DNA of 64,000 nucleotides from an uncultured Pedobacter sp. Its GTDB lineage: Bacteria > Bacteroidota > Bacteroidia > Sphingobacteriales > Sphingobacteriaceae. The position numbers and the translations under genes were made by a program. Position 1 is the first letter of the stretch, and the number at the start of each line of letters is the position of its first letter. The notes under the pieces are model-generated. The model saw only the letters and a program-made list of their open reading frames with translations. It was not told where the DNA came from and made no database searches. Positions 1-64,000 of this stretch are shown one piece after another. The stretch covers positions 14,034 through 78,033 of the forward strand of contig NZ_CAMLHF010000002.1 in the NCBI RefSeq assembly GCF_946479715.1, read 5' to 3'.

Positions 1-1039
1 TGGTGAGAACCGTAGGTTCAAAATAATGCCCGATATGGCCTTTACGTTTACCCCCTTGCAATAAAGTAGCTCCTTTTTCTATAGCATCATCTACCTGATG
101 CTTTAGTACACCAATTTGTTCCTTTCTGGTTAAAGCGCCTATATAGACTCCATCTTCTGTGGGTGGGCCCGACTTCCATGATTTCACTTCTTTTACAAAA
201 GCGGCCACATAATCGTCATATACATTTTCATGCACGTAGATGCGCTCTACTGCACAACAACTTTGTCCGTTGTTGTAAAAGGCCCCATCGGCGGTACCCG
301 CAGCTACTGCAACAATATCTTTTACATCATCTGCTACATACAATGGATCTTTACCGCCAAGTTCCAGCTGACAGGGAACCATCTTTTTTGCTACCCTTTC
401 GTAAATGTGTTTTCCTGTTTTATAAGATCCGGTAAAGAAATAGCCATCGAAATCCATATCTAACAAATGTTCTCCTGTTTCTTTACCCCCAATAGCGATC
501 TGAAAAACATTTTCAGGTACACCAGCCTTTTTAAGTAGGCGCTCAATTTCCATTCCTGTTAAAGAAGCATATTCTGAAGGTTTATACATTACCGCATTTC
601 CGGCAAGTAAGGCCGGCACAAATACATTTACCCCCACCAGATAGGGATAGTTCCAGGCCGATATGTTACAGATTACACCTAACGGATCATAAGAGATCTT
701 CTCTTTCAGCTCATCGGTATCGGTAACCCACTCATCTGAAAGGTATTTCTCTGCATTGCCAATCATCCATTGAATCCTTGTTCTGGCCCCGTTAAGCTCA
801 TTACGCGATTGCTGTAAAGGCTTACCTACCTCGGAAGTAAGTATTGCGGCAAGTTTTTCTTTTTCAAGATCCAGCAAGTCGTAAAACCTATGGAGAACAG
901 CAATACGTCCTTTTAGGGATTGCTTTGCCCAATGTTTTTGAGCAGCTTTAAGCAGGCTGTATTTATTATCTAACGATGCTCTGTCGTTTTCTATTAATAT
1001 CGTAATAATTTCTTCTGTAGCCGGATTTACAACATTCAT
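1..1039 (-). CDS. Aldehyde dehydrogenase, NAD(P)+-dependent (3' end beyond window)
   Basis: Oxidises an aldehyde to the acid. The frame is open from an ATG at 1037-1039 to the left edge, giving the first 346 residues of a family that is usually about 455-500 long. Family landmarks are an NPATEE start, the nucleotide-binding part around ISAWNYPY (126-133), the general-base Glu226 in QLELGGK, and the catalytic Cys261 in NNGQSC. It overlaps the stop of the upstream amidotransferase by 4 bp (ATGA), so the two are translationally coupled. In this operon the expected substrate is a gamma-glutamyl-aminoaldehyde made by the neighbouring alcohol dehydrogenase; that is inferred from context. Family certain, substrate not. 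Confidence 0.93.
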   Translation of the reverse strand, partial: MNVVNPATEEIITILIENDRASLDNKYSLLKAAQKHWAKQSLKGRIAVLHRFYDLLDLEKEKLAAILTSEVGKPLQQSRNELNGARTRIQWMIGNAEKYLSDEWVTDTDELKEKISYDPLGVICNISAWNYPYLVGVNVFVPALLAGNAVMYKPSEYASLTGMEIERLLKKAGVPENVFQIAIGGKETGEHLLDMDFDGYFFTGSYKTGKHIYERVAKKMVPCQLELGGKDPLYVADDVKDIVAVAAGTADGAFYNNGQSCCAVERIYVHENVYDDYVAAFVKEVKSWKSGPPTEDGVYIGALTRKEQIGVLKHQVDDAIEKGATLLQGGKRKGHIGHYFEPTVLT

Positions 1040-1752
1040 CTTTTATGATTTTTTACTGCTTCTATAAACTGTTCTTTAACTTTTTGAGAGAGTGGGTTCG
1101 ATTCCTTCTCTTTCATTCTTTCAGGATGCCATTGTACCCCTAGCATAAAAGCTTTGTCGGTTTTATCTTTAAATTCCAGGGCCTCAATAATACCGTCGTC
1201 AGTATCTGAATAAGCACTAACCATTAAATTATCACCAAGATAATTCGGGTTAATTCCCTGATGGTGGGCACTGTTTACTTCTCCTTTTTCTACGCCGGTT
1301 ACGCTATACAGCAGGCTCTCCTTTTTAACATTTACGCCATGGACTTTGTCTTGAGCACCTTTTTTGTGGATCTGATTTACCTGCTCGCCATTGTCTTCAA
1401 ATACTTTGCCGCCCTCAAGGATATTAACATATTGCATGCCCCGGCAGATTCCCAGAACAGGCACCTTGTGATCTTGTGAATAGGTATAAATCTGTAATTC
1501 AAACTGATCTCTTTCAGGTAAAAATACATCCGGCTTATGCGGATAATCCTGGGCACCACCATACAATTCGGGTACTACATCTATCCCTCCGGTTAAAACA
1601 AAGCCATCACATAACTGAAAATCGTAGATGTTATCCTTTTGAAAAGAAAGCTCTATGAGTTCAATCTCATCTCCCAATTCCTGTGGGGTAAACCAATTCC
1701 AATAGTTCTGAAAATTGGTTTCGGTATAGCTTATTCCAATCTTTTTTTTCAT
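1036..1752 (-). CDS. Class I glutamine amidotransferase-like gamma-glutamyl hydrolase (PuuD-like, peptidase C26)
   Basis: A 238-residue member of the family that includes PuuD, which hydrolyses gamma-glutamyl-GABA to glutamate and GABA. The catalytic triad is visible: Cys103 in GICRG, His209 and Glu211 in QWHPE. The TGGIDVVPELYGG block near residues 54-66 is typical of the C26 subgroup. It starts 10 bp after the alcohol dehydrogenase and overlaps the aldehyde dehydrogenase start by 4 bp. In context it would perform the last step, releasing glutamate from a gamma-glutamyl acid (gamma-glutamylglycine if the substrate is ethanolamine). The hydrolase family is clear; the exact amide is inferred. 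Confidence 0.9.
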   Translation of the reverse strand: MKKKIGISYTETNFQNYWNWFTPQELGDEIELIELSFQKDNIYDFQLCDGFVLTGGIDVVPELYGGAQDYPHKPDVFLPERDQFELQIYTYSQDHKVPVLGICRGMQYVNILEGGKVFEDNGEQVNQIHKKGAQDKVHGVNVKKESLLYSVTGVEKGEVNSAHHQGINPNYLGDNLMVSAYSDTDDGIIEALEFKDKTDKAFMLGVQWHPERMKEKESNPLSQKVKEQFIEAVKNHKR

Positions 1753-1762
1753 TAGAATATCT

Positions 1763-2911
1763 TTAAAGCGCCTTTAAATACAGTTGTTTAAAATCTTCTC
1801 GGCTAACCGGCTTAGGATTATTAGGATGTGCAAAATCGGCAAGGGCGAGATCTGCGAGTGTTTCTATATGTTCTGGTTTTACGCCGATGTCTCTTAAATG
1901 ATGCGGGATATTTACTTTAGTGTTCAGTTCGAAAAGGTATTTTACCACCGCTTCGCCTGTTTCTTCTTTTAATTCAAGCGTCCGGGCTATCCTGCGGAAT
2001 TTATCTTCAAAGCCGGCAATATTAAATTCCATTCCGTAAGGGATATTTACTGCATTGGCCAGGCCATGATGCGTATCAAGTAAGGAAGAAAGTGGATGTG
2101 CAAGTGAATGTACCACACCAAGCCCTTTTTGAAAAGCAATTGCACCCATCATGGAGGCCATCAGCATTTTACTTCTGCTTTCCAGATCAGGCTTATTTGT
2201 TGCTTTTTCCAAAGAATCTTTGATTAGCGAAATACCCTCCAGTGCTATACCATCGCACAGCGGGTGTGGATTTTTTGCCAGGAATGCCTCCATATTATGA
2301 GTAAGTGCATCCATACCTGTTGCTGCCGTTATAAATGGTGGCAAATCCATGGTAAGTTCGGGATCGGCAAATACAATCTGCGCCATTAATTTTGGAGAGA
2401 ACAGGATCTTTTTCTGATGTGTTTCATCATCAGCAATAATGGCACTTCTGCCTACTTCGCTTCCGGTTCCGGAGGTGGTTGGGATGGTGATAAAATGCGG
2501 AACGTCGTTGGTAACGTAAACATCCCCACCAATCAGGTCATCGTACTTAAACAGATCCTCGCGGTGATTTACCCTTAACACAATTGCCCTGGCTACATCC
2601 AATGCTGCACCGCCACCAATACCAATAATGCTATCTCTGGAAGTATTATCCCACACATCGCCCCCTTTGTATACATCGCTTTTTACAGGGTTTTTGTGAA
2701 TGTCGTTAAATACTTCTACTGAAATGTTATGCACTTGTAAATCGGTTACAATGGCTTTAAAAAATGGCAATGAAGCTATGGTTGGATCGGTAACGATCAT
2801 TGGCCGTTTTAGCCCATTCTTTTGCAAATAGGCGGGCAATTCCTTTATAGCCCCTGCTCCGAAACGAATGGTTGTTGGGAAATTATACTGATATACTTTA
2901 TCGAATGTCAT
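1763..2911 (-). CDS. Iron-containing alcohol dehydrogenase (group III)
   Basis: Interconverts an alcohol and an aldehyde with NAD(P)(H). The 382 residues show the dinucleotide-binding run GIGGGAALD (97-105) and the TTSGTGSE motif (145-152). Metal ligands fit the FucO spacing: Asp201, His205, His268 and His282, with intervals of 4, 63 and 14. It lies between the gamma-glutamyl ligase (36 bp upstream) and the PuuD-like hydrolase (10 bp downstream). Its presence where polyamine (Puu) pathways carry the amine oxidase PuuB is the key clue that the glutamylated substrate is an amino alcohol, not a diamine. Family certain; substrate inferred. Confidence 0.94.
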   Translation of the reverse strand: MTFDKVYQYNFPTTIRFGAGAIKELPAYLQKNGLKRPMIVTDPTIASLPFFKAIVTDLQVHNISVEVFNDIHKNPVKSDVYKGGDVWDNTSRDSIIGIGGGAALDVARAIVLRVNHREDLFKYDDLIGGDVYVTNDVPHFITIPTTSGTGSEVGRSAIIADDETHQKKILFSPKLMAQIVFADPELTMDLPPFITAATGMDALTHNMEAFLAKNPHPLCDGIALEGISLIKDSLEKATNKPDLESRSKMLMASMMGAIAFQKGLGVVHSLAHPLSSLLDTHHGLANAVNIPYGMEFNIAGFEDKFRRIARTLELKEETGEAVVKYLFELNTKVNIPHHLRDIGVKPEHIETLADLALADFAHPNNPKPVSREDFKQLYLKAL

Positions 2912-2947
2912 ATGTATGGTTACTATTAATCAAATTAATGCCTGAGG

Positions 2948-4306
2948 TTAAATAATTTCAAAGTAGCGTTTAAGCTCCCAATCTGTTACTACTTTGGCGT
3001 ACTGCTTCCATTCCCACTCTCTTGTTAACGTAAAATGCTCAACAAACTGATCGCCAAACAGCTCTTTTGCTACCGTCGATTGTTTCATTTTTTGGGTAGC
3101 TTCATAAAGGTTGGCCGGCAATACTCCGTTTGAAAGATCCCGGTAACCATTTCCTTCGGTAGCCTCCTTTTCCAGTTTCATTTTGTTTTTAACTCCATAT
3201 AAACCCGCAGCAAGGCAGGCAGCCAAAGCCAGATACGGATTAGTATCAGAACCTACTACCCGTGTTTCCAAACGTGTTGCTTTTGCGTTGCAAGGCAGAG
3301 CCCTTAAGGCAACCGTTCTGTTGTCGATACCCCAGGTTAAGGTAGTTGGCGCCCAGGCCCCTTCAACCAATCGTTTATAACTATTAATGGTCGGAGCAAT
3401 CATGGGCAATATTTGCGGCAAACAGTGCAATTGCCCTGCTATATAGCTTTTCATCAGTTCACTCATTTTATGCGGATCCTTTTCGTCGTAAAACAGGTTA
3501 TCTTTCGAATCCTTATCCCACAAACTCTGATGTACATGTCCGCTGCAACCAGGCAGAGTTTCAGTAATCTTTGCCATAAAGGTAGCCATAACACCGTGCT
3601 TATAGGCAATCTCCTTAACCGCAGTTTTAAACAATACCGCCTGATCTGCTGCCTGCAAAACAGGCGCATATTTAATGGCTGCTTCATAAACCCCTGGTCC
3701 GGTTTCTGTATGCAGGCCCTCTATAGGTATTCCGAATTTGCAAAGCAGATCAAAAAGATCAGTCATGTATTCGTTTTTCAGGGTACTGCGTAAAATGGAG
3801 TACCCAAACATTCCCGGTGTTAAGGGTGTAAGGTTTTGATAGCCTTTTTGGTGTGCCGTTTCTGGTGTTTCTGCAAAATTGAACCATTCGAATTCTTGTG
3901 AAAAATAGGGCGAAAATCCACTTTGTTCAGTATCTGCCAACACCTTACGCAGTAACTGCCGCGGACAAGTATATCCTGGTTTTTCATCATCATCAACGAA
4001 GTCGCCAAGGAAAAAAGGAATATCATTTTCCCAGGGTATTTTACGGAACGTACTTAGGTCAAGCTTTACCAGCGCATCGGGATAGCCGGTATGCCAGCCT
4101 GTAAATTTCACATTATCGTAAGCTACATCACCCATATCCCACCCAAAAGTGACATCACAAAACCCTAATCTTCCTTCTGCTAAAGAAGTGAACTTTTCGG
4201 CAGAGATATACTTGCCTCTTAAAACGCCATCAATATCGGCAACGGCGAGTTTTACTTTTCCTGATGGATGCTGCTTTACATATGCTAATATTTCTTGTGT
4301 TGTCAT
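2948..4306 (-). CDS. Glutamine synthetase family protein, probable gamma-glutamyl-amine ligase
   Basis: ATP-dependent ligation of glutamate to an amine; the family includes GlnA, PuuA and the GlnA3/GlnA4-type gamma-glutamylamide synthetases. The 452-residue protein has the two-domain layout: N-terminal beta-grasp with VKLAVADIDGVLRGK (18-32), and a catalytic domain with TETGPGVYE, SGHVHQSLWD, NRTVALR and RLETRVVGSDTNPYL. It lacks an adenylylation-type C terminus and sits in a catabolic operon, so nitrogen assimilation as ordinary GlnA is unlikely. The start overlaps the permease stop by 4 bp. With an ethanolamine-type permease upstream and an alcohol dehydrogenase downstream, gamma-glutamylethanolamide synthetase is the best guess. 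Confidence 0.9.
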   Translation of the reverse strand: MTTQEILAYVKQHPSGKVKLAVADIDGVLRGKYISAEKFTSLAEGRLGFCDVTFGWDMGDVAYDNVKFTGWHTGYPDALVKLDLSTFRKIPWENDIPFFLGDFVDDDEKPGYTCPRQLLRKVLADTEQSGFSPYFSQEFEWFNFAETPETAHQKGYQNLTPLTPGMFGYSILRSTLKNEYMTDLFDLLCKFGIPIEGLHTETGPGVYEAAIKYAPVLQAADQAVLFKTAVKEIAYKHGVMATFMAKITETLPGCSGHVHQSLWDKDSKDNLFYDEKDPHKMSELMKSYIAGQLHCLPQILPMIAPTINSYKRLVEGAWAPTTLTWGIDNRTVALRALPCNAKATRLETRVVGSDTNPYLALAACLAAGLYGVKNKMKLEKEATEGNGYRDLSNGVLPANLYEATQKMKQSTVAKELFGDQFVEHFTLTREWEWKQYAKVVTDWELKRYFEII

Positions 4307-5619
4307 GCATGAGATGGTTTAAAGATTCTGTACAGCAAAAAGGTTACTATCAATATGGAGAAATAAATAAGTCCGAGTTTAAAATTGAAAATGAACATTG
4401 CAATAATGGACACTGTTGCAATGATTAGTGATATGACCGGAAATGCCGGATAAAAGGGAGCCCGAAAAGGTCTTGCCAGATCAGGTTCCCGCTTCCTCAG
4501 GATAACAATGGAAATCATGGAAATGATATATAGCGTAAGTGCTCCAAAAACAGAGACAATGATGATCTCTGATGTTTTACCGGAAAGCAATGCCAGAATA
4601 CCGATTACCATATTTCCTATCAGCGCATTTGCCGGGGTATGGAAACGTGGCGATATTTTGCCCAGGAATGATGGGATGTTATGTACTCTGCCCATTTCGT
4701 AGGTTGATCTTCCGGCAGCGAGTATGAGCCCATGAAAAGAAGCTACCAGTCCGAATAAACCAACAGTAATTAGCAGATGATACATAAGATGATTACTGCC
4801 TGTTATTTTTGCAAGGGCCAAAGGAAGCGGAGAATCTGATGTTTCTCCGCTTATTCCATTTTTATAAACAATTGCTTCCCATCCGGCGATGCCGGTAGCT
4901 GCAATAAATATTAATACGCACAGTATTGCCAGCGTAAAGATGGCCCATCCAAATCCTTTACTAATATCTTTTTGTGGATTCTTGGTCTCTTCGGCCACAT
5001 TTGCGATGCCCTCGATACCCAAAAAGAACCAGATGGCAAAGGGAATGGCGGCAAAAACACCTCCCCATCCATTGGGCATTGCGTTATGGGTAAGGTTTGC
5101 TACCTCGAACTTTGGCAAAGCGATACCTGAAAACAAGAGCAACTCTCCAACTGCAAGTACAGTAATGATGACCTCAAAAGAGGCCGCAGCTTTTACACCA
5201 TATACATTGAGTCCGGTAAACACAAAGTAAATGGCTATGGCACTGGTTAGTATGGGCACTTGCGGGAAAAATGCATTGAAATACGCACCAATTGCAAATG
5301 CAATGGCTGGCGGAGCAAGTATAAACTCTACGATCTGGGCAATACCGGCTATAAAGCCAATATTTTTACCCATCGCTTTGTTTGCATAATCAAATACACC
5401 TCCTGCCTTGGGTATGGCACATGCAAGTTCTGCATAACTGAATGTAAAAGTTACATACATCACCATGATCACTATAGTGGCTATAGCCATCCCCCCTGTA
5501 CCGCCTTTTTCGAGGCCCAGGTTCCATCCAAAATACATACCCGAAATGACATACCCTACTCCAAGCCCCCAGAGCATAAACGGGGTGAGTGTTTTTTTTA
5601 AACCTTTGTTTTCTGTCAT
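4303..5619 (-). CDS. APC-family permease, ethanolamine permease type
   Basis: A 438-residue inner-membrane carrier with about 12 hydrophobic segments. The N-terminal half matches what I recall of the ethanolamine permease group: WGLGVGYVISGMYFGWN, AIPKAGGVFDYA and a strongly conserved FILAPPAIAFAIGAYFN. Other APC carriers in this window lack the last block. It begins 41 bp after the SusD gene with no terminator between, and its stop overlaps the ligase start. The role would be to move ethanolamine, or a similar amino alcohol, from periplasm to cytoplasm for glutamylation. The substrate rests on recognised motifs plus operon context and needs a phylogeny. Confidence 0.88.
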   Translation of the reverse strand: MTENKGLKKTLTPFMLWGLGVGYVISGMYFGWNLGLEKGGTGGMAIATIVIMVMYVTFTFSYAELACAIPKAGGVFDYANKAMGKNIGFIAGIAQIVEFILAPPAIAFAIGAYFNAFFPQVPILTSAIAIYFVFTGLNVYGVKAAASFEVIITVLAVGELLLFSGIALPKFEVANLTHNAMPNGWGGVFAAIPFAIWFFLGIEGIANVAEETKNPQKDISKGFGWAIFTLAILCVLIFIAATGIAGWEAIVYKNGISGETSDSPLPLALAKITGSNHLMYHLLITVGLFGLVASFHGLILAAGRSTYEMGRVHNIPSFLGKISPRFHTPANALIGNMVIGILALLSGKTSEIIIVSVFGALTLYIISMISIVILRKREPDLARPFRAPFYPAFPVISLIIATVSIIAMFIFNFKLGLIYFSILIVTFLLYRIFKPSHA

Positions 5620-5660
5620 TTGATGATTTCGGTTACATGATTATAAATATAAGATAATTA

Positions 5661-7217
5661 CTACTTTAACAACCACATTTGCTGATTTGTATTGTCATTT
5701 CCTTCGTATTGAGATTTAACAGCTGCATCAAGATTATCTGAATTATAACTCAACTCATTTGATGGATAAAGCCAGCGCAAAGGGAAGTTTGTGGATGGTG
5801 TGTTTAAATTTGTTGTACTGTTTAAAGTAAATACAGGATATCCGGTTCTCCGGTTTTCGAACCATGATTGATATTTGCCTCCCTGTAAGAAATTAGCCAG
5901 GTATTTTTGCGTAATGATCTGCTTGATCTGCTCTTCACCTGAGCCTGCAAGCACAACCCCAGGAGTTGCAGGAAATGCGAGTATATACGCTGCATCCATT
6001 TTCATATTGTGGTGATAATCGGTCAGATCAGGCGTATTTATAGCGATGGCATTCATAGAATTGGTAATACCTGCAGCATAGTAAACTTGTGCCGGTGTTC
6101 CGGTAATCCAACCGCGTACAGTTGCCTCTGCAAGGGCAAATTGCATGTCCCAGCAACTGAATACACTAACCGGTTCCGCGTTTACTAACTGCACATATCT
6201 GTTGTTAAGGTCTGCGTAATCTTTGCCGACTCTTCGTGTTTGCAAGGCCGAAAAGGCATCAGAAGGTTCTACAGCAGGATAAGCGCTAAAATCAGATTGT
6301 GATACTCCTGCTGATATTTTAACAGGCGATGGCTTAGCATAGTAAAAAAGTCTTCTGTCATTGGTTGCTTTTAAAGGTGCAAGCAAAGTGTTCGTCAGCA
6401 TGGTATAGTTTGATTTCACAAATGAGTTACCTGAACCTGCCGGCACATCGGACCATGGATAATTCTGACCTGCGGTATTGTTATAAGCGAGCGCAAAATT
6501 ATCTTGATAGTCGCGCATCAACGGACGGTTTGCGACAATATCTTTGAAACGCTCAATAACCTTCAGATCCGCATCGGCTGTTTTTTTATAAAGGTTAATG
6601 AGCACATGAAGTTCAAAACTATTGCTAAGTCTCCTCCATTTGTCTACATTCCCGGCGTAAATCGGATCACCTTCAAAGTTCGTACCTTCAGCAAATAATT
6701 GGTTTGCCTGATCCAGCTCATTTAGAATTCCTTGAAAAACTGCTTTTTGAGTATCATATTTAGGCTGTAGTACATTCTCCTCCCCTTTTACAGCTTCTGA
6801 ATAAGGAATATCTCCCACTTGCATCGTGGTCATAAAAAATTGCCATGCACGGATAAAGTGCCCTAATCCCTGATAAGATTTTTTAAGCCCATCGCTTGTG
6901 GCATAGTTCTCCATAGGCGGAATATTTCGCAGTAAAGTAATACGATTGAAGTCAGTACGTCCCAGCCTATTGTATTGAAATCCTTCTTGCCCCTCACCCC
7001 AGGTGAGGTATTTACCTAATAAAAAGGGTTGCATAAACCCCTTAGTAGAGCTGATGTCGCTACGGGTAACACTTAAAATCATGCCTGTTGCCAGCATAGC
7101 TGAATTTACCTGAGTTGTTTCATTTGGATTTGTGTTGATCTCCTCAAACTTTTTACAACCGTTCGTTAGAATTGCCAGTACCGGCAAAATCAACATATAT
7201 TTTATAATTCTTTTCAT
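5661..7217 (-). CDS. SusD/RagB-family outer-membrane lipoprotein (SusD-like_2 type)
   Basis: Substrate-capturing partner of the SusC channel at the cell surface. The 518-residue protein starts with a lipoprotein signal ending in LTNGC, so Cys21 would be lipidated. The NTNPNETTQVNSAML segment just after it is typical of SusD-like_2 proteins. It follows susC by 38 bp and precedes the permease by 41 bp. Most SusD proteins bind glycans or peptides, but no glycosidase or polysaccharide lyase is nearby, and everything downstream handles a small amine. It may therefore bind an amine-containing ligand, which is inference. Confidence 0.92.
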   Translation of the reverse strand: MKRIIKYMLILPVLAILTNGCKKFEEINTNPNETTQVNSAMLATGMILSVTRSDISSTKGFMQPFLLGKYLTWGEGQEGFQYNRLGRTDFNRITLLRNIPPMENYATSDGLKKSYQGLGHFIRAWQFFMTTMQVGDIPYSEAVKGEENVLQPKYDTQKAVFQGILNELDQANQLFAEGTNFEGDPIYAGNVDKWRRLSNSFELHVLINLYKKTADADLKVIERFKDIVANRPLMRDYQDNFALAYNNTAGQNYPWSDVPAGSGNSFVKSNYTMLTNTLLAPLKATNDRRLFYYAKPSPVKISAGVSQSDFSAYPAVEPSDAFSALQTRRVGKDYADLNNRYVQLVNAEPVSVFSCWDMQFALAEATVRGWITGTPAQVYYAAGITNSMNAIAINTPDLTDYHHNMKMDAAYILAFPATPGVVLAGSGEEQIKQIITQKYLANFLQGGKYQSWFENRRTGYPVFTLNSTTNLNTPSTNFPLRWLYPSNELSYNSDNLDAAVKSQYEGNDNTNQQMWLLK

Positions 7218-7255
7218 CTTGATTTAAGTTATTTATAAACGTAAAAGCTGCCTTA

Positions 7256-10200
7256 CTAAAACCCTACTTTAAGATTGAATCCTACCATTCGTGATGAAGG
7301 AGAATTCAGATTTTCATCATCCACATCGGGATCTGAAAATTTAAAGTCAGTTAGCAGCAGTAAATTCTGACCTGTAATTGAAAATGATGCACTTCTGGCA
7401 CCTATTCTATTAGCAAGCTTTGCAGGAAAATTATAACCTAGTGAAACTTCACGAAGCTTAATGAAAGTTTCTTTTTGAATACCCATATCACCCCCTCTAA
7501 AAGATTGTGCAAAGTCCTGATAGCCTACCTGTACATCATTCGCTGCATATTTTCTTGTATCGCTGGTAATGTTGCCATATTTGTCAAATTGTACCTCTCC
7601 CGATACCACTTTAACCCCTTTACCAACATAATTATTTAAGCCATTTACCACCTGATCATAGCGGTATTGGTTGTCGGAATCAGGGTTAGTACCGGTATCC
7701 CACATTTTATCGTACAGGTAGTTGTACATTAGCCCGCCAATACGTCCGTCTACATTTACCCCCAGATTCCAGTTTTTGTACCTGAAATTGTTAATAAAAC
7801 CAATGCTAAAATCTGGGTCTCCGTAACCGTATTTTTTATTATAATCACTTTCCACAGGAAATCCGTTGTTAAAGATTACATTGCCGCTTGGGTCTCTCAA
7901 CCAGTATGAGCTCAGGTAAGTATCCAGTCTTTGGCCCTTTTTTACCCATGGATTATCGGCAGATAAAACAGGGTCAAGATTAACATAATAGCGGTGCTGG
8001 TTAGACCAGTTAACGGTAGTTTTCCACTCAAAATCTTCATTTTTTACTACAGAACCGTCAACAGTAATTTCAAGACCTCTTCTGGCATAGGTTTCTGCAG
8101 TGTTTACCAATATGGTAGCAAAGCCGGATGATCCTGGAATATCAGTATCTACCTGCCTGTTGTAATAGTACTTATCATAGTAAGCCACATCGAAATGTAA
8201 TCGTTTGCCCAGCAAGTAGCCTGCTGCACCAATTTCCCAGGTGCGCTGTGTGCTTGGAAGTAAATGCTCTCCGATCAGCTTTGATGGATAACTGGCAGAA
8301 TTAAGTGTATTCCATGCTGAGGTAGTAGTGAAGAAAGTTTTATTAATTGCAAAAGGATCAAAAGCATTTTTAAAGAGCGTCCATGATCCACGTAGTTTAA
8401 ACATATCAACAACAGCAGGCATTTTTACCAGCTCTGATACAACCACACTTGAACCTAAAGATGGATAAAAGAAAGACCTTGATGATTCTGGCTGAGATGA
8501 ATTCCAGTCATTTCTGCCCGTAGCATCAAAGAACACTGCATCGTTCCAGCTTACAGACGCCCGACCATAAAGACTATTGATTTGCTGAGACCAGTTTCTT
8601 CCCGGGGTAATTGTTACCGGCTCAACTGAACCTTTCAAAGAAAAATACCTGGGCGAAATTAATCCGTTTTTAGTGGTAGCGGTAAAGCCATCATCTTTAT
8701 AATAATAAAGCGTACCACCGGCCAATCCTTCAAATGCCCATTTGCTTACCTTTTTATTAAAAGTAAGGATCAAATCGTTATTGGTAGAGAAACCTCTTGA
8801 ATCACTTGTTTCATACATCCCTCTTGCATTCCATCCGCCACGTGTAGAGAATATATTAGCCGTAGGATTTTGTTTGGTATTTGTGTTATTATAGTTATCA
8901 TAACCTGAACGCAGCATCAGGTTGAAATCATTATTGAACTTATAATTGGCCGTAACATTACCGTTTACTTTATTTTTGGTCTCACCGTTCAATTTTTCGT
9001 AAGCGATTAAGTAAGGGTTGTCATACCAGTTGGTATACATCCAGTTCTGGGTTTTGTTTGGAACTACCCAGTAGTCTTTGTAATCACGGATATCATATTC
9101 TGTACCTGTCCACATGATAAGCTGATATAAATACCCCTGGTTACCATAACCACTACCCCACATTTGAGGGGTAGAACCACGACTGATACCCAAACGTCCT
9201 TCTACCTTAAAATGATCATTAACTATTATTTCACCACCCGAAGTAAGGTTCAGTAGGTTCAGTTTCTGATTTGGGAACTGACCCTTCTGGAAAATATGGT
9301 TCACCCCAATCCTGAAACTTCCATTTTCGTTGGTTTGTGCCAAAGAAATGTTATTACTGGCTATAATACCAGTATTCATAAAATTCTTTAGGTTATCTTT
9401 TCCTACTGATACTAAAGGGCGTCCATCTTCAAATTGCTTGGTTTCCGGATTCCAATCTCTTGCGGTGTTTCCAACATCCAGTTTTGGGCCCCAGACATAA
9501 TCGTTATCAATCTGACCATTTTGACCACGGCCATACGAGCTTTGTACCTCAGGAATTGCCAGATAACCCAGTTGAAACATGGTATTGCTGTTTACATCTA
9601 CAGAGAACCCCTTACCGGCAGCTCCTTTTTTAGTAGTGATCATCAAAACACCACCTAAAGCCCGCGAACCATATAAGGCAGAAGCAGTAGATCCCTTTAA
9701 CACATCCATACTCTCAATGTCATCCGTAGGCACATCACGTAAAGTCATGTTTGCATAAGGAACACCGTCAATAATTAGCAAGGCGGGCTCACCTCTTAAC
9801 TCTATGGTAGGTCTTGAATTAAATTCTGTAGAGTTTTTAATTACCAAGCCTGATACACGACCGGTTAAGGAAGTACCCAGATCAACACCTTTAACTGTTT
9901 GCAGGTCTTTCCCAGCAACTCTTTGCACTGCATACCCTAATGCTTTTTCCTGCCTTTTAACACCAAGAGCCGTTACAACAACCTCAGAAAGACCTTGTAA
10001 TTCGGCTTCGAGAACAATATTTAGACTGGTAACACCCGCTCTTACCACCACCTCTTTTGTTAGATATCCAAGATATTTTACGACCAATACATCTCCATCC
10101 TTTGCGTCGATTGAAAATTCACCGGAAACATTTGCTGAAGTACCTTTGGAAGTGCCCTTAATCATAACAGTGGCTCCTGATAACGGATTACCCTCTGCAT

Positions 10201-10630
10201 CTGAAATTTTCCCCTTGATGTTTATCTGCGATACAGTATTAGCAATAGGCAATTGGGTTGCTGAATTGGGATTTTTCTTGATTACAATCGTTTTGTTTAT
10301 GATTTTATATGAAAACGGTCTGTTTTTAAATATCTGGTCAAGAGCTGTTTCCACACTAACATTCTTTAACTCAATACTGATTCTGCCTTCCTGCTTTATG
10401 AGTTTATTGTTATAAAAGAAGGTATAGCCACTTTGCTCTTTTATGCTTTCGAACAGATTATTTAGTGTAATGTTCTTTTCGGAAAGTGTAATGCTTTGCG
10501 AAAATCCCGTTGCGGAGACTTGAAGGCAACCTATGAAGATTAATATTACAATTAGTTTCATTGCCAATAAATTCCTGGATGAGAATAACCACCTGAAAAC
10601 AGGTGCTTTCCTACATTGATTTAAATTCAT
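7256..10630 (-). CDS. SusC/RagA-family TonB-dependent receptor with N-terminal STN domain
   Basis: Outer-membrane TonB-dependent channel, 1124 residues. Domains in order: signal sequence (hydrophobic 26-45), STN/secretin-N-like signalling domain (about 47-119), carboxypeptidase-regulatory-like beta domain (about 136-200, GKISDAEGNPLSGATV), plug (about 230-350), then a 22-strand-type barrel ending in a hydrophobic-aromatic C terminus (MVGFNLKVGF). STN domains are found in receptors that signal to FecR-type anti-sigma factors, and such a gene lies 186 bp upstream. The SusD partner is directly downstream. Likely expressed from the leader at 10631-10816 under the adjacent sigma factor. Confidence 0.95.
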   Translation of the reverse strand: MNLNQCRKAPVFRWLFSSRNLLAMKLIVILIFIGCLQVSATGFSQSITLSEKNITLNNLFESIKEQSGYTFFYNNKLIKQEGRISIELKNVSVETALDQIFKNRPFSYKIINKTIVIKKNPNSATQLPIANTVSQINIKGKISDAEGNPLSGATVMIKGTSKGTSANVSGEFSIDAKDGDVLVVKYLGYLTKEVVVRAGVTSLNIVLEAELQGLSEVVVTALGVKRQEKALGYAVQRVAGKDLQTVKGVDLGTSLTGRVSGLVIKNSTEFNSRPTIELRGEPALLIIDGVPYANMTLRDVPTDDIESMDVLKGSTASALYGSRALGGVLMITTKKGAAGKGFSVDVNSNTMFQLGYLAIPEVQSSYGRGQNGQIDNDYVWGPKLDVGNTARDWNPETKQFEDGRPLVSVGKDNLKNFMNTGIIASNNISLAQTNENGSFRIGVNHIFQKGQFPNQKLNLLNLTSGGEIIVNDHFKVEGRLGISRGSTPQMWGSGYGNQGYLYQLIMWTGTEYDIRDYKDYWVVPNKTQNWMYTNWYDNPYLIAYEKLNGETKNKVNGNVTANYKFNNDFNLMLRSGYDNYNNTNTKQNPTANIFSTRGGWNARGMYETSDSRGFSTNNDLILTFNKKVSKWAFEGLAGGTLYYYKDDGFTATTKNGLISPRYFSLKGSVEPVTITPGRNWSQQINSLYGRASVSWNDAVFFDATGRNDWNSSQPESSRSFFYPSLGSSVVVSELVKMPAVVDMFKLRGSWTLFKNAFDPFAINKTFFTTTSAWNTLNSASYPSKLIGEHLLPSTQRTWEIGAAGYLLGKRLHFDVAYYDKYYYNRQVDTDIPGSSGFATILVNTAETYARRGLEITVDGSVVKNEDFEWKTTVNWSNQHRYYVNLDPVLSADNPWVKKGQRLDTYLSSYWLRDPSGNVIFNNGFPVESDYNKKYGYGDPDFSIGFINNFRYKNWNLGVNVDGRIGGLMYNYLYDKMWDTGTNPDSDNQYRYDQVVNGLNNYVGKGVKVVSGEVQFDKYGNITSDTRKYAANDVQVGYQDFAQSFRGGDMGIQKETFIKLREVSLGYNFPAKLANRIGARSASFSITGQNLLLLTDFKFSDPDVDDENLNSPSSRMVGFNLKVGF

Positions 10631-10689
10631 ACTTTTGAATGTTTGGTTAATTCATTAATTATTTAACAAGGTATTTTTTGAGATCGACC

Positions 10690-10753
10690 GGAACTATGTT
10701 CCATTCTAACTTGAGAGTGGATCTATCCGGATCCTGTTGCAACCAGGGTCCGG
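10690..10753 (-). promoter_or_regulatory. Inverted repeats in the susC leader
   Basis: Two small inverted repeats lie in the 186-bp gap between fecR and susC. One is GGAAC-TAT-GTTCC (10690-10702). The other (10727-10753) has arms CCGGA.CCTG and CAGG.TCCGG separated by 7 bases, with one mismatched pair. No T-run follows the second on the minus strand, so it does not look like an ordinary terminator. It may be a regulatory site or mRNA structure in front of susC. No clear TAnnTTTG element was seen here, which fits use of an alternative sigma factor. Confidence 0.35.
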
Positions 10754-10816
10754 TATTTTCTTCTCAGTTATGGGGTTTAGGTATTTATCTTTCCATACGT
10801 ACTGATTTTAGGTTGT

Positions 10817-11953
10817 TTATTTAGTTACAATTAGTTTCTTTCCTTCAATTTTAAAATGCACCCCGCCAAATTCCAGTATCTTAAGCACTTCTGATAATTT
10901 TACGTTGCGCGGGATATCGCCCATAAACTCATCATCAGTATGGTTTATCTCATATAATACATCTACATCATACCATCGCGATAGCTGGCGCAACACAGAT
11001 TGCAGGTCGTCACCTTCGAAATGAAAATACCCCTTTTGCCATGCCATTACCTGATCAATATTGGCCTTACTGATTTTCAGATTCATATCCTGATGTTCAA
11101 CATTGGCCTGCTCTCCAGGTCTCAGGAAACGTGAAACTGTTTTATCCCTCCCATTAAGTAGTGATACTTTTACTGAACCCTCAAGCAAGGTTGTTTTGAT
11201 GCTTGTTTCATCATCATAAGAATTAATATTAAAATGGGTTCCGAAAACTTCAACTTCCTGTTTATCTGTTATTACAATAAAAGGAAGCTTTTTATTCTTA
11301 AATACTTCGAAATATGCCTCACCGGTTAGTTCTACCTTCCGATAGGTCGCGTTAGCAAAACTTGTTGGAAATTTTATGGAAGAAGCAGCATTTAGCCAAA
11401 CTCTTGTACCATCAGGCAAATTCACTTGATATTGACCGCCCCTGGGTGTACTGATGGTATTATATGCCATCTCTTTTTTCCTGGATTCTGTAACAGTATA
11501 TACCAATTGCCCACTGACATTTTTTGTTATTGCTACTCCCGCTTGTTTAGCAATCTGACCGTTACCTGCATCTGTTAGCGAAATTTCAGTACCGTCAGCT
11601 AAAGTAAGTATAGCCTTGTTTCCACCGGGTTCTGCGTCTTGTTTTGCATAGGCAGCGCGCGGATTAGCATTATTAAGATCGTGATTAAAATAAGAATATA
11701 AGCCTATAGATAATGTAACCAATACAACAACTGCAGCAGTTAGTTTAAGCCACAATGGCTTTATTTTAATTTGTTTGTGGTGGTCCTCTTCGTCAGCCTC
11801 AGAAATTCCACCTTCCTCATTCATCGCTCCCAAAAGATGTTCATCCAGTTTCCCATCTTTGGTTAGCTGTACAAATAATTCCAACTCCTCATCAGAGAGT
11901 TGTTTATTAATATATCGACTAACAAGTATTCTGTAAAATTCTTTATCTTCCAT
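10817..11953 (-). CDS. FecR-family anti-sigma factor (inner membrane)
   Basis: Transmembrane regulator, 378 residues: cytoplasmic N-terminal region (1-65), one membrane helix (about 70-89), a periplasmic FecR core (about 165-265, including STPRGGQYQVNLPDGT and VWLNAASSIKFP), and a C-terminal DUF4974-type domain (about 305-377). It would hold the sigma factor inactive until the STN domain of the loaded SusC receptor signals across the periplasm. It lies 72 bp downstream of the sigma gene and 186 bp upstream of susC, the standard order for such systems. Confidence 0.94.
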   Translation of the reverse strand: MEDKEFYRILVSRYINKQLSDEELELFVQLTKDGKLDEHLLGAMNEEGGISEADEEDHHKQIKIKPLWLKLTAAVVVLVTLSIGLYSYFNHDLNNANPRAAYAKQDAEPGGNKAILTLADGTEISLTDAGNGQIAKQAGVAITKNVSGQLVYTVTESRKKEMAYNTISTPRGGQYQVNLPDGTRVWLNAASSIKFPTSFANATYRKVELTGEAYFEVFKNKKLPFIVITDKQEVEVFGTHFNINSYDDETSIKTTLLEGSVKVSLLNGRDKTVSRFLRPGEQANVEHQDMNLKISKANIDQVMAWQKGYFHFEGDDLQSVLRQLSRWYDVDVLYEINHTDDEFMGDIPRNVKLSEVLKILEFGGVHFKIEGKKLIVTK

Positions 11954-12025
11954 AGTGAGGGCCTTTCAAATACTAAGACAATATTTGAAGCGCCGAGGGT
12001 AGCTGGAAAAATTATTTTTTTGAAT

Positions 12026-12619
12026 TTATTTTAACAGGATAACCAAAAGTACTCCTAAAGAGATACCCAGGTCCTTTTCAACAGAAGTTCTAAGAATTTT
12101 CATAGAAGCAACCATGTGGTTCTTTACTGCATTTCTGGAAATGCCCAATGCTGTAGCTACTTCTTCATAACTCTTACCCTGCTCTCTGCATAGTTTAAAA
12201 ATCTCTCTGCTTCGCGGCGACAGGACTTCCAAAGCTTTCTGAAGGTAATCGTAATACTCTTTACTTAAAAGTTCGTCTTCAGTACAGTTCCTTTCTTCAA
12301 CAAAGCTGTTCACGATCTCAGACATGGCCACTTCAGAACGAAAGGCTTTTTTGAGACTATTTAAGGTATGATTTCGGGCAACAATATATAAATAGGCTTT
12401 TAGCGATTGAACATCAGTTAACTTTGATCTGCATTGCCAGATCTTTATAAATATTTCTTGTGTAAGGTCTTCTGAAAGATCAGCAGAGTGAACAAACTTT
12501 TTAACAAAACCTAAAATTCCGGCACTGTACCTCTCATAGAATTCCGCAAAGGCATACTCATCCCCAAAGACTAATTTGGCCCTTAGTTCTTGATCAGAAA
12601 GTATAGAATATGTGGTCAT
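12026..12619 (-). CDS. ECF-type RNA polymerase sigma factor (FecI-like)
   Basis: A 197-residue sigma-70 family protein. Region 2 is around residues 25-95 (EDLTQEIFIKIWQ at about 50-62), and region 4, with a helix-turn-helix, is near 135-180 (LSPRSREIFKLCREQGKSY, then GISRNAVKNHM). The C terminus ends in a hydrophobic tail (SLGVLLVILLK) that is common in Bacteroidota FecI-like proteins. It is first of a minus-strand series with FecR, SusC and SusD, so it probably drives the uptake and amino-alcohol operon when released from FecR. Confidence 0.94.
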   Translation of the reverse strand: MTTYSILSDQELRAKLVFGDEYAFAEFYERYSAGILGFVKKFVHSADLSEDLTQEIFIKIWQCRSKLTDVQSLKAYLYIVARNHTLNSLKKAFRSEVAMSEIVNSFVEERNCTEDELLSKEYYDYLQKALEVLSPRSREIFKLCREQGKSYEEVATALGISRNAVKNHMVASMKILRTSVEKDLGISLGVLLVILLK

Positions 12620-12644
12620 GGTTTGGCTTACGAAACTAATTTAC

Positions 12645-12652
12645 CAAAAATA
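12645..12652 (-). promoter_or_regulatory. Candidate -7 promoter element for the sigma factor gene
   Basis: TATTTTTG on the minus strand matches the Bacteroidota -7 consensus TAnnTTTG and would give a leader of about 20 nt. A TTTG lies 13 bp upstream, closer than the usual 19-21, so the -33 assignment is uncertain. Confidence 0.45.
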
Positions 12653-12829
12653 AATTAATGTTACACAAATGTTACCGAATTAAAAAACCTTCATATTTTA
12701 CTAGAAATAGATTTTTTGTTTGCTATAACCATTAGGTAACACCCTGTGAAGTAATTATTTAAAATTTATTTTCAAATAAAGAAACTTTTTGACAATATCA
12801 TACGTTATAGTAGTGGTTTGTTTGGTTTA

Positions 12830-12901
12830 GGTTGATCTGTGGTGGATCAACCATCTTAAAACAGGGATAGCTTCATTGCTCATCCCTGTTCCTATTTTAA
12901 G
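12830..12901. other. Two consecutive hairpins in the 377-bp sigma/tetR intergenic region
   Basis: The 377 bases between the divergent sigma and tetR genes hold promoters at both ends and, in the middle, two adjacent inverted repeats. The first (12830-12852) has perfect 8-bp arms GGTTGATC/GATCAACC with a 7-nt loop. The second (12855-12901) has ACAGGGAT/ATCCCTGT, flanked by CTTAAAA/TTTTAAG with a bulge. Neither is followed by a clean T-run. No ORF is convincing here. It could be a small structured RNA or remnants of a mobile palindromic element; nothing decides between them. Confidence 0.4.
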
Positions 12902-12944
12902 GATACCCGTTTAATTGAGCACGATCAACAATATTTTCTCTTTT

Positions 12945-12977
12945 TTTGCATTTACTGAACAGTGTTTATTATATTTG
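12945..12977 (+). promoter_or_regulatory. tetR promoter
   Basis: TTTG (12945-12948) and TATATTTG (12970-12977) are separated by 21 bp, matching the Bacteroidota -33/-7 pair. The start codon lies 19 bp beyond. The palindromic operator at 12956-12968 sits between the two elements, so a bound repressor would block RNA polymerase. Confidence 0.7.
12956..12968. promoter_or_regulatory. TetR operator copy 1 (autoregulatory)
   Basis: TGAACAGTGTTTA, one of three copies of the near-palindrome TRAACAGTGTTYA. With its flanks it is almost the exact reverse complement of copy 2 over 20 bp (one difference, at the central base). It lies between the -33 and -7 elements of tetR. Confidence 0.75.
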
Positions 12978-12996
12978 CATCAGTTAGCATTTTATT

Positions 12997-13611
12997 ATGT
13001 CAATAAAAGATAGAAAAGAGAGAGATAAGCTGGATAGAAGAAAGTTGATTATTGAATCGGCTACCAAACTCTTTTTGGAACAGGGTTATGAAAAAACTTC
13101 TATCCGCAACATTGCCGACGATATTGAATACAGCCCTGCAACGATCTATCTTTATTTCAAAGAGAAAGATGAGATCTTCTACGTAATCCACGAACAGGGA
13201 TTCGATCTGTTAAACAAAGAATTTATAAACCATAACCAGATAACTGATCCATTTGAAAGGCTGGCTGAGCTAGGAAAAATATACCTGAATTTTGCGCTTG
13301 CAAATCCAGATTACTATGACCTTATGTTTATCATGAGGGCCCCTTTGAGTGAAATTAAATGCCATAGCAAGTGGGAAGCCGGAGATAATAGCTTTCAATA
13401 CCTGCTTAATACGGTTACAGAATGCCTGGATAAAAAACTTATTGTTGATGGTGATCCCCTTATTGTTTCAATGTCTATATGGTCCTATGTTCATGGCCTT
13501 ATTTCCTTATTTATAAGAGAGCGGCTGCAGTCGGTAAGTATTGAAGGTGAACAAAACCCTAATCTTTTAGCCCAATCATTAGACTATTTTCTAAAAACAC
13601 TTAAAGTGTAA
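12997..13611 (+). CDS. TetR/AcrR-family transcriptional repressor of the RND efflux operon
   Basis: A 204-residue regulator. The N-terminal helix-turn-helix is at about residues 30-60 (TSIRNIADDIEYSPATIYLYF), followed by a helical ligand-binding domain with no recognisable substrate signature. It is the first gene of a plus-strand set, followed after 128 bp by TolC-, HlyD- and RND-type genes. Three matching palindromes flank it, one inside its own promoter and two before the efflux genes, so it probably represses both itself and the pump until an inducer binds. Start chosen at the ATG 19 bp after the -7 element. Confidence 0.93.
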   Translation: MSIKDRKERDKLDRRKLIIESATKLFLEQGYEKTSIRNIADDIEYSPATIYLYFKEKDEIFYVIHEQGFDLLNKEFINHNQITDPFERLAELGKIYLNFALANPDYYDLMFIMRAPLSEIKCHSKWEAGDNSFQYLLNTVTECLDKKLIVDGDPLIVSMSIWSYVHGLISLFIRERLQSVSIEGEQNPNLLAQSLDYFLKTLKV

Positions 13612-13628
13612 AAAAATTTACACTACAA

Positions 13629-13641
13629 TAAACAGTGTTCA
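13629..13641. promoter_or_regulatory. TetR operator copy 2 (efflux promoter)
   Basis: TAAACAGTGTTCA, same palindrome as at 12956 but in opposite orientation. It lies 20 bp upstream of TATTTTTC (13661-13668), a 7/8 match to the -7 consensus, so it would cover the -33 region of the efflux promoter. Confidence 0.7.
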
Positions 13642-13705
13642 GTAAATAACCAACGATTATTATTTTTCAAAAACAATGTAACAAATCAAAAAATGCCAAT
13701 TCTAA

Positions 13706-13718
13706 TAAACAGTGTTCA
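13706..13718. promoter_or_regulatory. TetR operator copy 3 (efflux leader)
   Basis: TAAACAGTGTTCA, identical to copy 2 and 77 bp downstream of it, 22 bp before the TolC-like start codon. It may act as a roadblock after the transcription start or cooperate with copy 2 by looping. Confidence 0.7.
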
Positions 13719-13739
13719 TTTTATAAACAACGATACGCC

Positions 13740-15089
13740 ATGAATAGAAAAACAGCCTTAAAATCGTTATTATTAATCCTGGGGTGCTGGCTTCCCTTTG
13801 GTGCCTTCTCTCAAAGTCCTCTTCAGGGTTATTTAGACGAGGCGCTCAAAAACAATCTTGGGATACAAAAACAAGATTTCGCTTTACAGCGAAGCCTCTA
13901 TGCTTTAAAAGAAGCAAAAGGACTATTCCTTCCCGATGTGGAACTGAACACCTCCTACCTGACATCAGGAGGTGGACGCAAAATTGAAATCCCAATTGGT
14001 GACCTCCTGAATCCTGTATACAGCACCTTAAACAGCTTAACGGGTTCTGGTAAATTCCCTCAGGTAGATAATGTGAGTCAGACTTTTAATCCTAACAATT
14101 ATTACGATGCCAAAGTACATACCACCTTGCCTCTGTATAATGCGGAAATTATTTATAATAGCCGTATCAAAAAAGAACAGATCACTATGCAGCAGATAGA
14201 ATTAAGGCTGTATAAACGCGAGCTGATAAAACAAGTTAAGCTTGCTTATTATGGATACGAACAATCGCTGCAGGCCATAAAAATTTTTGAAAACGGGATT
14301 GCATTGGCAAAAGAAAACCTGCGGATAAATCAATCAATGGTTAAAAATGGAAAAGCAATAAGAACAGTGGTGGCCCGTTCAGAAAATGAACTTACAGGTA
14401 TTGAAACTCAACTCGAAAACGCCAAAACTGAGTCTCTGAATGCTGCAGCCTATTTCAATTTTCTACTCAATAAGCCGCTCAACAGTACCATTGAAATTAG
14501 TGAAAACGAGAATACGATTATTGGACCAGACTCCTCTTCTCATTCCGGGAAAAGAGAAGAACTTGCTTCGCTCGAATCTTTAAATCAAATAAATGCCCTC
14601 TCTGTAAAATTAACCCGTGCTGCTGTACTTCCAAAGCTATCCACATTTGTTGATGTAGGTGCTCAGGGTGATTTTTTAAAAGTAAACAAAGATGCACCCT
14701 ATTATCTTTTCGGAGTAACACTATCATGGCAAATATTTAATGGCAACAGAAATAAAAACAAAACTCAGCAGGCACTTTTAGATTTAAAGTTGACCGAAAC
14801 ACAAACAGAACTGGCATCGCAGCAACTGGAACTTGAGGTTATTACAGCTCAAAATAAATTGAATGCAGCTTTACAGGCTTTTAAAGCTTCGGTTAGCCAA
14901 TCATCATTATCTCTTCAATACTATAAAGACGAACAACGTCTATACAAAGAGGGGCAGGCGCTTTATCTGGAGTTATTGGATGCACAGACAAGATTGATAA
15001 ATGATCAGCTAAAACAAAGTATTGCCTATCTGAATATGCTAACCAGAACAACCGAATTGGAAAGAGCAAAAGCAAGTTATATTCTTTAA
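13740..15089 (+). CDS. TolC-family outer-membrane efflux protein
   Basis: Outer-membrane channel of a tripartite pump, 449 residues. A signal peptide ends near residue 25 (FGAFSQ), followed by two repeats of long helices (e.g. 145-235 and 340-445) characteristic of the TolC fold. It leads an operon with the fusion lipoprotein (21 bp downstream) and the RND permease. Two operator palindromes precede it. Confidence 0.92.
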   Translation: MNRKTALKSLLLILGCWLPFGAFSQSPLQGYLDEALKNNLGIQKQDFALQRSLYALKEAKGLFLPDVELNTSYLTSGGGRKIEIPIGDLLNPVYSTLNSLTGSGKFPQVDNVSQTFNPNNYYDAKVHTTLPLYNAEIIYNSRIKKEQITMQQIELRLYKRELIKQVKLAYYGYEQSLQAIKIFENGIALAKENLRINQSMVKNGKAIRTVVARSENELTGIETQLENAKTESLNAAAYFNFLLNKPLNSTIEISENENTIIGPDSSSHSGKREELASLESLNQINALSVKLTRAAVLPKLSTFVDVGAQGDFLKVNKDAPYYLFGVTLSWQIFNGNRNKNKTQQALLDLKLTETQTELASQQLELEVITAQNKLNAALQAFKASVSQSSLSLQYYKDEQRLYKEGQALYLELLDAQTRLINDQLKQSIAYLNMLTRTTELERAKASYIL

Positions 15090-15110
15090 TCACCTTTAAT
15101 TTAAAACAAA

Positions 15111-16145
15111 ATGAAACATATAAATATAGTCCCAGTCTTCATATTTCTTGGCATTGCCGTAATTGGTTGCAGTGAACCGAAACCGGTACAAAAAACCGAT
15201 AATTCAATTCCGGTAAAGGTAATTTCCTCAGATGCCCTTAATGAAAATGAACCGGTTGAAACTTCTGGTTTACTATCATCAGAGCAACAGAGTAACCTAT
15301 CTTTTAAAACCGGCGGAATCATAAACCGCATTTTTGTTAAGGAAGGTGATCATGTAAACAATGGGCAAGTACTTGCCTCGCTAAACATGACAGAAGTAAA
15401 TGCTCAGCTTAACCAGGCGGAAGAGGGATTTAATAAAGCAAAGCGGGATGCCCAAAGGACTGCCAATTTGTTTAAGGACAGCGTAAGTACCAGAGAGCAA
15501 TTGGAAAATACGCAAACTGCTTTGACAATTGCCAAAAAAAGTCTGGACATAGCGCGGTTCAATGCTGCTCAATCAACCATAAGGGCAAATACAACTGGCG
15601 TTGTTCTTAAAAAACTGGCAAATGAAGGAGAACAGGTAGCCGGAGGAACCCCCATACTTTACATAGGCGGTGTTGCAAATAAAGACTGGATAGTTAAATG
15701 TGGTATTACCGATAAAGACAGATCAAGGATTAGCGGGAGTGAGAAAGTTGAGTTAAACTTTGATGTCTTCCCTCAAACATTAACAGGAGTAGTGAAGTCT
15801 CTTGCCCAAGGCAGTGATGCAGGCTCCGGTTTATACCAGGCCGAAATAAGGCTCAATCCTACCGATGCCAAATTGATCTCAGGGCTCTTTGCCAAAGTAA
15901 AAATATATCCTTTTGGCAAAACAGATCTGTTGTCGGTTCCGGTAGATGCTTTAGTGGAGGGCAAAAATGACAGCGCCTACGTATTTACTTCAGTGAACAA
16001 CAGAGCTATAAAAAAGGCGGTAAAGGTGGCTTACCTAAAAGATGACAAAGCATTTATCTCTGCCGGCTTATTAGCCACTGATCAGATAATAAGAGAAGGG
16101 TCAGCATATCTTACTAATGGTTCCCCAATTAAAATAATCAGATAA
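15111..16145 (+). CDS. RND efflux membrane fusion protein (HlyD/AcrA family lipoprotein)
   Basis: Periplasmic adaptor between the RND pump and the TolC-like channel, 344 residues. A lipoprotein signal ends at AVIGC, so Cys20 is probably lipidated and the protein anchored in a membrane. A barrel-sandwich (lipoyl-like) motif appears as IFVKEGDHVNNGQVLASL (about 66-83), a helical hairpin spans roughly 95-145, and a second lipoyl half is near 155-180. Beta-barrel and membrane-proximal domains follow. 16 bp before the RND gene. Confidence 0.93.
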   Translation: MKHINIVPVFIFLGIAVIGCSEPKPVQKTDNSIPVKVISSDALNENEPVETSGLLSSEQQSNLSFKTGGIINRIFVKEGDHVNNGQVLASLNMTEVNAQLNQAEEGFNKAKRDAQRTANLFKDSVSTREQLENTQTALTIAKKSLDIARFNAAQSTIRANTTGVVLKKLANEGEQVAGGTPILYIGGVANKDWIVKCGITDKDRSRISGSEKVELNFDVFPQTLTGVVKSLAQGSDAGSGLYQAEIRLNPTDAKLISGLFAKVKIYPFGKTDLLSVPVDALVEGKNDSAYVFTSVNNRAIKKAVKVAYLKDDKAFISAGLLATDQIIREGSAYLTNGSPIKIIR

Positions 16146-16161
16146 TCTAAATTATTTCAAG

Positions 16162-19100
16162 ATGAAATTACCTGAATTTGCAGTAAAAAATTATCAGTTT
16201 ACACTGATCGTTTTCGTAGCAGTACTAGCCCTGGGGATATATTCCTTATTCACCATGCCAAGAAGTGAAGATCCTGAAACCCATCCTCCACAATTTACAG
16301 TAGTTGTGGTATATCCGGGAACTAATCCTAAGGATATGGAGCAGTTGGTTGTTGACCCCATGGAAAAAAAGATCCACGAACTTGACGACATTAAACATAT
16401 AACCACAGACATAAGTGATGGGCTGGCAGTGATGCAGATCATTTATAAATATAGCTCAAACCCTAATGATAAGTATCAGGAAGTGGTTAGGGAGATTAAC
16501 AGTTTAAGAACTGAATTGCCCCCTGATATAGCAGATATACGGATCAATAAACAGATTCCATCAGATGTTAGCATCTATCAGTTTGCTTTAGTAAGTGAAA
16601 ACACCTCGAATGCCACGCTTAAAAAATATTCGAAGGAACTAAAGGAACGGCTTGAAAAAATACAGGCTCTAAAAAAAGTTACCTATGCTGGCGTTCCTGA
16701 ACATCAGGTAAATATAAGGCTTAACATCCAAAAAATAGCTCATGAAAAACTTACTCAGAACAATGTTATTGCCGCTTTACAAAGTGAGAATGTAAACATT
16801 CCGGGTGGTAACATTAGTATGGGAAACAGGAAGCTGAACATTAAAACCAGTGGTAATTTTTCGAGCATAGACGAGGTTAAGAATACGGTAATCTATAGTG
16901 ATCAGGGAAAAGTGGTTTACCTGAAAGACATTGCCGATGTTTCGTTAGGCTATGAAGATGAAACGCATATTACCCGTTTAAACGGCTACAGAAGTAGTTT
17001 TATAAATGCAAGCTTAAAAGATGGAGAGAACATTATATCTGTGCAGGAAAAAGTTGTTCCCTTATTAACAGCTTTTAAAAAGGATTTACCGCCGGGTATT
17101 GACCTTGTAAAGGTTTTTGATCAGGCTAAAAGCGTAGATGTCAGGCTTTCGCATTTTACAAGAGATTTTGGTATCGCAATTTTATTGGTGCTGGTTACCT
17201 TACTGCCTCTGGGCACAAGGGCATCAGTTGTTGTGATGATCTCAATACCCCTGTCTCTAGCTATCGGACTTACCCTAATGAATGCATTGGGTTATAACAT
17301 CAATCAGCTAAGCATTGTAGGTATGATAGTAGCGCTGGGTATTCTGGTTGATGATAGTATTGTAGTGGTTGAAAATATTGAACGGTATCTGCGCATGGGC
17401 TACAGCAGAATAGAGGCTTCTATAAAGGCTACTTCTCAAATCGGCATTGCCGTTGTTGGCTGTACCATACTGCTTATATTTGCCTTTTTACCAATCGTTT
17501 TCTTACCCGAAGGAGCCGGGGATTTTATTAGAAGTTTACCGCTTTCTGTAATCACTACAATTTTTGCTTCTATGTTGGTATCACTAACAGTAGTCCCTTT
17601 TTTAGCAAGTATCATTTTGAAACCGCACATGAGTGAGGAGGGAAATTTTCTGCTTAGGGCAATGAAAAAAGGAATTCACACTACTTACGGAGCGGTACTT
17701 AATAAAGCGCTAAAAAGGCCGGTAGTTACACTCATCATTATTGGAGGGATCTTTATTGCCTCTCTTGGATTAGTTCCGGTTATAGGAAGCAGCCTGTTCC
17801 CAAAATCTGAGAAGCCAATGTTTCTGGTAGATATAGAAACGCCAGAGGGAACCAATATAAATACCACAAATAAAGTAACAAGGTATGTGGAATCTATACT
17901 GAAAAAAGTACCTGAAATAAGTTCATTTTCAAGTAATGTTGGTAAAGGAAATCCAAGAATCTATTACAATGTGATACCACACAATGAAAGCGAAAATTAT
18001 GCACAGATCTTTGTTCAGGTAGAGGGACTGGAAACCCGGGAAAAAGTTGCGGTAATTGAAAGGGTAAGAAAAGAGCTGAATGGTTACCCTGGTGCAAACA
18101 TTAAGGTTAAGGACTTTGAACAGGGCCCGCCTGTTGATGCCCCCCTTGCCTACCGCATTTATGCAGATGATCTTGACGGCCTGCGCAAAACAGCATTCGA
18201 TATTGCCTCGCTGATCAGTAAAGTAGATGGAACCATTTACGTAAACAATCCTTTGTTGGTAAAACCTACAGACCTTAAGGTTACAATAAATAAAGAAAAG
18301 GCTGCTTTGCTGGGTGTTGCTTCTGCGGATATTGACCGCACAGTTCGATTGGGATCTGCCGGGTTAAATGTAGCAACGTACAGGGAAGACTCAGGAAAAG
18401 CAGACAATTATAATGTGAACGTTTCTATTCCAAGAAATAACAACATTCAGGATATCAGTATGTTCGACAGGCTATATGTCCCGTCTTCGTCCGGGATAAA
18501 TATCCCTCTGAAAAACGTGGCATCTATTGGTTTCGAGAGTTCACCAAACCAGATCAGACACTATGATAAGGACAGATACGTAACTATTTCTGCTTTCGTA
18601 AAACCGGGTTATAATGTACAACGCCTGGATGAGGAGATTACTGAAAAACTGAACAAGTTTAAATTCCCTGAAGGCTTCTCTTTTAAAGTTGCAGGTGAGA
18701 AAGAAAGTAAAGAAGAAAGTTTTGGCAACCTTGGTCTTATCCTTATTGTTACTGTTTTTGGTTTTCTTGGTGTGTTGATACTTGAGTTCAAAACCTTTAA
18801 AAGTATATTGATTGTGCTATCGGTTATTCCACTTGGGATAGTTGGAGGATTGATCATGCTGTTCTTTGCAGGTGAAACGCTCTCCTTTACAGCCACAATT
18901 GGTTTTATTGCATTAGTAGGGATAGAAGTTAAAAACTCTCTACTGGTTGTAGATTTTACAAATCAGTTAAGGGCACAGGGAAAAAGTATTGAAGAAGCGA
19001 TTATTGAAGCAGGGGAAATTAGATTTGTACCCATACTTTTGACGTCGTTAACAGCTATAGGCGGATTACTGCCTCTTGTGATCGAATATAGTGAATTGTA

Positions 19101-19221
19101 TTCTCCACTTGCCTTGGTGCTTATTGGTGGCTTAATTAGCTCTACATTATTATCAAGACTAGTAACACCGGTGATGTATAAACTGTTACCACCAAAAATT
19201 GCAGTTGACCAAACAATATAA
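16162..19221 (+). CDS. RND-family efflux pump permease (HAE1/AcrB-like)
   Basis: Proton-driven inner-membrane pump, 1019 residues, with the usual repeat of one plus five transmembrane helices around large periplasmic loops. TM4 carries GILVDDSIVVVENIERYL (about 395-412), holding the paired acidic residues of the proton relay; the second half repeats the pattern at GFIALVGIEVKNSLLVVDF. The hydrophobic-residue-rich HAE type fits better than CusA metal pumps, but substrate cannot be read from sequence. Last gene of the TetR-controlled operon, followed by a perfect terminator. Confidence 0.94.
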   Translation: MKLPEFAVKNYQFTLIVFVAVLALGIYSLFTMPRSEDPETHPPQFTVVVVYPGTNPKDMEQLVVDPMEKKIHELDDIKHITTDISDGLAVMQIIYKYSSNPNDKYQEVVREINSLRTELPPDIADIRINKQIPSDVSIYQFALVSENTSNATLKKYSKELKERLEKIQALKKVTYAGVPEHQVNIRLNIQKIAHEKLTQNNVIAALQSENVNIPGGNISMGNRKLNIKTSGNFSSIDEVKNTVIYSDQGKVVYLKDIADVSLGYEDETHITRLNGYRSSFINASLKDGENIISVQEKVVPLLTAFKKDLPPGIDLVKVFDQAKSVDVRLSHFTRDFGIAILLVLVTLLPLGTRASVVVMISIPLSLAIGLTLMNALGYNINQLSIVGMIVALGILVDDSIVVVENIERYLRMGYSRIEASIKATSQIGIAVVGCTILLIFAFLPIVFLPEGAGDFIRSLPLSVITTIFASMLVSLTVVPFLASIILKPHMSEEGNFLLRAMKKGIHTTYGAVLNKALKRPVVTLIIIGGIFIASLGLVPVIGSSLFPKSEKPMFLVDIETPEGTNINTTNKVTRYVESILKKVPEISSFSSNVGKGNPRIYYNVIPHNESENYAQIFVQVEGLETREKVAVIERVRKELNGYPGANIKVKDFEQGPPVDAPLAYRIYADDLDGLRKTAFDIASLISKVDGTIYVNNPLLVKPTDLKVTINKEKAALLGVASADIDRTVRLGSAGLNVATYREDSGKADNYNVNVSIPRNNNIQDISMFDRLYVPSSSGINIPLKNVASIGFESSPNQIRHYDKDRYVTISAFVKPGYNVQRLDEEITEKLNKFKFPEGFSFKVAGEKESKEESFGNLGLILIVTVFGFLGVLILEFKTFKSILIVLSVIPLGIVGGLIMLFFAGETLSFTATIGFIALVGIEVKNSLLVVDFTNQLRAQGKSIEEAIIEAGEIRFVPILLTSLTAIGGLLPLVIEYSELYSPLALVLIGGLISSTLLSRLVTPVMYKLLPPKIAVDQTI

Positions 19222-19229
19222 GAAATAGT

Positions 19230-19275
19230 AAACCCTTAAAAAAATACCCACTAATGGGTATTTTTTTAAGGGTTT
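19230..19275. terminator. Intrinsic terminator after the RND operon
   Basis: Perfect 21-bp arms with a 4-nt loop (CTAA), containing A7/T7 tracts inside the stem, 8 bp after the pump stop codon. The stem is symmetrical and could work in both directions. Confidence 0.9.
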
Positions 19276-19322
19276 TATAGGGTTTAATTTGTGGCGGATA
19301 ATCTTCACAAATTAACTTTATT

Positions 19323-19994
19323 ATGAAATTAAAATCTTTATTAACAGCCTCACTGTTTTTAATTGCACCTTTTGCAATTAAAGCTCAAACCGTCCAAATT
19401 TCAGCTTCAGAAGCTGATGCAAAAATTATTGTAGACGGACAAATTTTAGGTACAGGTAATGCAAAAATCAAAGTCCCAAAAAACTCTTGCGTAAATGTAA
19501 AAGTGCAGAAAGCCGGGTTCTTAAGGTATGAGCAAACTTTCTGCAATAAGAAGGGAATGGCCGAACCGCCAAAGAAGCAGTTTTTTGACATGAAGAAGGA
19601 TGATGCAGAGGAAGCTTCAATAAAAACGGATCAGGCTAACATCGACTTTTCTATTGAAATCAATAAAAAGCAAGATGTGGCTGAGGTTTGGAAACGTGCA
19701 AATCAAATCGTAACGGATTATTTTGATGCCATTGAAGTTGCCGACAAAGAAACATCCTATTTAAGAACTTCATGGAGCATTCAAAGTTTCCAGCAAAACA
19801 CTATCAGAACACGTTTAATTATTAAATTATCTAAAAGTGAGCCGCTTACTTATAAGGTTAAACTTGTAAGTGAATTTTCTGGTGCTCCTTTAACAAGCGT
19901 AAAAGCTGATGAACAGTTTCACGATTGGGATCGTGTATTGAGAAAATACCAAAATGTTATTTCTGACTTCACCACACGTTTAGGAAACCAGTAG
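19323..19994 (+). CDS. Secreted protein with N-terminal PEGA-like domain, function unknown
   Basis: A 223-residue protein with a signal peptide ending near residue 21 (FAIKAQ). Residues 22-75 resemble a PEGA-like beta domain: ISASEADAKIIVDGQILG, then IKVPKNSCVNVKVQKAGF. The rest (about 105-223) is a mixed alpha/beta region with a repeated charged pattern that I do not recognise. It has its own position between a terminator and a palindromic repeat, so it is probably transcribed alone. A periplasmic or outer-membrane-facing location is likely; no function is proposed. Confidence 0.8.
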   Translation: MKLKSLLTASLFLIAPFAIKAQTVQISASEADAKIIVDGQILGTGNAKIKVPKNSCVNVKVQKAGFLRYEQTFCNKKGMAEPPKKQFFDMKKDDAEEASIKTDQANIDFSIEINKKQDVAEVWKRANQIVTDYFDAIEVADKETSYLRTSWSIQSFQQNTIRTRLIIKLSKSEPLTYKVKLVSEFSGAPLTSVKADEQFHDWDRVLRKYQNVISDFTTRLGNQ

Positions 19995-20026
19995 TTTAAT
20001 ACGCCCGGTAACGCTATCGTTTGCCT

Positions 20027-20115
20027 CGCCATCTCGAGGCAACGAGAGATCTCTTGACTATCAAGTAGCCGCAAATTGGCATAATCAAGAGATCTCTCCT
20101 ATCGTCGAGATGACG
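20027..20115. repeat. REP-like palindromic intergenic element
   Basis: Left arm 20027-20057 and right arm 20085-20115 are about 31 bp each and complementary apart from a few positions; the shared core is GAGAGATCTCTTGA. The loop is 27 nt. It lies between convergent genes with no open frame. The arm sequence looks like an interspersed palindromic repeat that may recur elsewhere in the genome. Confidence 0.7.
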
Positions 20116-20127
20116 ATTACCTTTTTA

Positions 20128-21579
20128 TTATTCAGTGGCTTCAACTTTTTTAGTCAAATAATAAACAGGTATCCCTATCAGCATAATTAACACCCCCCAC
20201 CCACAAGTATCTGTTTTATAGATTAAAAGTGCAACACTAAGTGCTGATGCTACTATGATATATAACATTGGCAGAACCGGATAACCAAAAGCCCGGTAAG
20301 GGCGTTCTGCATCAGGCATTTTTCTTCTTAAAATGAATATCCCATATATGGTAAGGATATAGAATATTAAAACAATGATCACTACAAAATCCAGAAGGGC
20401 TCCATATCTACCCGTTAAACACAACGCAGAAGCCCATGCTCCTTGTACCCATAAAGCCCAGCCCGGTACATCTGCTTTATTTAAAGTGGCGGCCTTTTTA
20501 AAGAACAACCCATCCTTTGCCATAGTATAGTATACCCTTGCACCCGCCATAATCAAACCATTATTACAGGCAAACGTAGAGATCATAATCATTACGGCAA
20601 TAATTATAGTCCCTGCTTGTCCAAAAATATATTGCGCAGCAACAACTGCTACCCTATCAGATTTTGCTGTGGTAATCTGGTCGAGAGGCAATACTGCCAC
20701 GTACATCAGATTAGCAAGAATATAAATTATGCTTACAATTAAAGTTCCCAGGAACAAACTCAGACCAACATTACGCTGAGGATTTTTAATCTCTCCGGCA
20801 ATGAAGGTAACCCCTGCCCAGGCATCACTCGAAAACAATGAACCAACCATTGCTGCAGAAATACCCGAAAGCAGCAGGCTTCCGCTAATAGGAGCCCAGG
20901 TCATTGTTTCTAAACTAAAAGAACGTGTTTCCCATGCATTGGCCCAGTTTGCATCCCAAACCTCAGCTTTTGCGGCAAGTGTAAATCCGAAAATGATTAA
21001 GCCAAAAAGTGATAAGATTTTTATAATCGTTAAAACAGTTTGCAGAATCTTACTATCCTTAACACCACGGCTATTCACAAATGTTAGGAAAACGATGGTT
21101 ACAATAGAGACCAACTGAGCTGCACTGATTGCATAATGCTCCGGAATACCTTTGTCGCTAACTCCTGTTTGAATTTGCCATAGGATATTATTTTCACTAA
21201 AAGGTTCATAGAGGTAGGCCGCAAACTTAGAAAACGCGACCCCTACTGCCGCAATAGTACCTGTTTGTATTACTGCAAACAGACTCCATCCATATAAAAA
21301 TGCAATCAGTTTATTATAAGCCTCCTTTAAATAAACGTATTGCCCTCCAGCTTTTGGAAACATTGCACTTAACTCTCCGTAACTAACTGCTGCAATGATG
21401 GTAATTATTGCGGTAACAACCCAGATGAGAATAAGCCAACCGGCAGAACCGACTTGTCGGGCTATATCAGCACTTACAATAAATATACCCGACCCAATCA
21501 TTGAGCCTACTACGAGCATGGTACCATCTAACAGTCCTAGTTCTCTCTTAAAAGAACCGTCTTGATTTTCTTTATCCAT
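20128..21579 (-). CDS. APC-family amino acid permease
   Basis: Inner-membrane carrier, 483 residues from the chosen ATG, with about 12-13 hydrophobic segments. The TM1 signature LGLLDGTMLVVGSMIGSGIF and later YVYLKEAYNKLIAFLYGW are typical of the LAT/amino-acid-transporter branch. An upstream ATG (21618) would add 13 polar residues that precede the usual family start, so 21577-21579 is preferred. The substrate, probably neutral amino acids, is not readable. Monocistronic, divergent from hppA across a 465-bp region. Confidence 0.9.
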   Translation of the reverse strand: MDKENQDGSFKRELGLLDGTMLVVGSMIGSGIFIVSADIARQVGSAGWLILIWVVTAIITIIAAVSYGELSAMFPKAGGQYVYLKEAYNKLIAFLYGWSLFAVIQTGTIAAVGVAFSKFAAYLYEPFSENNILWQIQTGVSDKGIPEHYAISAAQLVSIVTIVFLTFVNSRGVKDSKILQTVLTIIKILSLFGLIIFGFTLAAKAEVWDANWANAWETRSFSLETMTWAPISGSLLLSGISAAMVGSLFSSDAWAGVTFIAGEIKNPQRNVGLSLFLGTLIVSIIYILANLMYVAVLPLDQITTAKSDRVAVVAAQYIFGQAGTIIIAVMIMISTFACNNGLIMAGARVYYTMAKDGLFFKKAATLNKADVPGWALWVQGAWASALCLTGRYGALLDFVVIIVLIFYILTIYGIFILRRKMPDAERPYRAFGYPVLPMLYIIVASALSVALLIYKTDTCGWGVLIMLIGIPVYYLTKKVEATE

Positions 21580-21673
21580 ATGGTTTGTTTGGTTGGTTTT
21601 AGCATAAATCCAATACAAGAGCTTTATAAGTTATGTATCAACTGCCCTGCTAATATATTAAAAATACAGAACG

Positions 21674-21764
21674 TTCACACATCCTTCACACTTCCTTCAC
21701 ACCAAATCCACAAACGGGTACTTTTTTGTGAAGAATGTGTGTAGAATGTGTGAGTTATGTGAGG
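21674..21764. repeat. Long imperfect palindrome built of 11-bp-spaced TTCACAC / GTGTGAA units
   Basis: Three direct copies of TTCACACnTCC start at 21674, 21685 and 21696, exactly 11 bp apart. After a central AT/GC mixed loop, three inverted units start at 21733, 21744 and 21755 (GAATGTGTG, GAATGTGTG, TTATGTGAG), again 11 bp apart. Left and right arms are complementary at 23 of 29 positions. An inner CACAAA/TTTGTG pair extends the structure. It lies in the intergenic region between the APC permease and hppA, upstream of the hppA promoter. Confidence 0.75.
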
Positions 21765-21857
21765 ACTTTACCTTTCCGACTAATAAACCCAATTAAAAGC
21801 AACCAATGGCATAAATTCCCGGTTCATAAAAAAGGTTAGTAATCAATTCATTAAAAA

Positions 21858-21888
21858 TTTGGTAATTTCAGAAACACGCTTATTTTTG
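21858..21888 (+). promoter_or_regulatory. hppA promoter
   Basis: TTTG (21858-21861), 19 bp spacer, TATTTTTG (21881-21888): an exact match to the Bacteroidota -33/-7 promoter. Predicted start near 21894, leaving an unusually long leader of about 150 nt before hppA. Confidence 0.75.
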
Positions 21889-21892
21889 TAAA

Positions 21893-22044
21893 GCCCGGTC
21901 TTGCTAATTAAATGACTTAAGTGCTTTAAGGTAATGGCGAAAAAGGGCAATCTGCCAGCTACAAACAAATGGCTTTGGCCTTTTTTGGAGGCAGCTAAAG
22001 TCGACAACTAACAACCAAAAATAAACTAAACAAGAGATCAAAGT
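21893..22044 (+). promoter_or_regulatory. Long, probably structured 5' leader of hppA
   Basis: About 150 nt between the predicted start and the hppA ATG. Possible pairings: GCCC (21893-21896) with GGGC (21945-21948), enclosing a CTTAA/TTAAG hairpin near 21916-21930; and CTGCC (21952-21956) with GGCAG (21990-21994), enclosing GGCTTTGGCCTTTTTT. The last 45 nt are unstructured and purine-rich. I do not recognise a known riboswitch class. Confidence 0.4.
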
Positions 22045-24411
22045 ATGGAGTTTTTACAGAACAATTTAATCTATTTTATTCCCGCATTGGGTTTAATTGG
22101 CATCATTGTGATGGCAATTAAAAGCGCATGGGTAAACAAACAGGATGCAGGGGATAAAAACATGCAGGAACTGGCTGGCTATATTGCTGATGGTGCAATG
22201 GCCTTTTTAAAAGCTGAATGGAAAGTACTTAGCATTTTTGTTGTGTTTACAGCTGCATTGCTTGCCTATTCAGGAACGGTACATGAAGTTAACGGCGTAC
22301 AATTACACTCCAGCTGGATCATATCTATTGCTTTTATTATTGGAGCTGTGTTTTCTGCAACCGCAGGATACATTGGCATGAAAGCGGCAACAAAAGCAAA
22401 TGTTCGTACTACACAGGCTGCTAGAACTAGTTTAAAACAAGCGCTAAAGGTTTCTTTTACCGGCGGTACGGTAATGGGATTGGGTGTAGCGGGCTTAGCT
22501 ATTTTAGGCTTAGGCGGTTTATTTATTGTTTTCCTTAACATTTTTAATGTTGTACAACCAAACAGCACAGAATTGAAAACAGCAATAGAGGTACTAACCG
22601 GGTTTTCGTTAGGAGCCGAATCTATTGCGCTTTTTGCGCGTGTGGGCGGTGGTATTTACACCAAAGCTGCCGATGTTGGTGCCGACTTAGTTGGTAAAGT
22701 TGAAGCTGGAATTCCTGAAGATGATGTACGTAACCCGGCAACCATTGCAGATAATGTTGGCGACAATGTTGGTGATGTGGCCGGTATGGGAGCAGATTTA
22801 TTCGGATCTTATGTGGCAACCATACTAGCTACAATGGTATTAGGACAGGAAATTGTTGCGACAGATAATTTTGGGGGGTTGTCTCCGATACTATTGCCGA
22901 TGGTGATCTGCGGATTAGGGATCCTGTTTTCAATAGTAGGAACCTGGTTTGTGCGCATCAAGGGTGAGGATTCTAATGTACAAACAGCATTGAACCTTGG
23001 CAACTGGGGATCGATCGTAATTACTGCCATTGCATCTTATTTTATTGTGATGTGGATGCTGCCTTCAAATCTACATTTGCGTGGTGTTGATTTTACCAGC
23101 ATCGATGTATTTTTTGCGATCATAGTAGGTCTGATTGTGGGTACTTTAATGAGTATCATAACTGAATATTATACTGCGATGGGAAAAGGTCCCGTTAATT
23201 CAATTATCCAGCAATCTGGCACAGGCCATGCAACAAACATTATCGGTGGTTTATCGGTAGGTATGAAATCTACTGTTGCTCCTATCCTGGTTTTAGCGGG
23301 AGGTATCATTTTCTCGTATGCTTTTGCAGGATTATACGGTGTAGCGATTGCCGCCGCAGGTATGATGGCTACTACAGCAATGCAGTTAGCAATTGATGCA
23401 TTCGGCCCTATTGCTGATAATGCTGGAGGTATTGCTGAAATGAGTCAACTACCACCTGAAGTACGTGAACGTACTGACAATTTGGATGCTGTTGGTAATA
23501 CAACTGCAGCGACGGGTAAAGGATTTGCAATTGCTTCGGCAGCATTAACTTCGCTTGCTTTATTTGCGGCCTTTGTGGGTGTAGCGGGTATATCGGCTAT
23601 CGACATCTATAAAGCCCCTGTTTTGGCTGGGCTATTTGTAGGTGCGATGATTCCTTTTATATTTTCTGCATTATGTATTGCCGCGGTTGGTAAAGCTGCA
23701 ATGGATATGGTGCAGGAAGTTCGTCGCCAGTTCCGCGAAATTCCAGGAATTATGGAATACAAAGCAAAGCCGGAATACGAAAAATGCGTTGCCATTTCAA
23801 CCAAGGCTTCGATCCGCGAAATGATGTTGCCGGGTGCTATCGCACTTTTAGTTCCAATTATAGTGGGTTTTGGTTTCAAAGGTGTTTTCCCATCGGTAAG
23901 TTCTGCTGAAATATTAGGCGGTCTATTGGCCGGTGTTACAGTATCAGGAGTGCTTATGGGAATTTTCCAGAGTAATGCAGGCGGTGCCTGGGATAATGCT
24001 AAGAAATCATTTGAAAAAGGTGTAGAGATCAATGGCGAGATGCATTACAAAAAATCTGAGCCTCATAAAGCATCTGTTACAGGCGATACCGTTGGCGATC
24101 CTTTTAAAGATACTTCGGGTCCATCAATGAACATCCTTATTAAACTAATGTCTATTGTTTCCTTGGTTATTGCTCCATATATAGCTGTTGGTCCAGGCGA
24201 GAATACCGCCTCAAATACAGAAATCATGAATTCAATTCAGGTTTCTGCTAAATTCTCGGCATTAACACAAGAAATAGCTAAAAACGTAAAATCTTTGCCA
24301 GAGGAAACACCTAAAAGCATTCAATTTGCTCAACACAAAGTGAGCAATAGATTAAAAACAGACAGGAAACAGCTAACAAGATCGATTGACAACGCAAAAG
24401 CTCAACCTTAA
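22045..24411 (+). CDS. hppA: Membrane-bound ion-translocating pyrophosphatase
   Basis: Hydrolyses pyrophosphate and pumps H+ and/or Na+ across the inner membrane; 788 residues, about 16 membrane helices. The pyrophosphate-binding loops are intact: [11 protein letters not shown] and [19 protein letters not shown]. In the segment [10 protein letters not shown] the residue that is Lys in K+-independent enzymes is Ala, so this should be the K+-dependent type. Sequence alone does not decide between H+, Na+ or dual transport. The C terminus has an extra hydrophilic tail of roughly 50 residues. Monocistronic: strong promoter with long leader upstream, perfect terminator downstream. Confidence 0.96.
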
Positions 24412-24422
24412 ACTTCATTAGG

Positions 24423-24467
24423 CTAAAAATAAAAGGGATTTCGTAAAAGAATCCCTTTTATTTTTAG
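24423..24467. terminator. Intrinsic terminator after hppA
   Basis: Perfect 18-bp arms with a 9-nt loop starting 11 bp after the stop codon; GGGATT core flanked by A/T tracts. Confidence 0.9.
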
Positions 24468-24543
24468 ATATATTTTATTTAGGTTTGGCACTTATAATAT
24501 AAACTAGACGAGTTATAGATACACTTTAACTAAACTTTAAACT

Positions 24544-26241
24544 ATGAATTTTAGAAAGTCAATTGACTTACTTACACAAGAAGCTGCTGAAAGTGGTGAA
24601 GGAACCCTGAAACGGACCCTTGGCCCCGTCAATTTGGTGGCTTTGGGTATTGGTGCAATTATCGGTGCCGGACTGTTTTCCATAACCGGATCTGCCGCTG
24701 CCAATAATGCAGGGCCGGCCATTACCATCTCATTTGTTATTGCAGCTCTGGGTTGCGCTTTTGCAGGATTATGTTATGCTGAATTTGCGTCAATGATCCC
24801 GGTAGCAGGTAGTGCTTATACCTATTCTTATGCTACAATGGGTGAATTTATAGCCTGGATAATCGGATGGGATCTGGTATTGGAATATGCTTTGGGTGCC
24901 GCAACGGTATCCATTAGCTGGAGTAGGTATCTGGTCAAGTTTCTGGCGTATTACGACGTCCATCTGCCCGCACAGGTAACCATGTCGCCTTTTGAAACGG
25001 CAACTCTTTTAGATGGCACCGTAGTTTCTGGTATGTTCAACTTACCTGCCGTATTTATTATCGTCTTAATGTCCTTTGTATTGATCAGAGGAACCAGCGA
25101 ATCCGCATTTATTAATGGGCTTATTGTAGCTATTAAAGTTGTAATTGTATTCATTTTTATCCTTTTAGGATGGAAATATATTAACGCCGACAACTATTCA
25201 CCTTATTTCATTCCTGCTGATAAACCAGGTCACGAAAGTATGTTTACACACGGATGGGGAGGTGTAATACGAGCGGCCGGAATTGTTTTCTTTGCCTATA
25301 TAGGTTTTGATGCAGTTTCTACAGCTGCTCAGGAGGCAAAAAATCCTAAGAAAGATATGCCTATCGGTATCCTTGTTTCTTTGTTCATTTGTACAATTCT
25401 ATATATTCTTTTTGCACACGTTATGACCGGGGTAGCTAATTTTGACATGTTTAAAGGTCAGGATGGTATCGCTCCTGTTGCGGTTGCGATTGACAATATG
25501 GGTGTTAAAAATGCCGCAGGTGTTGTTGTTCCATCTTATCCATGGTTAAATAAGTTGATTATCCTTGCCATTCTGGGTGGTTATGCCTCAGTTATCCTGG
25601 TGATGCTATTGGGCCAATCGAGGGTATTCTTCTCGATGAGTAAAGATGGTTTATTACCAAAGGTATTCTCGAAAGTTCATCCTAAATATAGTACTCCTGC
25701 AAAAAGCAACTTATTATTTATGTTTTTTGTAAGCTTATTCGCAGCATTTGTTCCGGCCACTGTAGTTGGCGAGATGACAAGCATAGGTACTCTTTTGGCA
25801 TTTATTCTTGTTTGCATCGGAATAGTTATCCTAAGAAATAGAATGCCTGATTTGCCTCGTGCATTTAAAGTGCCTTTGGTACCGCTTATTCCAATACTAG
25901 GTGTAGCGGTTTGCTTAGGCATGATGGTATTCCTGCCTCTTGATACATGGGTTCGTCTATTAGTGTGGATGATTATTGGTATTAACGTGTACCTGTTCTA
26001 TGGTATGAAAAACAGTTTATTATCTGATAATTTACAAGCTACATTAGCGAAAAGCACTAAAACAGTTTCTTACGTAGGTTTTGGCCTTGCCATATTGTTG
26101 ATTATAGTGGCGTTAATTCACCACAATATTACCGACGGTAAAGACACAGGATTATACTACTTCTCTTTAGTGTTTGCAGTTGCGCATATCATTTTATACT
26201 TATACCGCGCTTCAACATCTAATCGAGTTCAAGCAAAGTAA
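24544..26241 (+). CDS. APC-family amino acid permease (cationic amino acid transporter type)
   Basis: Inner-membrane carrier, 565 residues, about 14 hydrophobic segments. TM1 reads LGIGAIIGAGLFSITGSAA, and later motifs AGSAYTYSYATMGEFIAWIIGWDL and FFAYIGFDAVSTAAQEAKNPKKD place it in the CAT/YfnA branch. The gene at 50587 is a paralogue sharing these motifs but with two additional hydrophilic insertions. Flanked by terminators on both sides, so monocistronic. Substrate not determinable. Confidence 0.93.
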   Translation: MNFRKSIDLLTQEAAESGEGTLKRTLGPVNLVALGIGAIIGAGLFSITGSAAANNAGPAITISFVIAALGCAFAGLCYAEFASMIPVAGSAYTYSYATMGEFIAWIIGWDLVLEYALGAATVSISWSRYLVKFLAYYDVHLPAQVTMSPFETATLLDGTVVSGMFNLPAVFIIVLMSFVLIRGTSESAFINGLIVAIKVVIVFIFILLGWKYINADNYSPYFIPADKPGHESMFTHGWGGVIRAAGIVFFAYIGFDAVSTAAQEAKNPKKDMPIGILVSLFICTILYILFAHVMTGVANFDMFKGQDGIAPVAVAIDNMGVKNAAGVVVPSYPWLNKLIILAILGGYASVILVMLLGQSRVFFSMSKDGLLPKVFSKVHPKYSTPAKSNLLFMFFVSLFAAFVPATVVGEMTSIGTLLAFILVCIGIVILRNRMPDLPRAFKVPLVPLIPILGVAVCLGMMVFLPLDTWVRLLVWMIIGINVYLFYGMKNSLLSDNLQATLAKSTKTVSYVGFGLAILLIIVALIHHNITDGKDTGLYYFSLVFAVAHIILYLYRASTSNRVQAK

Positions 26242-26250
26242 TTAAGCATA

Positions 26251-26299
26251 AATAGCAATAAAAAAGCCACTCAGTTTGAGTGGCTTTTTTATTGCTATT
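26251..26299. terminator. Intrinsic terminator between the permease and marC
   Basis: Perfect 23-bp arms with a 3-nt loop; GC core GCCACTCA flanked by A6/T6. An upstream alternative start for the next gene falls inside it. Confidence 0.92.
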
Positions 26300-26304
26300 T
26301 AATT

Positions 26305-26312
26305 TACCTTTG
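26305..26312 (+). promoter_or_regulatory. Candidate -7 element for the MarC-family gene
   Basis: TACCTTTG, an exact TAnnTTTG match, ends 18 bp before the ATG. No well-spaced -33 element; the preceding bases belong to the terminator. Confidence 0.5.
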
Positions 26313-26330
26313 TATCATAAATTAACTGCT

Positions 26331-26900
26331 ATGGAATTCAATTTTCGACAAATTCTATCTACTTCAATGGTACTATTCGCTATCATTGATATTCTTGGCG
26401 CTATACCTGTAGTAATTGAGCTTAGAAAGAAAGCCGGACACATTCAATCTGAAAAGGCAGCGATAGTTGCAACAGTACTCATGGTTATCTTTTTGTTTGC
26501 CGGTGAGACCTTATTAAAGGTTATCGGACTGGATGTTGAATCATTTGCCATTGCAGGTTCATTCGTAATCTTCTTTATTGCAATGGAAATGGTACTTGGT
26601 CTAACCATATTTAAAGAAGGTGATGCACCTGAAACGGTATCAATTGTGCCGCTTGCATTTCCATTAATAGCAGGCGCAGGAACCATGACTACTTTACTTT
26701 CCCTAAAAACTGAATATGCAACTCAAAACATCATTATTGGCATCATTATCAATATGTTGTTTGTTTACTTCGTATTAAAAAACACAGAGCGTTTAGAGAA
26801 GCTTTTTGGTAAATCCGGCTTAAATGTTTTAAGAAAAGCTTTCGGAATTATTCTTCTTGCTATTGCCATCAAATTATTCAGAAACAATACTGGCCTGTAA
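26331..26900 (+). CDS. MarC/UPF0056-family integral membrane protein
   Basis: A 189-residue membrane protein with six hydrophobic segments. The start FNFRQILSTSMVLFAIIDILGAIPV and the LVPLAFPLIAGAGTMTTLL-like segment (here SIVPLAFPLIAGAGTMT) are hallmarks of this family, whose function is unsettled; the old link to antibiotic resistance was not upheld. The ATG at 26331 is chosen because an upstream in-frame start lies inside the preceding terminator and the -7 element sits between them. Confidence 0.9.
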   Translation: MEFNFRQILSTSMVLFAIIDILGAIPVVIELRKKAGHIQSEKAAIVATVLMVIFLFAGETLLKVIGLDVESFAIAGSFVIFFIAMEMVLGLTIFKEGDAPETVSIVPLAFPLIAGAGTMTTLLSLKTEYATQNIIIGIIINMLFVYFVLKNTERLEKLFGKSGLNVLRKAFGIILLAIAIKLFRNNTGL

Positions 26901-26937
26901 CAAAAGTGTTCTTGGATGGTCTAAAATAAAAAAGGCT

Positions 26938-27051
26938 ATGAACAGCTTCGAGCAATTCACGTTGATTATTGGTGTGCTGGCCATATTGTTTGAGACCATA
27001 AGTCACATTAAGAGTAAGATTAAGCAGTGGTTTGGTACCCACGGGCACTAA
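26938..27051 (+). CDS. Possible 37-residue single-pass membrane protein
   Basis: Short ORF starting at an ATG 37 bp after the MarC gene, with a purine-rich AAAAAAGG 3 bp upstream. It encodes a Glu-containing N terminus, one hydrophobic helix (FTLIIGVLAILFETI) and a basic tail ending in THGH. It ends 8 bp from the convergent methyltransferase. Composition resembles real small membrane proteins, but the length gives little statistical support. Confidence 0.4.
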   Translation: MNSFEQFTLIIGVLAILFETISHIKSKIKQWFGTHGH

Positions 27052-27059
27052 GAGAGCGC

Positions 27060-28223
27060 CTATTTTTTAATAAAGCGAGCAATGAACATGGTATCTGCTT
27101 TATCCTTATAGCCTTTAATCACTTCCATTTTTTCGAGCTGCAGGGGTAGGTTTTCGACTATCCACGCTACAACATCTTCATTTTCCTGTTTAAATACAGA
27201 ACAGGTGATGTATACCAAAGGCTTTCCAGTTTTCAGATATTTAACAACATTACCTGCGATTGCGGTTTGAAGTTTCGAAAAGTAACTGATTTTATGAGCG
27301 TCAAAATAATAAAGCATTTCTGGAGTACGCCCCCAGGTACCCGATCCTGAACAAGGTGCATCCAGAATAATCCCGTCAAATTCATAATGATGGAGATCCT
27401 GATCGTTGTTCTGAAGCAGATCTAATACTTTTTTCTGATACTTTTTCAATCCCGCTTCACGGAAACGCTCTTCCAGATTGTTTAAGCTATTTTCTCTTAC
27501 GTCGCTAACCAATAACTGTACGCTAGGCTCAAGATCGTGCAGAAGCAGGGATTTGCCTCCTGACGCGGCACAACAATCCCACCAGTAGTCCCAGGTCTGA
27601 GGTTCAAAAAAATCTCCTGTTTTTTGTGAGGATAAATCCTGTACCTGATAATACTGCTGCGAGGGAACAATTTTTTCCAGCTTAGTTCCATTTGGCAAAG
27701 CCAAAGTAGTTTTGCTAATCTCTTCAACCGCTATTTCTGCTTCTTTTAACGTTTTAATCAGCTGGTTTATATAGCTCGGTTTAACTCGTAAAAATAAATC
27801 TGGCTGTATAAAAAATGACTCGTAAAAATCTTGCTTTTGAATATCCTTACTTAGGTTTTCATTGAATATGAATATCTCAGAAAGGTTAAAGGAAGGATAC
27901 TCATCTGTTATTAAAGCTATTTTTTCTTGAACGGAAAGGTTGATCTGCTCCTTAAACTGAGGCAACTTAGTTTCAATTACCAGACTTAGTGTTTGATTGC
28001 AAAGGAAGTCGGAAATAGCCAAACGAAGTATCGTATCCTCTTTTATCAGTGCTTTACCTAATCTGAAAAAACTATAAATATATCTGGTAGCCCAACGCCG
28101 GTCGGACGATCCCATTTGCTTATGTTGCTTAAAATAAGTAAACAAGAAACGATGTAGCGGTTGTATGCCATCATAACTTTTAAAGACCTGTTCAAATGCC
28201 CTGATCTGGTGCTCTACCTTCAT
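27060..28223 (-). CDS. RsmB-like rRNA (cytosine-5)-methyltransferase
   Basis: A 387-residue SAM-dependent RNA methyltransferase of the NOL1/NOP2/Sun family. The two conserved cysteines are present in DAPCSGSGTWGR (about 289-300) and ITCSVFKQEN (about 339-348), acting as helper and nucleophile. The SAM-binding part begins at DCCAASGGKSLLL (about 216). The N-terminal helical region is NusB-like, though shorter than in E. coli RsmB (429). Its start overlaps the stop of the upstream lipoprotein gene by 4 bp. The 16S target is inferred from the family. Confidence 0.88.
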   Translation of the reverse strand: MKVEHQIRAFEQVFKSYDGIQPLHRFLFTYFKQHKQMGSSDRRWATRYIYSFFRLGKALIKEDTILRLAISDFLCNQTLSLVIETKLPQFKEQINLSVQEKIALITDEYPSFNLSEIFIFNENLSKDIQKQDFYESFFIQPDLFLRVKPSYINQLIKTLKEAEIAVEEISKTTLALPNGTKLEKIVPSQQYYQVQDLSSQKTGDFFEPQTWDYWWDCCAASGGKSLLLHDLEPSVQLLVSDVRENSLNNLEERFREAGLKKYQKKVLDLLQNNDQDLHHYEFDGIILDAPCSGSGTWGRTPEMLYYFDAHKISYFSKLQTAIAGNVVKYLKTGKPLVYITCSVFKQENEDVVAWIVENLPLQLEKMEVIKGYKDKADTMFIARFIKK

Positions 28224-29452
28224 TCAATAAGATTTAAAGAAAAATCCTGGTAACGTAACAACATTAAACTGGTATTAATATAACCTAATTTTTCGTCATG
28301 AAAGAATGAAAAACTATTATGTAGGCCTTTATACTTTTCTTCTGTAATGTATTTCAGATAATCTTTTCCGTGTTTAGAAATAAGCTGAGCGAAATAAAAA
28401 CCAATATCGAATCCCTTAAATGAATATTCACCAGGCTCAAAGCTATACGCAGCCCTATATTTCTTAATAAATGAGATTACATGATTATTCTTATAATCGA
28501 CCTTATAAGACGACGTTACAGCAGTATTTAGTGCCTGAAGCTTGTCTATATTATAATTTTGTTTTATCCAGTCAGGATGACCATACAAATCTATATCCAA
28601 ACCGGCATTTTTTAATTTCACTAGCTTATCAAGTGTTGGTATTACAAACTTTCTATCTGGAGAAGTTACAATAATGACGTATTTTTTATCCTTAATCAGG
28701 TTTAGCTCCATAGTAAAAACAGAAGCAAATTCCTGAAAAGTGAACTTTTTCTTGTTGCTTTCAAAATATGCTTTTAAAGGTGCTGACAATAATTTACTGC
28801 CTGCGTCCTTTGAATCTATGAGCACTAAAACTGTTTTATCGGGATTGTAATGTTTAGTAATGTAAAGCCCTAATTTTTCTACATGTAAGTCTATATTATT
28901 TACAATGGAGATTAAATTTGGGTTATTAAATTCCTGTGGATGTGTAGCCGCTAGCGGATTAACAACCGGAATACCTTTCGCTATGGAGTACTCTTTAATG
29001 TATTTTAATCCAGCGGGGTAAACTGGTCCAACAATTAAATTACTGTTACTTAATCCTCCGTTTTTTATCAATCCTTCAATTTGACTGTTATTGTCGCGGG
29101 AATCATAAACATTCAATTTAAAATTGAGACCTTGTTCTGCCGCGGAATCTACGCCAAGCTTAAATCCCTGATAGAAATCGATAGCCATAGCAGATTTTTC
29201 GACTTCGGCTTTGGTAGCAGTTTTAAGTTTTAAATCATTTAATCTAAATGGAACCAGCAGAGAAATATCAGCCTGCGTAAATTTAGCCGCAGGCTTATCT
29301 TTTTTCTCTTCTACCTTTTTAGGAACATCGGGCTTTTTATTAGTGGTCTTTTGAATTTTAGGTGAACATGCAGCTAAAAAAAGTCCAATAAAAGCTATTA
29401 CCCAATATTTACTCCCACTCAATTGTAGCTGGTGGTTTTGAGCTGATATCAT
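28220..29452 (-). CDS. Lipoprotein with type 1 periplasmic-binding (Peripla_BP_6/LppC-like) fold
   Basis: A 410-residue probable outer- or inner-membrane lipoprotein. The signal [13 protein letters not shown] places the lipidated Cys at residue 29. A Lys/Pro-rich linker (30-55) precedes a binding-protein domain beginning [11 protein letters not shown], with [14 protein letters not shown] near 140. No ABC permease genes are nearby, so a role like the cell-wall lipoprotein LpoA/LppC is possible but unproven. The ATG at 29450-29452 gives a 44-bp overlap with guaA; an in-frame TTG at about 29422 would shorten this to a few bases and still keep a signal sequence. Confidence 0.8.
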
Positions 29453-30938
29453 ATACGACGCGATTAATTCCTTTTACTTTGTTAATTATTTCGTTAGAAA
29501 TTTTTGCGAGTACGTTATATGGCAGGTGACACCAATCGGCAGTCATACCATCAACTGATTCAACTGCGCGAAGGCAAATTACGTTTTCGTAAGTACGCTC
29601 ATCGCCCATTACACCAACAGATTGAACCGGAAGGAATATGGCTCCCGCCTGCCAAACTTTATCGTAAAGGCCGGCTTCTTTTAAATTGTCAATATAGATA
29701 GCATCTGCTTCTTGTAGAATAGCAACTTTCTCTGCAGTTACTTCTCCAAGAATTCTGATAGCCAATCCTGGACCAGGAAAAGGGTGACGACCAATGATAA
29801 AGTGCTCAAGACCTAATGATCTGCCCACTCTTCTTACTTCGTCCTTAAATAAGGTATTAAGAGGCTCTACAACCTTTAATTTCATAAAATCAGGTAATCC
29901 ACCAACATTATGGTGCGATTTGATTGTTGCTGATGGCCCTTTAACAGATACAGATTCAATAACATCAGGATAAATTGTTCCTTGTGCTAACCATTTCACA
30001 TCCTGAACTTCATGTGCTTCATCATCAAATACCTCTATGAATACACGTCCAATTGCCTTACGCTTTAGTTCCGGGTCTTTAACTTTTGCAAGCTGGCTAA
30101 GGAAACGTTCTTTAGCATCAACTCCTTTTATGTTTAAGCCAAGGTGTTTGTACTGTTCTAATACGGATTCGTACTCTCCTTTGCGTAACAAACCATTATC
30201 TACAAAGATGCAGTGTAGGTTTTTGCCAATTGCTTTATGCAATAGGATTGCTGCAACGCTTGAATCAACACCACCAGAAAGGGCAAGAACAACTTTATCG
30301 TTACCTAATTTAGCCTGAAGCTCAGCGATGGTGGTCTCAACAAATGCATCTGGAGTCCACTCTTGTTTACATCCGCAGATGTCTACAAGGAAGTTTTCTA
30401 ACAATTGTTTGCCGTCTGTACTGTGTGTTACCTCTGGATGAAATTGGATTGCATAAGTTTCTGAATCTTTAACCTGATAGGCCGCAACTTTTACGCTATC
30501 TGTACTGGCTATAAGTTCCGCATTTGCAGGCATTGCAGTAATAGTATCACCATGTGACATCCATACTTGTGAACCTGTACTTATATTTTTAAATAATTTA
30601 TTATTATCTGCTACAAAGTTTAGGTTGGCTCTGCCATACTCACGTGTTGATGAAGCCTTAACCTCTCCACCTGTGTGCTGGGCAATATACTGAGCACCGT
30701 AACAAACTGCTAAAACAGGATAATGTTTATGGAATTTTTCAAGATCTATTTGAGGTGCGTCTTCCTGACGAACTGAGTATGGACTACCTGAAAATATGAT
30801 GCCTTTAACGTCAGATGAGATTTCAGGGATATGATTGAAGGGGTGAATTTCGCAATAAACATTTAACTCGCGTACCCTACGGGCAATTAATTGTGTGTAT
30901 TGGGAACCAAAATCGAGAATTATGATTTTTTCTAGCAT
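29409..30938 (-). CDS. guaA: GMP synthase (glutamine-hydrolysing)
   Basis: Converts XMP, ATP and glutamine to GMP. The 509 residues run from a class I amidotransferase domain ([17 protein letters not shown] with the catalytic Cys, then QFHPEV) to the ATP-pyrophosphatase P-loop [13 protein letters not shown] and the C-terminal dimerisation domain ending [12 protein letters not shown] at 30936-30938 chosen; a TTG two codons upstream is less likely. Only 8 bp separate it from the dCMP deaminase gene, and a lipoprotein gene overlaps its 3' end, so the four genes appear to be one operon. Confidence 0.97.
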
Positions 30939-30946
30939 GGCCAAAG

Positions 30947-31396
30947 TTAAGAATATTTAATTACCTCCACACCAAATCTTCGCAGAAAATCAACACCTTC
31001 ATCACTCGCCAAGCCCTTGTACTCTGCATAAGAGTCTTTATAGTAAACTAATTTAATACCTGACGACAATATTAACCTGGCGCAAGCGATACATGGCGAC
31101 AGGGTGGTATATAAAGTTGACCCTGATATTTTAGAACCATTTTTTACTGCGTACAATATAGCATTCTCTTCTGCATGTAATGCAAGCGAACAACTGCCGC
31201 GCGAATCTCTGTCGCATCCTGTTTCCGGCCACTCTTCATCACAGTTATGTGTACCTGAAGGCGGTCCGTTGTAACCGATAGAGATAATTCGGGTGTCTTT
31301 TGTTAATACAGCACCAACATGGGCACGCACACAGTGTGAGCGGTGCGACAGATCGGTAGCTAAATTCATAAATATATCTTTAAATCCTTTCTTCAT
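30947..31396 (-). CDS. dCMP deaminase family protein
   Basis: A 149-residue zinc deaminase. Zinc ligands are His74, Cys102 and Cys105, with the proton-shuttling Glu76 in HAEEN. The insertion [23 protein letters not shown] is typical of dCMP deaminases, which make dUMP for thymidylate synthesis. First gene of the operon with guaA, with a -7 element 32 bp upstream. Confidence 0.92.
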
Positions 31397-31427
31397 CTGA
31401 TTCGTTTTAATTCAAAAAACAGGCTGG

Positions 31428-31435
31428 CAAATATA
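31428..31435 (-). promoter_or_regulatory. Candidate -7 element for the deaminase-guaA operon
   Basis: TATATTTG on the minus strand, exact match to TAnnTTTG; start codon 32 bp downstream. It lies just past the terminator of the upstream gene. No well-spaced -33 element. Confidence 0.45.
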
Positions 31436-31443
31436 GGGTAAAA

Positions 31444-31480
31444 AAAAACTTCCCTCCTTTAAGCAAAGAGGGAAGTTTTT
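31444..31480 (-). terminator. Intrinsic terminator after the sugar MFS gene
   Basis: Perfect 13-bp arms (AAAAACTTCCCTC and complement) with an 11-nt loop, 14 bp after the MFS stop codon on the minus strand. Confidence 0.88.
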
Positions 31481-31494
31481 ATCCGAGGGTTATT

Positions 31495-32928
31495 TTAGTG
31501 ACCTCCGGCTATCTTTTTGTCGAAATCAATTCCTTGTTTTCTAAGTATACCACTTACTTTCCAGGCATAATATGCCAGATAAGCAAAGCATAGTACACCT
31601 ACTATATAACTGTATTGGATGCCCGTGAACTCAGATACATATCCTTGTACCCAACTAATAATTCCTCCACCCATGATCATCATGATCAAGAAGCTACTTC
31701 CCTGACTTGTGTTTTTACCCAAACCACTAACTGCCAACGTAAATATACAAGGCCATAATGTACTGCAAAATAGTCCTACACTTGTAAGTGCATAAACGCT
31801 CACCATTCCTTTTGTAAACATACCTATCAAGAGTGCACTAATACCTATGATTGAGAATATCAGCAACATTCTAGCTGGATTTCCTTTACTCGCCATATCA
31901 GCAATGATCAATACTAAGATAATTAAGCCATAAACATAAAACGGAGCTAGATCATGGTGAAATATCGCATTAACACCTAAGAAAATCCCAAAAGCTAAAT
32001 ATGGAGCAACAAATCTTAATATTTTTTGTGTGCTCACATTGTCTGTGAAAGCCTCTACAGCTCCAGTCCATCTACCAATCATCATACTAGCCCAGTATAA
32101 AGATACATATGGTGCAATATCCTTAATTGCAAAGCCCAGATCTTTTTCCATATAGGCAGGTAAGTTACTTGCTGTAGATACCTCAACGCCTACATAAACA
32201 AATATCGCGATCATACCCAACACCAACTGAGGGTATTTTAAAGCAGACCCCTTATGGCTTGGATCATCAATTACTGACTCAACCAAGGTTGGTCTATCTG
32301 GCAAAGAAGACAGCTTCAAAAATATAGCAACTGCAATAAACGCAACTCCTAAAATTAAGTATGGTATTTTAACGCTCTCAATACTTACGTCTTCACTTGC
32401 TGTTGACAATGAACCAAAAATGGCAAAACTAACAATCAGAGGGCCTATTGTAGTACCAAAGTTATTAATACCACCTGCTAAAGTTAAACGTTGTGAACCC
32501 GTTTTAATGGGTCCCAGTGCAATGGCTAATGGATTTGCAACTGTCTGTTGCAATGAAAATCCTAATGCCACTATAAACAACCCTGATAACATTAAAGGGA
32601 ATGAGCCCAGATTTGCAGCCGGATAAAACAACAATGTTCCAACAGCAGAAATAACCAAACCTAAAGCTAATGAATTCTTGTACCCCAGCTTATTTACAAG
32701 ATCCTGTTTCATTAAAACCGAAATAGCATTATAAATCAGTGCTCCAACCGTATAGGCGATATAAAATGCAAGTGATACCCATTGGCTTTGGCTTTGAGTT
32801 AAGTCAAATGCTTTTTTAAATACCGGTATTAATATGTCATTACTGGCAGCTACAAAGCCCCAAAAAAAGAATACTGTGACTAAGGGAATAAATTGGCCCC
32901 ACTTGGTTTGAGAATTTTCTGAACTCAT
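31495..32928 (-). CDS. MFS transporter, sugar type (FucP/GluP-like)
   Basis: Proton-coupled inner-membrane carrier, 477 residues, 12 predicted helices. WGFVAASNDILIPVFKKAF at TM1 and the helix-4/5 segment QTVANPLAIALGP are characteristic of the fucose-galactose-glucose:H+ symporter family. It is distinct from the second such carrier at 60667 (different loops, 50 residues longer). Monocistronic with its own terminator; a palindrome lies 56 bp upstream of the start. Confidence 0.9.
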   Translation of the reverse strand: MSSENSQTKWGQFIPLVTVFFFWGFVAASNDILIPVFKKAFDLTQSQSQWVSLAFYIAYTVGALIYNAISVLMKQDLVNKLGYKNSLALGLVISAVGTLLFYPAANLGSFPLMLSGLFIVALGFSLQQTVANPLAIALGPIKTGSQRLTLAGGINNFGTTIGPLIVSFAIFGSLSTASEDVSIESVKIPYLILGVAFIAVAIFLKLSSLPDRPTLVESVIDDPSHKGSALKYPQLVLGMIAIFVYVGVEVSTASNLPAYMEKDLGFAIKDIAPYVSLYWASMMIGRWTGAVEAFTDNVSTQKILRFVAPYLAFGIFLGVNAIFHHDLAPFYVYGLIILVLIIADMASKGNPARMLLIFSIIGISALLIGMFTKGMVSVYALTSVGLFCSTLWPCIFTLAVSGLGKNTSQGSSFLIMMIMGGGIISWVQGYVSEFTGIQYSYIVGVLCFAYLAYYAWKVSGILRKQGIDFDKKIAGGH

Positions 32929-32983
32929 TTTAAACTTGGTTTTTTAGAACGCTAAACATAAATAAAAAAAACTATAAGCTAAA

Positions 32984-32998
32984 GTGTAATGTTTACAC
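32984..32998. promoter_or_regulatory. Candidate operator palindrome upstream of the MFS gene
   Basis: GTGTAA-TGT-TTACAC: perfect 6-bp arms with a 3-bp spacer in the 167-bp region between the divergent MFS and LysE genes. Could serve either. No regulator gene is adjacent. Confidence 0.35.
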
Positions 32999-33095
32999 AT
33001 TGCAGGGCCTTACATTTCTACACGAAAACAAGTAAAAAAATAAGGTCACTTTATGTTTAAAATCGCATATTAGCGTATTATATATGTTTAGCTGA

Positions 33096-33722
33096 ATGTT
33101 TGAAGCAATATTACAAGGGATAGGTGCGGGGATTTTATTTTCGTTTTTAACGGGTCCCGTATTTTTTTCCATGATAAAAACCAGCATAGAAAAGGGCTTT
33201 AAAGCTGGGTTCTCTTTAGCTATAGGTGTAGTTTTCAGCGACATAATCTTTATCTCGCTTACTATATTCAGTTCCCAATTTGTTGACTATAATTCTGAGT
33301 ACAATCAATATATTGGTATTATTGGTGGATTATTCCTTTTCGGAATTGGCCTCTACTATCTTTTCAACAAAGTAAAAGTAAGCTACGACATTTCAGAAAC
33401 TGTGAAAATCAAAAAAAGAGGGTATATATTAAAAGGCTTTTTAATGTGCCTCTTATCTCCCTCTACTTTAATGTTTTGGATTATGGTTGGGGGTATTATT
33501 TCGGTGCAACTCCATTATGACATGGCCGAAAAGGTGGTATTCTTTGTAATTGCGATGACAACGCAGCTATCAGTTGATTGTGTTAAAACGTATTATGCGG
33601 CCAAATTAAGATATCGGATTAAGGAAAAAAGCATTCAGAACTTAAATAAAATAGCCGGAGCAGTGATCTTAATATTTGCAATCAGGTTATTTATTCAGGT
33701 ATTTATAAAATATCACATGTAA
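33096..33722 (+). CDS. LysE-family amino acid exporter
   Basis: A 208-residue membrane protein with about six helices. The N-terminal GIGAGILFSFLTGPVFFSMI and KGFKAGFSLAIGVVFSD match the LysE/RhtB family, which exports amino acids. The C terminus is basic between helices 3 and 4 (KVKVSYDISETVKIKKRG). Substrate unknown. It converges on purF with a shared terminator. Confidence 0.88.
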   Translation: MFEAILQGIGAGILFSFLTGPVFFSMIKTSIEKGFKAGFSLAIGVVFSDIIFISLTIFSSQFVDYNSEYNQYIGIIGGLFLFGIGLYYLFNKVKVSYDISETVKIKKRGYILKGFLMCLLSPSTLMFWIMVGGIISVQLHYDMAEKVVFFVIAMTTQLSVDCVKTYYAAKLRYRIKEKSIQNLNKIAGAVILIFAIRLFIQVFIKYHM

Positions 33723-33731
33723 ACAAAGGCA

Positions 33732-33775
33732 ATAAAAAAGTCCCGTTGCACTTTACATGTAACGGGACTTTTTAT
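33732..33775. terminator. Bidirectional terminator between lysE-like gene and purF
   Basis: Arms with GTCCCGTT/AACGGGAC core flanked by A6 and T5, between convergent genes (10 bp from the LysE stop, 17 bp from the PurF stop). Confidence 0.88.
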
Positions 33776-33792
33776 ATATGCTAATTGCGCTT

Positions 33793-35694
33793 CTAGTAAG
33801 CTCTTTGATTGTTTCCTTCTTTCCAGTTTACAAAGGCTTTATTAACAACCCTATTTCCTCCCGGAGTTGGGTAATTACCCGAGAAGTACCAATCACCGGT
33901 ATGATTTGGACAAGCCACATGTAAATTATCTAATGTCTGATAAATTACCTCTACCTCTGCATTGATATTGTCAGGAGTAATGATTTTAGTGATTTGTGCG
34001 GAGATTTCCTCTTGTTTAAATGGCCTGTAAATGTCTTTTACATGATTTACAATTTGCTCTTTTGGAAGCAATAATGAAGCTTTACATTTTTGGTATACCT
34101 CTTCAATGACATGCTCCATTCCACGAGCTTTCAAAAGTTGAATTGCTGCTTCAAAAGCAACAAACTGTCCCATCTTCGACATATCAATACCATAGCAATC
34201 AGGATAACGTATCTGAGGTGCTGATGAAACAATAATGATCTTTTTAGGATGTAATCTATCAATAATTTTGATGATACTTTGTTTTAGTGTTGTTCCCCTA
34301 ACGATTGAATCATCAACCGCAACTAAAGTATCTGTATCATTTTTTATTACACCATAAGTGGTATCGTAAACATGGGCAACCATATCACCTCTATCTGCAT
34401 CCTGTGTAATAAATGTTCTTAACTTAACGTCTTTGATCGCTAATTTCTCTACCCTTGGCGACATGGATAGTAACTCATCCAATTGCTCGTCATTCAAGGA
34501 ATCTTTGCGATGTAATAAGGTATCCTTTTGTACAGTTCTGATGTAACTATGTAGCCCTTCTACCATTCCATAAAATGAAACTTCGGCAGTATTAGGGATA
34601 AAAGAGAACACGGTGTTTTTTAAATCCGATTTTACGGCACTAAGTATTTGTTTACAAAGCAATGCACCTAAATGCTTTCTTTCTCTATAAATTTCAGCGT
34701 CACTACCTCTTGAAAAGTAGATACGTTCAAAAGAGCATGCTCTTTTTTCCTCAGGTTCTCTAAAAATCTCTTGAGTTACAGTGCCGTTTTTCTTAACGAT
34801 TAACGCATGACCCGGTTCAATTTCTCTAACATCTTTGAATGGGATATTAAATGCAGTTTGAATTGCCGGTCTCTCTGAAGCAGCTACAACAATTTCATCA
34901 TCCTGATAATAATAAGCAGGACGGATACCTGAAGGATCGCGAAGAATAAATGCATCTCCATTCCCAACAATACCAGAGATTGCATAGCCACCATCCCAAT
35001 TTTTTGCAGAGCGTTTTAAGATTTTTGCGATATCTAAATTCTCAGAAATCTTATGAGTGATCTGAACATTATCAAGGCCCTCTTTTTTGTACTCATCAAA
35101 AAGTTCCTGATTTTCATCATCAAGGAAATGGCCTATTTTTTCTAAAACGGTAACGGTATCAGCTTGTTCTTTTGGGTGTTGACCAAGCTCATAAAGTTGT
35201 TCCAGTAATTCATCTACGTTGGTCATGTTAAAATTACCGGCAATAACAAGATTACGGGTCATCCAGTTGTTCTGACGTAAAAACGGATGACAGTTTTCTA
35301 TACTATTTTTACCGTGTGTACCATAACGTAAATGTCCCAGTAAAACTTCTCCAATAAAACTTACATTATTTTTTAGCCACTCAGCATCCTGCATCAATTC
35401 AGGAGTTTCGTTTTGAATGTCAACAAATTTGTTCTGAACGTAACCAAAGATATCCGCAACAGCATTTTGCGCCATTGAACGGTATCTGCTAATGTAGCGA
35501 TGACCTGGTTTTACGTCTAGTTTAATTGTTGCAATCCCTGCTCCATCCTGCCCACGGTTGTGCTGCTTTTCCATTAAGAGATAAAGCTTATTAAGTCCGT
35601 AAAGTGCAGTCCCGTATTTTTGCTGGTAGTATGAGAGAGGTTTTAAAAGGCGAATAAAGGCTATTCCGCATTCATGTTTTATCGAGTCACTCAT
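33793..35694 (-). CDS. purF: Amidophosphoribosyltransferase, long Bacteroidota form
   Basis: First committed step of purine synthesis: PRPP plus glutamine to phosphoribosylamine. The N-terminal nucleophile is Cys9 in KHECGIAF, implying removal of an eight-residue propeptide. The PRPP-binding loop is DTLVAVDDSIVRGTTL. At 633 residues it is over 100 longer than typical PurF (about 500), with extra sequence in the amidotransferase half (roughly 180-230) and a C-terminal extension. This long type is, as I recall, common in the phylum. No Fe-S cysteine pattern was identified. The role as the main PurF is probable, but a second copy elsewhere cannot be excluded. Confidence 0.88.
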   Translation of the reverse strand: MSDSIKHECGIAFIRLLKPLSYYQQKYGTALYGLNKLYLLMEKQHNRGQDGAGIATIKLDVKPGHRYISRYRSMAQNAVADIFGYVQNKFVDIQNETPELMQDAEWLKNNVSFIGEVLLGHLRYGTHGKNSIENCHPFLRQNNWMTRNLVIAGNFNMTNVDELLEQLYELGQHPKEQADTVTVLEKIGHFLDDENQELFDEYKKEGLDNVQITHKISENLDIAKILKRSAKNWDGGYAISGIVGNGDAFILRDPSGIRPAYYYQDDEIVVAASERPAIQTAFNIPFKDVREIEPGHALIVKKNGTVTQEIFREPEEKRACSFERIYFSRGSDAEIYRERKHLGALLCKQILSAVKSDLKNTVFSFIPNTAEVSFYGMVEGLHSYIRTVQKDTLLHRKDSLNDEQLDELLSMSPRVEKLAIKDVKLRTFITQDADRGDMVAHVYDTTYGVIKNDTDTLVAVDDSIVRGTTLKQSIIKIIDRLHPKKIIIVSSAPQIRYPDCYGIDMSKMGQFVAFEAAIQLLKARGMEHVIEEVYQKCKASLLLPKEQIVNHVKDIYRPFKQEEISAQITKIITPDNINAEVEVIYQTLDNLHVACPNHTGDWYFSGNYPTPGGNRVVNKAFVNWKEGNNQRAY

Positions 35695-35712
35695 TATGTG
35701 TTATTTGAGCGG

Positions 35713-35720
35713 CAAATTTA
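35713..35720 (-). promoter_or_regulatory. Candidate -7 element for purF
   Basis: TAAATTTG on the minus strand matches TAnnTTTG; the start codon lies 19 bp downstream. No -33 element at the expected spacing. Confidence 0.4.
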
Positions 35721-35769
35721 CCGTTAATAATAATTAGAACCTAGAAAGAAATACAATCTTTCGGTCAGA

Positions 35770-36609
35770 TTATAATGACTGGATTTTCAGGCGTATACGG
35801 TACGAAATAACCTCAGATCCAAAAAAAATGGAGGCATGTCTGTTAAACACCTCCTCATCTCCGGAAGTGAAAAATGATTTCTTACCCTCTGTTGCAATCT
35901 TTGACGCGATCTCGGGATGATTTGCCAGATACAGCACAAGGCTGTCTGCTACAATATCACCCTGCCCCAGTAAACTTACGTTCGCTGGAAGTTTTTCTTT
36001 TATTTTAGGAATAAGCAAGGGATAATGTGTACAGGCTAAAAGAATGCAATCTATTTTGCGATCCTTCTCCAGCAATTCATTAATATATTTTTCTACAAAA
36101 TAGTCAGCCCCACGATCCAAATGCTCGTTGTTCTCCACCAATGGCACCCACATTGGGCAGCTCTGCTGAAGAACCTTTACTTCAGGAAAAAACTTATTAA
36201 TCTCTATCAGATAGGACTCGGAATTGATTGTTCCGCGGGTCCCCATGACTCCAATAGTTTTCGACGAAGTAAACTCGCCTACTACTTCTGCCGTTGGCCT
36301 GATTACACCAAGAACCCTGTTATTAGGATATTTAAAAGGTAATACATTTTGCTGTATTGAGCGAAGAGCCTTTGCTGAGGCCGTGTTGCAAGCCAGGATA
36401 ACCAATTGGCATCCCTGGGCAAATAACCATTCCACACACTCTAAGGTATACTGATATACGGTATCAAACGAGTGATCTCCATAAGGTGAACGGGCATTGT
36501 CACCAAAATAGATATAGTTGTATTGAGGTAGTTTTTGGGCTATTGATTTAAAAACGGTTAAACCACCATAACCAGAGTCGAAAACACCAATGGAATGTTT
36601 AGTATTCAT
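35770..36609 (-). CDS. murI: Glutamate racemase
   Basis: Makes D-glutamate for peptidoglycan. The 279-residue protein has the acid/base residues in VFDSGYGGLTVF, the two catalytic cysteines in LACNTASAKALR and LACTHYPLL, and EVVG/GTRGT motifs. ATG at 36607-36609 is chosen because an upstream in-frame GTG (36637-36639) falls inside the terminator of the preceding gene. It follows the Skp-like genes in an envelope-biogenesis cluster. Confidence 0.94.
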   Translation of the reverse strand: MNTKHSIGVFDSGYGGLTVFKSIAQKLPQYNYIYFGDNARSPYGDHSFDTVYQYTLECVEWLFAQGCQLVILACNTASAKALRSIQQNVLPFKYPNNRVLGVIRPTAEVVGEFTSSKTIGVMGTRGTINSESYLIEINKFFPEVKVLQQSCPMWVPLVENNEHLDRGADYFVEKYINELLEKDRKIDCILLACTHYPLLIPKIKEKLPANVSLLGQGDIVADSLVLYLANHPEIASKIATEGKKSFFTSGDEEVFNRHASIFFGSEVISYRIRLKIQSL

Positions 36610-36620
36610 TGCAAAGAAAA

Positions 36621-36648
36621 CGGGATTGAGTTTTATCACTCAATCCCG
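36621..36648 (-). terminator. Intrinsic terminator after the OmpH/Skp genes
   Basis: Perfect 10-bp arms CGGGATTGAG/CTCAATCCCG with an 8-nt loop, followed on the minus strand by a TTTTCTTT run. It ends 11 bp before the murI ATG. Confidence 0.85.
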
Positions 36649-36715
36649 CAATTTAAATATTTTTTCCTCTACTAACTGTTTTCTTTCGAATGTTGCGACA
36701 GAGGTTTGATTTTCA

Positions 36716-37279
36716 CTATTTTTTAGGAGCAGGAGTTGTTGCAGTCGCAGCAATACCTAACTTAGTTTTAACAAGAGGTGTAATATCTTCGCCACCATCC
36801 CAGTAAACTAATCCCTGATTTGCGGTATCAAATACATAAGTATAACCTTTTTCTTTCGAAACTGCTTTGATTGCAGCATCAGCTTTTACCTGAATAGGGT
36901 TAAAAAGTTCTGCATTTTTTGTTTCTAATTCTTGCTGAGCTTTTGTTCTTGCGTCAGTAATACGTTTTTCTAAGTCTTGCAATTCAGCTCCCATTGTTTG
37001 TAATTCTTTACCAACAGTTTCCTTATTTGCTTCACTCATGGTTTTTTCTTTGTCCTGAGCAGCTTTAAGTTTAGTCTGGTATTCAGAAATCATTTTATCA
37101 ATATCAGCAGTTTTCGTTTTTTGAAAGGCCTCCAATGTGGTTCTGGCAGTTTTAACTTCAGGCATTGCTTCAATAATAGCTGCTGAATTCAAGTGTGCCA
37201 ATTTTTGTTGTGCATTTGCGATGTTGACAGTGAACAATAAGCCAGCTGTTACAAAAAATGCGTTCATTAACTTTCTCAT
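36716..37279 (-). CDS. OmpH/Skp-family periplasmic chaperone (second copy)
   Basis: Periplasmic holdase for outer-membrane proteins, 187 residues. Signal peptide to about residue 23 (NIANAQ), a first strand KLAHLNSAAII, then a long coiled-coil arm (about 45-125, rich in Lys, Glu, Gln and Ala), and a closing region (YTYVFDTANQGLVYW). The tail (GIAATATTPAPKK) is low complexity. Lies 45 bp downstream of a second Skp-like gene and after bamA, the classic grouping. Confidence 0.92.
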   Translation of the reverse strand: MRKLMNAFFVTAGLLFTVNIANAQQKLAHLNSAAIIEAMPEVKTARTTLEAFQKTKTADIDKMISEYQTKLKAAQDKEKTMSEANKETVGKELQTMGAELQDLEKRITDARTKAQQELETKNAELFNPIQVKADAAIKAVSKEKGYTYVFDTANQGLVYWDGGEDITPLVKTKLGIAATATTPAPKK

Positions 37280-37324
37280 CTTTATTTTTCTTAATAATTG
37301 TTTTTAATTTATCTATTTGTGTGT

Positions 37325-37855
37325 TTATTTCAGCGTCGTTCCAGGTTTGAAACCTAATCTTACAATAACATCGTTACTTACATCATAAGTACTACTTGCG
37401 TATATCATCATTGTGGCTTCACTGCTCTTATCAAATATGAAATCAAGGAGCTTAACTTTCGCTATTTCAGAAATTGCTTTTGTAACCTTATCCTGAATCG
37501 GATTTAGCAATTTCGAACGGGTCTGAAAAAGATCTCCTTCAGGACCAAATATTTTACGTTGAAAATCTTTAGCCGCTTTTTCCTTTTCAATGATCTCATT
37601 CTCTCTCCTTTTGCGCATGTCTTCAGTTAACAATACCTGATCTGCCTGATAAGCCTTATACATCTTATCTATTTCGGTAAAGTTAGCATCGACCTTCTCT
37701 TGCCATTGCTGAGACAGCACATTCATTTGATCCAGTGCAGATTTATACTCGGGTAAATGTTTAAGTATATATTCTGTATCTACGTATGCAAACTTTTGTG
37801 CAAATGCCCCAAACCCGGTAAAGAGCAAAAAGCATATTAAAAAGTATTTTTTCAT
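37325..37855 (-). CDS. OmpH/Skp-family periplasmic chaperone (first copy)
   Basis: A 176-residue protein with signal peptide MKKYFLICFLLFTGFGAFAQ. FAYVDTEYILKHLPEYKSAL is the family N-terminal strand and helix, followed by a coiled-coil (about 45-120) and the C-terminal strand LDFIFDKSS. An ATG four codons upstream (37865-37867) is also possible. 19 bp after bamA and presumably co-transcribed with it. Confidence 0.91.
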   Translation of the reverse strand: MKKYFLICFLLFTGFGAFAQKFAYVDTEYILKHLPEYKSALDQMNVLSQQWQEKVDANFTEIDKMYKAYQADQVLLTEDMRKRRENEIIEKEKAAKDFQRKIFGPEGDLFQTRSKLLNPIQDKVTKAISEIAKVKLLDFIFDKSSEATMMIYASSTYDVSNDVIVRLGFKPGTTLK

Positions 37856-37874
37856 TTCTAAAAGCATTAATTAA

Positions 37875-40415
37875 TTAAAGTCCTCCCAATTGTTGTGCAA
37901 TACTGAAAGTGAAGTTTTGTTTTCCACCATCAACAATTCCTGGAATTTTATCAAAGGCATGCCCATAATCAATTCCCAACATTCCAAATATCGGTAAAAA
38001 TATTCTAGCACCAACACCTGCAGTCCTTCTAATGTTAAAAGGGTTAAAATCTCCAAACTTGTTCCACGTATTACCACCTTCAGCAAATGCTACAATAAAT
38101 GCAGTTGCTTGTTGACTTGCAATCACTGGATATCTTAATTCCATAACATACTTGGTAAATATAGGACTTCCTGAATTTTGTGCAATATTTGCATCAGATC
38201 CTTGTGGAATTACAGCATTATTTGCATATCCACGCATTTTAATTACTTCTGAACCTTGTAAGAAATCAAATCCCTGCATACCATCACCCCCTAATTTAAA
38301 ACGTTCAAATGCCGATTCTCCAACTGCCGAGTTGTATGTTCCTAAGAAACCAAACTGAGCTTGTGCCATCACAACAAATTTACCAGCCAATCTTTGGAAC
38401 CACTGAGACTCAAACTTCCATTTGTGATACTCTGTAAATTTATAACGTTGTTTATCAGATGCTGTTGCATAATTAATATTATTCAAAAGAGAGTATGGAG
38501 GCGTTGCCTGAATAGTGAACTTAAAGTAAGAACCCTCTGTTGGGAAAATCTGATGATTTCTTGAATCCCTGCTTAGCTCTTGAGTTAAGTTAAGGTTGTA
38601 AGAAGTTCCTGTACTGAACAAATACCCTGGATAGTTATTTAAGATATATTGTTGAACATTAATAGCATGTGTTAACTGGAAATAGTTATCAGGGAAATTC
38701 AACCTTCTACCCAAACTAACAGTCACACCATTTAAACGAATCTTTTGGAACCTGCTATCAGCAGCTTTCAAACCATTTGATTGTAATGAGGTAAATGCAC
38801 TTACGCCAAAGCTGATTGGTTTCTTGCCACCAAGCCAAGGCTCAGAGAAAGAGAAACTGTAAGATTGATAATACTTACCGTTTGTTTGCCCACGAAGACT
38901 TAATTTCTGACCATCACCTTTAGGCAAAGGTTTGTAAGCATCCAGATTAAATATGTTTTTTAATGAGAAGTTGTTAAAGGTAAGTCCTAATGTTCCAATG
39001 ATGTTACCTCCACCAAAACCACCAGACAATTCGATCTGATCGGAAGGTTTTTCTTCAACAGCATATTCGATATCTACTGTCCCATCAGCCGGATTTGGTT
39101 TAGGAGTTGGCACCGTTTTAGATTCATCAAAGTTACCAAGTTGTCCAATCTCACGAACAGTACGGATCAATAAATCCTTTGAAAATTTTTCTCCTGGTTT
39201 GGTACGAATCTCCCTTAATACTACCCTATCATTTGTTATGGTATTTCCTTTTAAAGTAATACGATTATTGGTATACTGAGGTCCTTCATAAATGCGCATT
39301 TCAACATCAACAGTATCACCATGAATTTTGGTCTGTACAGGATCAACATTGAAAGTCAAATAACCATCGTTAAGATAAATACTTGAAACATCATCCCCAT
39401 TTGCGCTTCCTCTTAATTTCTTTTCAAGCTTTTCTTCACTAAACACCTCTCCCTTTTCAATACCAAAAGTCTTTTCTAAGATCTCTGTTGTATACTTAGC
39501 ATTTCCTGCCCAGGTTATATCACCAAAGTAATATTTAGGACCTTCATACACATCTATATTGATACCAATTGCTTTATCACTATACTGAAAAATGCTATCT
39601 TTAAGAATAACCGCATCACGATAGCCTTTATCCTGCATCTTGGCAATAAGCGTTACTTTATCTTCATCGTATTTTTCCTTGTTGAATTTTCCGGAGCCAA
39701 ATACTTTATAGAATGCCTGTTGCTTTGTTTTCTTTAAAAACTTACGCAGTTTAGCAGATGAAAAATCCTTATTTCCTGTAAAGTTTATCTCATGAACCTT
39801 TACTTTTCGGCCCTTATCAACAAACACCTGCAGAATCATTCCATTCTCCAAACTTGGATCAGGTTTTGTTTTATACTCTACCGTAGTAAAGAAGTAGCCT
39901 TTACCTAAAAGGAACTTCTTTATTGTTGCAGTTGTTGAATTGTATAAATTATCATTGATAATAGATTTCCCGCTTTTCTCATTTAATTTCTCCATGATGT
40001 CAGTCTTTTGAGACTTACTCACGCCATTAATTTCAAATGAACTTAAACGCGGTCGTTCAACCACTTCAATGTCAAAATAAACAGTATCCTCTACAATTTT
40101 AGCAATATCTAACTGCACATCATCAAATAAGCCTTGAGCCCATAAGGTCTTAATTGCATTGGCTGTTGCCTCACCTGGCAATACAATACGTTCTCCCTTT
40201 ATCAATTTAGATAAAGTAATGATTACATCCTTGTCAATGAAATGAGTTCCGGTAAGGGTAGTACCTCCAATAATGTACTCTTTTGGATTAAAATAATCCA
40301 AGTCCAGGCCCTTAACTTTAAGGGTAGGTGGTGCAGTATTGGACGGTCGGGTAATCTGTGCCATTGTTGGTAAACCAATCAATAACAATAATATGAGTTG
40401 ATATATTCTTTTCAT
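37875..40415 (-). CDS. bamA: Outer-membrane protein assembly factor BamA
   Basis: Inserts beta-barrel proteins into the outer membrane. The 846 residues comprise a signal peptide (to GLPTMAQ, residue 20), about five POTRA domains (35-440, recurring patterns such as FEINGVSKSQ, VHEINFTGNKDF and ITLKGNTIT), and a 16-strand barrel ending in an aromatic-rich strand. The barrel has the GGVGARIFLPIFGMLGIDYGHAF-type end (here VGARIFLPIFGMLGIDYG). It follows uppS by 63 bp and precedes two Skp genes, an order seen in many Bacteroidota. Confidence 0.96.
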   Translation of the reverse strand: MKRIYQLILLLLIGLPTMAQITRPSNTAPPTLKVKGLDLDYFNPKEYIIGGTTLTGTHFIDKDVIITLSKLIKGERIVLPGEATANAIKTLWAQGLFDDVQLDIAKIVEDTVYFDIEVVERPRLSSFEINGVSKSQKTDIMEKLNEKSGKSIINDNLYNSTTATIKKFLLGKGYFFTTVEYKTKPDPSLENGMILQVFVDKGRKVKVHEINFTGNKDFSSAKLRKFLKKTKQQAFYKVFGSGKFNKEKYDEDKVTLIAKMQDKGYRDAVILKDSIFQYSDKAIGINIDVYEGPKYYFGDITWAGNAKYTTEILEKTFGIEKGEVFSEEKLEKKLRGSANGDDVSSIYLNDGYLTFNVDPVQTKIHGDTVDVEMRIYEGPQYTNNRITLKGNTITNDRVVLREIRTKPGEKFSKDLLIRTVREIGQLGNFDESKTVPTPKPNPADGTVDIEYAVEEKPSDQIELSGGFGGGNIIGTLGLTFNNFSLKNIFNLDAYKPLPKGDGQKLSLRGQTNGKYYQSYSFSFSEPWLGGKKPISFGVSAFTSLQSNGLKAADSRFQKIRLNGVTVSLGRRLNFPDNYFQLTHAINVQQYILNNYPGYLFSTGTSYNLNLTQELSRDSRNHQIFPTEGSYFKFTIQATPPYSLLNNINYATASDKQRYKFTEYHKWKFESQWFQRLAGKFVVMAQAQFGFLGTYNSAVGESAFERFKLGGDGMQGFDFLQGSEVIKMRGYANNAVIPQGSDANIAQNSGSPIFTKYVMELRYPVIASQQATAFIVAFAEGGNTWNKFGDFNPFNIRRTAGVGARIFLPIFGMLGIDYGHAFDKIPGIVDGGKQNFTFSIAQQLGGL

Positions 40416-40478
40416 TTACAATCTAAAAATCGATGCTAAGTTAATTTAAACACATGTTAAAAAGTGTTAAAAGTAAAA

Positions 40479-41219
40479 TTAGTTCAATTGTTCACTAATT
40501 TTACCAAAGCGGCGTTCGCGTTTTTGATAGTCTACAATAGCCTCAAAAAGGTCTTCTCGCCTGAAGTCGGGCCATAGTGTTTCAGTAAAATAAAGTTCTG
40601 TATAGGCCATTTGCCATAACAGGAAATTACTCACTCTATGCTCGCCGCTTGTTCTGATCATGAGTTCAGGATCAGGGATGTTTACTGTTGTTAACTCAGC
40701 TGCAAAATTTTCTTCATTAATGTCTTCAATATTTAATTTCTGGTCTTTAACCTTCTGTGCCAGTTTCTTAGCGGCATCAATGATCTCCCATTTAGCACTA
40801 TAGCTTAATGCCAATGTTAAAGTACAGCGGGTGTTTTTTGCTGTCTTTTCCATAGCACTGTGTAAGTCATCAATACATTTTTGGGGTAACGACGCAATGT
40901 CACCTATTGCATTTAACCTAATGTTATTTTTGTTAAGAGTAGCCGTTTCCTGATTGATTGTTGATATCAACAACTCCATCAAGGCATTAACTTCTTCAAT
41001 AGGCCTGTTCCAGTTTTCTGTTGAAAAGGCGTAAACAGTTAAATATTTTATTCCTATATCAGCGCAACCCTCTACAATATCTTTTACAGACAGCACACCA
41101 CTTTCATGACCGAAGTGTCTGAATTTCCCCTGATTTTTTGCCCATCGCCCATTTCCATCCATGATGATGGCAATGTGCTCTGGTAAGCGTGTTACGTCGA
41201 TTTGTTCTTTAAATCCCAT
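40479..41219 (-). CDS. uppS: Undecaprenyl diphosphate synthase (isoprenyl transferase)
   Basis: Cis-prenyltransferase making the C55 carrier lipid for cell-wall synthesis. The 246-residue protein starts at MGFKEQID, with the catalytic Asp in IMDGNGRWAK (about 16-25), plus FSTENWNRP and the C-terminal RTSGEHRVSNFLLWQ and WPDF motifs. A TTG start 22 codons upstream would overlap the preceding gene and add a non-family extension, so ATG 41217-41219 is used. Confidence 0.95.
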   Translation of the reverse strand: MGFKEQIDVTRLPEHIAIIMDGNGRWAKNQGKFRHFGHESGVLSVKDIVEGCADIGIKYLTVYAFSTENWNRPIEEVNALMELLISTINQETATLNKNNIRLNAIGDIASLPQKCIDDLHSAMEKTAKNTRCTLTLALSYSAKWEIIDAAKKLAQKVKDQKLNIEDINEENFAAELTTVNIPDPELMIRTSGEHRVSNFLLWQMAYTELYFTETLWPDFRREDLFEAIVDYQKRERRFGKISEQLN

Positions 41220-41238
41220 TAATTTCCTGCAAATATGC

Positions 41239-42054
41239 CTAAAATGTATAACATTTTTGGGACACAAAGGTATAAGATATGCCAATACCTACAAACATAT
41301 ATGTATCTCTTTTTCTAAAATCTCCTCTTTGAGTGTATTGAAAATCAGTAGAAGTACGATTTGAAGGGTTTGAAAGCAATTTACTAATAGCTCCATTTGG
41401 CTCGTTATCCCAATGTGCCATGTTTGGATATAAGCCACTAACATCATCCAGATAATCAGTATAGGCTGTTCTATAACCGATCTGGCTAAATAAGCCCCAG
41501 TTTTCTTTCAATTTTACTTTTACTCCTATCCCATAAGGAACTGTTAGTGCGTAATTTCTGTAAGATACATTTTGTCCTTCTGTATGATAATCTCTCAAAT
41601 TATATTTTTTATCTTCCAATCCCACAACGCCTGAGTATCTGGCTGTAGGATTATACAATACTCCTCCTATTCCTGTAAAAATATATGGCGAGAATGTCTT
41701 TGTGCCTCCTCCTGCAAAGTATTCAAAAAAATTGAAGTCCACCTGCAGGCTCACCTCATTTAATGGAGTGCTAAAGTTAAGCCCTCTATTTCTAAAATGC
41801 TCATTATCAGATTTTGTATCATCTGCCTTTATCTTTCCATATGTATAATGAAGTCCAACGGCCCAATATGGATCTATATTTACTTTCACAAAAGCTCCGG
41901 CCGAGATACCACTTATTTTTAGCGGTTTGTTTTGATTCAAATCCCCTAAATAACCTGCTCCACCAGCAACTGCACCCACCTCAAAAACCTGGGCCTTTGC
42001 ACTGATTCCACAAAGAAACATCGCAAGAAAATAAACAAGTTGTTTCTTATCCAT
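41239..42054 (-). CDS. DUF6089-type outer-membrane beta-barrel protein
   Basis: A 271-residue secreted protein: signal peptide to about residue 22 (GISAKAQ), then alternating-hydrophobicity strands of an 8-10-strand barrel (VFEVGAVAGGAGYLGDLNQNK, GLHYTYGKI, GIGVKVKLKENWGLFSQIGYR). It matches what I recall of the DUF6089 family, regularly placed between nadK and uppS in this phylum. Function unknown; the conserved position next to bamA suggests a part in envelope biogenesis. Only 1 bp separates it from nadK. Confidence 0.85.
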   Translation of the reverse strand: MDKKQLVYFLAMFLCGISAKAQVFEVGAVAGGAGYLGDLNQNKPLKISGISAGAFVKVNIDPYWAVGLHYTYGKIKADDTKSDNEHFRNRGLNFSTPLNEVSLQVDFNFFEYFAGGGTKTFSPYIFTGIGGVLYNPTARYSGVVGLEDKKYNLRDYHTEGQNVSYRNYALTVPYGIGVKVKLKENWGLFSQIGYRTAYTDYLDDVSGLYPNMAHWDNEPNGAISKLLSNPSNRTSTDFQYTQRGDFRKRDTYMFVGIGISYTFVSQKCYTF

Positions 42055-42055
42055 T

Positions 42056-42937
42056 CTAATAATTCCGGGTATCTATACCCCAAAGCAATTTATTCCTTAA
42101 AGTTGTTAAGTAGGTTTCGTTATTAAGCCTGATTAAATTTACATGAAAGCTGGCTTTATTCAGTATTATTTTAACAGACTTGTCTACTGTTTCTGTTCTT
42201 GAATCGCAGGAAACTAAAAATTTGGAGCTTCTTGCCTCAATTTCAAAAGTTAACGACACATCGTCAGGAATAATCACCGGCCTTACATTCAAATTATGAG
42301 GCGCAATTGGCGTAATAACAAAATTTTGTGAACTTGGATAAATAATCGGGCCACCGCAGCTTAGTGAATAAGCTGTGGAACCAGTTGGTGTGGCAATAAT
42401 TAATCCATCTGCCCAATAAGAGTTGACAAACTCATTGTTCATATAAGCATGAATAATCATCATGGCTGAGTTATCTCTTCTATGAATCGTAATGTCGTTC
42501 AGGGCAAAGTTTTCATCACCAAACAACCCATGCTTAGAAGTTAAGCTCAACAAACTTCTTTTATCCAAGGTAAATTCTCGATTGTGCAGTGCCTCAAAGG
42601 CTTTCTTTATTTCATCCTTATTGATACTTGCCAGGAAGCCCAAACGCCCAAAATTAATCCCTATTACAGGAATTCCTGAGTCGCGGATTAGTGACAAAGT
42701 ATCCAGCAAAGTTCCATCACCACCTAAGCTCAACAACACATCCGTTTCACCCAGAAGATCGTCGTGACAGGTAAAAACCTGCATATTGGCTGGCAATTTG
42801 ATTTTATCTTTTACAAAATCAAGGTATTTATCGTAAACCAGAATTGGGCTTTTATAACTATCGAGAACATTAAATACTTCCTGCACATAAGGCAATACAC
42901 TATTATTGAACTCTCTACCGTAAATTGCAATCTTCAT
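42056..42937 (-). CDS. nadK: NAD kinase
   Basis: Phosphorylates NAD to NADP. The 293 residues include the GGDGT motif (LSLGGDGTLLDTLSL, about 71-85) and the conserved ATPTGSTAYSLSCGGPI segment. Length is typical. It is followed at 1 bp by the DUF6089 gene and preceded by the CBS-domain gene (45 bp). Confidence 0.96.
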   Translation of the reverse strand: MKIAIYGREFNNSVLPYVQEVFNVLDSYKSPILVYDKYLDFVKDKIKLPANMQVFTCHDDLLGETDVLLSLGGDGTLLDTLSLIRDSGIPVIGINFGRLGFLASINKDEIKKAFEALHNREFTLDKRSLLSLTSKHGLFGDENFALNDITIHRRDNSAMMIIHAYMNNEFVNSYWADGLIIATPTGSTAYSLSCGGPIIYPSSQNFVITPIAPHNLNVRPVIIPDDVSLTFEIEARSSKFLVSCDSRTETVDKSVKIILNKASFHVNLIRLNNETYLTTLRNKLLWGIDTRNY

Positions 42938-42982
42938 TAATGTATTTTCATTTTGCGGTTATGGAATTTGTATAAACCCTGG

Positions 42983-43645
42983 TTATACATTTAAATAATT
43001 CATAAATGAATTAAATCTATCTTCAGTACCATTGTCTGATATGGTGCTGTTAAATACTGCCTTAACCTGGTAATCGTAGCGTTCAAAAGAAGCTATTATT
43101 CCTGAAAGATCAGTTTTATTAATTTTCAAAGTGACTTCTAATCTGGTAGAATCTGGAAAGGATTGCACGTACGATGAGAGGATTTGAGCATTATCTGCTT
43201 CAACAATCTGCGCCATATGCGACAATGAGTTGTTCCTATTACTTATTTCCAAAACAATTATGCCGCCGTACTCCTTTACCGCAAAGATATTTGAGGTGTA
43301 CTCTAAAAGATTGTTTATTGATATCAGGCCTAAATAATTCTTTTTATAGTCCAATACAGGAACTACTGATAAGTGTAGCTGATTAAACAACCTTATGATA
43401 TCATAAACATGAACATCTTCAAATACAAATGGATTTAAGATGGAAAGTGATAAACTACCGATAGGTTGTTCAACATCTCTAACTTCAATTAACTCTTCCT
43501 CAGCAACTAATCCAAGAAACTGGGTTTCGTTAACAATTGGCAAATGGTACAATTTGAACTCAGCCATTCTATCCAAAGATTTCTGAACCGAATCAGACGT
43601 CTTTAGCGGTGGTATTGAATTAGATATGAGTTCAGATGCAAACAT
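42983..43645 (-). CDS. CBS-domain protein (AcuB-like)
   Basis: A 220-residue cytoplasmic protein with two CBS motifs in tandem (about 5-60 and 75-135: SVQKSLDRMAEFKLYHLPIVNE, then DIIRLFNQLHLSVVPVLDYKKNYLGLISINNLLEY), followed by an ACT-like C-terminal region (about 145-205). CBS pairs usually sense adenine nucleotides. Co-directional with nadK, so a link to nucleotide or NAD status is possible but speculative. Its start codon touches the stop of the alpha/beta hydrolase (1-bp overlap). Confidence 0.88.
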   Translation of the reverse strand: MFASELISNSIPPLKTSDSVQKSLDRMAEFKLYHLPIVNETQFLGLVAEEELIEVRDVEQPIGSLSLSILNPFVFEDVHVYDIIRLFNQLHLSVVPVLDYKKNYLGLISINNLLEYTSNIFAVKEYGGIIVLEISNRNNSLSHMAQIVEADNAQILSSYVQSFPDSTRLEVTLKINKTDLSGIIASFERYDYQVKAVFNSTISDNGTEDRFNSFMNYLNV

Positions 43646-44409
43646 TATTTAAGTAAAATTCTATTTAAAAACTTATCCAGATAATCATTAAAAATCTGTG
43701 GCCGTTCCATCATTGGTGCATGGCCACATAAATCTACCCAATTCAATTCTGAATTCGGCAAAAGTTGATGAAATTCTTCTGCAACTTCTGGTGGTGTTAC
43801 TTTATCTTGCTTACCCCAGATTAAAGAAACGGGTATGGTTATACGAGAAAGGTCTTTGGACATGTTATGGCGAATAGCAGATTTTGCCAATGCCAGAATT
43901 CTAATTACTCTTGAACGGTCGTTAACACTTTTATACACTTCATCGACCAGTTCTTTTGTTGCAGTTGCCGGATCGTAGAAAGTAAATTCTACTTTTTCCT
44001 TAATGTAATCATAACTCTCTCTTCGTGGGAATGACCCTCCAAAAGCATTTTCATATAGTCCAGAGCTACCGGTTAGTACAAGAGCCTTTACATGTTCCTG
44101 ATGAGAAACCGTAAACACCAGACCAACATGCCCACCAAGTGAATTACCTATCAAAACAACCTGTCCCAGTTTTTTGAATTTTATAAATCTGTGAATGTAT
44201 TTAGATAAACTTTTTACCCCGAGTGTGAGTATTGGGAGTTCATAAATAGGCAAAATTGGCACTATGACATGATAGTTTTCTTTAAAATGATCAATCACAT
44301 CCTCCCAATTGCTTAGTTCTCCCATCAAACCATGAAGTAATACCAGGGTCTCACCTTTTCCAGCTTCTATATATTTAAACCCATCTTCTTCTATTACTTC
44401 GTATCTCAT
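43645..44409 (-). CDS. Alpha/beta hydrolase
   Basis: A 254-residue hydrolase with the nucleophile elbow GNSLGG (Ser in LIGNSLGGHVG, about 88-98), an oxyanion HG at LLHGLMGELSNW, a late Asp (WGKQDKVTPPE), and His in LCGHAPMMERP. It lacks a signal peptide. Substrate not identifiable. It leads the CBS-nadK-DUF6089-uppS-bamA set. Confidence 0.88.
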   Translation of the reverse strand: MRYEVIEEDGFKYIEAGKGETLVLLHGLMGELSNWEDVIDHFKENYHVIVPILPIYELPILTLGVKSLSKYIHRFIKFKKLGQVVLIGNSLGGHVGLVFTVSHQEHVKALVLTGSSGLYENAFGGSFPRRESYDYIKEKVEFTFYDPATATKELVDEVYKSVNDRSRVIRILALAKSAIRHNMSKDLSRITIPVSLIWGKQDKVTPPEVAEEFHQLLPNSELNWVDLCGHAPMMERPQIFNDYLDKFLNRILLK

Positions 44410-44519
44410 ATTGAATATTTTGTAAGGTATGCTACTAAGTTAGTAGACTAAAATTAAATTAATGTAATTTTAAAACATTATTTTAAGAAAAAGGCTTAAT
44501 GTGCTTAATGCAACACAAT

Positions 44520-44966
44520 TTATGCCAATTGTGTTTTTACAATCTCTGCAATTAATTTACCGTCGGCTTTACCTGCCAGTTCCTTATTGGCTAGCCCCAT
44601 TACCTTACCCATTTCCTTTACAGAATTTGCACCGGAGTCCTTAATAATTTGTGCAATCACTGCTTCAACTTCAGCTCGGTCTAGTTGTTTAGGCATAAAA
44701 TTGCTGATAACCTCAATTTCTTCTTCTTCAACAGTACTCAGATCTTCTCTGCCTTGCTGTTTATAGATGTCTGCCGACTCCTTGCGTTGTTTAATTAATC
44801 TTTGTAAAATCTTAAGTTCTGCTTCTTCGGTAATTTCCTCTGATGATCCCTTTTCAGTTTTCGCCAATAACAAAGCTGCTTTTATTGCTCTTAAACCCCT
44901 AAGCCTTGCCTGGTCTTTCGCAAGCATTGCCTGTTTTATTTCCTGATCTATTGTATTAGCTATCAT
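44520..44966 (-). CDS. GatB/YqeY-domain protein
   Basis: A 148-residue helical protein of the YqeY family, related to the C-terminal tRNA-recognition domain of GatB. Family marks: LRAIKAALLLAKTEKGSSEE, LIKQRKESADIYKQQGREDL, NFMPKQL, and the closing VMGLANKELAGKADGKLIAEIVK. Function not well established; a role in tRNA-dependent amidation or in cell envelope growth is suggested for relatives. Follows the SDR gene by 19 bp. Confidence 0.92.
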   Translation of the reverse strand: MIANTIDQEIKQAMLAKDQARLRGLRAIKAALLLAKTEKGSSEEITEEAELKILQRLIKQRKESADIYKQQGREDLSTVEEEEIEVISNFMPKQLDRAEVEAVIAQIIKDSGANSVKEMGKVMGLANKELAGKADGKLIAEIVKTQLA

Positions 44967-44985
44967 ATGATTTTCTGTTAGTATT

Positions 44986-45744
44986 CTATTTTCTATTAAT
45001 TATAGTACCTGTTGCCTGTGCAGTTGGCATTATCAACATGTCATTTATATTTACATGAGCAGGTCTGCTTACTACAAACCATATTGCTTCAGCAATATCA
45101 TTTGCAACAAGGGGTTCCAACCCATCATAAACCTTTTTTGCTCTACCCTCATCCCCTTTAAACCGAACCTTAGAGAATTCCGTTTCAACCATTCCGGGAT
45201 TTATAGCGGTAACTTTTATGCCATGGGGTAACAAGTCGATTCTCATACTTTTATTTAAAGCGTCTACTGCATGCTTAGTCGCACAATATACATTTCCGTT
45301 AGGATAAACTTCCTTACCAGCAATAGATCCAATATTTACAATATGACCAGATTTCCGGGTAATCATCCAGTTAGAAACTATACGTGTAGTATACAGCAAA
45401 CCTTTAACATTCGTATCAATCATGGTGTCCCAATCATCAATATTACCTTTATCAATAGGATCAAGTCCCTGACTTAAGCCTGCATTATTAATTAAAACAT
45501 CTACTTTCTTCCATTGTTGTGGTAAAGTTTCCAAGCGATAAGATAAATCTTCATTATCCCTTACATCCGCAACTATCTTTTTAACTTCAACGGCATATTT
45601 ATCTTCCAGATGTTTAGATACCTCTGTTAAAAGTTGTTCTCTTCTGCCTAGTAAAACTAAGTTATAACCCTGAGCCGCAAACAAATGCGCACAAGCAGCC
45701 CCAATACCTGAAGTTGCTCCTGTAATTAATGCAATTTTTGACAT
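44986..45744 (-). CDS. Short-chain dehydrogenase/reductase (YdfG-like)
   Basis: NAD(P)-dependent oxidoreductase, 252 residues. Cofactor motif TGATSGIG (8-15), NNAG near residue 87, and the catalytic Ser-Tyr-Lys set (IGSIAGKEVYPNGNVYCATKHAV). It most resembles 3-hydroxy acid dehydrogenases of the YdfG type (Ser, Thr or 3-hydroxypropionate oxidation). The -7 element lies 24 bp upstream. Confidence 0.92.
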   Translation of the reverse strand: MSKIALITGATSGIGAACAHLFAAQGYNLVLLGRREQLLTEVSKHLEDKYAVEVKKIVADVRDNEDLSYRLETLPQQWKKVDVLINNAGLSQGLDPIDKGNIDDWDTMIDTNVKGLLYTTRIVSNWMITRKSGHIVNIGSIAGKEVYPNGNVYCATKHAVDALNKSMRIDLLPHGIKVTAINPGMVETEFSKVRFKGDEGRAKKVYDGLEPLVANDIAEAIWFVVSRPAHVNINDMLIMPTAQATGTIINRK

Positions 45745-45767
45745 CCCTGATTTTATTGATTATTAAG

Positions 45768-45775
45768 CAAAGCTA
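45768..45775 (-). promoter_or_regulatory. Candidate -7 element for the SDR-YqeY genes
   Basis: TAGCTTTG on the minus strand, exact TAnnTTTG match, start codon 24 bp downstream. The nearest TTTG upstream is 25 bp away, longer than usual. Confidence 0.4.
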
Positions 45776-45795
45776 TAATTTTTTTAACAGTAGCA

Positions 45796-46527
45796 TTACT
45801 CAAAAAATAAACTGAATGTCACATGACGCAGCATTAATTTATCAATTGGATAAGAGTAGCGATTAGGTTCATCCTTTAAAACACTATTGAAGGAGTAGGA
45901 TAACTTAATCTCTGGAGACATTTTAAAATATTCGAAATAGAGGTCAAAACCCAATCCGGCTTCATATGAGAGATAGTTGCGCACATTATTCAGCATCTTT
46001 TCTCCCGGGTCAGTTATATTCGCATTATTTGTTTTTTTCTTTGATGAAATATCCATTGAATATTTAGCTCCTCCGATCATGTAAGCTCTAAAATTATTCC
46101 TCCTATCTGATTTCAGCTTTATCCCAAGGGGAAACTCTACCAGTGTTGAAGATATTTTCCGTTCAACATTATCCTTAAGTTCGTCATGGTGATATGTTAG
46201 TATCCTATCATTAAATACCAATATTGGTGTAAATCGTAGATCAGCATTTTCGATCAGCCGTTTATTTACAACAAAGCCAATTCCAAAACCAGGGGAAGAA
46301 TCAGAGGATATTCCAGTTAACCCAGGTGCTACCTGACCGGGATCCATATCTTTATTATAAGGTTCTCTCCAATCTGGTCTCTTTAAAATCTTATACTCTG
46401 ATGAAAGGTACTGAAATGTAAATCCGAAATGGAGATTGGAATCATCTACCCCACCTCCCCAATTTTGGGCTCTGGCCGACACACATGCAAATAAGCATAA
46501 AATAAGCAAGCCTGATTTTATTTTCAT
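45796..46527 (-). CDS. porT: PorT-family outer-membrane protein of the type IX secretion system
   Basis: A 243-residue beta-barrel protein: signal peptide to residue 20 (CVSARAQ), NWGGGVDDSNLHFGFTFQYL at the mature N terminus, and a final aromatic residue (HVTFSLFFE). This matches the PorT/SprT family needed for T9SS protein export in Porphyromonas and Flavobacterium, where the gene often lies beside ubiE as it does here (4-bp overlap). The sorting-domain protein at 54979 is consistent with a working T9SS in this organism. Confidence 0.88.
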   Translation of the reverse strand: MKIKSGLLILCLFACVSARAQNWGGGVDDSNLHFGFTFQYLSSEYKILKRPDWREPYNKDMDPGQVAPGLTGISSDSSPGFGIGFVVNKRLIENADLRFTPILVFNDRILTYHHDELKDNVERKISSTLVEFPLGIKLKSDRRNNFRAYMIGGAKYSMDISSKKKTNNANITDPGEKMLNNVRNYLSYEAGLGFDLYFEYFKMSPEIKLSYSFNSVLKDEPNRYSYPIDKLMLRHVTFSLFFE

Positions 46528-47255
46528 TTGATCCCAGTATAAATTGCACTTATACCAAACGTAAGACGCCTGTCTTTGGTGTTTGTAAAACCAACCTTAT
46601 TCATTAAACTGGTAAACTCCTCACCATCCGGGAATGCGGCTACAGATTCCGGCAAATAGCAGTAAGCTCTGTTATCTTTAGAAAATAGCTTACCAAGCAT
46701 TGGTGTGACATGTTTAAAGTAAAAATTATACCCCTGTTTAATCGGAAATTTTCTGGGTTTAGAAAATTCAAGTATCACAATTTTACCTCCTGGTTTCAAA
46801 ACCCTGTACATATCTGCAAGTCCTTTCTCCAGGTTTTCGTAATTCCTTACACCAAAAGCTACAGTTATCGCATCAAAATGATCATTACTAAAATGTAATC
46901 CCTCCGAATCCCCTGTCTGAACAGAAAAAACATGCTGTAAATTCCTATCCTGAATCTTCTTACGCGCAACATCAAGCATGCCTTCAGAAATATCTACTCC
47001 AATAATTTTCTCAGGTGCTAAAATTTTTATTGCCTCAAAAGCAAAGTCACCTGTACCAGTTGCCACATCAAGCATGATGCGGGGTTTGATAGATTTAAGT
47101 TCCCTTATTGCCTTTTTACGCCATATAATATCAATACCTAAGGACATAAAATGATTTAAAAAATCATAAGTTCCTGATATATTATTAAACATGCTGGCAA
47201 CTTGTTCCTTCTTTGTTGCCGTTTCAGATTGGTATGGTGTGATGTTTTCGTTCAT
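46524..47255 (-). CDS. ubiE: Demethylmenaquinone methyltransferase (MenG/UbiE)
   Basis: SAM-dependent C-methylation finishing menaquinone synthesis. The 243 residues have the family motifs YDFLNHFMSLGIDIIWRKKAI, LDVATGTGDFA (SAM motif I), GVDISEGMLDVARKK, and AFGVRNYENLEKGL. ATG at 47253-47255 chosen over a TTG four codons upstream, since the -7 element TATCTTTG lies across that position. The UbiA-type prenyltransferase at 47947 may serve the same pathway. Confidence 0.95.
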   Translation of the reverse strand: MNENITPYQSETATKKEQVASMFNNISGTYDFLNHFMSLGIDIIWRKKAIRELKSIKPRIMLDVATGTGDFAFEAIKILAPEKIIGVDISEGMLDVARKKIQDRNLQHVFSVQTGDSEGLHFSNDHFDAITVAFGVRNYENLEKGLADMYRVLKPGGKIVILEFSKPRKFPIKQGYNFYFKHVTPMLGKLFSKDNRAYCYLPESVAAFPDGEEFTSLMNKVGFTNTKDRRLTFGISAIYTGIK

Positions 47256-47264
47256 GGTACGCAG

Positions 47265-47272
47265 CAAAGATA
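47265..47272 (-). promoter_or_regulatory. Candidate -7 element for ubiE-porT
   Basis: TATCTTTG on the minus strand, only 9 bp from the ubiE ATG, so the transcript may be almost leaderless. Confidence 0.45.
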
Positions 47273-47295
47273 AGTATTGTTGAAAACTAATTTTC

Positions 47296-47303
47296 TACCT
47301 TTG
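47296..47303 (+). promoter_or_regulatory. Candidate -7 element for engB
   Basis: TACCTTTG, exact match, ending 4 bp before the engB ATG; a TTG lies 16 bp upstream. The predicted transcription start would coincide with the start codon, suggesting a leaderless mRNA. Confidence 0.45.
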
Positions 47304-47307
47304 TCAA

Positions 47308-47937
47308 ATGATTATAAAATCAGCAACATTTATTTGTAGTAATACAAAGGTTTCAGCACTGCCTGTTGCCAATATGCCGGAGTATGCATTTATTGGACGT
47401 TCAAACGTTGGAAAATCCTCGTTAATCAACATGCTTGTTAATCAGCATGGATTAGCAAAAACCTCACAAAGGCCAGGGAAAACCCAATTAATTAACCATT
47501 TCCTGATTAATGAGAAGTGGTATATTGTAGATTTACCCGGCTATGGCTACGCCAAAGTATCAAAAAGCAGTCGCGAGAATTGGGAAAAATTTATACGAAA
47601 TTACATCACAAAGCGTGAGAGCCTACAATGTGTTTTTGTATTAATAGATAGCAGGCTTGAACCACAAAAAATAGATCTTGAATTTTGCTGCTGGATGGGA
47701 GAGATTCAAATTCCTTTTGCACTTGTTTTTACCAAAGCAGATAAACAAAGCGCAGTAAAAACCGATCAGAATGTTTCGGCATTTAAAAAAGCACTAAAAG
47801 GATGGTTTGAAGAAATCCCTCCGTACTTTGTGACTTCTGCAGAGAAAGGTACCGGTAGAGATCAGATTTTAGATTTTATTGATCAGGTTAACCTGGATTT
47901 TGTAATGCCCATTTTAACCCCTAAAGAAGATTTTTAA
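47308..47937 (+). CDS. engB: Ribosome biogenesis GTP-binding protein YsxC/EngB
   Basis: GTPase of 50S subunit assembly, 209 residues. G1 GRSNVGKSS (about 31-39), switch threonine in KTQLINHF, G3 DLPGYGYAK, G4 TKAD, G5 TSAEKGTG. No Shine-Dalgarno sequence before the ATG, in keeping with a promoter that abuts it. Divergent from ubiE across 52 bp; followed by the prenyltransferase gene after 9 bp. Confidence 0.95.
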   Translation: MIIKSATFICSNTKVSALPVANMPEYAFIGRSNVGKSSLINMLVNQHGLAKTSQRPGKTQLINHFLINEKWYIVDLPGYGYAKVSKSSRENWEKFIRNYITKRESLQCVFVLIDSRLEPQKIDLEFCCWMGEIQIPFALVFTKADKQSAVKTDQNVSAFKKALKGWFEEIPPYFVTSAEKGTGRDQILDFIDQVNLDFVMPILTPKEDF

Positions 47938-47946
47938 TAAAAGTTA

Positions 47947-48813
47947 ATGAAAAAGTATTTTTCACTGGTATTATTTGCCCACTCTATTTTTGCTTTACCA
48001 TTTGCACTGATAGGCTTTTTTCTTGGGGTAACTACTACCCCAAATCCATTTAACTGGCTACTGTTGGCATTGGTATTACTGTGCATGGTTTTTGCTCGAA
48101 ATGCCGCCATGGCCTTTAACAGGTATCTCGACAGAAACATAGATGCAAAAAATCCCCGAACTCAAATGAGGGACATCCCTGCTGGCAAAATATCTGCTAA
48201 CGAAGCATTAATATTTGTAATTATTAACTGTGTTCTTTTCATTACCACTACTGCCTTCATTAACAGCCTTTGCTTTTATCTTTCGCCTGTGGCCCTCTTT
48301 GTAGTCCTATTTTACAGTTACACAAAAAGATTTACAGCATTGTGCCATATGGTACTAGGCCTGGGGCTTTCCCTTGCTCCCATTGGAGCCTACATTGCAG
48401 TAACCGGAGCATTCAACATCGTTCCTGTTCTTTATTCGTTTGCAGTGTTGTTCTGGGTTAGCGGATTTGATATCATATATGCCTTACAGGATGAAGATTT
48501 TGACAGAAATGAAAAACTACATTCTATCCCGGCAGCAATGGGAATCAAAAATGCCTTAAACCTTTCTGTAGTATTGCATGTTTTTTCTGCATTTTGCGTA
48601 ATCCTGCCGGTAATGTTTACTACATTCAGCTGGGTTTATTATGTAGGTGTGGCATTCTTTTGCTTCATGCTAACTTATCAGCACTTACTTGTAAAACCTA
48701 ACGACATCAGTAAAGTAAATAAAGCATTTGCCACAACAAATGGTTTTGCTTCAGTAATATTTGCCATTTGCTTTTTAATTGACGCCTTCTTAAGAACCAA
48801 TTTTAATTTCTAA
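47947..48813 (+). CDS. UbiA-family prenyltransferase (menaquinone-type, UbiA/MqnP-like)
   Basis: Integral membrane aromatic prenyltransferase, 288 residues, about nine helices. The two Asp-rich metal-diphosphate motifs are NRYLDRNIDAKN (about 57-68) and DEDFDRNEK (about 180-188). The sequence pattern (KIKFSHSIFALPFA-type start, here LFAHSIFALPFAL) is that of the 4-hydroxybenzoate polyprenyltransferase branch, used in the futalosine pathway as MqnP. No classical men genes are in view, so the pathway stays open. Confidence 0.88.
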   Translation: MKKYFSLVLFAHSIFALPFALIGFFLGVTTTPNPFNWLLLALVLLCMVFARNAAMAFNRYLDRNIDAKNPRTQMRDIPAGKISANEALIFVIINCVLFITTTAFINSLCFYLSPVALFVVLFYSYTKRFTALCHMVLGLGLSLAPIGAYIAVTGAFNIVPVLYSFAVLFWVSGFDIIYALQDEDFDRNEKLHSIPAAMGIKNALNLSVVLHVFSAFCVILPVMFTTFSWVYYVGVAFFCFMLTYQHLLVKPNDISKVNKAFATTNGFASVIFAICFLIDAFLRTNFNF

Positions 48814-48815
48814 CT

Positions 48816-50531
48816 ATGATTAACCTTACCATACCTAAAAAGAAAAGAATCTATATCCCTCAAAATCTGGAAATGAAATGGGACAATCTTGAACCCATAC
48901 TTAATGAGCTATTGGGTCGTCCTATAGATAATGTAAATGATTTAGAACAATGGTTAAAGGACAAAAGCGAATTAGAGGCTGCTCTTGAAGAGGATTTTGC
49001 ATGGCGATATATTAAAATGAGCTGTGATACTGCTAATGAAACCTTAGTAAAAGATTTTCAATATTTTGCTACCGAAATTGAACCTAAAATTTCGCCAATT
49101 GCAAATCAGCTTAACCAGAAATTTAACGATAGCCCGTTTATTGATGAACTGGACCATGATAAATATTTTGTCTACATCAGAGCAATCAGAAAAGCATTAG
49201 AGATTTATCGCGAAGAAAATGTAGAGCTCTTAACTAAGCTTCAGGTAACTCAGCAAAAGTATCAAGCCATTACCGGAGCAATGAGCGTGATGATCAACGA
49301 CCAGGAATATACCCTGGAACAAGCAGCCAACTTTGTTAAAGATACAGATAGAAGTGTAAGACAACAGGCATGGGAAACCATACAACAACGTCGCCTTGTA
49401 AATAAAGATGAGTTAAACATTTTGTTTGATGAACTGATTGTTATGCGCCATCAGGTAGCAGTAAATGCTGGTTTCGAGAACTACCGTGATTATATGTTCC
49501 AAGCGCTTGGCCGTTTTGATTATACGCCTCAGGATTGTTACCATTTTCATGAGGCCATAGAAAAACAAATTGTTCCGATTCTAAAGGAACAAGCAGAAAA
49601 AAGAGCTGAGCTGCTTGGAATTGATGAATTAAAGCCATGGGACATGGAGGTAAGTACCACTGGAAAACCAGCTTTAAAACCTTTTAAAGATGGAAAAGAG
49701 TTGATTGATAAAAGTATCGACTGCTTTAATGCAATTAACCCTAAATTAGGCCAGATGCTTTCTATTATGAAAGCTAATAATCTTTTTGATGTAGAAAGCA
49801 GAAAAGGAAAAGCACCGGGTGGTTATAACTACCCTCTTGCAGAAACAGGTGCACCTTTTATTTTCATGAACTCTGCCAATTCACTAAGAGACCTAACTAC
49901 TATGGTTCATGAAGGTGGCCATGCTATACATACCTTCCTTACTGCAGATCTGGAATTAAATGACTTTAAACATTGTCCTTCGGAAGTTGCAGAACTTGCT
50001 TCAATGAGCATGGAACTCATTTCAATGGACAACTGGGGCATCTATTTTGATAACGAAGAGGATCTCATCAGGGCAAAAAAAGAACAGCTTGCTGATGTGC
50101 TAAAAACCTTGCCATGGGTTGCTGTTATAGATCAGTTCCAACATTGGATTTATACCAATTCAGGTCATAATGCAGCTGACAGAGAAGAAGCCTTTAAACA
50201 AATATATACCCGTTTTGGCAGTGGATTTGCTAACTGGGATGGCCTGGAACAAGAGTTTGGCAATGTTTGGCAAAAACAACTGCATCTTTTTGAAGTCCCT
50301 TTCTATTATATTGAATATGCTATTGCACAATTAGGAGCGATAGCGATCTGGAAAAATTATAAAGAAAATCCTGAACAAGCATTGGAACAATACCTTGCAG
50401 CACTATCGTTAGGATATACCAAACCCATCAATGAAATTTACGAAACAGCAGGAATTAAATTTGATTTCAGCTTAAACTACATTGAAGAGCTGGCATCATT
50501 TGTAAAAGATGAATTGCATAAATTAGGCTAA
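48816..50531 (+). CDS. M3-family oligoendopeptidase (PepF-like)
   Basis: Cytoplasmic zinc metallopeptidase, 571 residues, no signal peptide. The zinc motif HEGGH (HExxH class) lies at about residue 366, with the third ligand Glu in ELASMSMELIS. N-terminal helical domain (1-180) as in oligoendopeptidase F. Starts 2 bp after the prenyltransferase stop, so co-transcribed; the functional link is unclear. Confidence 0.93.
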   Translation: MINLTIPKKKRIYIPQNLEMKWDNLEPILNELLGRPIDNVNDLEQWLKDKSELEAALEEDFAWRYIKMSCDTANETLVKDFQYFATEIEPKISPIANQLNQKFNDSPFIDELDHDKYFVYIRAIRKALEIYREENVELLTKLQVTQQKYQAITGAMSVMINDQEYTLEQAANFVKDTDRSVRQQAWETIQQRRLVNKDELNILFDELIVMRHQVAVNAGFENYRDYMFQALGRFDYTPQDCYHFHEAIEKQIVPILKEQAEKRAELLGIDELKPWDMEVSTTGKPALKPFKDGKELIDKSIDCFNAINPKLGQMLSIMKANNLFDVESRKGKAPGGYNYPLAETGAPFIFMNSANSLRDLTTMVHEGGHAIHTFLTADLELNDFKHCPSEVAELASMSMELISMDNWGIYFDNEEDLIRAKKEQLADVLKTLPWVAVIDQFQHWIYTNSGHNAADREEAFKQIYTRFGSGFANWDGLEQEFGNVWQKQLHLFEVPFYYIEYAIAQLGAIAIWKNYKENPEQALEQYLAALSLGYTKPINEIYETAGIKFDFSLNYIEELASFVKDELHKLG

Positions 50532-50586
50532 GTTTACAACATAATATCTAAGTTTGAATATCAAAACCGAACCTAACCACTAATGT

Positions 50587-52542
50587 ATGTTTGAAAAACT
50601 TTTCAGAAAAAAGTCAATAGCCAAAATATTGGAAGATGCAGAAAAAGGCTATGGTGATCACGGAGCTTCGCTCCATAAAACACTTGGTGTACGGGATTTA
50701 ACGGCTTTCGGTATCGCCGCTATAATTGGGGCAGGCATTTTCAGTACAATTGGCAAAGCCAGTGCTGATGGTGGTCCTGCAGTAATATTCCTTTTTATAT
50801 TTACGGCCATCGCTTGTAGTTTTGCTGCCTTTGCATATGCAGAATTTGCTTCAATGGTTCCTGTATCTGGAAGCGCATATACCTATTCATATGTTGCTTT
50901 TGGCGAACTGGTAGCCTGGATCATTGGATGGTCGCTCATTATGGAATACGCTATTGGGAACATAACTGTTGCAATATCATGGTCCGATTATTTTACAGGA
51001 CTCCTCTCCTCCATACGAATACCTGCATTTGGCATAAATGGCATTCACTTGCCGGATTGGACCACAATGGACTATCTGACCGCATATAATGGTCATGCAC
51101 ATGCCGAAACACTTGTTAACGCAGGAAAAAACTATGCAAATCTGGATGAAGCAACAAGAATAGCAAACAATGCCTGGATAACAGCCCCACAAATTGGAGG
51201 CTTTCATCTTGTAGCAGACTTACCCGCCCTTGGCATTATCATTTTCATTACCTGGCTGGTATATAGAGGCATGAAAGAGTCTAGAAATGCGAGTAACGCA
51301 ATGGTTATAGTAAAACTGGCGGTTATATTACTTGTGCTTGCAGTAGGTGTTTTTTATGTTGACACTGCCAATTGGGATCCCTTTGCTCCGAATGGAGTAT
51401 CAGGAGTATTAAAGGGAGTATCCGCTGTTTTTTTTGCATACATAGGCTTTGATGCCATTTCTACGACCGCTGAAGAATGCAGAAACCCACAAAGAGACTT
51501 ACCAAGGGGAATGATGTGGGCCATTATCATTTGTACAATTCTATATGTGGCAATTGCACTTGTGCTTACAGGAATCGTTAACTTCAAATTACTTGCAGTT
51601 GGCGACCCGCTCGCATTTGTTTTTGATCAGATCGATTTGAAGCTAATGAGCGGAATAATAGCCGTAAGTGCGGTGTTTGCTATGGCAAGTGTGCTTTTAG
51701 TATTTCAAATGGGTCAACCAAGAATATGGATGAGCATGAGTCGGGACGGCCTGCTCCCAAAATCATTTTCAAAAATCCACCCTAAATACCATACACCATC
51801 TTTTGCTACGATTGTAGTGGGCTTTGTGGTGGCAATTCCTTCACTTTTCATGAATCTTACCATTGTAACAGATCTTTGTTCTATTGGTACATTGTTTGCG
51901 TTTGTGCTGGTCTGTGCGGGAGTTCTGGTTTTACAAAACAGGCCGGATATTCAAAGAGGAAAATTCAGAATTCCATATATGAATTCTAAATTCATTGTTC
52001 CTCTTTTATTCATAGGTACATTATTTTTTGGTTTTAGTCTTTACAAAAAAGAAACTACGGCGTTTATTTTCAATACCCCAAGAGTATATGATCCTGTAAG
52101 TTTTATTACTGCTTTAGATGAAACTGAGCTCGGTATAGTTAAAAAAGAAATAGCAATAGCTCAAACTAAAGCTAATCTTATTGAAAAGAACACAGATTCA
52201 GAAGCATATTTAAATCAGTTATCCTCTGAACAGTATGAGCAGTTCATAAACAATTCAGAGCTAGCACAAGAAAAGAAATATGAAAGTGGATGGAAACTCT
52301 TTAAGCATAAAATCCCTATGTGGATTTTCTTTTTTATCTGCCTCGTAATTATTTACTATTGCATCACTAAAAATCTTTCTCTTATCCCTGTTTTGGGCTT
52401 AATAAGCTGTCTTTATATGATGTGTGAATTGGGCATATCCAATTGGATAGGATTTGGGATCTGGTTGATTGTTGGTTTATTTGTCTATTTCCTATATGGC
52501 TTTAAGCACAGCAAACTCAGACTTAAAGAAAACAACGTATAA
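50587..52542 (+). CDS. APC-family permease with two hydrophilic insertions
   Basis: A 651-residue carrier related to the permease at 24544 (shared IGAGIFS, GSAYTYSYVAFGELVAWIIGW and FFAYIGFDAISTTAEE) but larger. Two polar segments are inserted: about residues 145-207, between early membrane helices, and about 487-575, before the last two helices. The second is Glu/Lys/Gln-rich and probably helical. The transport core looks intact, cationic-amino-acid type. The insertions have no recognised domain. Terminator directly downstream. Confidence 0.9.
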   Translation: MFEKLFRKKSIAKILEDAEKGYGDHGASLHKTLGVRDLTAFGIAAIIGAGIFSTIGKASADGGPAVIFLFIFTAIACSFAAFAYAEFASMVPVSGSAYTYSYVAFGELVAWIIGWSLIMEYAIGNITVAISWSDYFTGLLSSIRIPAFGINGIHLPDWTTMDYLTAYNGHAHAETLVNAGKNYANLDEATRIANNAWITAPQIGGFHLVADLPALGIIIFITWLVYRGMKESRNASNAMVIVKLAVILLVLAVGVFYVDTANWDPFAPNGVSGVLKGVSAVFFAYIGFDAISTTAEECRNPQRDLPRGMMWAIIICTILYVAIALVLTGIVNFKLLAVGDPLAFVFDQIDLKLMSGIIAVSAVFAMASVLLVFQMGQPRIWMSMSRDGLLPKSFSKIHPKYHTPSFATIVVGFVVAIPSLFMNLTIVTDLCSIGTLFAFVLVCAGVLVLQNRPDIQRGKFRIPYMNSKFIVPLLFIGTLFFGFSLYKKETTAFIFNTPRVYDPVSFITALDETELGIVKKEIAIAQTKANLIEKNTDSEAYLNQLSSEQYEQFINNSELAQEKKYESGWKLFKHKIPMWIFFFICLVIIYYCITKNLSLIPVLGLISCLYMMCELGISNWIGFGIWLIVGLFVYFLYGFKHSKLRLKENNV

Positions 52543-52544
52543 CT

Positions 52545-52572
52545 AAAAAGGGCTGCAATTGCGGCCTTTTTT
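52545..52572. terminator. Intrinsic terminator after the permease
   Basis: A5-GGGCTGC-AATT-GCGGCCT-T5: a 7-bp stem with two G-T wobbles, starting 2 bp after the stop codon. Confidence 0.75.
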
Positions 52573-52701
52573 ATTACCCCTACTTTCTTAAACTGTAGAA
52601 AATATTGCCCAACGACACAATATTTTCAAAATAAAAAAATATTTATTAAAAATAATTCCACAATTTGAGAATATATCTCTACATTTATAATTATAAAAAA
52701 C

Positions 52702-52808
52702 AAATGGTACTCAAGGACTTGAATACCATTTAAATTGCCCTCCTAATTATCCCTATAATTGTCTGGTTGGAAGGCCGACAATAGAGGCTCCTCCCCGGAG
52801 CCTTTTTT
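52702..52808 (+). ncRNA. Candidate structured small RNA with its own terminator
   Basis: Between the terminated permease and the convergent kup gene lie three hairpins in a row on the plus strand. One is 52702-52731 (AAATGGTA/TACCATTT plus an inner TCAA/TTGA). The second is 52758-52782 (ATTGTC/GACAAT extended by GG/CC). The third, 52785-52808, is GGCTCC-TCCCC-GGAGCC with T6, a strong plus-strand terminator. The permease already has a terminator at 52572, so this one implies a separate transcript. TACATTTA (52680-52687) is a 7/8 match to the -7 element. CCCTCCT (52738-52744) and the terminator's CTCCTCC could pair with Shine-Dalgarno-like sequences. Confidence 0.5.
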
Positions 52809-52814
52809 GTGCAA

Positions 52815-54767
52815 TTAAACCGGAAGTCGGTTAAGTTCTATGTCGTCAGGAGTTACAAAGATTAATGGAACTTTCTCTACATCCACGTAACTTGAATCGA
52901 GACCAAAGCTTCGCTCCTCCGATAAGCTCAAACGCTTCAAAATAAAGTAATAATCCATTATTGAGCGTTCATAGAAACTCAGTTTAGAAAACTTCGATAA
53001 ATGTTTTTCTAACAGTACAAATCTAAAGTCGCCGGCAATCTTATGTTTATTTAAAGACGTATATTGGCTTGTAATGTCAACTTCACCATTTTTTACCAGA
53101 TCTTCAATCACTTTCCTGTATAAAAGATTAACTCTTTGTTCCACCCTAAATCCAAGTTTAAAATCAATACGGATCAGTTTTCCCGGAATCAGGAATTCCA
53201 CCTTATAGTCCCGGGTAAATGGTTCATCAACAACATCAACGTGCACAAGCCAATAAACATCAGCTCGCTTGGGTTCCTTCTGAATAATTGAGTAAATAAT
53301 CTTTGATTCTATTTCTGTTTTAAAATTGGCACTGGTAAGGTATACCAACTGGGAAGAATATTTTGGAACCGAGATATCACTACTTAGTTCACTTATTATC
53401 TCAAAATAATCTTCAATTTCAACGTATTTAACAAACCGGTTTTTTATCTTCCTGGAAACATACCAACTCCACATTACAGTAAACAAAGCAGATCCAATCA
53501 AAACCGTTACCCAACCTCCATGGAAAAACTTAGCCATATTTCCGATCAGGAAAGTAAGTTCCAACAAAATATAAATCACTAAAAAAGTTCCAATTACATA
53601 TATCGGGACCTTTTTACGTTTCATATAAGCGGCAATCAATATCGTGGTAGACAGAAAGGTTAGGTTTATGGCCAAACCGTAAGCCCCTTCCATTGCTCCT
53701 GAGCTTTTAAAAATCAATACAATTCCAATACATCCCGCCCAAAGGATCCAGTTTATAGAGGGAACATAAATCTGTCCCTTTTGATTACTTGGATAATTGA
53801 TTCTAACTTTTGGCCAAAGATTTAACCTTACCGCTTCAGATATTAAAGTAAAAGAACCGGTGATCATAGCCTGACTGGCAATTACGGCCGCGCAAGTTGC
53901 CAGCGCAACCATAAACAACAGATATTCGGATGGTACTATTTCAAAAAAGGGATTCAAAGTGGCGTTGTAGTTACCATGCTGCAGCACCCAAACACCTTGG
54001 CCAAGATAATTAAGAATCAATGTTGTTTTTACAAAAACCCAACTAACCCTAATGTTTTTTCTTCCGCAATGTCCCATATCCGAATACAATGCCTCGGCCC
54101 CTGTAGTACATAGAAACACCCCACCTAATATCAGTAAAGCCATAGGATTATTCACCAACAGCTCATAAGCATAATATGGATTTAGCGCTCTTAAAATACT
54201 TAAGTCCTGCACTACATAGAGTAGACCTAACAATCCGAGTGTACTAAACCACAGAAACATAACCGGCCCAAATAGCTTCCCTACCAAATCAGTCCCGAAT
54301 TGTTGTATTATAAACAATGCAGTTATGATAGCCAGAACTATAGGAATTACAGATACAGTAGGAAATTTCAATTGTAAACCTTCAACAGCAGAGGTAACTG
54401 TTATACTTGGTGTAATTATACCATCAGCCAACAGTGCACAACCGCCAATTATTGCTGGGATAACAAGCCACTTTGCGTTTTTACGAACAAGGGAGTATAA
54501 AGAAAAAATACCACCCTCACCTTTGTTATCTGCTTTTAGTGTGACAACAACATACTTAACAGTTGTCTGCAGAGTTAAAGTCCATATGATACAGGACAAG
54601 GCCCCAAGCACCAAATTTACATCAACATTTTGTCCGCCATTAACCACCGAATTAAAAATGGCTTTTAAGGTATAGAGAGGAGAAGTTCCAATATCACCGT
54701 ATACGATCCCTAAACTTACAAGTAAACCTCCTGCGGTGAGCGCACTTAAATTCTTTTGACTCGACAC
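52815..54767 (-). CDS. kup: Kup-type potassium uptake protein
   Basis: Low-affinity K+/H+ symporter, 650 residues. About 12 membrane helices in the first 440 residues, then a soluble C-terminal domain. Family motifs: GIVYGDIGTSPLYTLK at the start, GEGGIFSLYSLVR, GGCALLADGIITPSI, and DMGHCGRKNIR. The start codon is GTG (54765-54767); no ATG lies ahead of the GDIGTSP motif at a suitable distance. Monocistronic. Confidence 0.95.
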   Translation of the reverse strand: MSSQKNLSALTAGGLLVSLGIVYGDIGTSPLYTLKAIFNSVVNGGQNVDVNLVLGALSCIIWTLTLQTTVKYVVVTLKADNKGEGGIFSLYSLVRKNAKWLVIPAIIGGCALLADGIITPSITVTSAVEGLQLKFPTVSVIPIVLAIITALFIIQQFGTDLVGKLFGPVMFLWFSTLGLLGLLYVVQDLSILRALNPYYAYELLVNNPMALLILGGVFLCTTGAEALYSDMGHCGRKNIRVSWVFVKTTLILNYLGQGVWVLQHGNYNATLNPFFEIVPSEYLLFMVALATCAAVIASQAMITGSFTLISEAVRLNLWPKVRINYPSNQKGQIYVPSINWILWAGCIGIVLIFKSSGAMEGAYGLAINLTFLSTTILIAAYMKRKKVPIYVIGTFLVIYILLELTFLIGNMAKFFHGGWVTVLIGSALFTVMWSWYVSRKIKNRFVKYVEIEDYFEIISELSSDISVPKYSSQLVYLTSANFKTEIESKIIYSIIQKEPKRADVYWLVHVDVVDEPFTRDYKVEFLIPGKLIRIDFKLGFRVEQRVNLLYRKVIEDLVKNGEVDITSQYTSLNKHKIAGDFRFVLLEKHLSKFSKLSFYERSIMDYYFILKRLSLSEERSFGLDSSYVDVEKVPLIFVTPDDIELNRLPV

Positions 54768-54934
54768 TTATCTTATTTTGTTTTGGTGGGTAAAATTACA
54801 GTAATTCTTATCTAGATGCATAGTTTTCCGACTTTTTTTAACCCCAACATGTGGTATTTACGCCACAACTTTAGGCTCTCCAAACGTTAATACTTGTTAA
54901 ATATTGTTAAATATTTTTTTATTGAACAAAATGA

Positions 54935-54966
54935 TTGATTTTTTTGTTTTATTATTTATATTTTTG
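54935..54966 (+). promoter_or_regulatory. Promoter of the sorting-domain protein gene
   Basis: TTG (54935-54937), 21-bp spacer, TATTTTTG (54959-54966). It ends 12 bp before the ATG at 54979 and lies inside the longer possible reading frame, so it argues for the shorter start. Confidence 0.55.
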
Positions 54967-54978
54967 GCAATACCAAAC

Positions 54979-55500
54979 ATGAGCAAGAAACACAGAATAG
55001 CGCTTCTCTTTCATATCTCCTGCATAATTTGCATGGGTGTCTTTGGCAGCGTTAATGTTTTTGCGCAAAAGTCTGACAGTACAATAAACAGTGTCAGGGC
55101 AAAGAGAATTAACAAAACACCACAAATCAAGGTCAACATACCTACATATAAGCCTAAATACAACTTAGGATTTATACAGTACAATGATGTGATCTCTAAT
55201 GCAAAAGTTGTTCCAACCACTCAAGCTAAACAAGATAAAATCCTTACTGTTTTAAAAGTTTATCCTAATCCCGTTGATGATCAGGTAAATTTAATGCTAA
55301 GACTTGATCGCGAATCAAATCTTTCTGTTAAAATTATGGATTTGCTGGGCAATGAAGTGGTAACACTTTCAAATGAGCGTATTTCTTCAGGGGAACAAAC
55401 CAAAAGCTATACTATTCCTAATCGTTTAAACCCTGGCATCTATTTTCTAAAAATAGTAGCAGGCTCTGAAACAGTAGTAAAACGCATTTCAGTTTTATAA
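54979..55500 (+). CDS. Small secreted protein with type IX secretion C-terminal sorting domain
   Basis: A 173-residue protein. A signal peptide ends at VFAQ (residue 30), then about 60 residues without a recognisable fold (basic, Thr/Asn-rich), then a type A sorting domain from about residue 90 (VYPNPVDDQVNLML, IMDLLGNEVVTL, LNPGIYFLKI, VKRISVL). The domain normally routes cargo through the T9SS and is cut off at the surface. Here nearly nothing but the domain is left. Upstream TTG/ATG starts would place the promoter inside the gene and add a second hydrophobic segment, so they are not used. Confidence 0.85.
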   Translation: MSKKHRIALLFHISCIICMGVFGSVNVFAQKSDSTINSVRAKRINKTPQIKVNIPTYKPKYNLGFIQYNDVISNAKVVPTTQAKQDKILTVLKVYPNPVDDQVNLMLRLDRESNLSVKIMDLLGNEVVTLSNERISSGEQTKSYTIPNRLNPGIYFLKIVAGSETVVKRISVL

Positions 55501-55590
55501 TCAACATTTAATCATTCTTCTTAATTGTTTCGTCTGCTCAGAATGCATAATTTAGCAGCAGGTTAGTGTTATTCACAAAACATCGGACAA

Positions 55591-56202
55591 ATGAAGGTAA
55601 TCGCTATAGGTCGTAACTACGCCGCGCATATTAAAGAGCTAAACAACCCAACACCGGAAAATCCGGTTATATTTCTAAAACCAGATACCGCAATATTAAA
55701 AGACAACAAGCCTTTTTACATACCAGATTTTTCTTCAGACATACACTATGAACTCGAAGTGGTTTTAAAAATTTGCAAAGAAGGCAAGCATATTTCTGAA
55801 AAGTTCGCACCCAATTATTATGAGGAAATGGGTCTCGGCATAGATTTTACTGCCCGAGATATCCAGACGCTACACAAAGAAAAAGGTTTACCCTGGGAGT
55901 TAGCTAAAGCTTTCGACAATTCTGCTGTTATCAGCACTTTTGTTCCCAAAACCCAATTCACCAACATATACAACCTAGACTTCGAGCTAAAGATCAACAA
56001 TGAGAACAGGCAAATTGGGAATACTAAAAATATGCTATTCCCGTTTGAGAGAATAATTGCCTTTGTATCTAAATACATAACTTTAAAAAAAGGTGATCTT
56101 ATCTTTACCGGAACACCTGAAGGTGTTGGCAAGGTTCTGCCAGGTGATAAATTGGAGGCCTGGCTGGCGGGTCAGCAACTACTTAATTTCGATATAAAAT
56201 AG
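55591..56202 (+). CDS. Fumarylacetoacetate hydrolase family protein
   Basis: A 203-residue metal-dependent hydrolase or decarboxylase-like enzyme. Metal ligands are in YELEVVLKI (about 51-59) and GIDFTARDIQ; FLKPDTAI and IFTGTPEGVGKV are family signatures. Small members of this size include acylpyruvase and oxaloacetate decarboxylase (FAHD1-like). Substrate undefined. 5 bp before the M23 peptidase gene. Confidence 0.9.
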   Translation: MKVIAIGRNYAAHIKELNNPTPENPVIFLKPDTAILKDNKPFYIPDFSSDIHYELEVVLKICKEGKHISEKFAPNYYEEMGLGIDFTARDIQTLHKEKGLPWELAKAFDNSAVISTFVPKTQFTNIYNLDFELKINNENRQIGNTKNMLFPFERIIAFVSKYITLKKGDLIFTGTPEGVGKVLPGDKLEAWLAGQQLLNFDIK

Positions 56203-56207
56203 CATTA

Positions 56208-57929
56208 ATGATTAAACTGAACTTAACACTAATACTTATTGTTCTTTCTGTAGTATACTCAAAAGGCCAACAAGTGTTCAGCGGCAACAAATACCCACTT
56301 GTAGATTTCAGGGCTCCACTAGACATTACACCACCTGCTCTGGCCGGTTCATTTGGAGAATTAAGGGCTAACCACTTTCATTCTGGCATGGATTACCGAA
56401 CCAATCAACGAGAGGGCTATCCGGTATACGCCATTGCGGATGGCTATATCTCCAGGCTTCGGGTACAGAACAGCGGCTTCGGCCTTGCCCTCTACATCAA
56501 TCATCCAAATGGCTACACTTCTGTTTATGGTCACCTTCAGCGCTTTAGTCCTAAAATAGCACAACAAGTAAAAACCATTCAATATCAAAAGAAAAGTTAT
56601 GAAGTCGATTCGTTTCCTAACTCACTGCTTATACCAGTCCACAAGGGAGATGTTATTGCTTATTCTGGCAATACCGGGAGCTCTGGAGGCCCTCACCTTC
56701 ATTTTGAGATAAGAGACACTAAAACAGAAGCAACAATTAATCCGCAGCTATTCGGACTAGAGATACCAGACAATATCCCCCCTGTGCTTTATTCCATGTA
56801 TGTTTATCGCTTAAATAAGAAACCATTTAACGAATTTACACCTAAGCAATACTTTCAGATCAGTGGAGGCCCCGGCAACTATCACCTTAACAAAGTAAAC
56901 ACAATCAATTTGAGCGGTGAGGTGGGCTTTGGTATTGTTGCTACAGATAAACACAATGGTGCTTCTGGAACAAATGGTGTTTATTCTATTCAACTCGAGT
57001 TAGACGGTAAACCTGTTTATACTTCAGCTCTTGAAAAATTCCAATTTGAGAATAGCCGGGGTATCAATTCACATATAGATTACCCAACATTTATTAATAC
57101 TAAAAGAAACATTCAGAAAAGTTTTGTTGATCCGGGCAATCCTTTAAACATCTACAGCAACCAGATAAACAGTGGCCGAATAGAATTTACTGACGGCAAG
57201 CTGCATCAGATAAAATATATTATATCAGATGCAACGGGTAATAAAAGCACTCTATCGTTTAATGTACAGGCTGATGAAAAAGCTATAATAAACACCCCAG
57301 AGCCTTTGGCAGGTGCTCACTACTCATATGCTACCCTCAATGAGTTTAACAATCCAGATGTAAAGGTAATCCTTCCAAAGGGCACACTCTATAATGATCT
57401 AAACTTCATATACAAGACCTTACCGAAACCGGCAACAAACGCATTCTCTAATATACATCAGATCCATAACCCCTTAACTCCATTACATTTAGGATTTGAA
57501 ATATGGATTAAAGCAGACAGTTCAATTAACAGGTACAAAGAAAAGGCTCTTATCGTAAGTACTTCAAGATCGTCGCAGGGTGGATATTATGAAAATGGAT
57601 ATGTAAAAGCCAAACCCCGCACTTTTGGAAGTTTCTTTATAGCCATAGACACTATTCCACCAAACATAATACCCATAAATGTATCAGAGGGGAAAAGCAT
57701 GGTTGGAATAAGTAAAATGTCATTCAAAATAAGAGACAACTTATCCGGAATTAAGAGCTTTAATGGCTATATTGACGGAAGATGGGTATTAATGGAGTTT
57801 GATACCAAAACAGCTTCTTTATGGCATACGTTTGATGATAGTACCCCTCCAGGCAAACATACCCTAGAGGTTATTGTTTCGGATATGAAAGACAACATCA
57901 AGAATTATTCAATTTCTTTTTATAAATAG
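56208..57929 (+). CDS. M23-family metallopeptidase (LytM-like)
   Basis: A 573-residue envelope protein. Signal peptide to about residue 20 (YSKGQ). The LytM zinc site is at HFHSGMDYR (His57/Asp61 region) and HLHFEI (about 165), with GHL between; all ligands are present, so it may be an active peptidoglycan endopeptidase. Residues 200-573 form beta-rich domains with no recognised function, including a possible Ig-like end. Operon with the FAH protein and bcp. Confidence 0.9.
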   Translation: MIKLNLTLILIVLSVVYSKGQQVFSGNKYPLVDFRAPLDITPPALAGSFGELRANHFHSGMDYRTNQREGYPVYAIADGYISRLRVQNSGFGLALYINHPNGYTSVYGHLQRFSPKIAQQVKTIQYQKKSYEVDSFPNSLLIPVHKGDVIAYSGNTGSSGGPHLHFEIRDTKTEATINPQLFGLEIPDNIPPVLYSMYVYRLNKKPFNEFTPKQYFQISGGPGNYHLNKVNTINLSGEVGFGIVATDKHNGASGTNGVYSIQLELDGKPVYTSALEKFQFENSRGINSHIDYPTFINTKRNIQKSFVDPGNPLNIYSNQINSGRIEFTDGKLHQIKYIISDATGNKSTLSFNVQADEKAIINTPEPLAGAHYSYATLNEFNNPDVKVILPKGTLYNDLNFIYKTLPKPATNAFSNIHQIHNPLTPLHLGFEIWIKADSSINRYKEKALIVSTSRSSQGGYYENGYVKAKPRTFGSFFIAIDTIPPNIIPINVSEGKSMVGISKMSFKIRDNLSGIKSFNGYIDGRWVLMEFDTKTASLWHTFDDSTPPGKHTLEVIVSDMKDNIKNYSISFYK

Positions 57930-57933
57930 CATT

Positions 57934-58392
57934 ATGAGCGAATTAAAAGAAGGCCAAAAGGCCCCCGATTTTACAGCCAAAGACCAGGATGGCAACAGTG
58001 TATCTTTATCACAATTTATCGGAAAAAAAGTCGTACTGTACTTCTATCCTAAAGACGACACTCCAGGCTGCACAGCAGAAGCATGTGATTTCAGAGACAA
58101 CTATCAGGGATTAACAGCAAAAGGAATTGTAGTATTGGGCGTAAGTGTTGATGACGAAAAATCACATCAGAAATTTGTTACTAAACACAGCCTACCATTT
58201 ACACTCCTTGCTGACACTGATCAAAAAATCGTTGAGGCTTACGGTGTCTGGGGCGAAAAAAACATGTACGGAAAGAAATATATGGGAACACATAGAACTA
58301 CTTTCCTTATTGATGAAACAGGCATCATTTCACACATCATTAAAAAGGTAGATACTAAGAATTCAACGGCACAGGTTTTAGAGTTACTTTAG
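57934..58392 (+). CDS. bcp: Thioredoxin-dependent thiol peroxidase (BCP/PrxQ)
   Basis: Reduces hydroperoxides. The 152 residues contain the peroxidatic Cys46 and resolving Cys51 in PGCTAEACDFRD, the atypical two-Cys arrangement of BCP. Starts 4 bp after the M23 gene stop. Its 3' end overlaps that of the convergent histidine kinase by 9 bp, with no terminator between. Confidence 0.95.
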   Translation: MSELKEGQKAPDFTAKDQDGNSVSLSQFIGKKVVLYFYPKDDTPGCTAEACDFRDNYQGLTAKGIVVLGVSVDDEKSHQKFVTKHSLPFTLLADTDQKIVEAYGVWGEKNMYGKKYMGTHRTTFLIDETGIISHIIKKVDTKNSTAQVLELL

Positions 58393-60468
58393 TACAGACT
58401 TCTCATCTTTATGCTTACTTCCAACAAGATGCTGAATCTTTATATTTAGATCATCAGGACTAAAAGGTTTAGAGACATAGTCGTTCATTCCAATTGCCAG
58501 GCACTTCTCGAGCTCTCCCTGTATGGTATGGGCCGTCATAGCCACAATTGGAATACCTGCCTTTTCTGCATCCATGCGGCGTATGTATTTAGCGGCCTCA
58601 TATCCATCCATTTCCGGCATTTGAAGGTCCATTAAAATAATATCAAAATCCTCGCTCTTATATTTTTCTATGGCTATTTTCCCATTTTGAGCAATTGTGG
58701 TTTCGTATCCTTTCTTTTGCAATACCTTGATAACCAAAAGCTGATTGATTGGATTGTCTTCAACAATCAGCACTTTAATTCCCCTTCCAGGTTTATCTCC
58801 GGTTTCAGGTCCGGCAGTAATATGGTTATCCTTTTCAACATCATTTATTTTCACAAAAGGCATTCTGAAATAAAAAACAGACCCTTCGCCTGGAATACTT
58901 TCCAAAAATATTTTTCCATGCTGTAGTTCAACCAGACGTTTAACCATGCTTAACCCTAAACCTACACCTCCAAACTTACGTGAAGTACCACTCGTACCCT
59001 GCTCAAACAGCTCAAATATTTTCTGTTGCTTTTCTATTGGAATTCCAATCCCCGTATCTTTTATTCTGAACTCAACAACCACACTCTCCTTGGTTTCTTC
59101 TATAAGATCTGCAGAAATAACCACTTCACCTTTTTCTGTAAATTTTATGGCATTGGAAACCAGATTCACAAAAATTTGAGAGAGCCTGATAGAATCCCCA
59201 ATAAAAATATTTGGCACTCTTGTACCGATAGAATAGCTTAACCCAATTTTCTTAAACTTAGCATTAGATTCCACATAAAGACAAGCATCTTTAATTACAT
59301 CCTTAACTTTTAGTGGTTGTTTAATAAAATCTACATCCTCATTTCCGAGCCCGGAAAAATCCAAAATATCATTTAATATCCTCATCAAATGATCTGCAGA
59401 TTTTATAATCATCTCAATTGCCTCAAGATGTTCTTTATCAACCAGGGAATCCCTAATATAGTTCGCAAATCCCTGAATACCGTTCATAGGAGTCCTTATT
59501 TCATGGCTCATGTTTACAAGGAAAACGTGCTTCGCTTTCTCAGAAGATTGTGCCCTATGTCGCTCAGTTACAAGTTTGGCTTCGGTAATCTTTGATTCGG
59601 CAACTTTATCTTCCAGGGTCTCCGTCATTTCATTAAATGCAGTAGCTACCCTTCCAATTTCATCATTTGCAAAAATCTTTACACGGGTTTCCAGTTGTCC
59701 TTTCTTAACTAGCTCAGCACCCTCTACGATAACATCCAAGCCCTTTTTAATACTTCTATTTATAGATATGGCAATTACAATACTAATTGTACCAATGGTT
59801 ATCGACAGTGCCAATACCAATTTAAGCACCATACTTTCTAACCATCTTGCGCCTTCTCCAAGTGTATAAGAAAATCCATCTTCTAAAACAGTAAGCTTAG
59901 TATTAAGCCTTTCAATTTCATCCAGCAGAATCTTTATCTTTTCCTTATCTATCTTTGGAGCTGTAATCAGCGCATGAAGTTCTTCACCAATCGCAAGAAG
60001 CTCATCTAAAACCGGCTCCGCTTTTTGCCATGCAACAAAAGCTTTATTCAAGTAATACACCTTGCTAAATCTCTTGGTGAGTCCAATCATATTATCAATA
60101 TCATCCGGATGATTTCTGCCTTGCAAAAAACCAGCTCTTACTATGTCCAGATCAGGATTTATCTTTTCCATTTCCATTCTGGCAATTTTATCACCAAAAG
60201 GAACTTTTAGGAACTCTTTAAAAGCGTGATAATTCTTTTCATCGTAAGTATAGCCATACTCCCTAAGGTTCAGAATCGCATTCTTCTGCGATTTAGACCA
60301 TAGTCCTTCCCCACCCACGTAAGATCTAACTGCCGACAGTGTCGTAATTGAGAACCATAAAGTGCACAACTCTACCATTACCAAAAAAGTGATTATACCG
60401 ATGGTAAAATATAATTTTCTGGATATAGATATATCATTGAGCTTCTTTCGTAACAAGGAAATAAGCAT
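58384..60468 (-). CDS. Hybrid sensor histidine kinase with receiver domain
   Basis: A 694-residue membrane kinase. Two membrane helices (about 15-38 and 210-235) enclose a helical periplasmic sensor region. Then come HAMP (about 236-290), a short coiled coil, HisKA with the phospho-acceptor in NMSHEIRTPMNG (about 318-329), HATPase_c (NLVSNAIKF, DTGIGIP, GVGLGLSMVKRLV), and a receiver domain (about 560-685) with LIVEDN, the Asp in DIILMDLQMPEMDG and a KPF motif. ATG at 60466-60468 is chosen because a TTG upstream overlaps the -7 element. No response-regulator gene is adjacent. Confidence 0.93.
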   Translation of the reverse strand: MLISLLRKKLNDISISRKLYFTIGIITFLVMVELCTLWFSITTLSAVRSYVGGEGLWSKSQKNAILNLREYGYTYDEKNYHAFKEFLKVPFGDKIARMEMEKINPDLDIVRAGFLQGRNHPDDIDNMIGLTKRFSKVYYLNKAFVAWQKAEPVLDELLAIGEELHALITAPKIDKEKIKILLDEIERLNTKLTVLEDGFSYTLGEGARWLESMVLKLVLALSITIGTISIVIAISINRSIKKGLDVIVEGAELVKKGQLETRVKIFANDEIGRVATAFNEMTETLEDKVAESKITEAKLVTERHRAQSSEKAKHVFLVNMSHEIRTPMNGIQGFANYIRDSLVDKEHLEAIEMIIKSADHLMRILNDILDFSGLGNEDVDFIKQPLKVKDVIKDACLYVESNAKFKKIGLSYSIGTRVPNIFIGDSIRLSQIFVNLVSNAIKFTEKGEVVISADLIEETKESVVVEFRIKDTGIGIPIEKQQKIFELFEQGTSGTSRKFGGVGLGLSMVKRLVELQHGKIFLESIPGEGSVFYFRMPFVKINDVEKDNHITAGPETGDKPGRGIKVLIVEDNPINQLLVIKVLQKKGYETTIAQNGKIAIEKYKSEDFDIILMDLQMPEMDGYEAAKYIRRMDAEKAGIPIVAMTAHTIQGELEKCLAIGMNDYVSKPFSPDDLNIKIQHLVGSKHKDEKSVLK

Positions 60469-60483
60469 AATTAGAATTTTAAT

Positions 60484-60491
60484 CAAATGTA
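60484..60491 (-). promoter_or_regulatory. Candidate -7 element for the hybrid kinase
   Basis: TACATTTG on the minus strand, exact TAnnTTTG match, 15 bp before the ATG. No -33 element at normal spacing. Confidence 0.45.
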
Positions 60492-60597
60492 AAACCCTAT
60501 TTTTTTACATTTTTTTTTAAAAATAATCCTTTTAACCTGAACAAGACACCTATTTGCCTCATTCATTTTGTTCAAAAAACACCCAATTTACCTTGTC

Positions 60598-60664
60598 ATA
60601 AATGAATAAACACACGAAAAAGGCTATCTTTCGGACAGCCTTTTTCGTGTGTTTATTCATTTAT
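60598..60664. terminator. Intrinsic terminator after the second sugar MFS gene
   Basis: Perfect 28-bp arms (60598-60625 and 60637-60664) with an 11-nt loop, GC core AGGCT/AGCCT flanked by A5/T5, ending 2 bp before the MFS stop codon. Among the longest perfect stems in the window. Confidence 0.92.
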
Positions 60665-60666
60665 TC

Positions 60667-61944
60667 TTAGGATCTGATCTTATGCCCGTATACGGCAAAG
60701 AACCATATATATAAATAACAAGGCAGTACACTTACGAAGAAGGCAAGCTGGAAATGCATATGTGCATAATCTTTAAGGTAACCATAAATCAACGGCCAGA
60801 TAGCTCCCCCAGCGATACCCATTATCATAATTGCCGATCCGGTTTTAGTAAACTTTCCTAATCCTTTAATACCCAAAGGGAAAATAGCAGGCCACATTAA
60901 TGAATTTGCCAGACCTAAAAGTCCAACAAAAATTACTGAATAATAACCTGTGGTTACATAAGCGGCACTGATAAATATTACACCTAAAATTGCACAGATT
61001 TTTAATGCCGCCTGCTGACTGATGTATTTAGGAATAGCGATAATCCCTATCACATAACCAACCAGCATACTAGTTAGTGTAAGTGTTGTAAAATACTTAC
61101 TAATGTCTGCACTGATCCCTAAAGCTTTACCGTACACTCCAATTATATCGCCAGCCATAACCTCTGCAGCCACATAAACGAAAATACAGAAGGCCCCTAA
61201 AAACAAGTGTGGAAATTGGAAAATTGAAGTCTTCGTCGATTTTACATCATCACCTTCAATTACCTCTTCCTTATCTACATCCACTTCAGGCAGGTGAGAA
61301 TATTTAATGAACAATGCAAAAGCAGTAAATACAATTGCTAAAACAATATAAGGTGTATAAACGCGACCTAAAACCTCGGCTAAAAGGGCTTCTTTTTCAG
61401 CAAGCGTAGTTGCAGCATCATTAATTTTGGCCTCTATGCCCGATGCATTTTTAAGAAACAGTGTACCCATAATAATAGGGACAATAATGCCGGCAAATTT
61501 ATTGCATAAACCCATTATACTAATGCGTTTCGCAGCACTTTCTATTGGACCTATAATACTAATATATGGATTTGAAGCCGTTTGTAACAATGATAAGGCA
61601 GCACCTTGAATAAATATACCAGTAAGGAACAGACCAAAACTTCTGGAACTTGCAGCCGGGATAAAGATTAAAGAACCGAAAGCCAAAATAAGCAATCCAA
61701 TAATAATACCATTTCTAAAACCCAGTTTTTTAAGGATCCATGATGATGGCAATGCTAAAAAGAAATAAGCGATATAAGAAGCAAATGTTACCAGAAAGGC
61801 TTCAAAGTCAGTTTTCAAACCACAAGCCAGTTTCAGAAAGGGTATTAATGTGCTGTTGGCCCATGTTACAAAGCCAAAAATGAAAAACAGAGCTCCAATG
61901 GTTACAATGGGCGAAATTACAGTCGATTTTGTTTGGTTGGTCAT
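60667..61944 (-). CDS. MFS transporter, sugar type (FucP/GluP-like)
   Basis: A 425-residue carrier with 12 predicted helices. FIFGFVTWANSTLIPFLKLAC at TM1 and QTASNPYISIIGPIESAAKRIS are signatures of the glucose/galactose and fucose H+ symporter family. The two halves are linked by an acidic loop (EVDVDKEEVIEGDD). A LacI-type operator-like palindrome lies about 165 bp upstream. Sugar not determinable. Confidence 0.91.
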   Translation of the reverse strand: MTNQTKSTVISPIVTIGALFFIFGFVTWANSTLIPFLKLACGLKTDFEAFLVTFASYIAYFFLALPSSWILKKLGFRNGIIIGLLILAFGSLIFIPAASSRSFGLFLTGIFIQGAALSLLQTASNPYISIIGPIESAAKRISIMGLCNKFAGIIVPIIMGTLFLKNASGIEAKINDAATTLAEKEALLAEVLGRVYTPYIVLAIVFTAFALFIKYSHLPEVDVDKEEVIEGDDVKSTKTSIFQFPHLFLGAFCIFVYVAAEVMAGDIIGVYGKALGISADISKYFTTLTLTSMLVGYVIGIIAIPKYISQQAALKICAILGVIFISAAYVTTGYYSVIFVGLLGLANSLMWPAIFPLGIKGLGKFTKTGSAIMIMGIAGGAIWPLIYGYLKDYAHMHFQLAFFVSVLPCYLYIWFFAVYGHKIRS

Positions 61945-62109
61945 AATTAGGTTAAGGTTGTTTAGGTTTTATTTACTGCTTTTGTTTTTTTATTGAAAAA
62001 TTTTTGAATTTACTCCCTAAAAGTATAAAAATATACAACAAGTTACTAGCCGAGCCATTTATTAAACCAAAGTATGCTATTTACACTTAATATTTACGCA
62101 TTTTGTTTG

Positions 62110-62123
62110 CGCAAACGTTTGTG
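62110..62123. promoter_or_regulatory. LacI/PurR-type operator-like site
   Basis: CGCAAACGTTTGTG contains the perfect palindrome CAAACGTTTG and differs from the classic LacI-family box CGCAAACGTTTGCG at one position. It lies in the 254-bp region between the MFS gene and the FecR-like gene, which otherwise holds no ORF or terminator that I can see. Confidence 0.45.
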
Positions 62124-62198
62124 TATCCTATCAATTACTATGTTATTGAAAAATAGCAATACTATTTCGGCAGCAAACTGCTGGAGTAGTAAAAAGAC

Positions 62199-62981
62199 TT
62201 ATCGATACCGAAGTTGAACCATAATCCTTTTGCCGTCAATCTTAAATTTAGCGGGCCCCGTTCTTTCGAGCTTATTGAGTAAAGAATAGATATTACTAAA
62301 TCTCGAAGCTGAACCGGTATATAAGGTTTTACCAATATTACCATCGGCATATATTACATGTACACCATACCAGTTTTCAATTTTTTTCATGAGAGACTCA
62401 AGAGTTTCATTCTTGAAGGTAAAGAAACCTTGTTTCCAGGTTATTGCTTCATTTATATCTATGCCATAAATATGGCCGTTCGTATCAATAAGCACTGAAT
62501 GAGGGCTTGGTTTTAAAATCAAGGATTGATCGGTGTTTCTTAAAGTTTTAGATTGGGGCAATAAGCTGACTTGAGGATCATTATTTTCAATTGTACCTCT
62601 ACTCTTAAGGTAAATAAAAAAGCCTGTTGAAAGCGCCAATAGAATAATGGTGGCGGCTCCATATTTTAAGAATTCATAATCCCATTTCTTTGTTAACTCA
62701 GTTTTTGGGTAAATATATACTTCATCTTCAGTAGGTATGCGATCACCATATTTTTCCATAAAGTTTGCAAATGCTGCAGGTGCACTTGTATAACTTCGCA
62801 TCTCCATTAACTCCCCTTGCCTATAAGACGCATCTGTCAACTGATCAAACAAAATCTTGTTTGTCTTGCTTTCAGATATCCATATCTCCAAATCACGCTC
62901 GTCAATTGCGTTCAACTCCCCTCTAATCTGCTTACCTATGAGGGACACTATTCTTTTGATTTGTTCTTCTGATTGCATCAT
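62199..62981 (-). CDS. FecR-like membrane protein lacking the FecR core domain
   Basis: A 260-residue protein: an N-terminal anti-sigma-like cytoplasmic region (1-60), one membrane helix (about 107-125), and a C-terminal DUF4974-type domain (about 185-257, WKQGFFTFKNETLESLMKKIENWYGVHV). In ordinary FecR proteins about 100 residues of FecR core separate the helix from DUF4974; here only about 60 poorly matching residues do. ATG 62979-62981 gives the family-like start; an earlier ATG at 63080 would overlap the ABC transporter gene. No sigma gene is adjacent in the window. Confidence 0.75.
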   Translation of the reverse strand: MMQSEEQIKRIVSLIGKQIRGELNAIDERDLEIWISESKTNKILFDQLTDASYRQGELMEMRSYTSAPAAFANFMEKYGDRIPTEDEVYIYPKTELTKKWDYEFLKYGAATIILLALSTGFFIYLKSRGTIENNDPQVSLLPQSKTLRNTDQSLILKPSPHSVLIDTNGHIYGIDINEAITWKQGFFTFKNETLESLMKKIENWYGVHVIYADGNIGKTLYTGSASRFSNIYSLLNKLERTGPAKFKIDGKRIMVQLRYR

Positions 62982-63039
62982 TTTTCGACTGATGCTATTA
63001 TTACGATGCGAAACCTCAATCGTACCAATCAAATCGTTT

Positions 63040-64000
63040 TTACCTATAACCCATTGCCTGCAGATCAAACAATTCAGCATATCTCCCTTTCTTGAGGATC
63101 AATTCTTCGTGACTGCCGATTTCTATCAATTGACCCTTCTCTAGTACAAGTATTCTATCGGCCATACGCACTGTAGAAAATCGGTGAGAGATCAGTACAG
63201 CAGATTTCCCTTTTGTTAATTCCGCAAAACGTTGAAAAACTTCATATTCAGCCCGTGCATCAAGGGCAGCTGTTGGCTCATCAAGAATTAAGAGTTGTGC
63301 ATCCTTCATATACGCCCTGGCCAGGGCTACTTTTTGCCACTCTCCACCAGACAACTCTACTCCTTGAGAAAACCGTTTGCCAAGCATCTGATCGTAATGC
63401 AAAGGGAGCTTTTCTGCCAACACATCTGCTAAGCTTTGTCTTGCTGAATTTTCGATAAGAGCTCTGTTATCCTGTTCTTGTATGTTCCCAACTGCAATAT
63501 TTTGCGCAAACGTCATTTGGTAACGGAGGTAATCCTGAAATATAACACCAACATTCATCCGCAGTTCATCCAGATCATATTGTTTTAAATCCACCCCATC
63601 CAGCAATATCCTACCCTCTGTTGGGTCATAAAGTCTTGCCAGTAATTTAACCAAAGTTGTTTTGCCAGAGCCGTTCTCTCCCACCAATGCAAGCTTCTCA
63701 TCAGGATGAAGTGTAAAACTTAAATGGCGGTTAGCCCAACGTTCTGAATGTGCGTATTGAAACCCAACATCTTCAAACTTAAAACCTTCTCTAATGGGAT
63801 TTGGGAAAGGCTTAGCCTTTGGTAAATTCCGGATTTTAGCCTCAATTTCAAAAAACTCAAAGAAATCACTAAGATAAATAGCACCTTGAGAAACAGCTGT
63901 AAAACGTAACAACACACCTTCAATTAACGAACGCATCTGCCTGAACGAACCTGCCAGAAATGTAAGTTCACCGATGGTGATGCCTCCACTTATGGTTCTA
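63040..64000 (-). CDS. ABC transporter, fused permease/ATPase (5' end beyond window)
   Basis: The frame is open from the right edge to a stop at 63040 (about 319 residues), so only the end of the membrane domain and the complete ATPase domain are seen. Walker A GENGSGKTT, Q-loop VIFQDYLRY, signature LSGGEWQKVALARA, Walker B LLILDEPTAALD, and H-loop VLISHRFSTV are all intact. An exporter-type half transporter is likely. The substrate is unknown; peptide exporters are common near FecR-like genes in this phylum, but nothing here decides it. Confidence 0.92.
   Translation of the reverse strand, partial: RTISGGITIGELTFLAGSFRQMRSLIEGVLLRFTAVSQGAIYLSDFFEFFEIEAKIRNLPKAKPFPNPIREGFKFEDVGFQYAHSERWANRHLSFTLHPDEKLALVGENGSGKTTLVKLLARLYDPTEGRILLDGVDLKQYDLDELRMNVGVIFQDYLRYQMTFAQNIAVGNIQEQDNRALIENSARQSLADVLAEKLPLHYDQMLGKRFSQGVELSGGEWQKVALARAYMKDAQLLILDEPTAALDARAEYEVFQRFAELTKGKSAVLISHRFSTVRMADRILVLEKGQLIEIGSHEELILKKGRYAELFDLQAMGYR

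Follow-up and report, generated by a model that had tools for sequence, protein, structure and literature searches.

Genes for a SusCD importer and for an ethanolamine-to-glycine route share an operon in a soil Pedobacter and may serve the use of phospholipid head groups

In a soil Pedobacter, the genes of an outer-membrane SusCD importer and those for the predicted conversion of ethanolamine to glycine and glutamate are joined in a single operon at one end of the window, the stretch of 64,000 nucleotides analysed here. From comparison with related loci we regard this operon as probably a utilisation locus for the ethanolamine head group of phospholipids, and the ligand of its SusCD pair would be an ethanolamine-bearing lipid fragment. 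As a whole the system is a variant of known systems; the coupling to SusCD looks new. The genes are, in the direction of transcription:

12026 to 12619, minus strand: ECF sigma factor (FecI-like, Bacteroidetes type; TIGR02985, 140.8 bits, cut-off 126.4; PF04542/PF08281)
10817 to 11953, minus strand: FecR-like anti-sigma factor (PF04773 and PF16344, both over cut-off)
7256 to 10630, minus strand: SusC/RagA TonB-dependent transporter with N-terminal STN signalling domain (TIGR04056, 480.2 bits, cut-off 368.25; PF07660 STN, PF13715, PF07715)
5661 to 7217, minus strand: SusD-like surface lipoprotein (PF12771, 209.9 bits; neighbourhoods of orthologs; tree)
4303 to 5619, minus strand: Eat-type ethanolamine permease (TIGR00908)
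2948 to 4306, minus strand: GS-like gamma-glutamyl-amine ligase, proposed gamma-glutamylethanolamide synthetase (PF00120; tree; residues)
1763 to 2911, minus strand: Fe-type alcohol dehydrogenase, proposed gamma-glutamylethanolamide dehydrogenase (PF00465/PF25137)
1036 to 1752, minus strand: PuuD-like C26 hydrolase, proposed gamma-glutamylglycine hydrolase (PF07722, 143.3 bits)
2 to 1039, minus strand: aldehyde dehydrogenase, proposed for the gamma-glutamyl aldehyde (PF00171, 308.3 bits; 346 amino acids, 3' end beyond the window edge)

A first-pass annotation had listed seven co-directional genes, from SusC to the aldehyde dehydrogenase. All seven were confirmed as minus-strand open reading frames, their spacing is as described (gaps of 38, 41, 36 and 10 bp and two 4-bp overlaps), and the family assignments hold in curated-model and Pfam scans. 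The list had overlooked the ECF sigma/FecR pair upstream (10817 to 12619), which lies on the strand of the operon and, judged by its domains, completes a predicted FecI-FecR-SusC(STN) signalling set. SusC and the SusD-family protein stand in tandem and form a SusC/SusD pair (TIGR04056, PF12771). The same gene order with short gaps is repeated in 14 congeneric genomes (L004, L035, L246-L257) and the arrangement is therefore not due to chance. The missing part of the aldehyde dehydrogenase is visible in a related genome (G001, locus L003, 14835-15395); there it is the last gene, followed by a histidine-kinase/response-regulator-like pair, named so from reading the sequence. Among the genes of the operon, the Pfam scan found no EutBC, ammonia-lyase or microcompartment shell genes. 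Sigma-70-like sites in the window are at chance level (35 seen, 35.7 expected), as are matches to a consensus of the Bacteroidetes-type promoter (5 against 5.43), none of which precedes a gene of the operon. Terminator-like sites are also near chance (14 against 11.3), and no minus-strand site of this kind falls in the gap between susD and the permease gene.

The enzyme and permease genes are best read as a cytoplasmic route, well supported by sequence, in which ethanolamine would be converted via gamma-glutamylethanolamide, its aldehyde and gamma-glutamylglycine to glycine and glutamate. This is the route of the first-pass annotation, which had inferred that an alcohol dehydrogenase replaces the oxidase. 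That replacement is not new: the gamma-glutamyl ethanolamine route, though little studied, has already been described in Phaeobacter and in Chromohalobacter, and the published version contains the alcohol-dehydrogenase step. For Phaeobacter, PMC10132767 names an ethanolamine gamma-glutamylase, a gamma-glutamylethanolamide dehydrogenase, an aldehyde dehydrogenase and a gamma-glutamylglycine amidohydrolase, and it calls the genes closely related to genes of C. salexigens and Agrobacterium shown to be active in ethanolamine use. In the Chromohalobacter locus (L121) a ligase with 35% identity to that of the window is followed by an Fe-type alcohol dehydrogenase (36%) and an aldehyde dehydrogenase (34%); the two dehydrogenases of the window are homologues of these. 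A new alcohol-dehydrogenase route was rejected on these grounds. Within the family, all five genes of the cassette (permease, ligase, two dehydrogenases and hydrolase) are present in 31 of 33 cassette loci, the remaining two being cut by contig ends.

The ligase is not a true glutamine synthetase by residues, tree or score. Twelve GS active-site positions checked are conserved, whereas Pro stands in place of N264, Phe in place of Y179 and, at the ammonium site, Trp in place of E327; the Trp is seen in the window and in 12 other Bacteroidota rows of the alignment listed. The score against the GlnA model is 242.5 bits at a cut-off of 429.15, that against the gamma-glutamylputrescine synthetase model 201.8 at 650, and the ligase stays under the cut-off of all four NCBIfam GS/PuuA models listed. 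Thirteen of the 80 related loci listed were compared for identity and 11 supplied ligases for the tree, whose rows include E. coli GlnA and PuuA, Streptomyces GlnA4 not being among them. In this tree the ligase stands apart from E. coli GlnA and from E. coli PuuA, which sits on a long branch; grouping with true glutamine synthetases, which would have spoken against the first-pass reading, was thus not seen. The clade is also separate from the Chromohalobacter ligase. An AlphaFold2 model from a shallow alignment of 14 rows reached a mean pLDDT of 59.5. Ligases 73-76% identical occur in different neighbourhoods (L226-L233) and other members of the clade adjoin a GlnII-like gene; the substrate is therefore not readable from the ligase sequence, and the ligase alone was rejected as proof of ethanolamine.

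This occurrence of the clade in several contexts would fit a cassette that serves another amine or amino alcohol (e.g. alaninol, propanolamine or serinol) by equal gamma-glutamyl chemistry, and so would the modest identity of the alcohol dehydrogenase to the Chromohalobacter enzyme and its best score, under cut-off, to a 4-hydroxybutyrate dehydrogenase model. We consider another substrate unlikely. The permease passes the cut-off of the "ethanolamine permease" model TIGR00908 (438.0 against 381.75 bits; the ortholog in L060 has 436.8), and of seven loci with distant permease relatives (43-48% identical) six have EutB as a near neighbour (L114-L118 and L120; L119 has no assignment), with EutC confirmed in all three that were scanned. 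The phospholipid-related neighbours of relatives described below also point to ethanolamine. Just as unlikely in our view is that SusCD itself imports ethanolamine in free form, or some other small amino alcohol, as the first-pass annotation implied, with phospholipid fragments not being the ligand. In its favour, susD is directly followed by the permease gene in the window, with no phosphatase between them, and the gap is 41-63 bp in the 14 linked congeneric loci. TonB-powered uptake of an amine of 61 Da would, however, be unusual, and SusCD is probably not for free ethanolamine because its orthologs sit with phospholipid-cutting enzymes: SusD orthologs 73-82% identical adjoin a phospholipase C (PLC) or NAPE-PLD-like gene instead of the cassette. 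In addition, susD and the permease gene are separated by an e(P4) phosphatase gene in L054 and L060.

That SusCD and the cassette are unrelated neighbours sharing one promoter by accident is the least probable of the alternatives, and we give it very little weight. It is true that most cassettes have no adjacent SusCD: 50 of the 64 permease loci in 145 congeneric genomes and 28 of 33 cassettes in the family. Against an accident, SusCD adjoins the permease in the other 14 of these 64 loci with the short gaps conserved, and the linkage is found in three genera and at two separate positions in the SusD tree, the two genera beyond Pedobacter lying apart from the congeneric SusDs. Moreover, SusD and permease co-occur in 36/40 genomes compared to 28/105, and even unlinked, with the linked genomes removed, in 22/26 compared to 28/105. 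In the family-wide co-occurrence test, 16 of 77 genomes, with hits of 58-64% identity, were counted as cassette-free without context reading; most context-read loci in this identity range were paralogs. The coupling noted in the first-pass annotation is thus real, and it is not described in the open-access literature searched.

The SusCD relatives beside phospholipid-cutting enzymes suggest membrane-lipid head groups as the source on which the operon draws. SusCD orthologs can lie directly upstream of a PLC or of a NAPE-PLD-like hydrolase. For congeneric SusDs at least 73% identical, contexts were read at 27 of 40 places: 14 have the cassette, 7 a NAPE-PLD-like gene, 1 a PLC and 5 none of these. 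A PLC lies directly 3' of 5/12 SusDs of the window type but of only 2/131 other PF12771 SusDs in 10 genomes (p=3.3e-5), where four of the five PLC-linked SusDs are from one genus, the genomes were picked after the contexts were known, and the p-value, like all raw Fisher tests here, overstates since related genomes are not independent. With models over cut-off, a PLC was found no further than about 9.3 kb from the ligase (a shorter span at contig ends) at 5/33 cassette loci and 0/28 paralog loci, and an e(P4) phosphatase near the ligase at 2/33 and 0/28, respectively. The other 28 of the 33 cassettes have no PLC nearby, 25/25 genomes checked carry one to three PLCs regardless, and the name of the PLC model is phosphocholine-specific. 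In the operon of the window the Pfam scan found neither phospholipase nor phosphatase; the phosphatase or phosphodiesterase typical of a PUS/PusCD locus is thus missing from it, although some relatives carry one.

Based on these data, the head-group utilisation locus could work as follows. SusC/SusD would import phosphoethanolamine, glycerophosphoethanolamine or a related lipid across the outer membrane, and ligand binding would be signalled by way of the STN domain to FecR and on to the ECF sigma factor that would turn on the operon. Ethanolamine may be freed by a secreted PLC and a phosphatase, encoded outside the operon here and inside the locus in some relatives. The Eat-type permease would then carry ethanolamine into the cytoplasm, which is well supported by its family. 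There, as family, tree, residues and the published parallel suggest, the GS-like ligase would form gamma-glutamylethanolamide at the expense of ATP. By family and the same parallel, the two dehydrogenases would oxidize it to gamma-glutamylglycine, which the C26 hydrolase, by its family, would split into glycine and glutamate.

SusCD pairs have mostly been studied as glycan importers. It is tempting to speculate, though we lean slightly against taking it as given, that one SusCD subfamily of the Bacteroidota is dedicated to phospholipid fragments that bear ethanolamine, and that its operons swap their cargo between a secreted PLC, a NAPE-PLD-like hydrolase and the whole ethanolamine-to-glycine pathway. 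If so, these operons would be to lipids what polysaccharide utilisation loci are to polysaccharides. Through such PUL-like loci, followed by an ethanolamine route that needs no compartment, soil Bacteroidota could then exploit dead membranes for carbon, nitrogen and phosphorus. From the SusCD orthologs and their exchanged neighbours the ligand can be predicted directly, and this prediction is open to test.

Among known systems, the ethanolamine gamma-glutamylation operon described from Phaeobacter sp. MED193 and from Chromohalobacter (PMC10132767) likewise has a GS-like ligase, both dehydrogenases (alcohol and aldehyde) and a hydrolase, and in Phaeobacter it is also linked to phosphorylethanolamine use. 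It has a TRAP transporter (EtoVWX) where the window has an Eat-type (APC-type) permease; the ligase of the window is of a separate clade, its hydrolase is C26 (PF07722) instead of PF05013 as in L121, and SusCD and FecI/FecR are added. Flavobacterium PUS loci resemble some relatives of the window in that SusCD stands beside phosphodiesterases or phosphatases, and the proposed role of PusCD is in the use of organic phosphorus, lipid head groups among it (PMC8115612). PusCD is, however, induced by phosphate depletion, whereas the SusCD of the window goes with FecI/FecR and a nitrogen/carbon catabolic cassette; the word ethanolamine is absent from the main text of PMC8115612. With the E. coli Puu pathway the operon shares the gamma-glutamylation logic, the C26 hydrolase and the aldehyde dehydrogenase. 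Unlike that pathway it has no PuuB-type oxidase (E. coli PuuB was the best match of no frame in the window at E 1e-8), and its ligase does not group with PuuA. The Streptomyces glnA4 cluster, compared by its description in PMC6529630, has the gamma-glutamylethanolamide route, a permease, an aldehyde dehydrogenase and an amidotransferase-type hydrolase in common with the window, but a short-chain dehydrogenase in place of the Fe-type enzyme and no outer-membrane system. The layout of this Streptomyces cluster is also seen in two genomes from another family, where a permease with 62-63% identity to that of the window is accompanied by an SDR, an ALDH, a class-I amidotransferase and a GS different from the ligase of the window.

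The first-pass annotation described seven genes, namely SusC, SusD, an ethanolamine-type permease, a glutamine synthetase (GS)-like ligase, an Fe-alcohol dehydrogenase (Fe-ADH), a PuuD-like hydrolase and an aldehyde dehydrogenase (ALDH). Their strand, spacing and families are all borne out by open-frame reading and family profile matches, and the observation of the locus was right. Two regulatory genes, which had been omitted, make the locus complete:

10817-11953, FecR-like anti-sigma factor
12026-12619, ECF sigma factor

Since the SusC of the window has an STN domain, FecI, FecR and SusC form the usual outer-membrane signalling set. The ALDH gene extends past the window edge; it is complete in the nearest of the genomes compared, G001, where it is the final gene of the run. 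The window comes from a Pedobacter, as its ligase indicates: named ligases 94-97% identical to it are those of P. panaciterrae, P. ginsengisoli, P. nyackensis and Pedobacter sp. B4-66. A divergent TetR-like regulator, then TolC-like and HlyD-like genes, were named by reading at 12997-16145.

Ethanolamine had been proposed to be converted via gamma-glutamylethanolamide to glycine and glutamate in a pathway where an alcohol dehydrogenase replaces the oxidase. Ethanolamine gamma-glutamylation in Phaeobacter, gamma-glutamylethanolamide dehydrogenase included, is described in one report, which traces the pathway to studies of C. salexigens and Agrobacterium (PMC10132767), and two others give a Streptomyces GlnA4 version and its connection to C. 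salexigens (PMC6529630, PMC9397018); the proposed chemistry, alcohol dehydrogenase step included, was therefore already known. The pathway is known chemistry, and its genetic setting is new. The coupling to SusCD, which had been said to appear new, does appear so: among the open-access papers that searches on SusCD with ethanolamine, phospholipase or phospholipid brought up, no title or abstract opening describes an ethanolamine-linked SusCD. PusCD was proposed in one of these papers for organic phosphorus, lipid head groups included (PMC8115612).

The window permease scores above the threshold set for the ethanolamine permease family, and the permease is present in 18/395 genomes of the phylum sample (E 1e-100 or better). 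In the 17 neighbourhoods examined (all except G001), a window-type ligase adjoins it in seven (L104-L107, L109-L111), and in two (L108, L112) it stands with a different GS, a short-chain dehydrogenase (SDR), an ALDH and a class-I amidotransferase, which is the layout of Streptomyces glnA4, here within Bacteroidota. None of these ethanolamine-route genes was seen around the permease of L113. Seven permeases of other Bacteroidota, 43-48% identical, have EutB close downstream in six cases (L114-L118, L120), with EutC confirmed in those scanned (L114, L115, L118). EutB/EutC is the classical ethanolamine ammonia-lyase, and these neighbours strengthen the permease step. Because three different ethanolamine routes accompany the permease family, ethanolamine is supported as the probable substrate in the window.

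The window ligase matches four NCBIfam GS or PuuA models, every time with a score below the cut-off. The phylogeny suggested for it was calculated from 84 rows (46 cassette ligases, 14 of 33 from other contexts, eight from L226-L233, two SDR-linked, 11 from Proteobacteria/Rhodothermota, E. coli GlnA, E. coli PuuA and the window). The window ligase groups with other Bacteroidota sequences in a clade that numbers 69 rows (support 100/98). The two E. coli enzymes, GlnA and PuuA, stand outside this clade on very long branches, and their positions are uncertain. A second clade (100/98), apart from that of the window, holds the ligases of Chromohalobacter, Halomonas and roseobacters and the SDR-linked Bacteroidota ligases of L108 and L112. 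Its Chromohalobacter locus (L121) encodes a ligase 100% identical to PDB 5dm3, followed by ALDH and Fe-ADH genes 34% and 36% identical to those of the window; the hydrolase is PF05013. The GS residues E129, E131, E212, E220, G265, H269, R321, R339, R344, R355, E357 and R359 are conserved in the window ligase, whereas N264 is replaced by Pro, Y179 by Phe and the ammonium-site residue E327 by Trp; the D50/S53 stretch aligns poorly. These residues are consistent with a ligase acting on an amine larger than ammonia and do not specify which.

A paralogous GS-like ligase, 56-65% identical, is also found in Sphingobacteriaceae (L064-L066, L068-L085, L088-L094). Its frequent companions are a second, GlnII-like GS of 336 aa, a HAD hydrolase of ~289 aa and a ~345-aa protein, the one scanned copy of which (L066) matches no Pfam family. 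This neighbourhood suggests an uncharacterised amine pathway.

How often is SusCD joined to the cassette? A ligase match (E 1e-60 or better) was obtained in 77/201 genomes of the family, and the 61 neighbourhoods classified (G001 and 60 others) comprise 33 ethanolamine cassettes and 28 paralogs in other surroundings. In 5/33 cassettes (L004, L035, L054, L058, L060) SusCD and FecI/FecR immediately precede the cassette genes in the same orientation. In the genus, 64/145 genomes have the permease and 40/145 the SusD, and the two are adjacent in 14, every context examined (G001, G171, G811, G829, G831, G847, G857, G860, G868, G877, G891, G903, G908, G909). The permease occurs in 36/40 SusD-bearing genomes versus 28/105 without SusD (p=2.4e-12), or 22/26 versus 28/105 minus the 14 linked genomes (p=8.1e-8), and in the family the cassette occurs in 9/15 genomes with a SusD of at least 50% identity versus 24/186 (p=7.6e-5; sixteen genomes whose neighbourhood was not read counted as lacking it), all values being inflated by shared ancestry. 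In a SusD tree calculated without L246-L265, cassette-linked forms stand at two places: L054, L058 and L060, from two other genera, versus the window, L004 and L035, which are nested among Pedobacter pairs linked to a NAPE-PLD-like gene.

This setting is best explained by the import and use of ethanolamine derived from phospholipids; an ethanolamine-bearing lipid fragment is the predicted ligand of SusCD. SusD relatives 42-47% identical lie directly upstream of phospholipase C (PLC) in L214, L215, L217, L219 and L220, and in the congeneric L258 a SusD 81% identical to that of the window is 61 bp from a PLC over the cut-off; L258:4061-13555 is a FecI-FecR-SusC-SusD-PLC run. In L204-L208, L221, L264 and L265 (SusD 42% identical in L221, 73-82% in the others) the next gene encodes a hydrolase of 364-384 aa, the others being 70-76% identical to that of L208; the closest solved relative of the two scanned, L208 and L204, is NAPE-PLD (4qn9; E=2.8e-40 and 1.3e-38). 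The seven links that occur in one Pedobacter setting have synteny in common farther downstream and may be a single event. Among the 20 SusD-relative contexts, no PLC or NAPE-PLD-like partner was found in L209, L211-L213, L216, L218 and L223, L210 has a weak sulfatase/metalloenzyme-like gene and L222 an endonuclease/exonuclease/phosphatase-family gene; five genus contexts (L259-L263, the last ending at a contig end) also had no such partner. In ten genomes, picked after the contexts had been seen, PLC is within 300 bp of 5/12 window-type SusDs, four of the five from one genus, versus 2/131 other PF12771 SusDs (p=3.3e-5; 145 rows, two split genes merged).

Near the cassette itself, PLC is found up to about 9.3 kb from the ligase, a span shorter where contigs end, in 5/33 cassettes (L051, L060 and L058 over the model cut-off, L052 and L056 by BLAST alone) versus 0/28 paralog loci. 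An e(P4)-family acid phosphatase is located between SusD and permease in L054 and L060, and in L060 PLC comes after ALDH. The PLCs are putatively secreted, judging from a TAT-signal match in L220 and similar N-terminal starts seen by eye in others. Against a phospholipid source count that most cassettes have neither an adjacent SusCD nor a nearby PLC, that the window operon contains no phospholipase or phosphatase, and that the PLC model is named phosphocholine-specific; enzymes of this type may act on phosphatidylethanolamine too. PLC is also common (44 in 25/25 genomes), and G001 has three elsewhere, one downstream of another SusCD (L102). Furthermore, ligases 73-76% identical to that of the window have no adjoining cassette genes at eight loci of another family (L226-L233; L229 and L230 have a weak Fe-ADH match, 24-26%, farther away), and cassette and non-cassette ligases are intermixed within one clade, which would also argue against phospholipid-derived ethanolamine. 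At these eight loci, all of one genus, a protein of ~401 aa flanks the ligase on one side and a transporter-like one of ~444 aa on the other. In G197 (C74:132388-134859 and L086), PLC and a different SusCD/FecR/FecI set are divergent from the ethanolamine cassette; this PLC is just outside L086 and hence not among the 5/33.

In the cassette-linked L004, L035 and L246-L257, sigma factors share 68-95% identity with that of the window, but only 25-31% in L204-L208 and L258-L265, whereas SusC and SusD are 65-98% identical across both groups. Regulator and cargo thus seem to change together.
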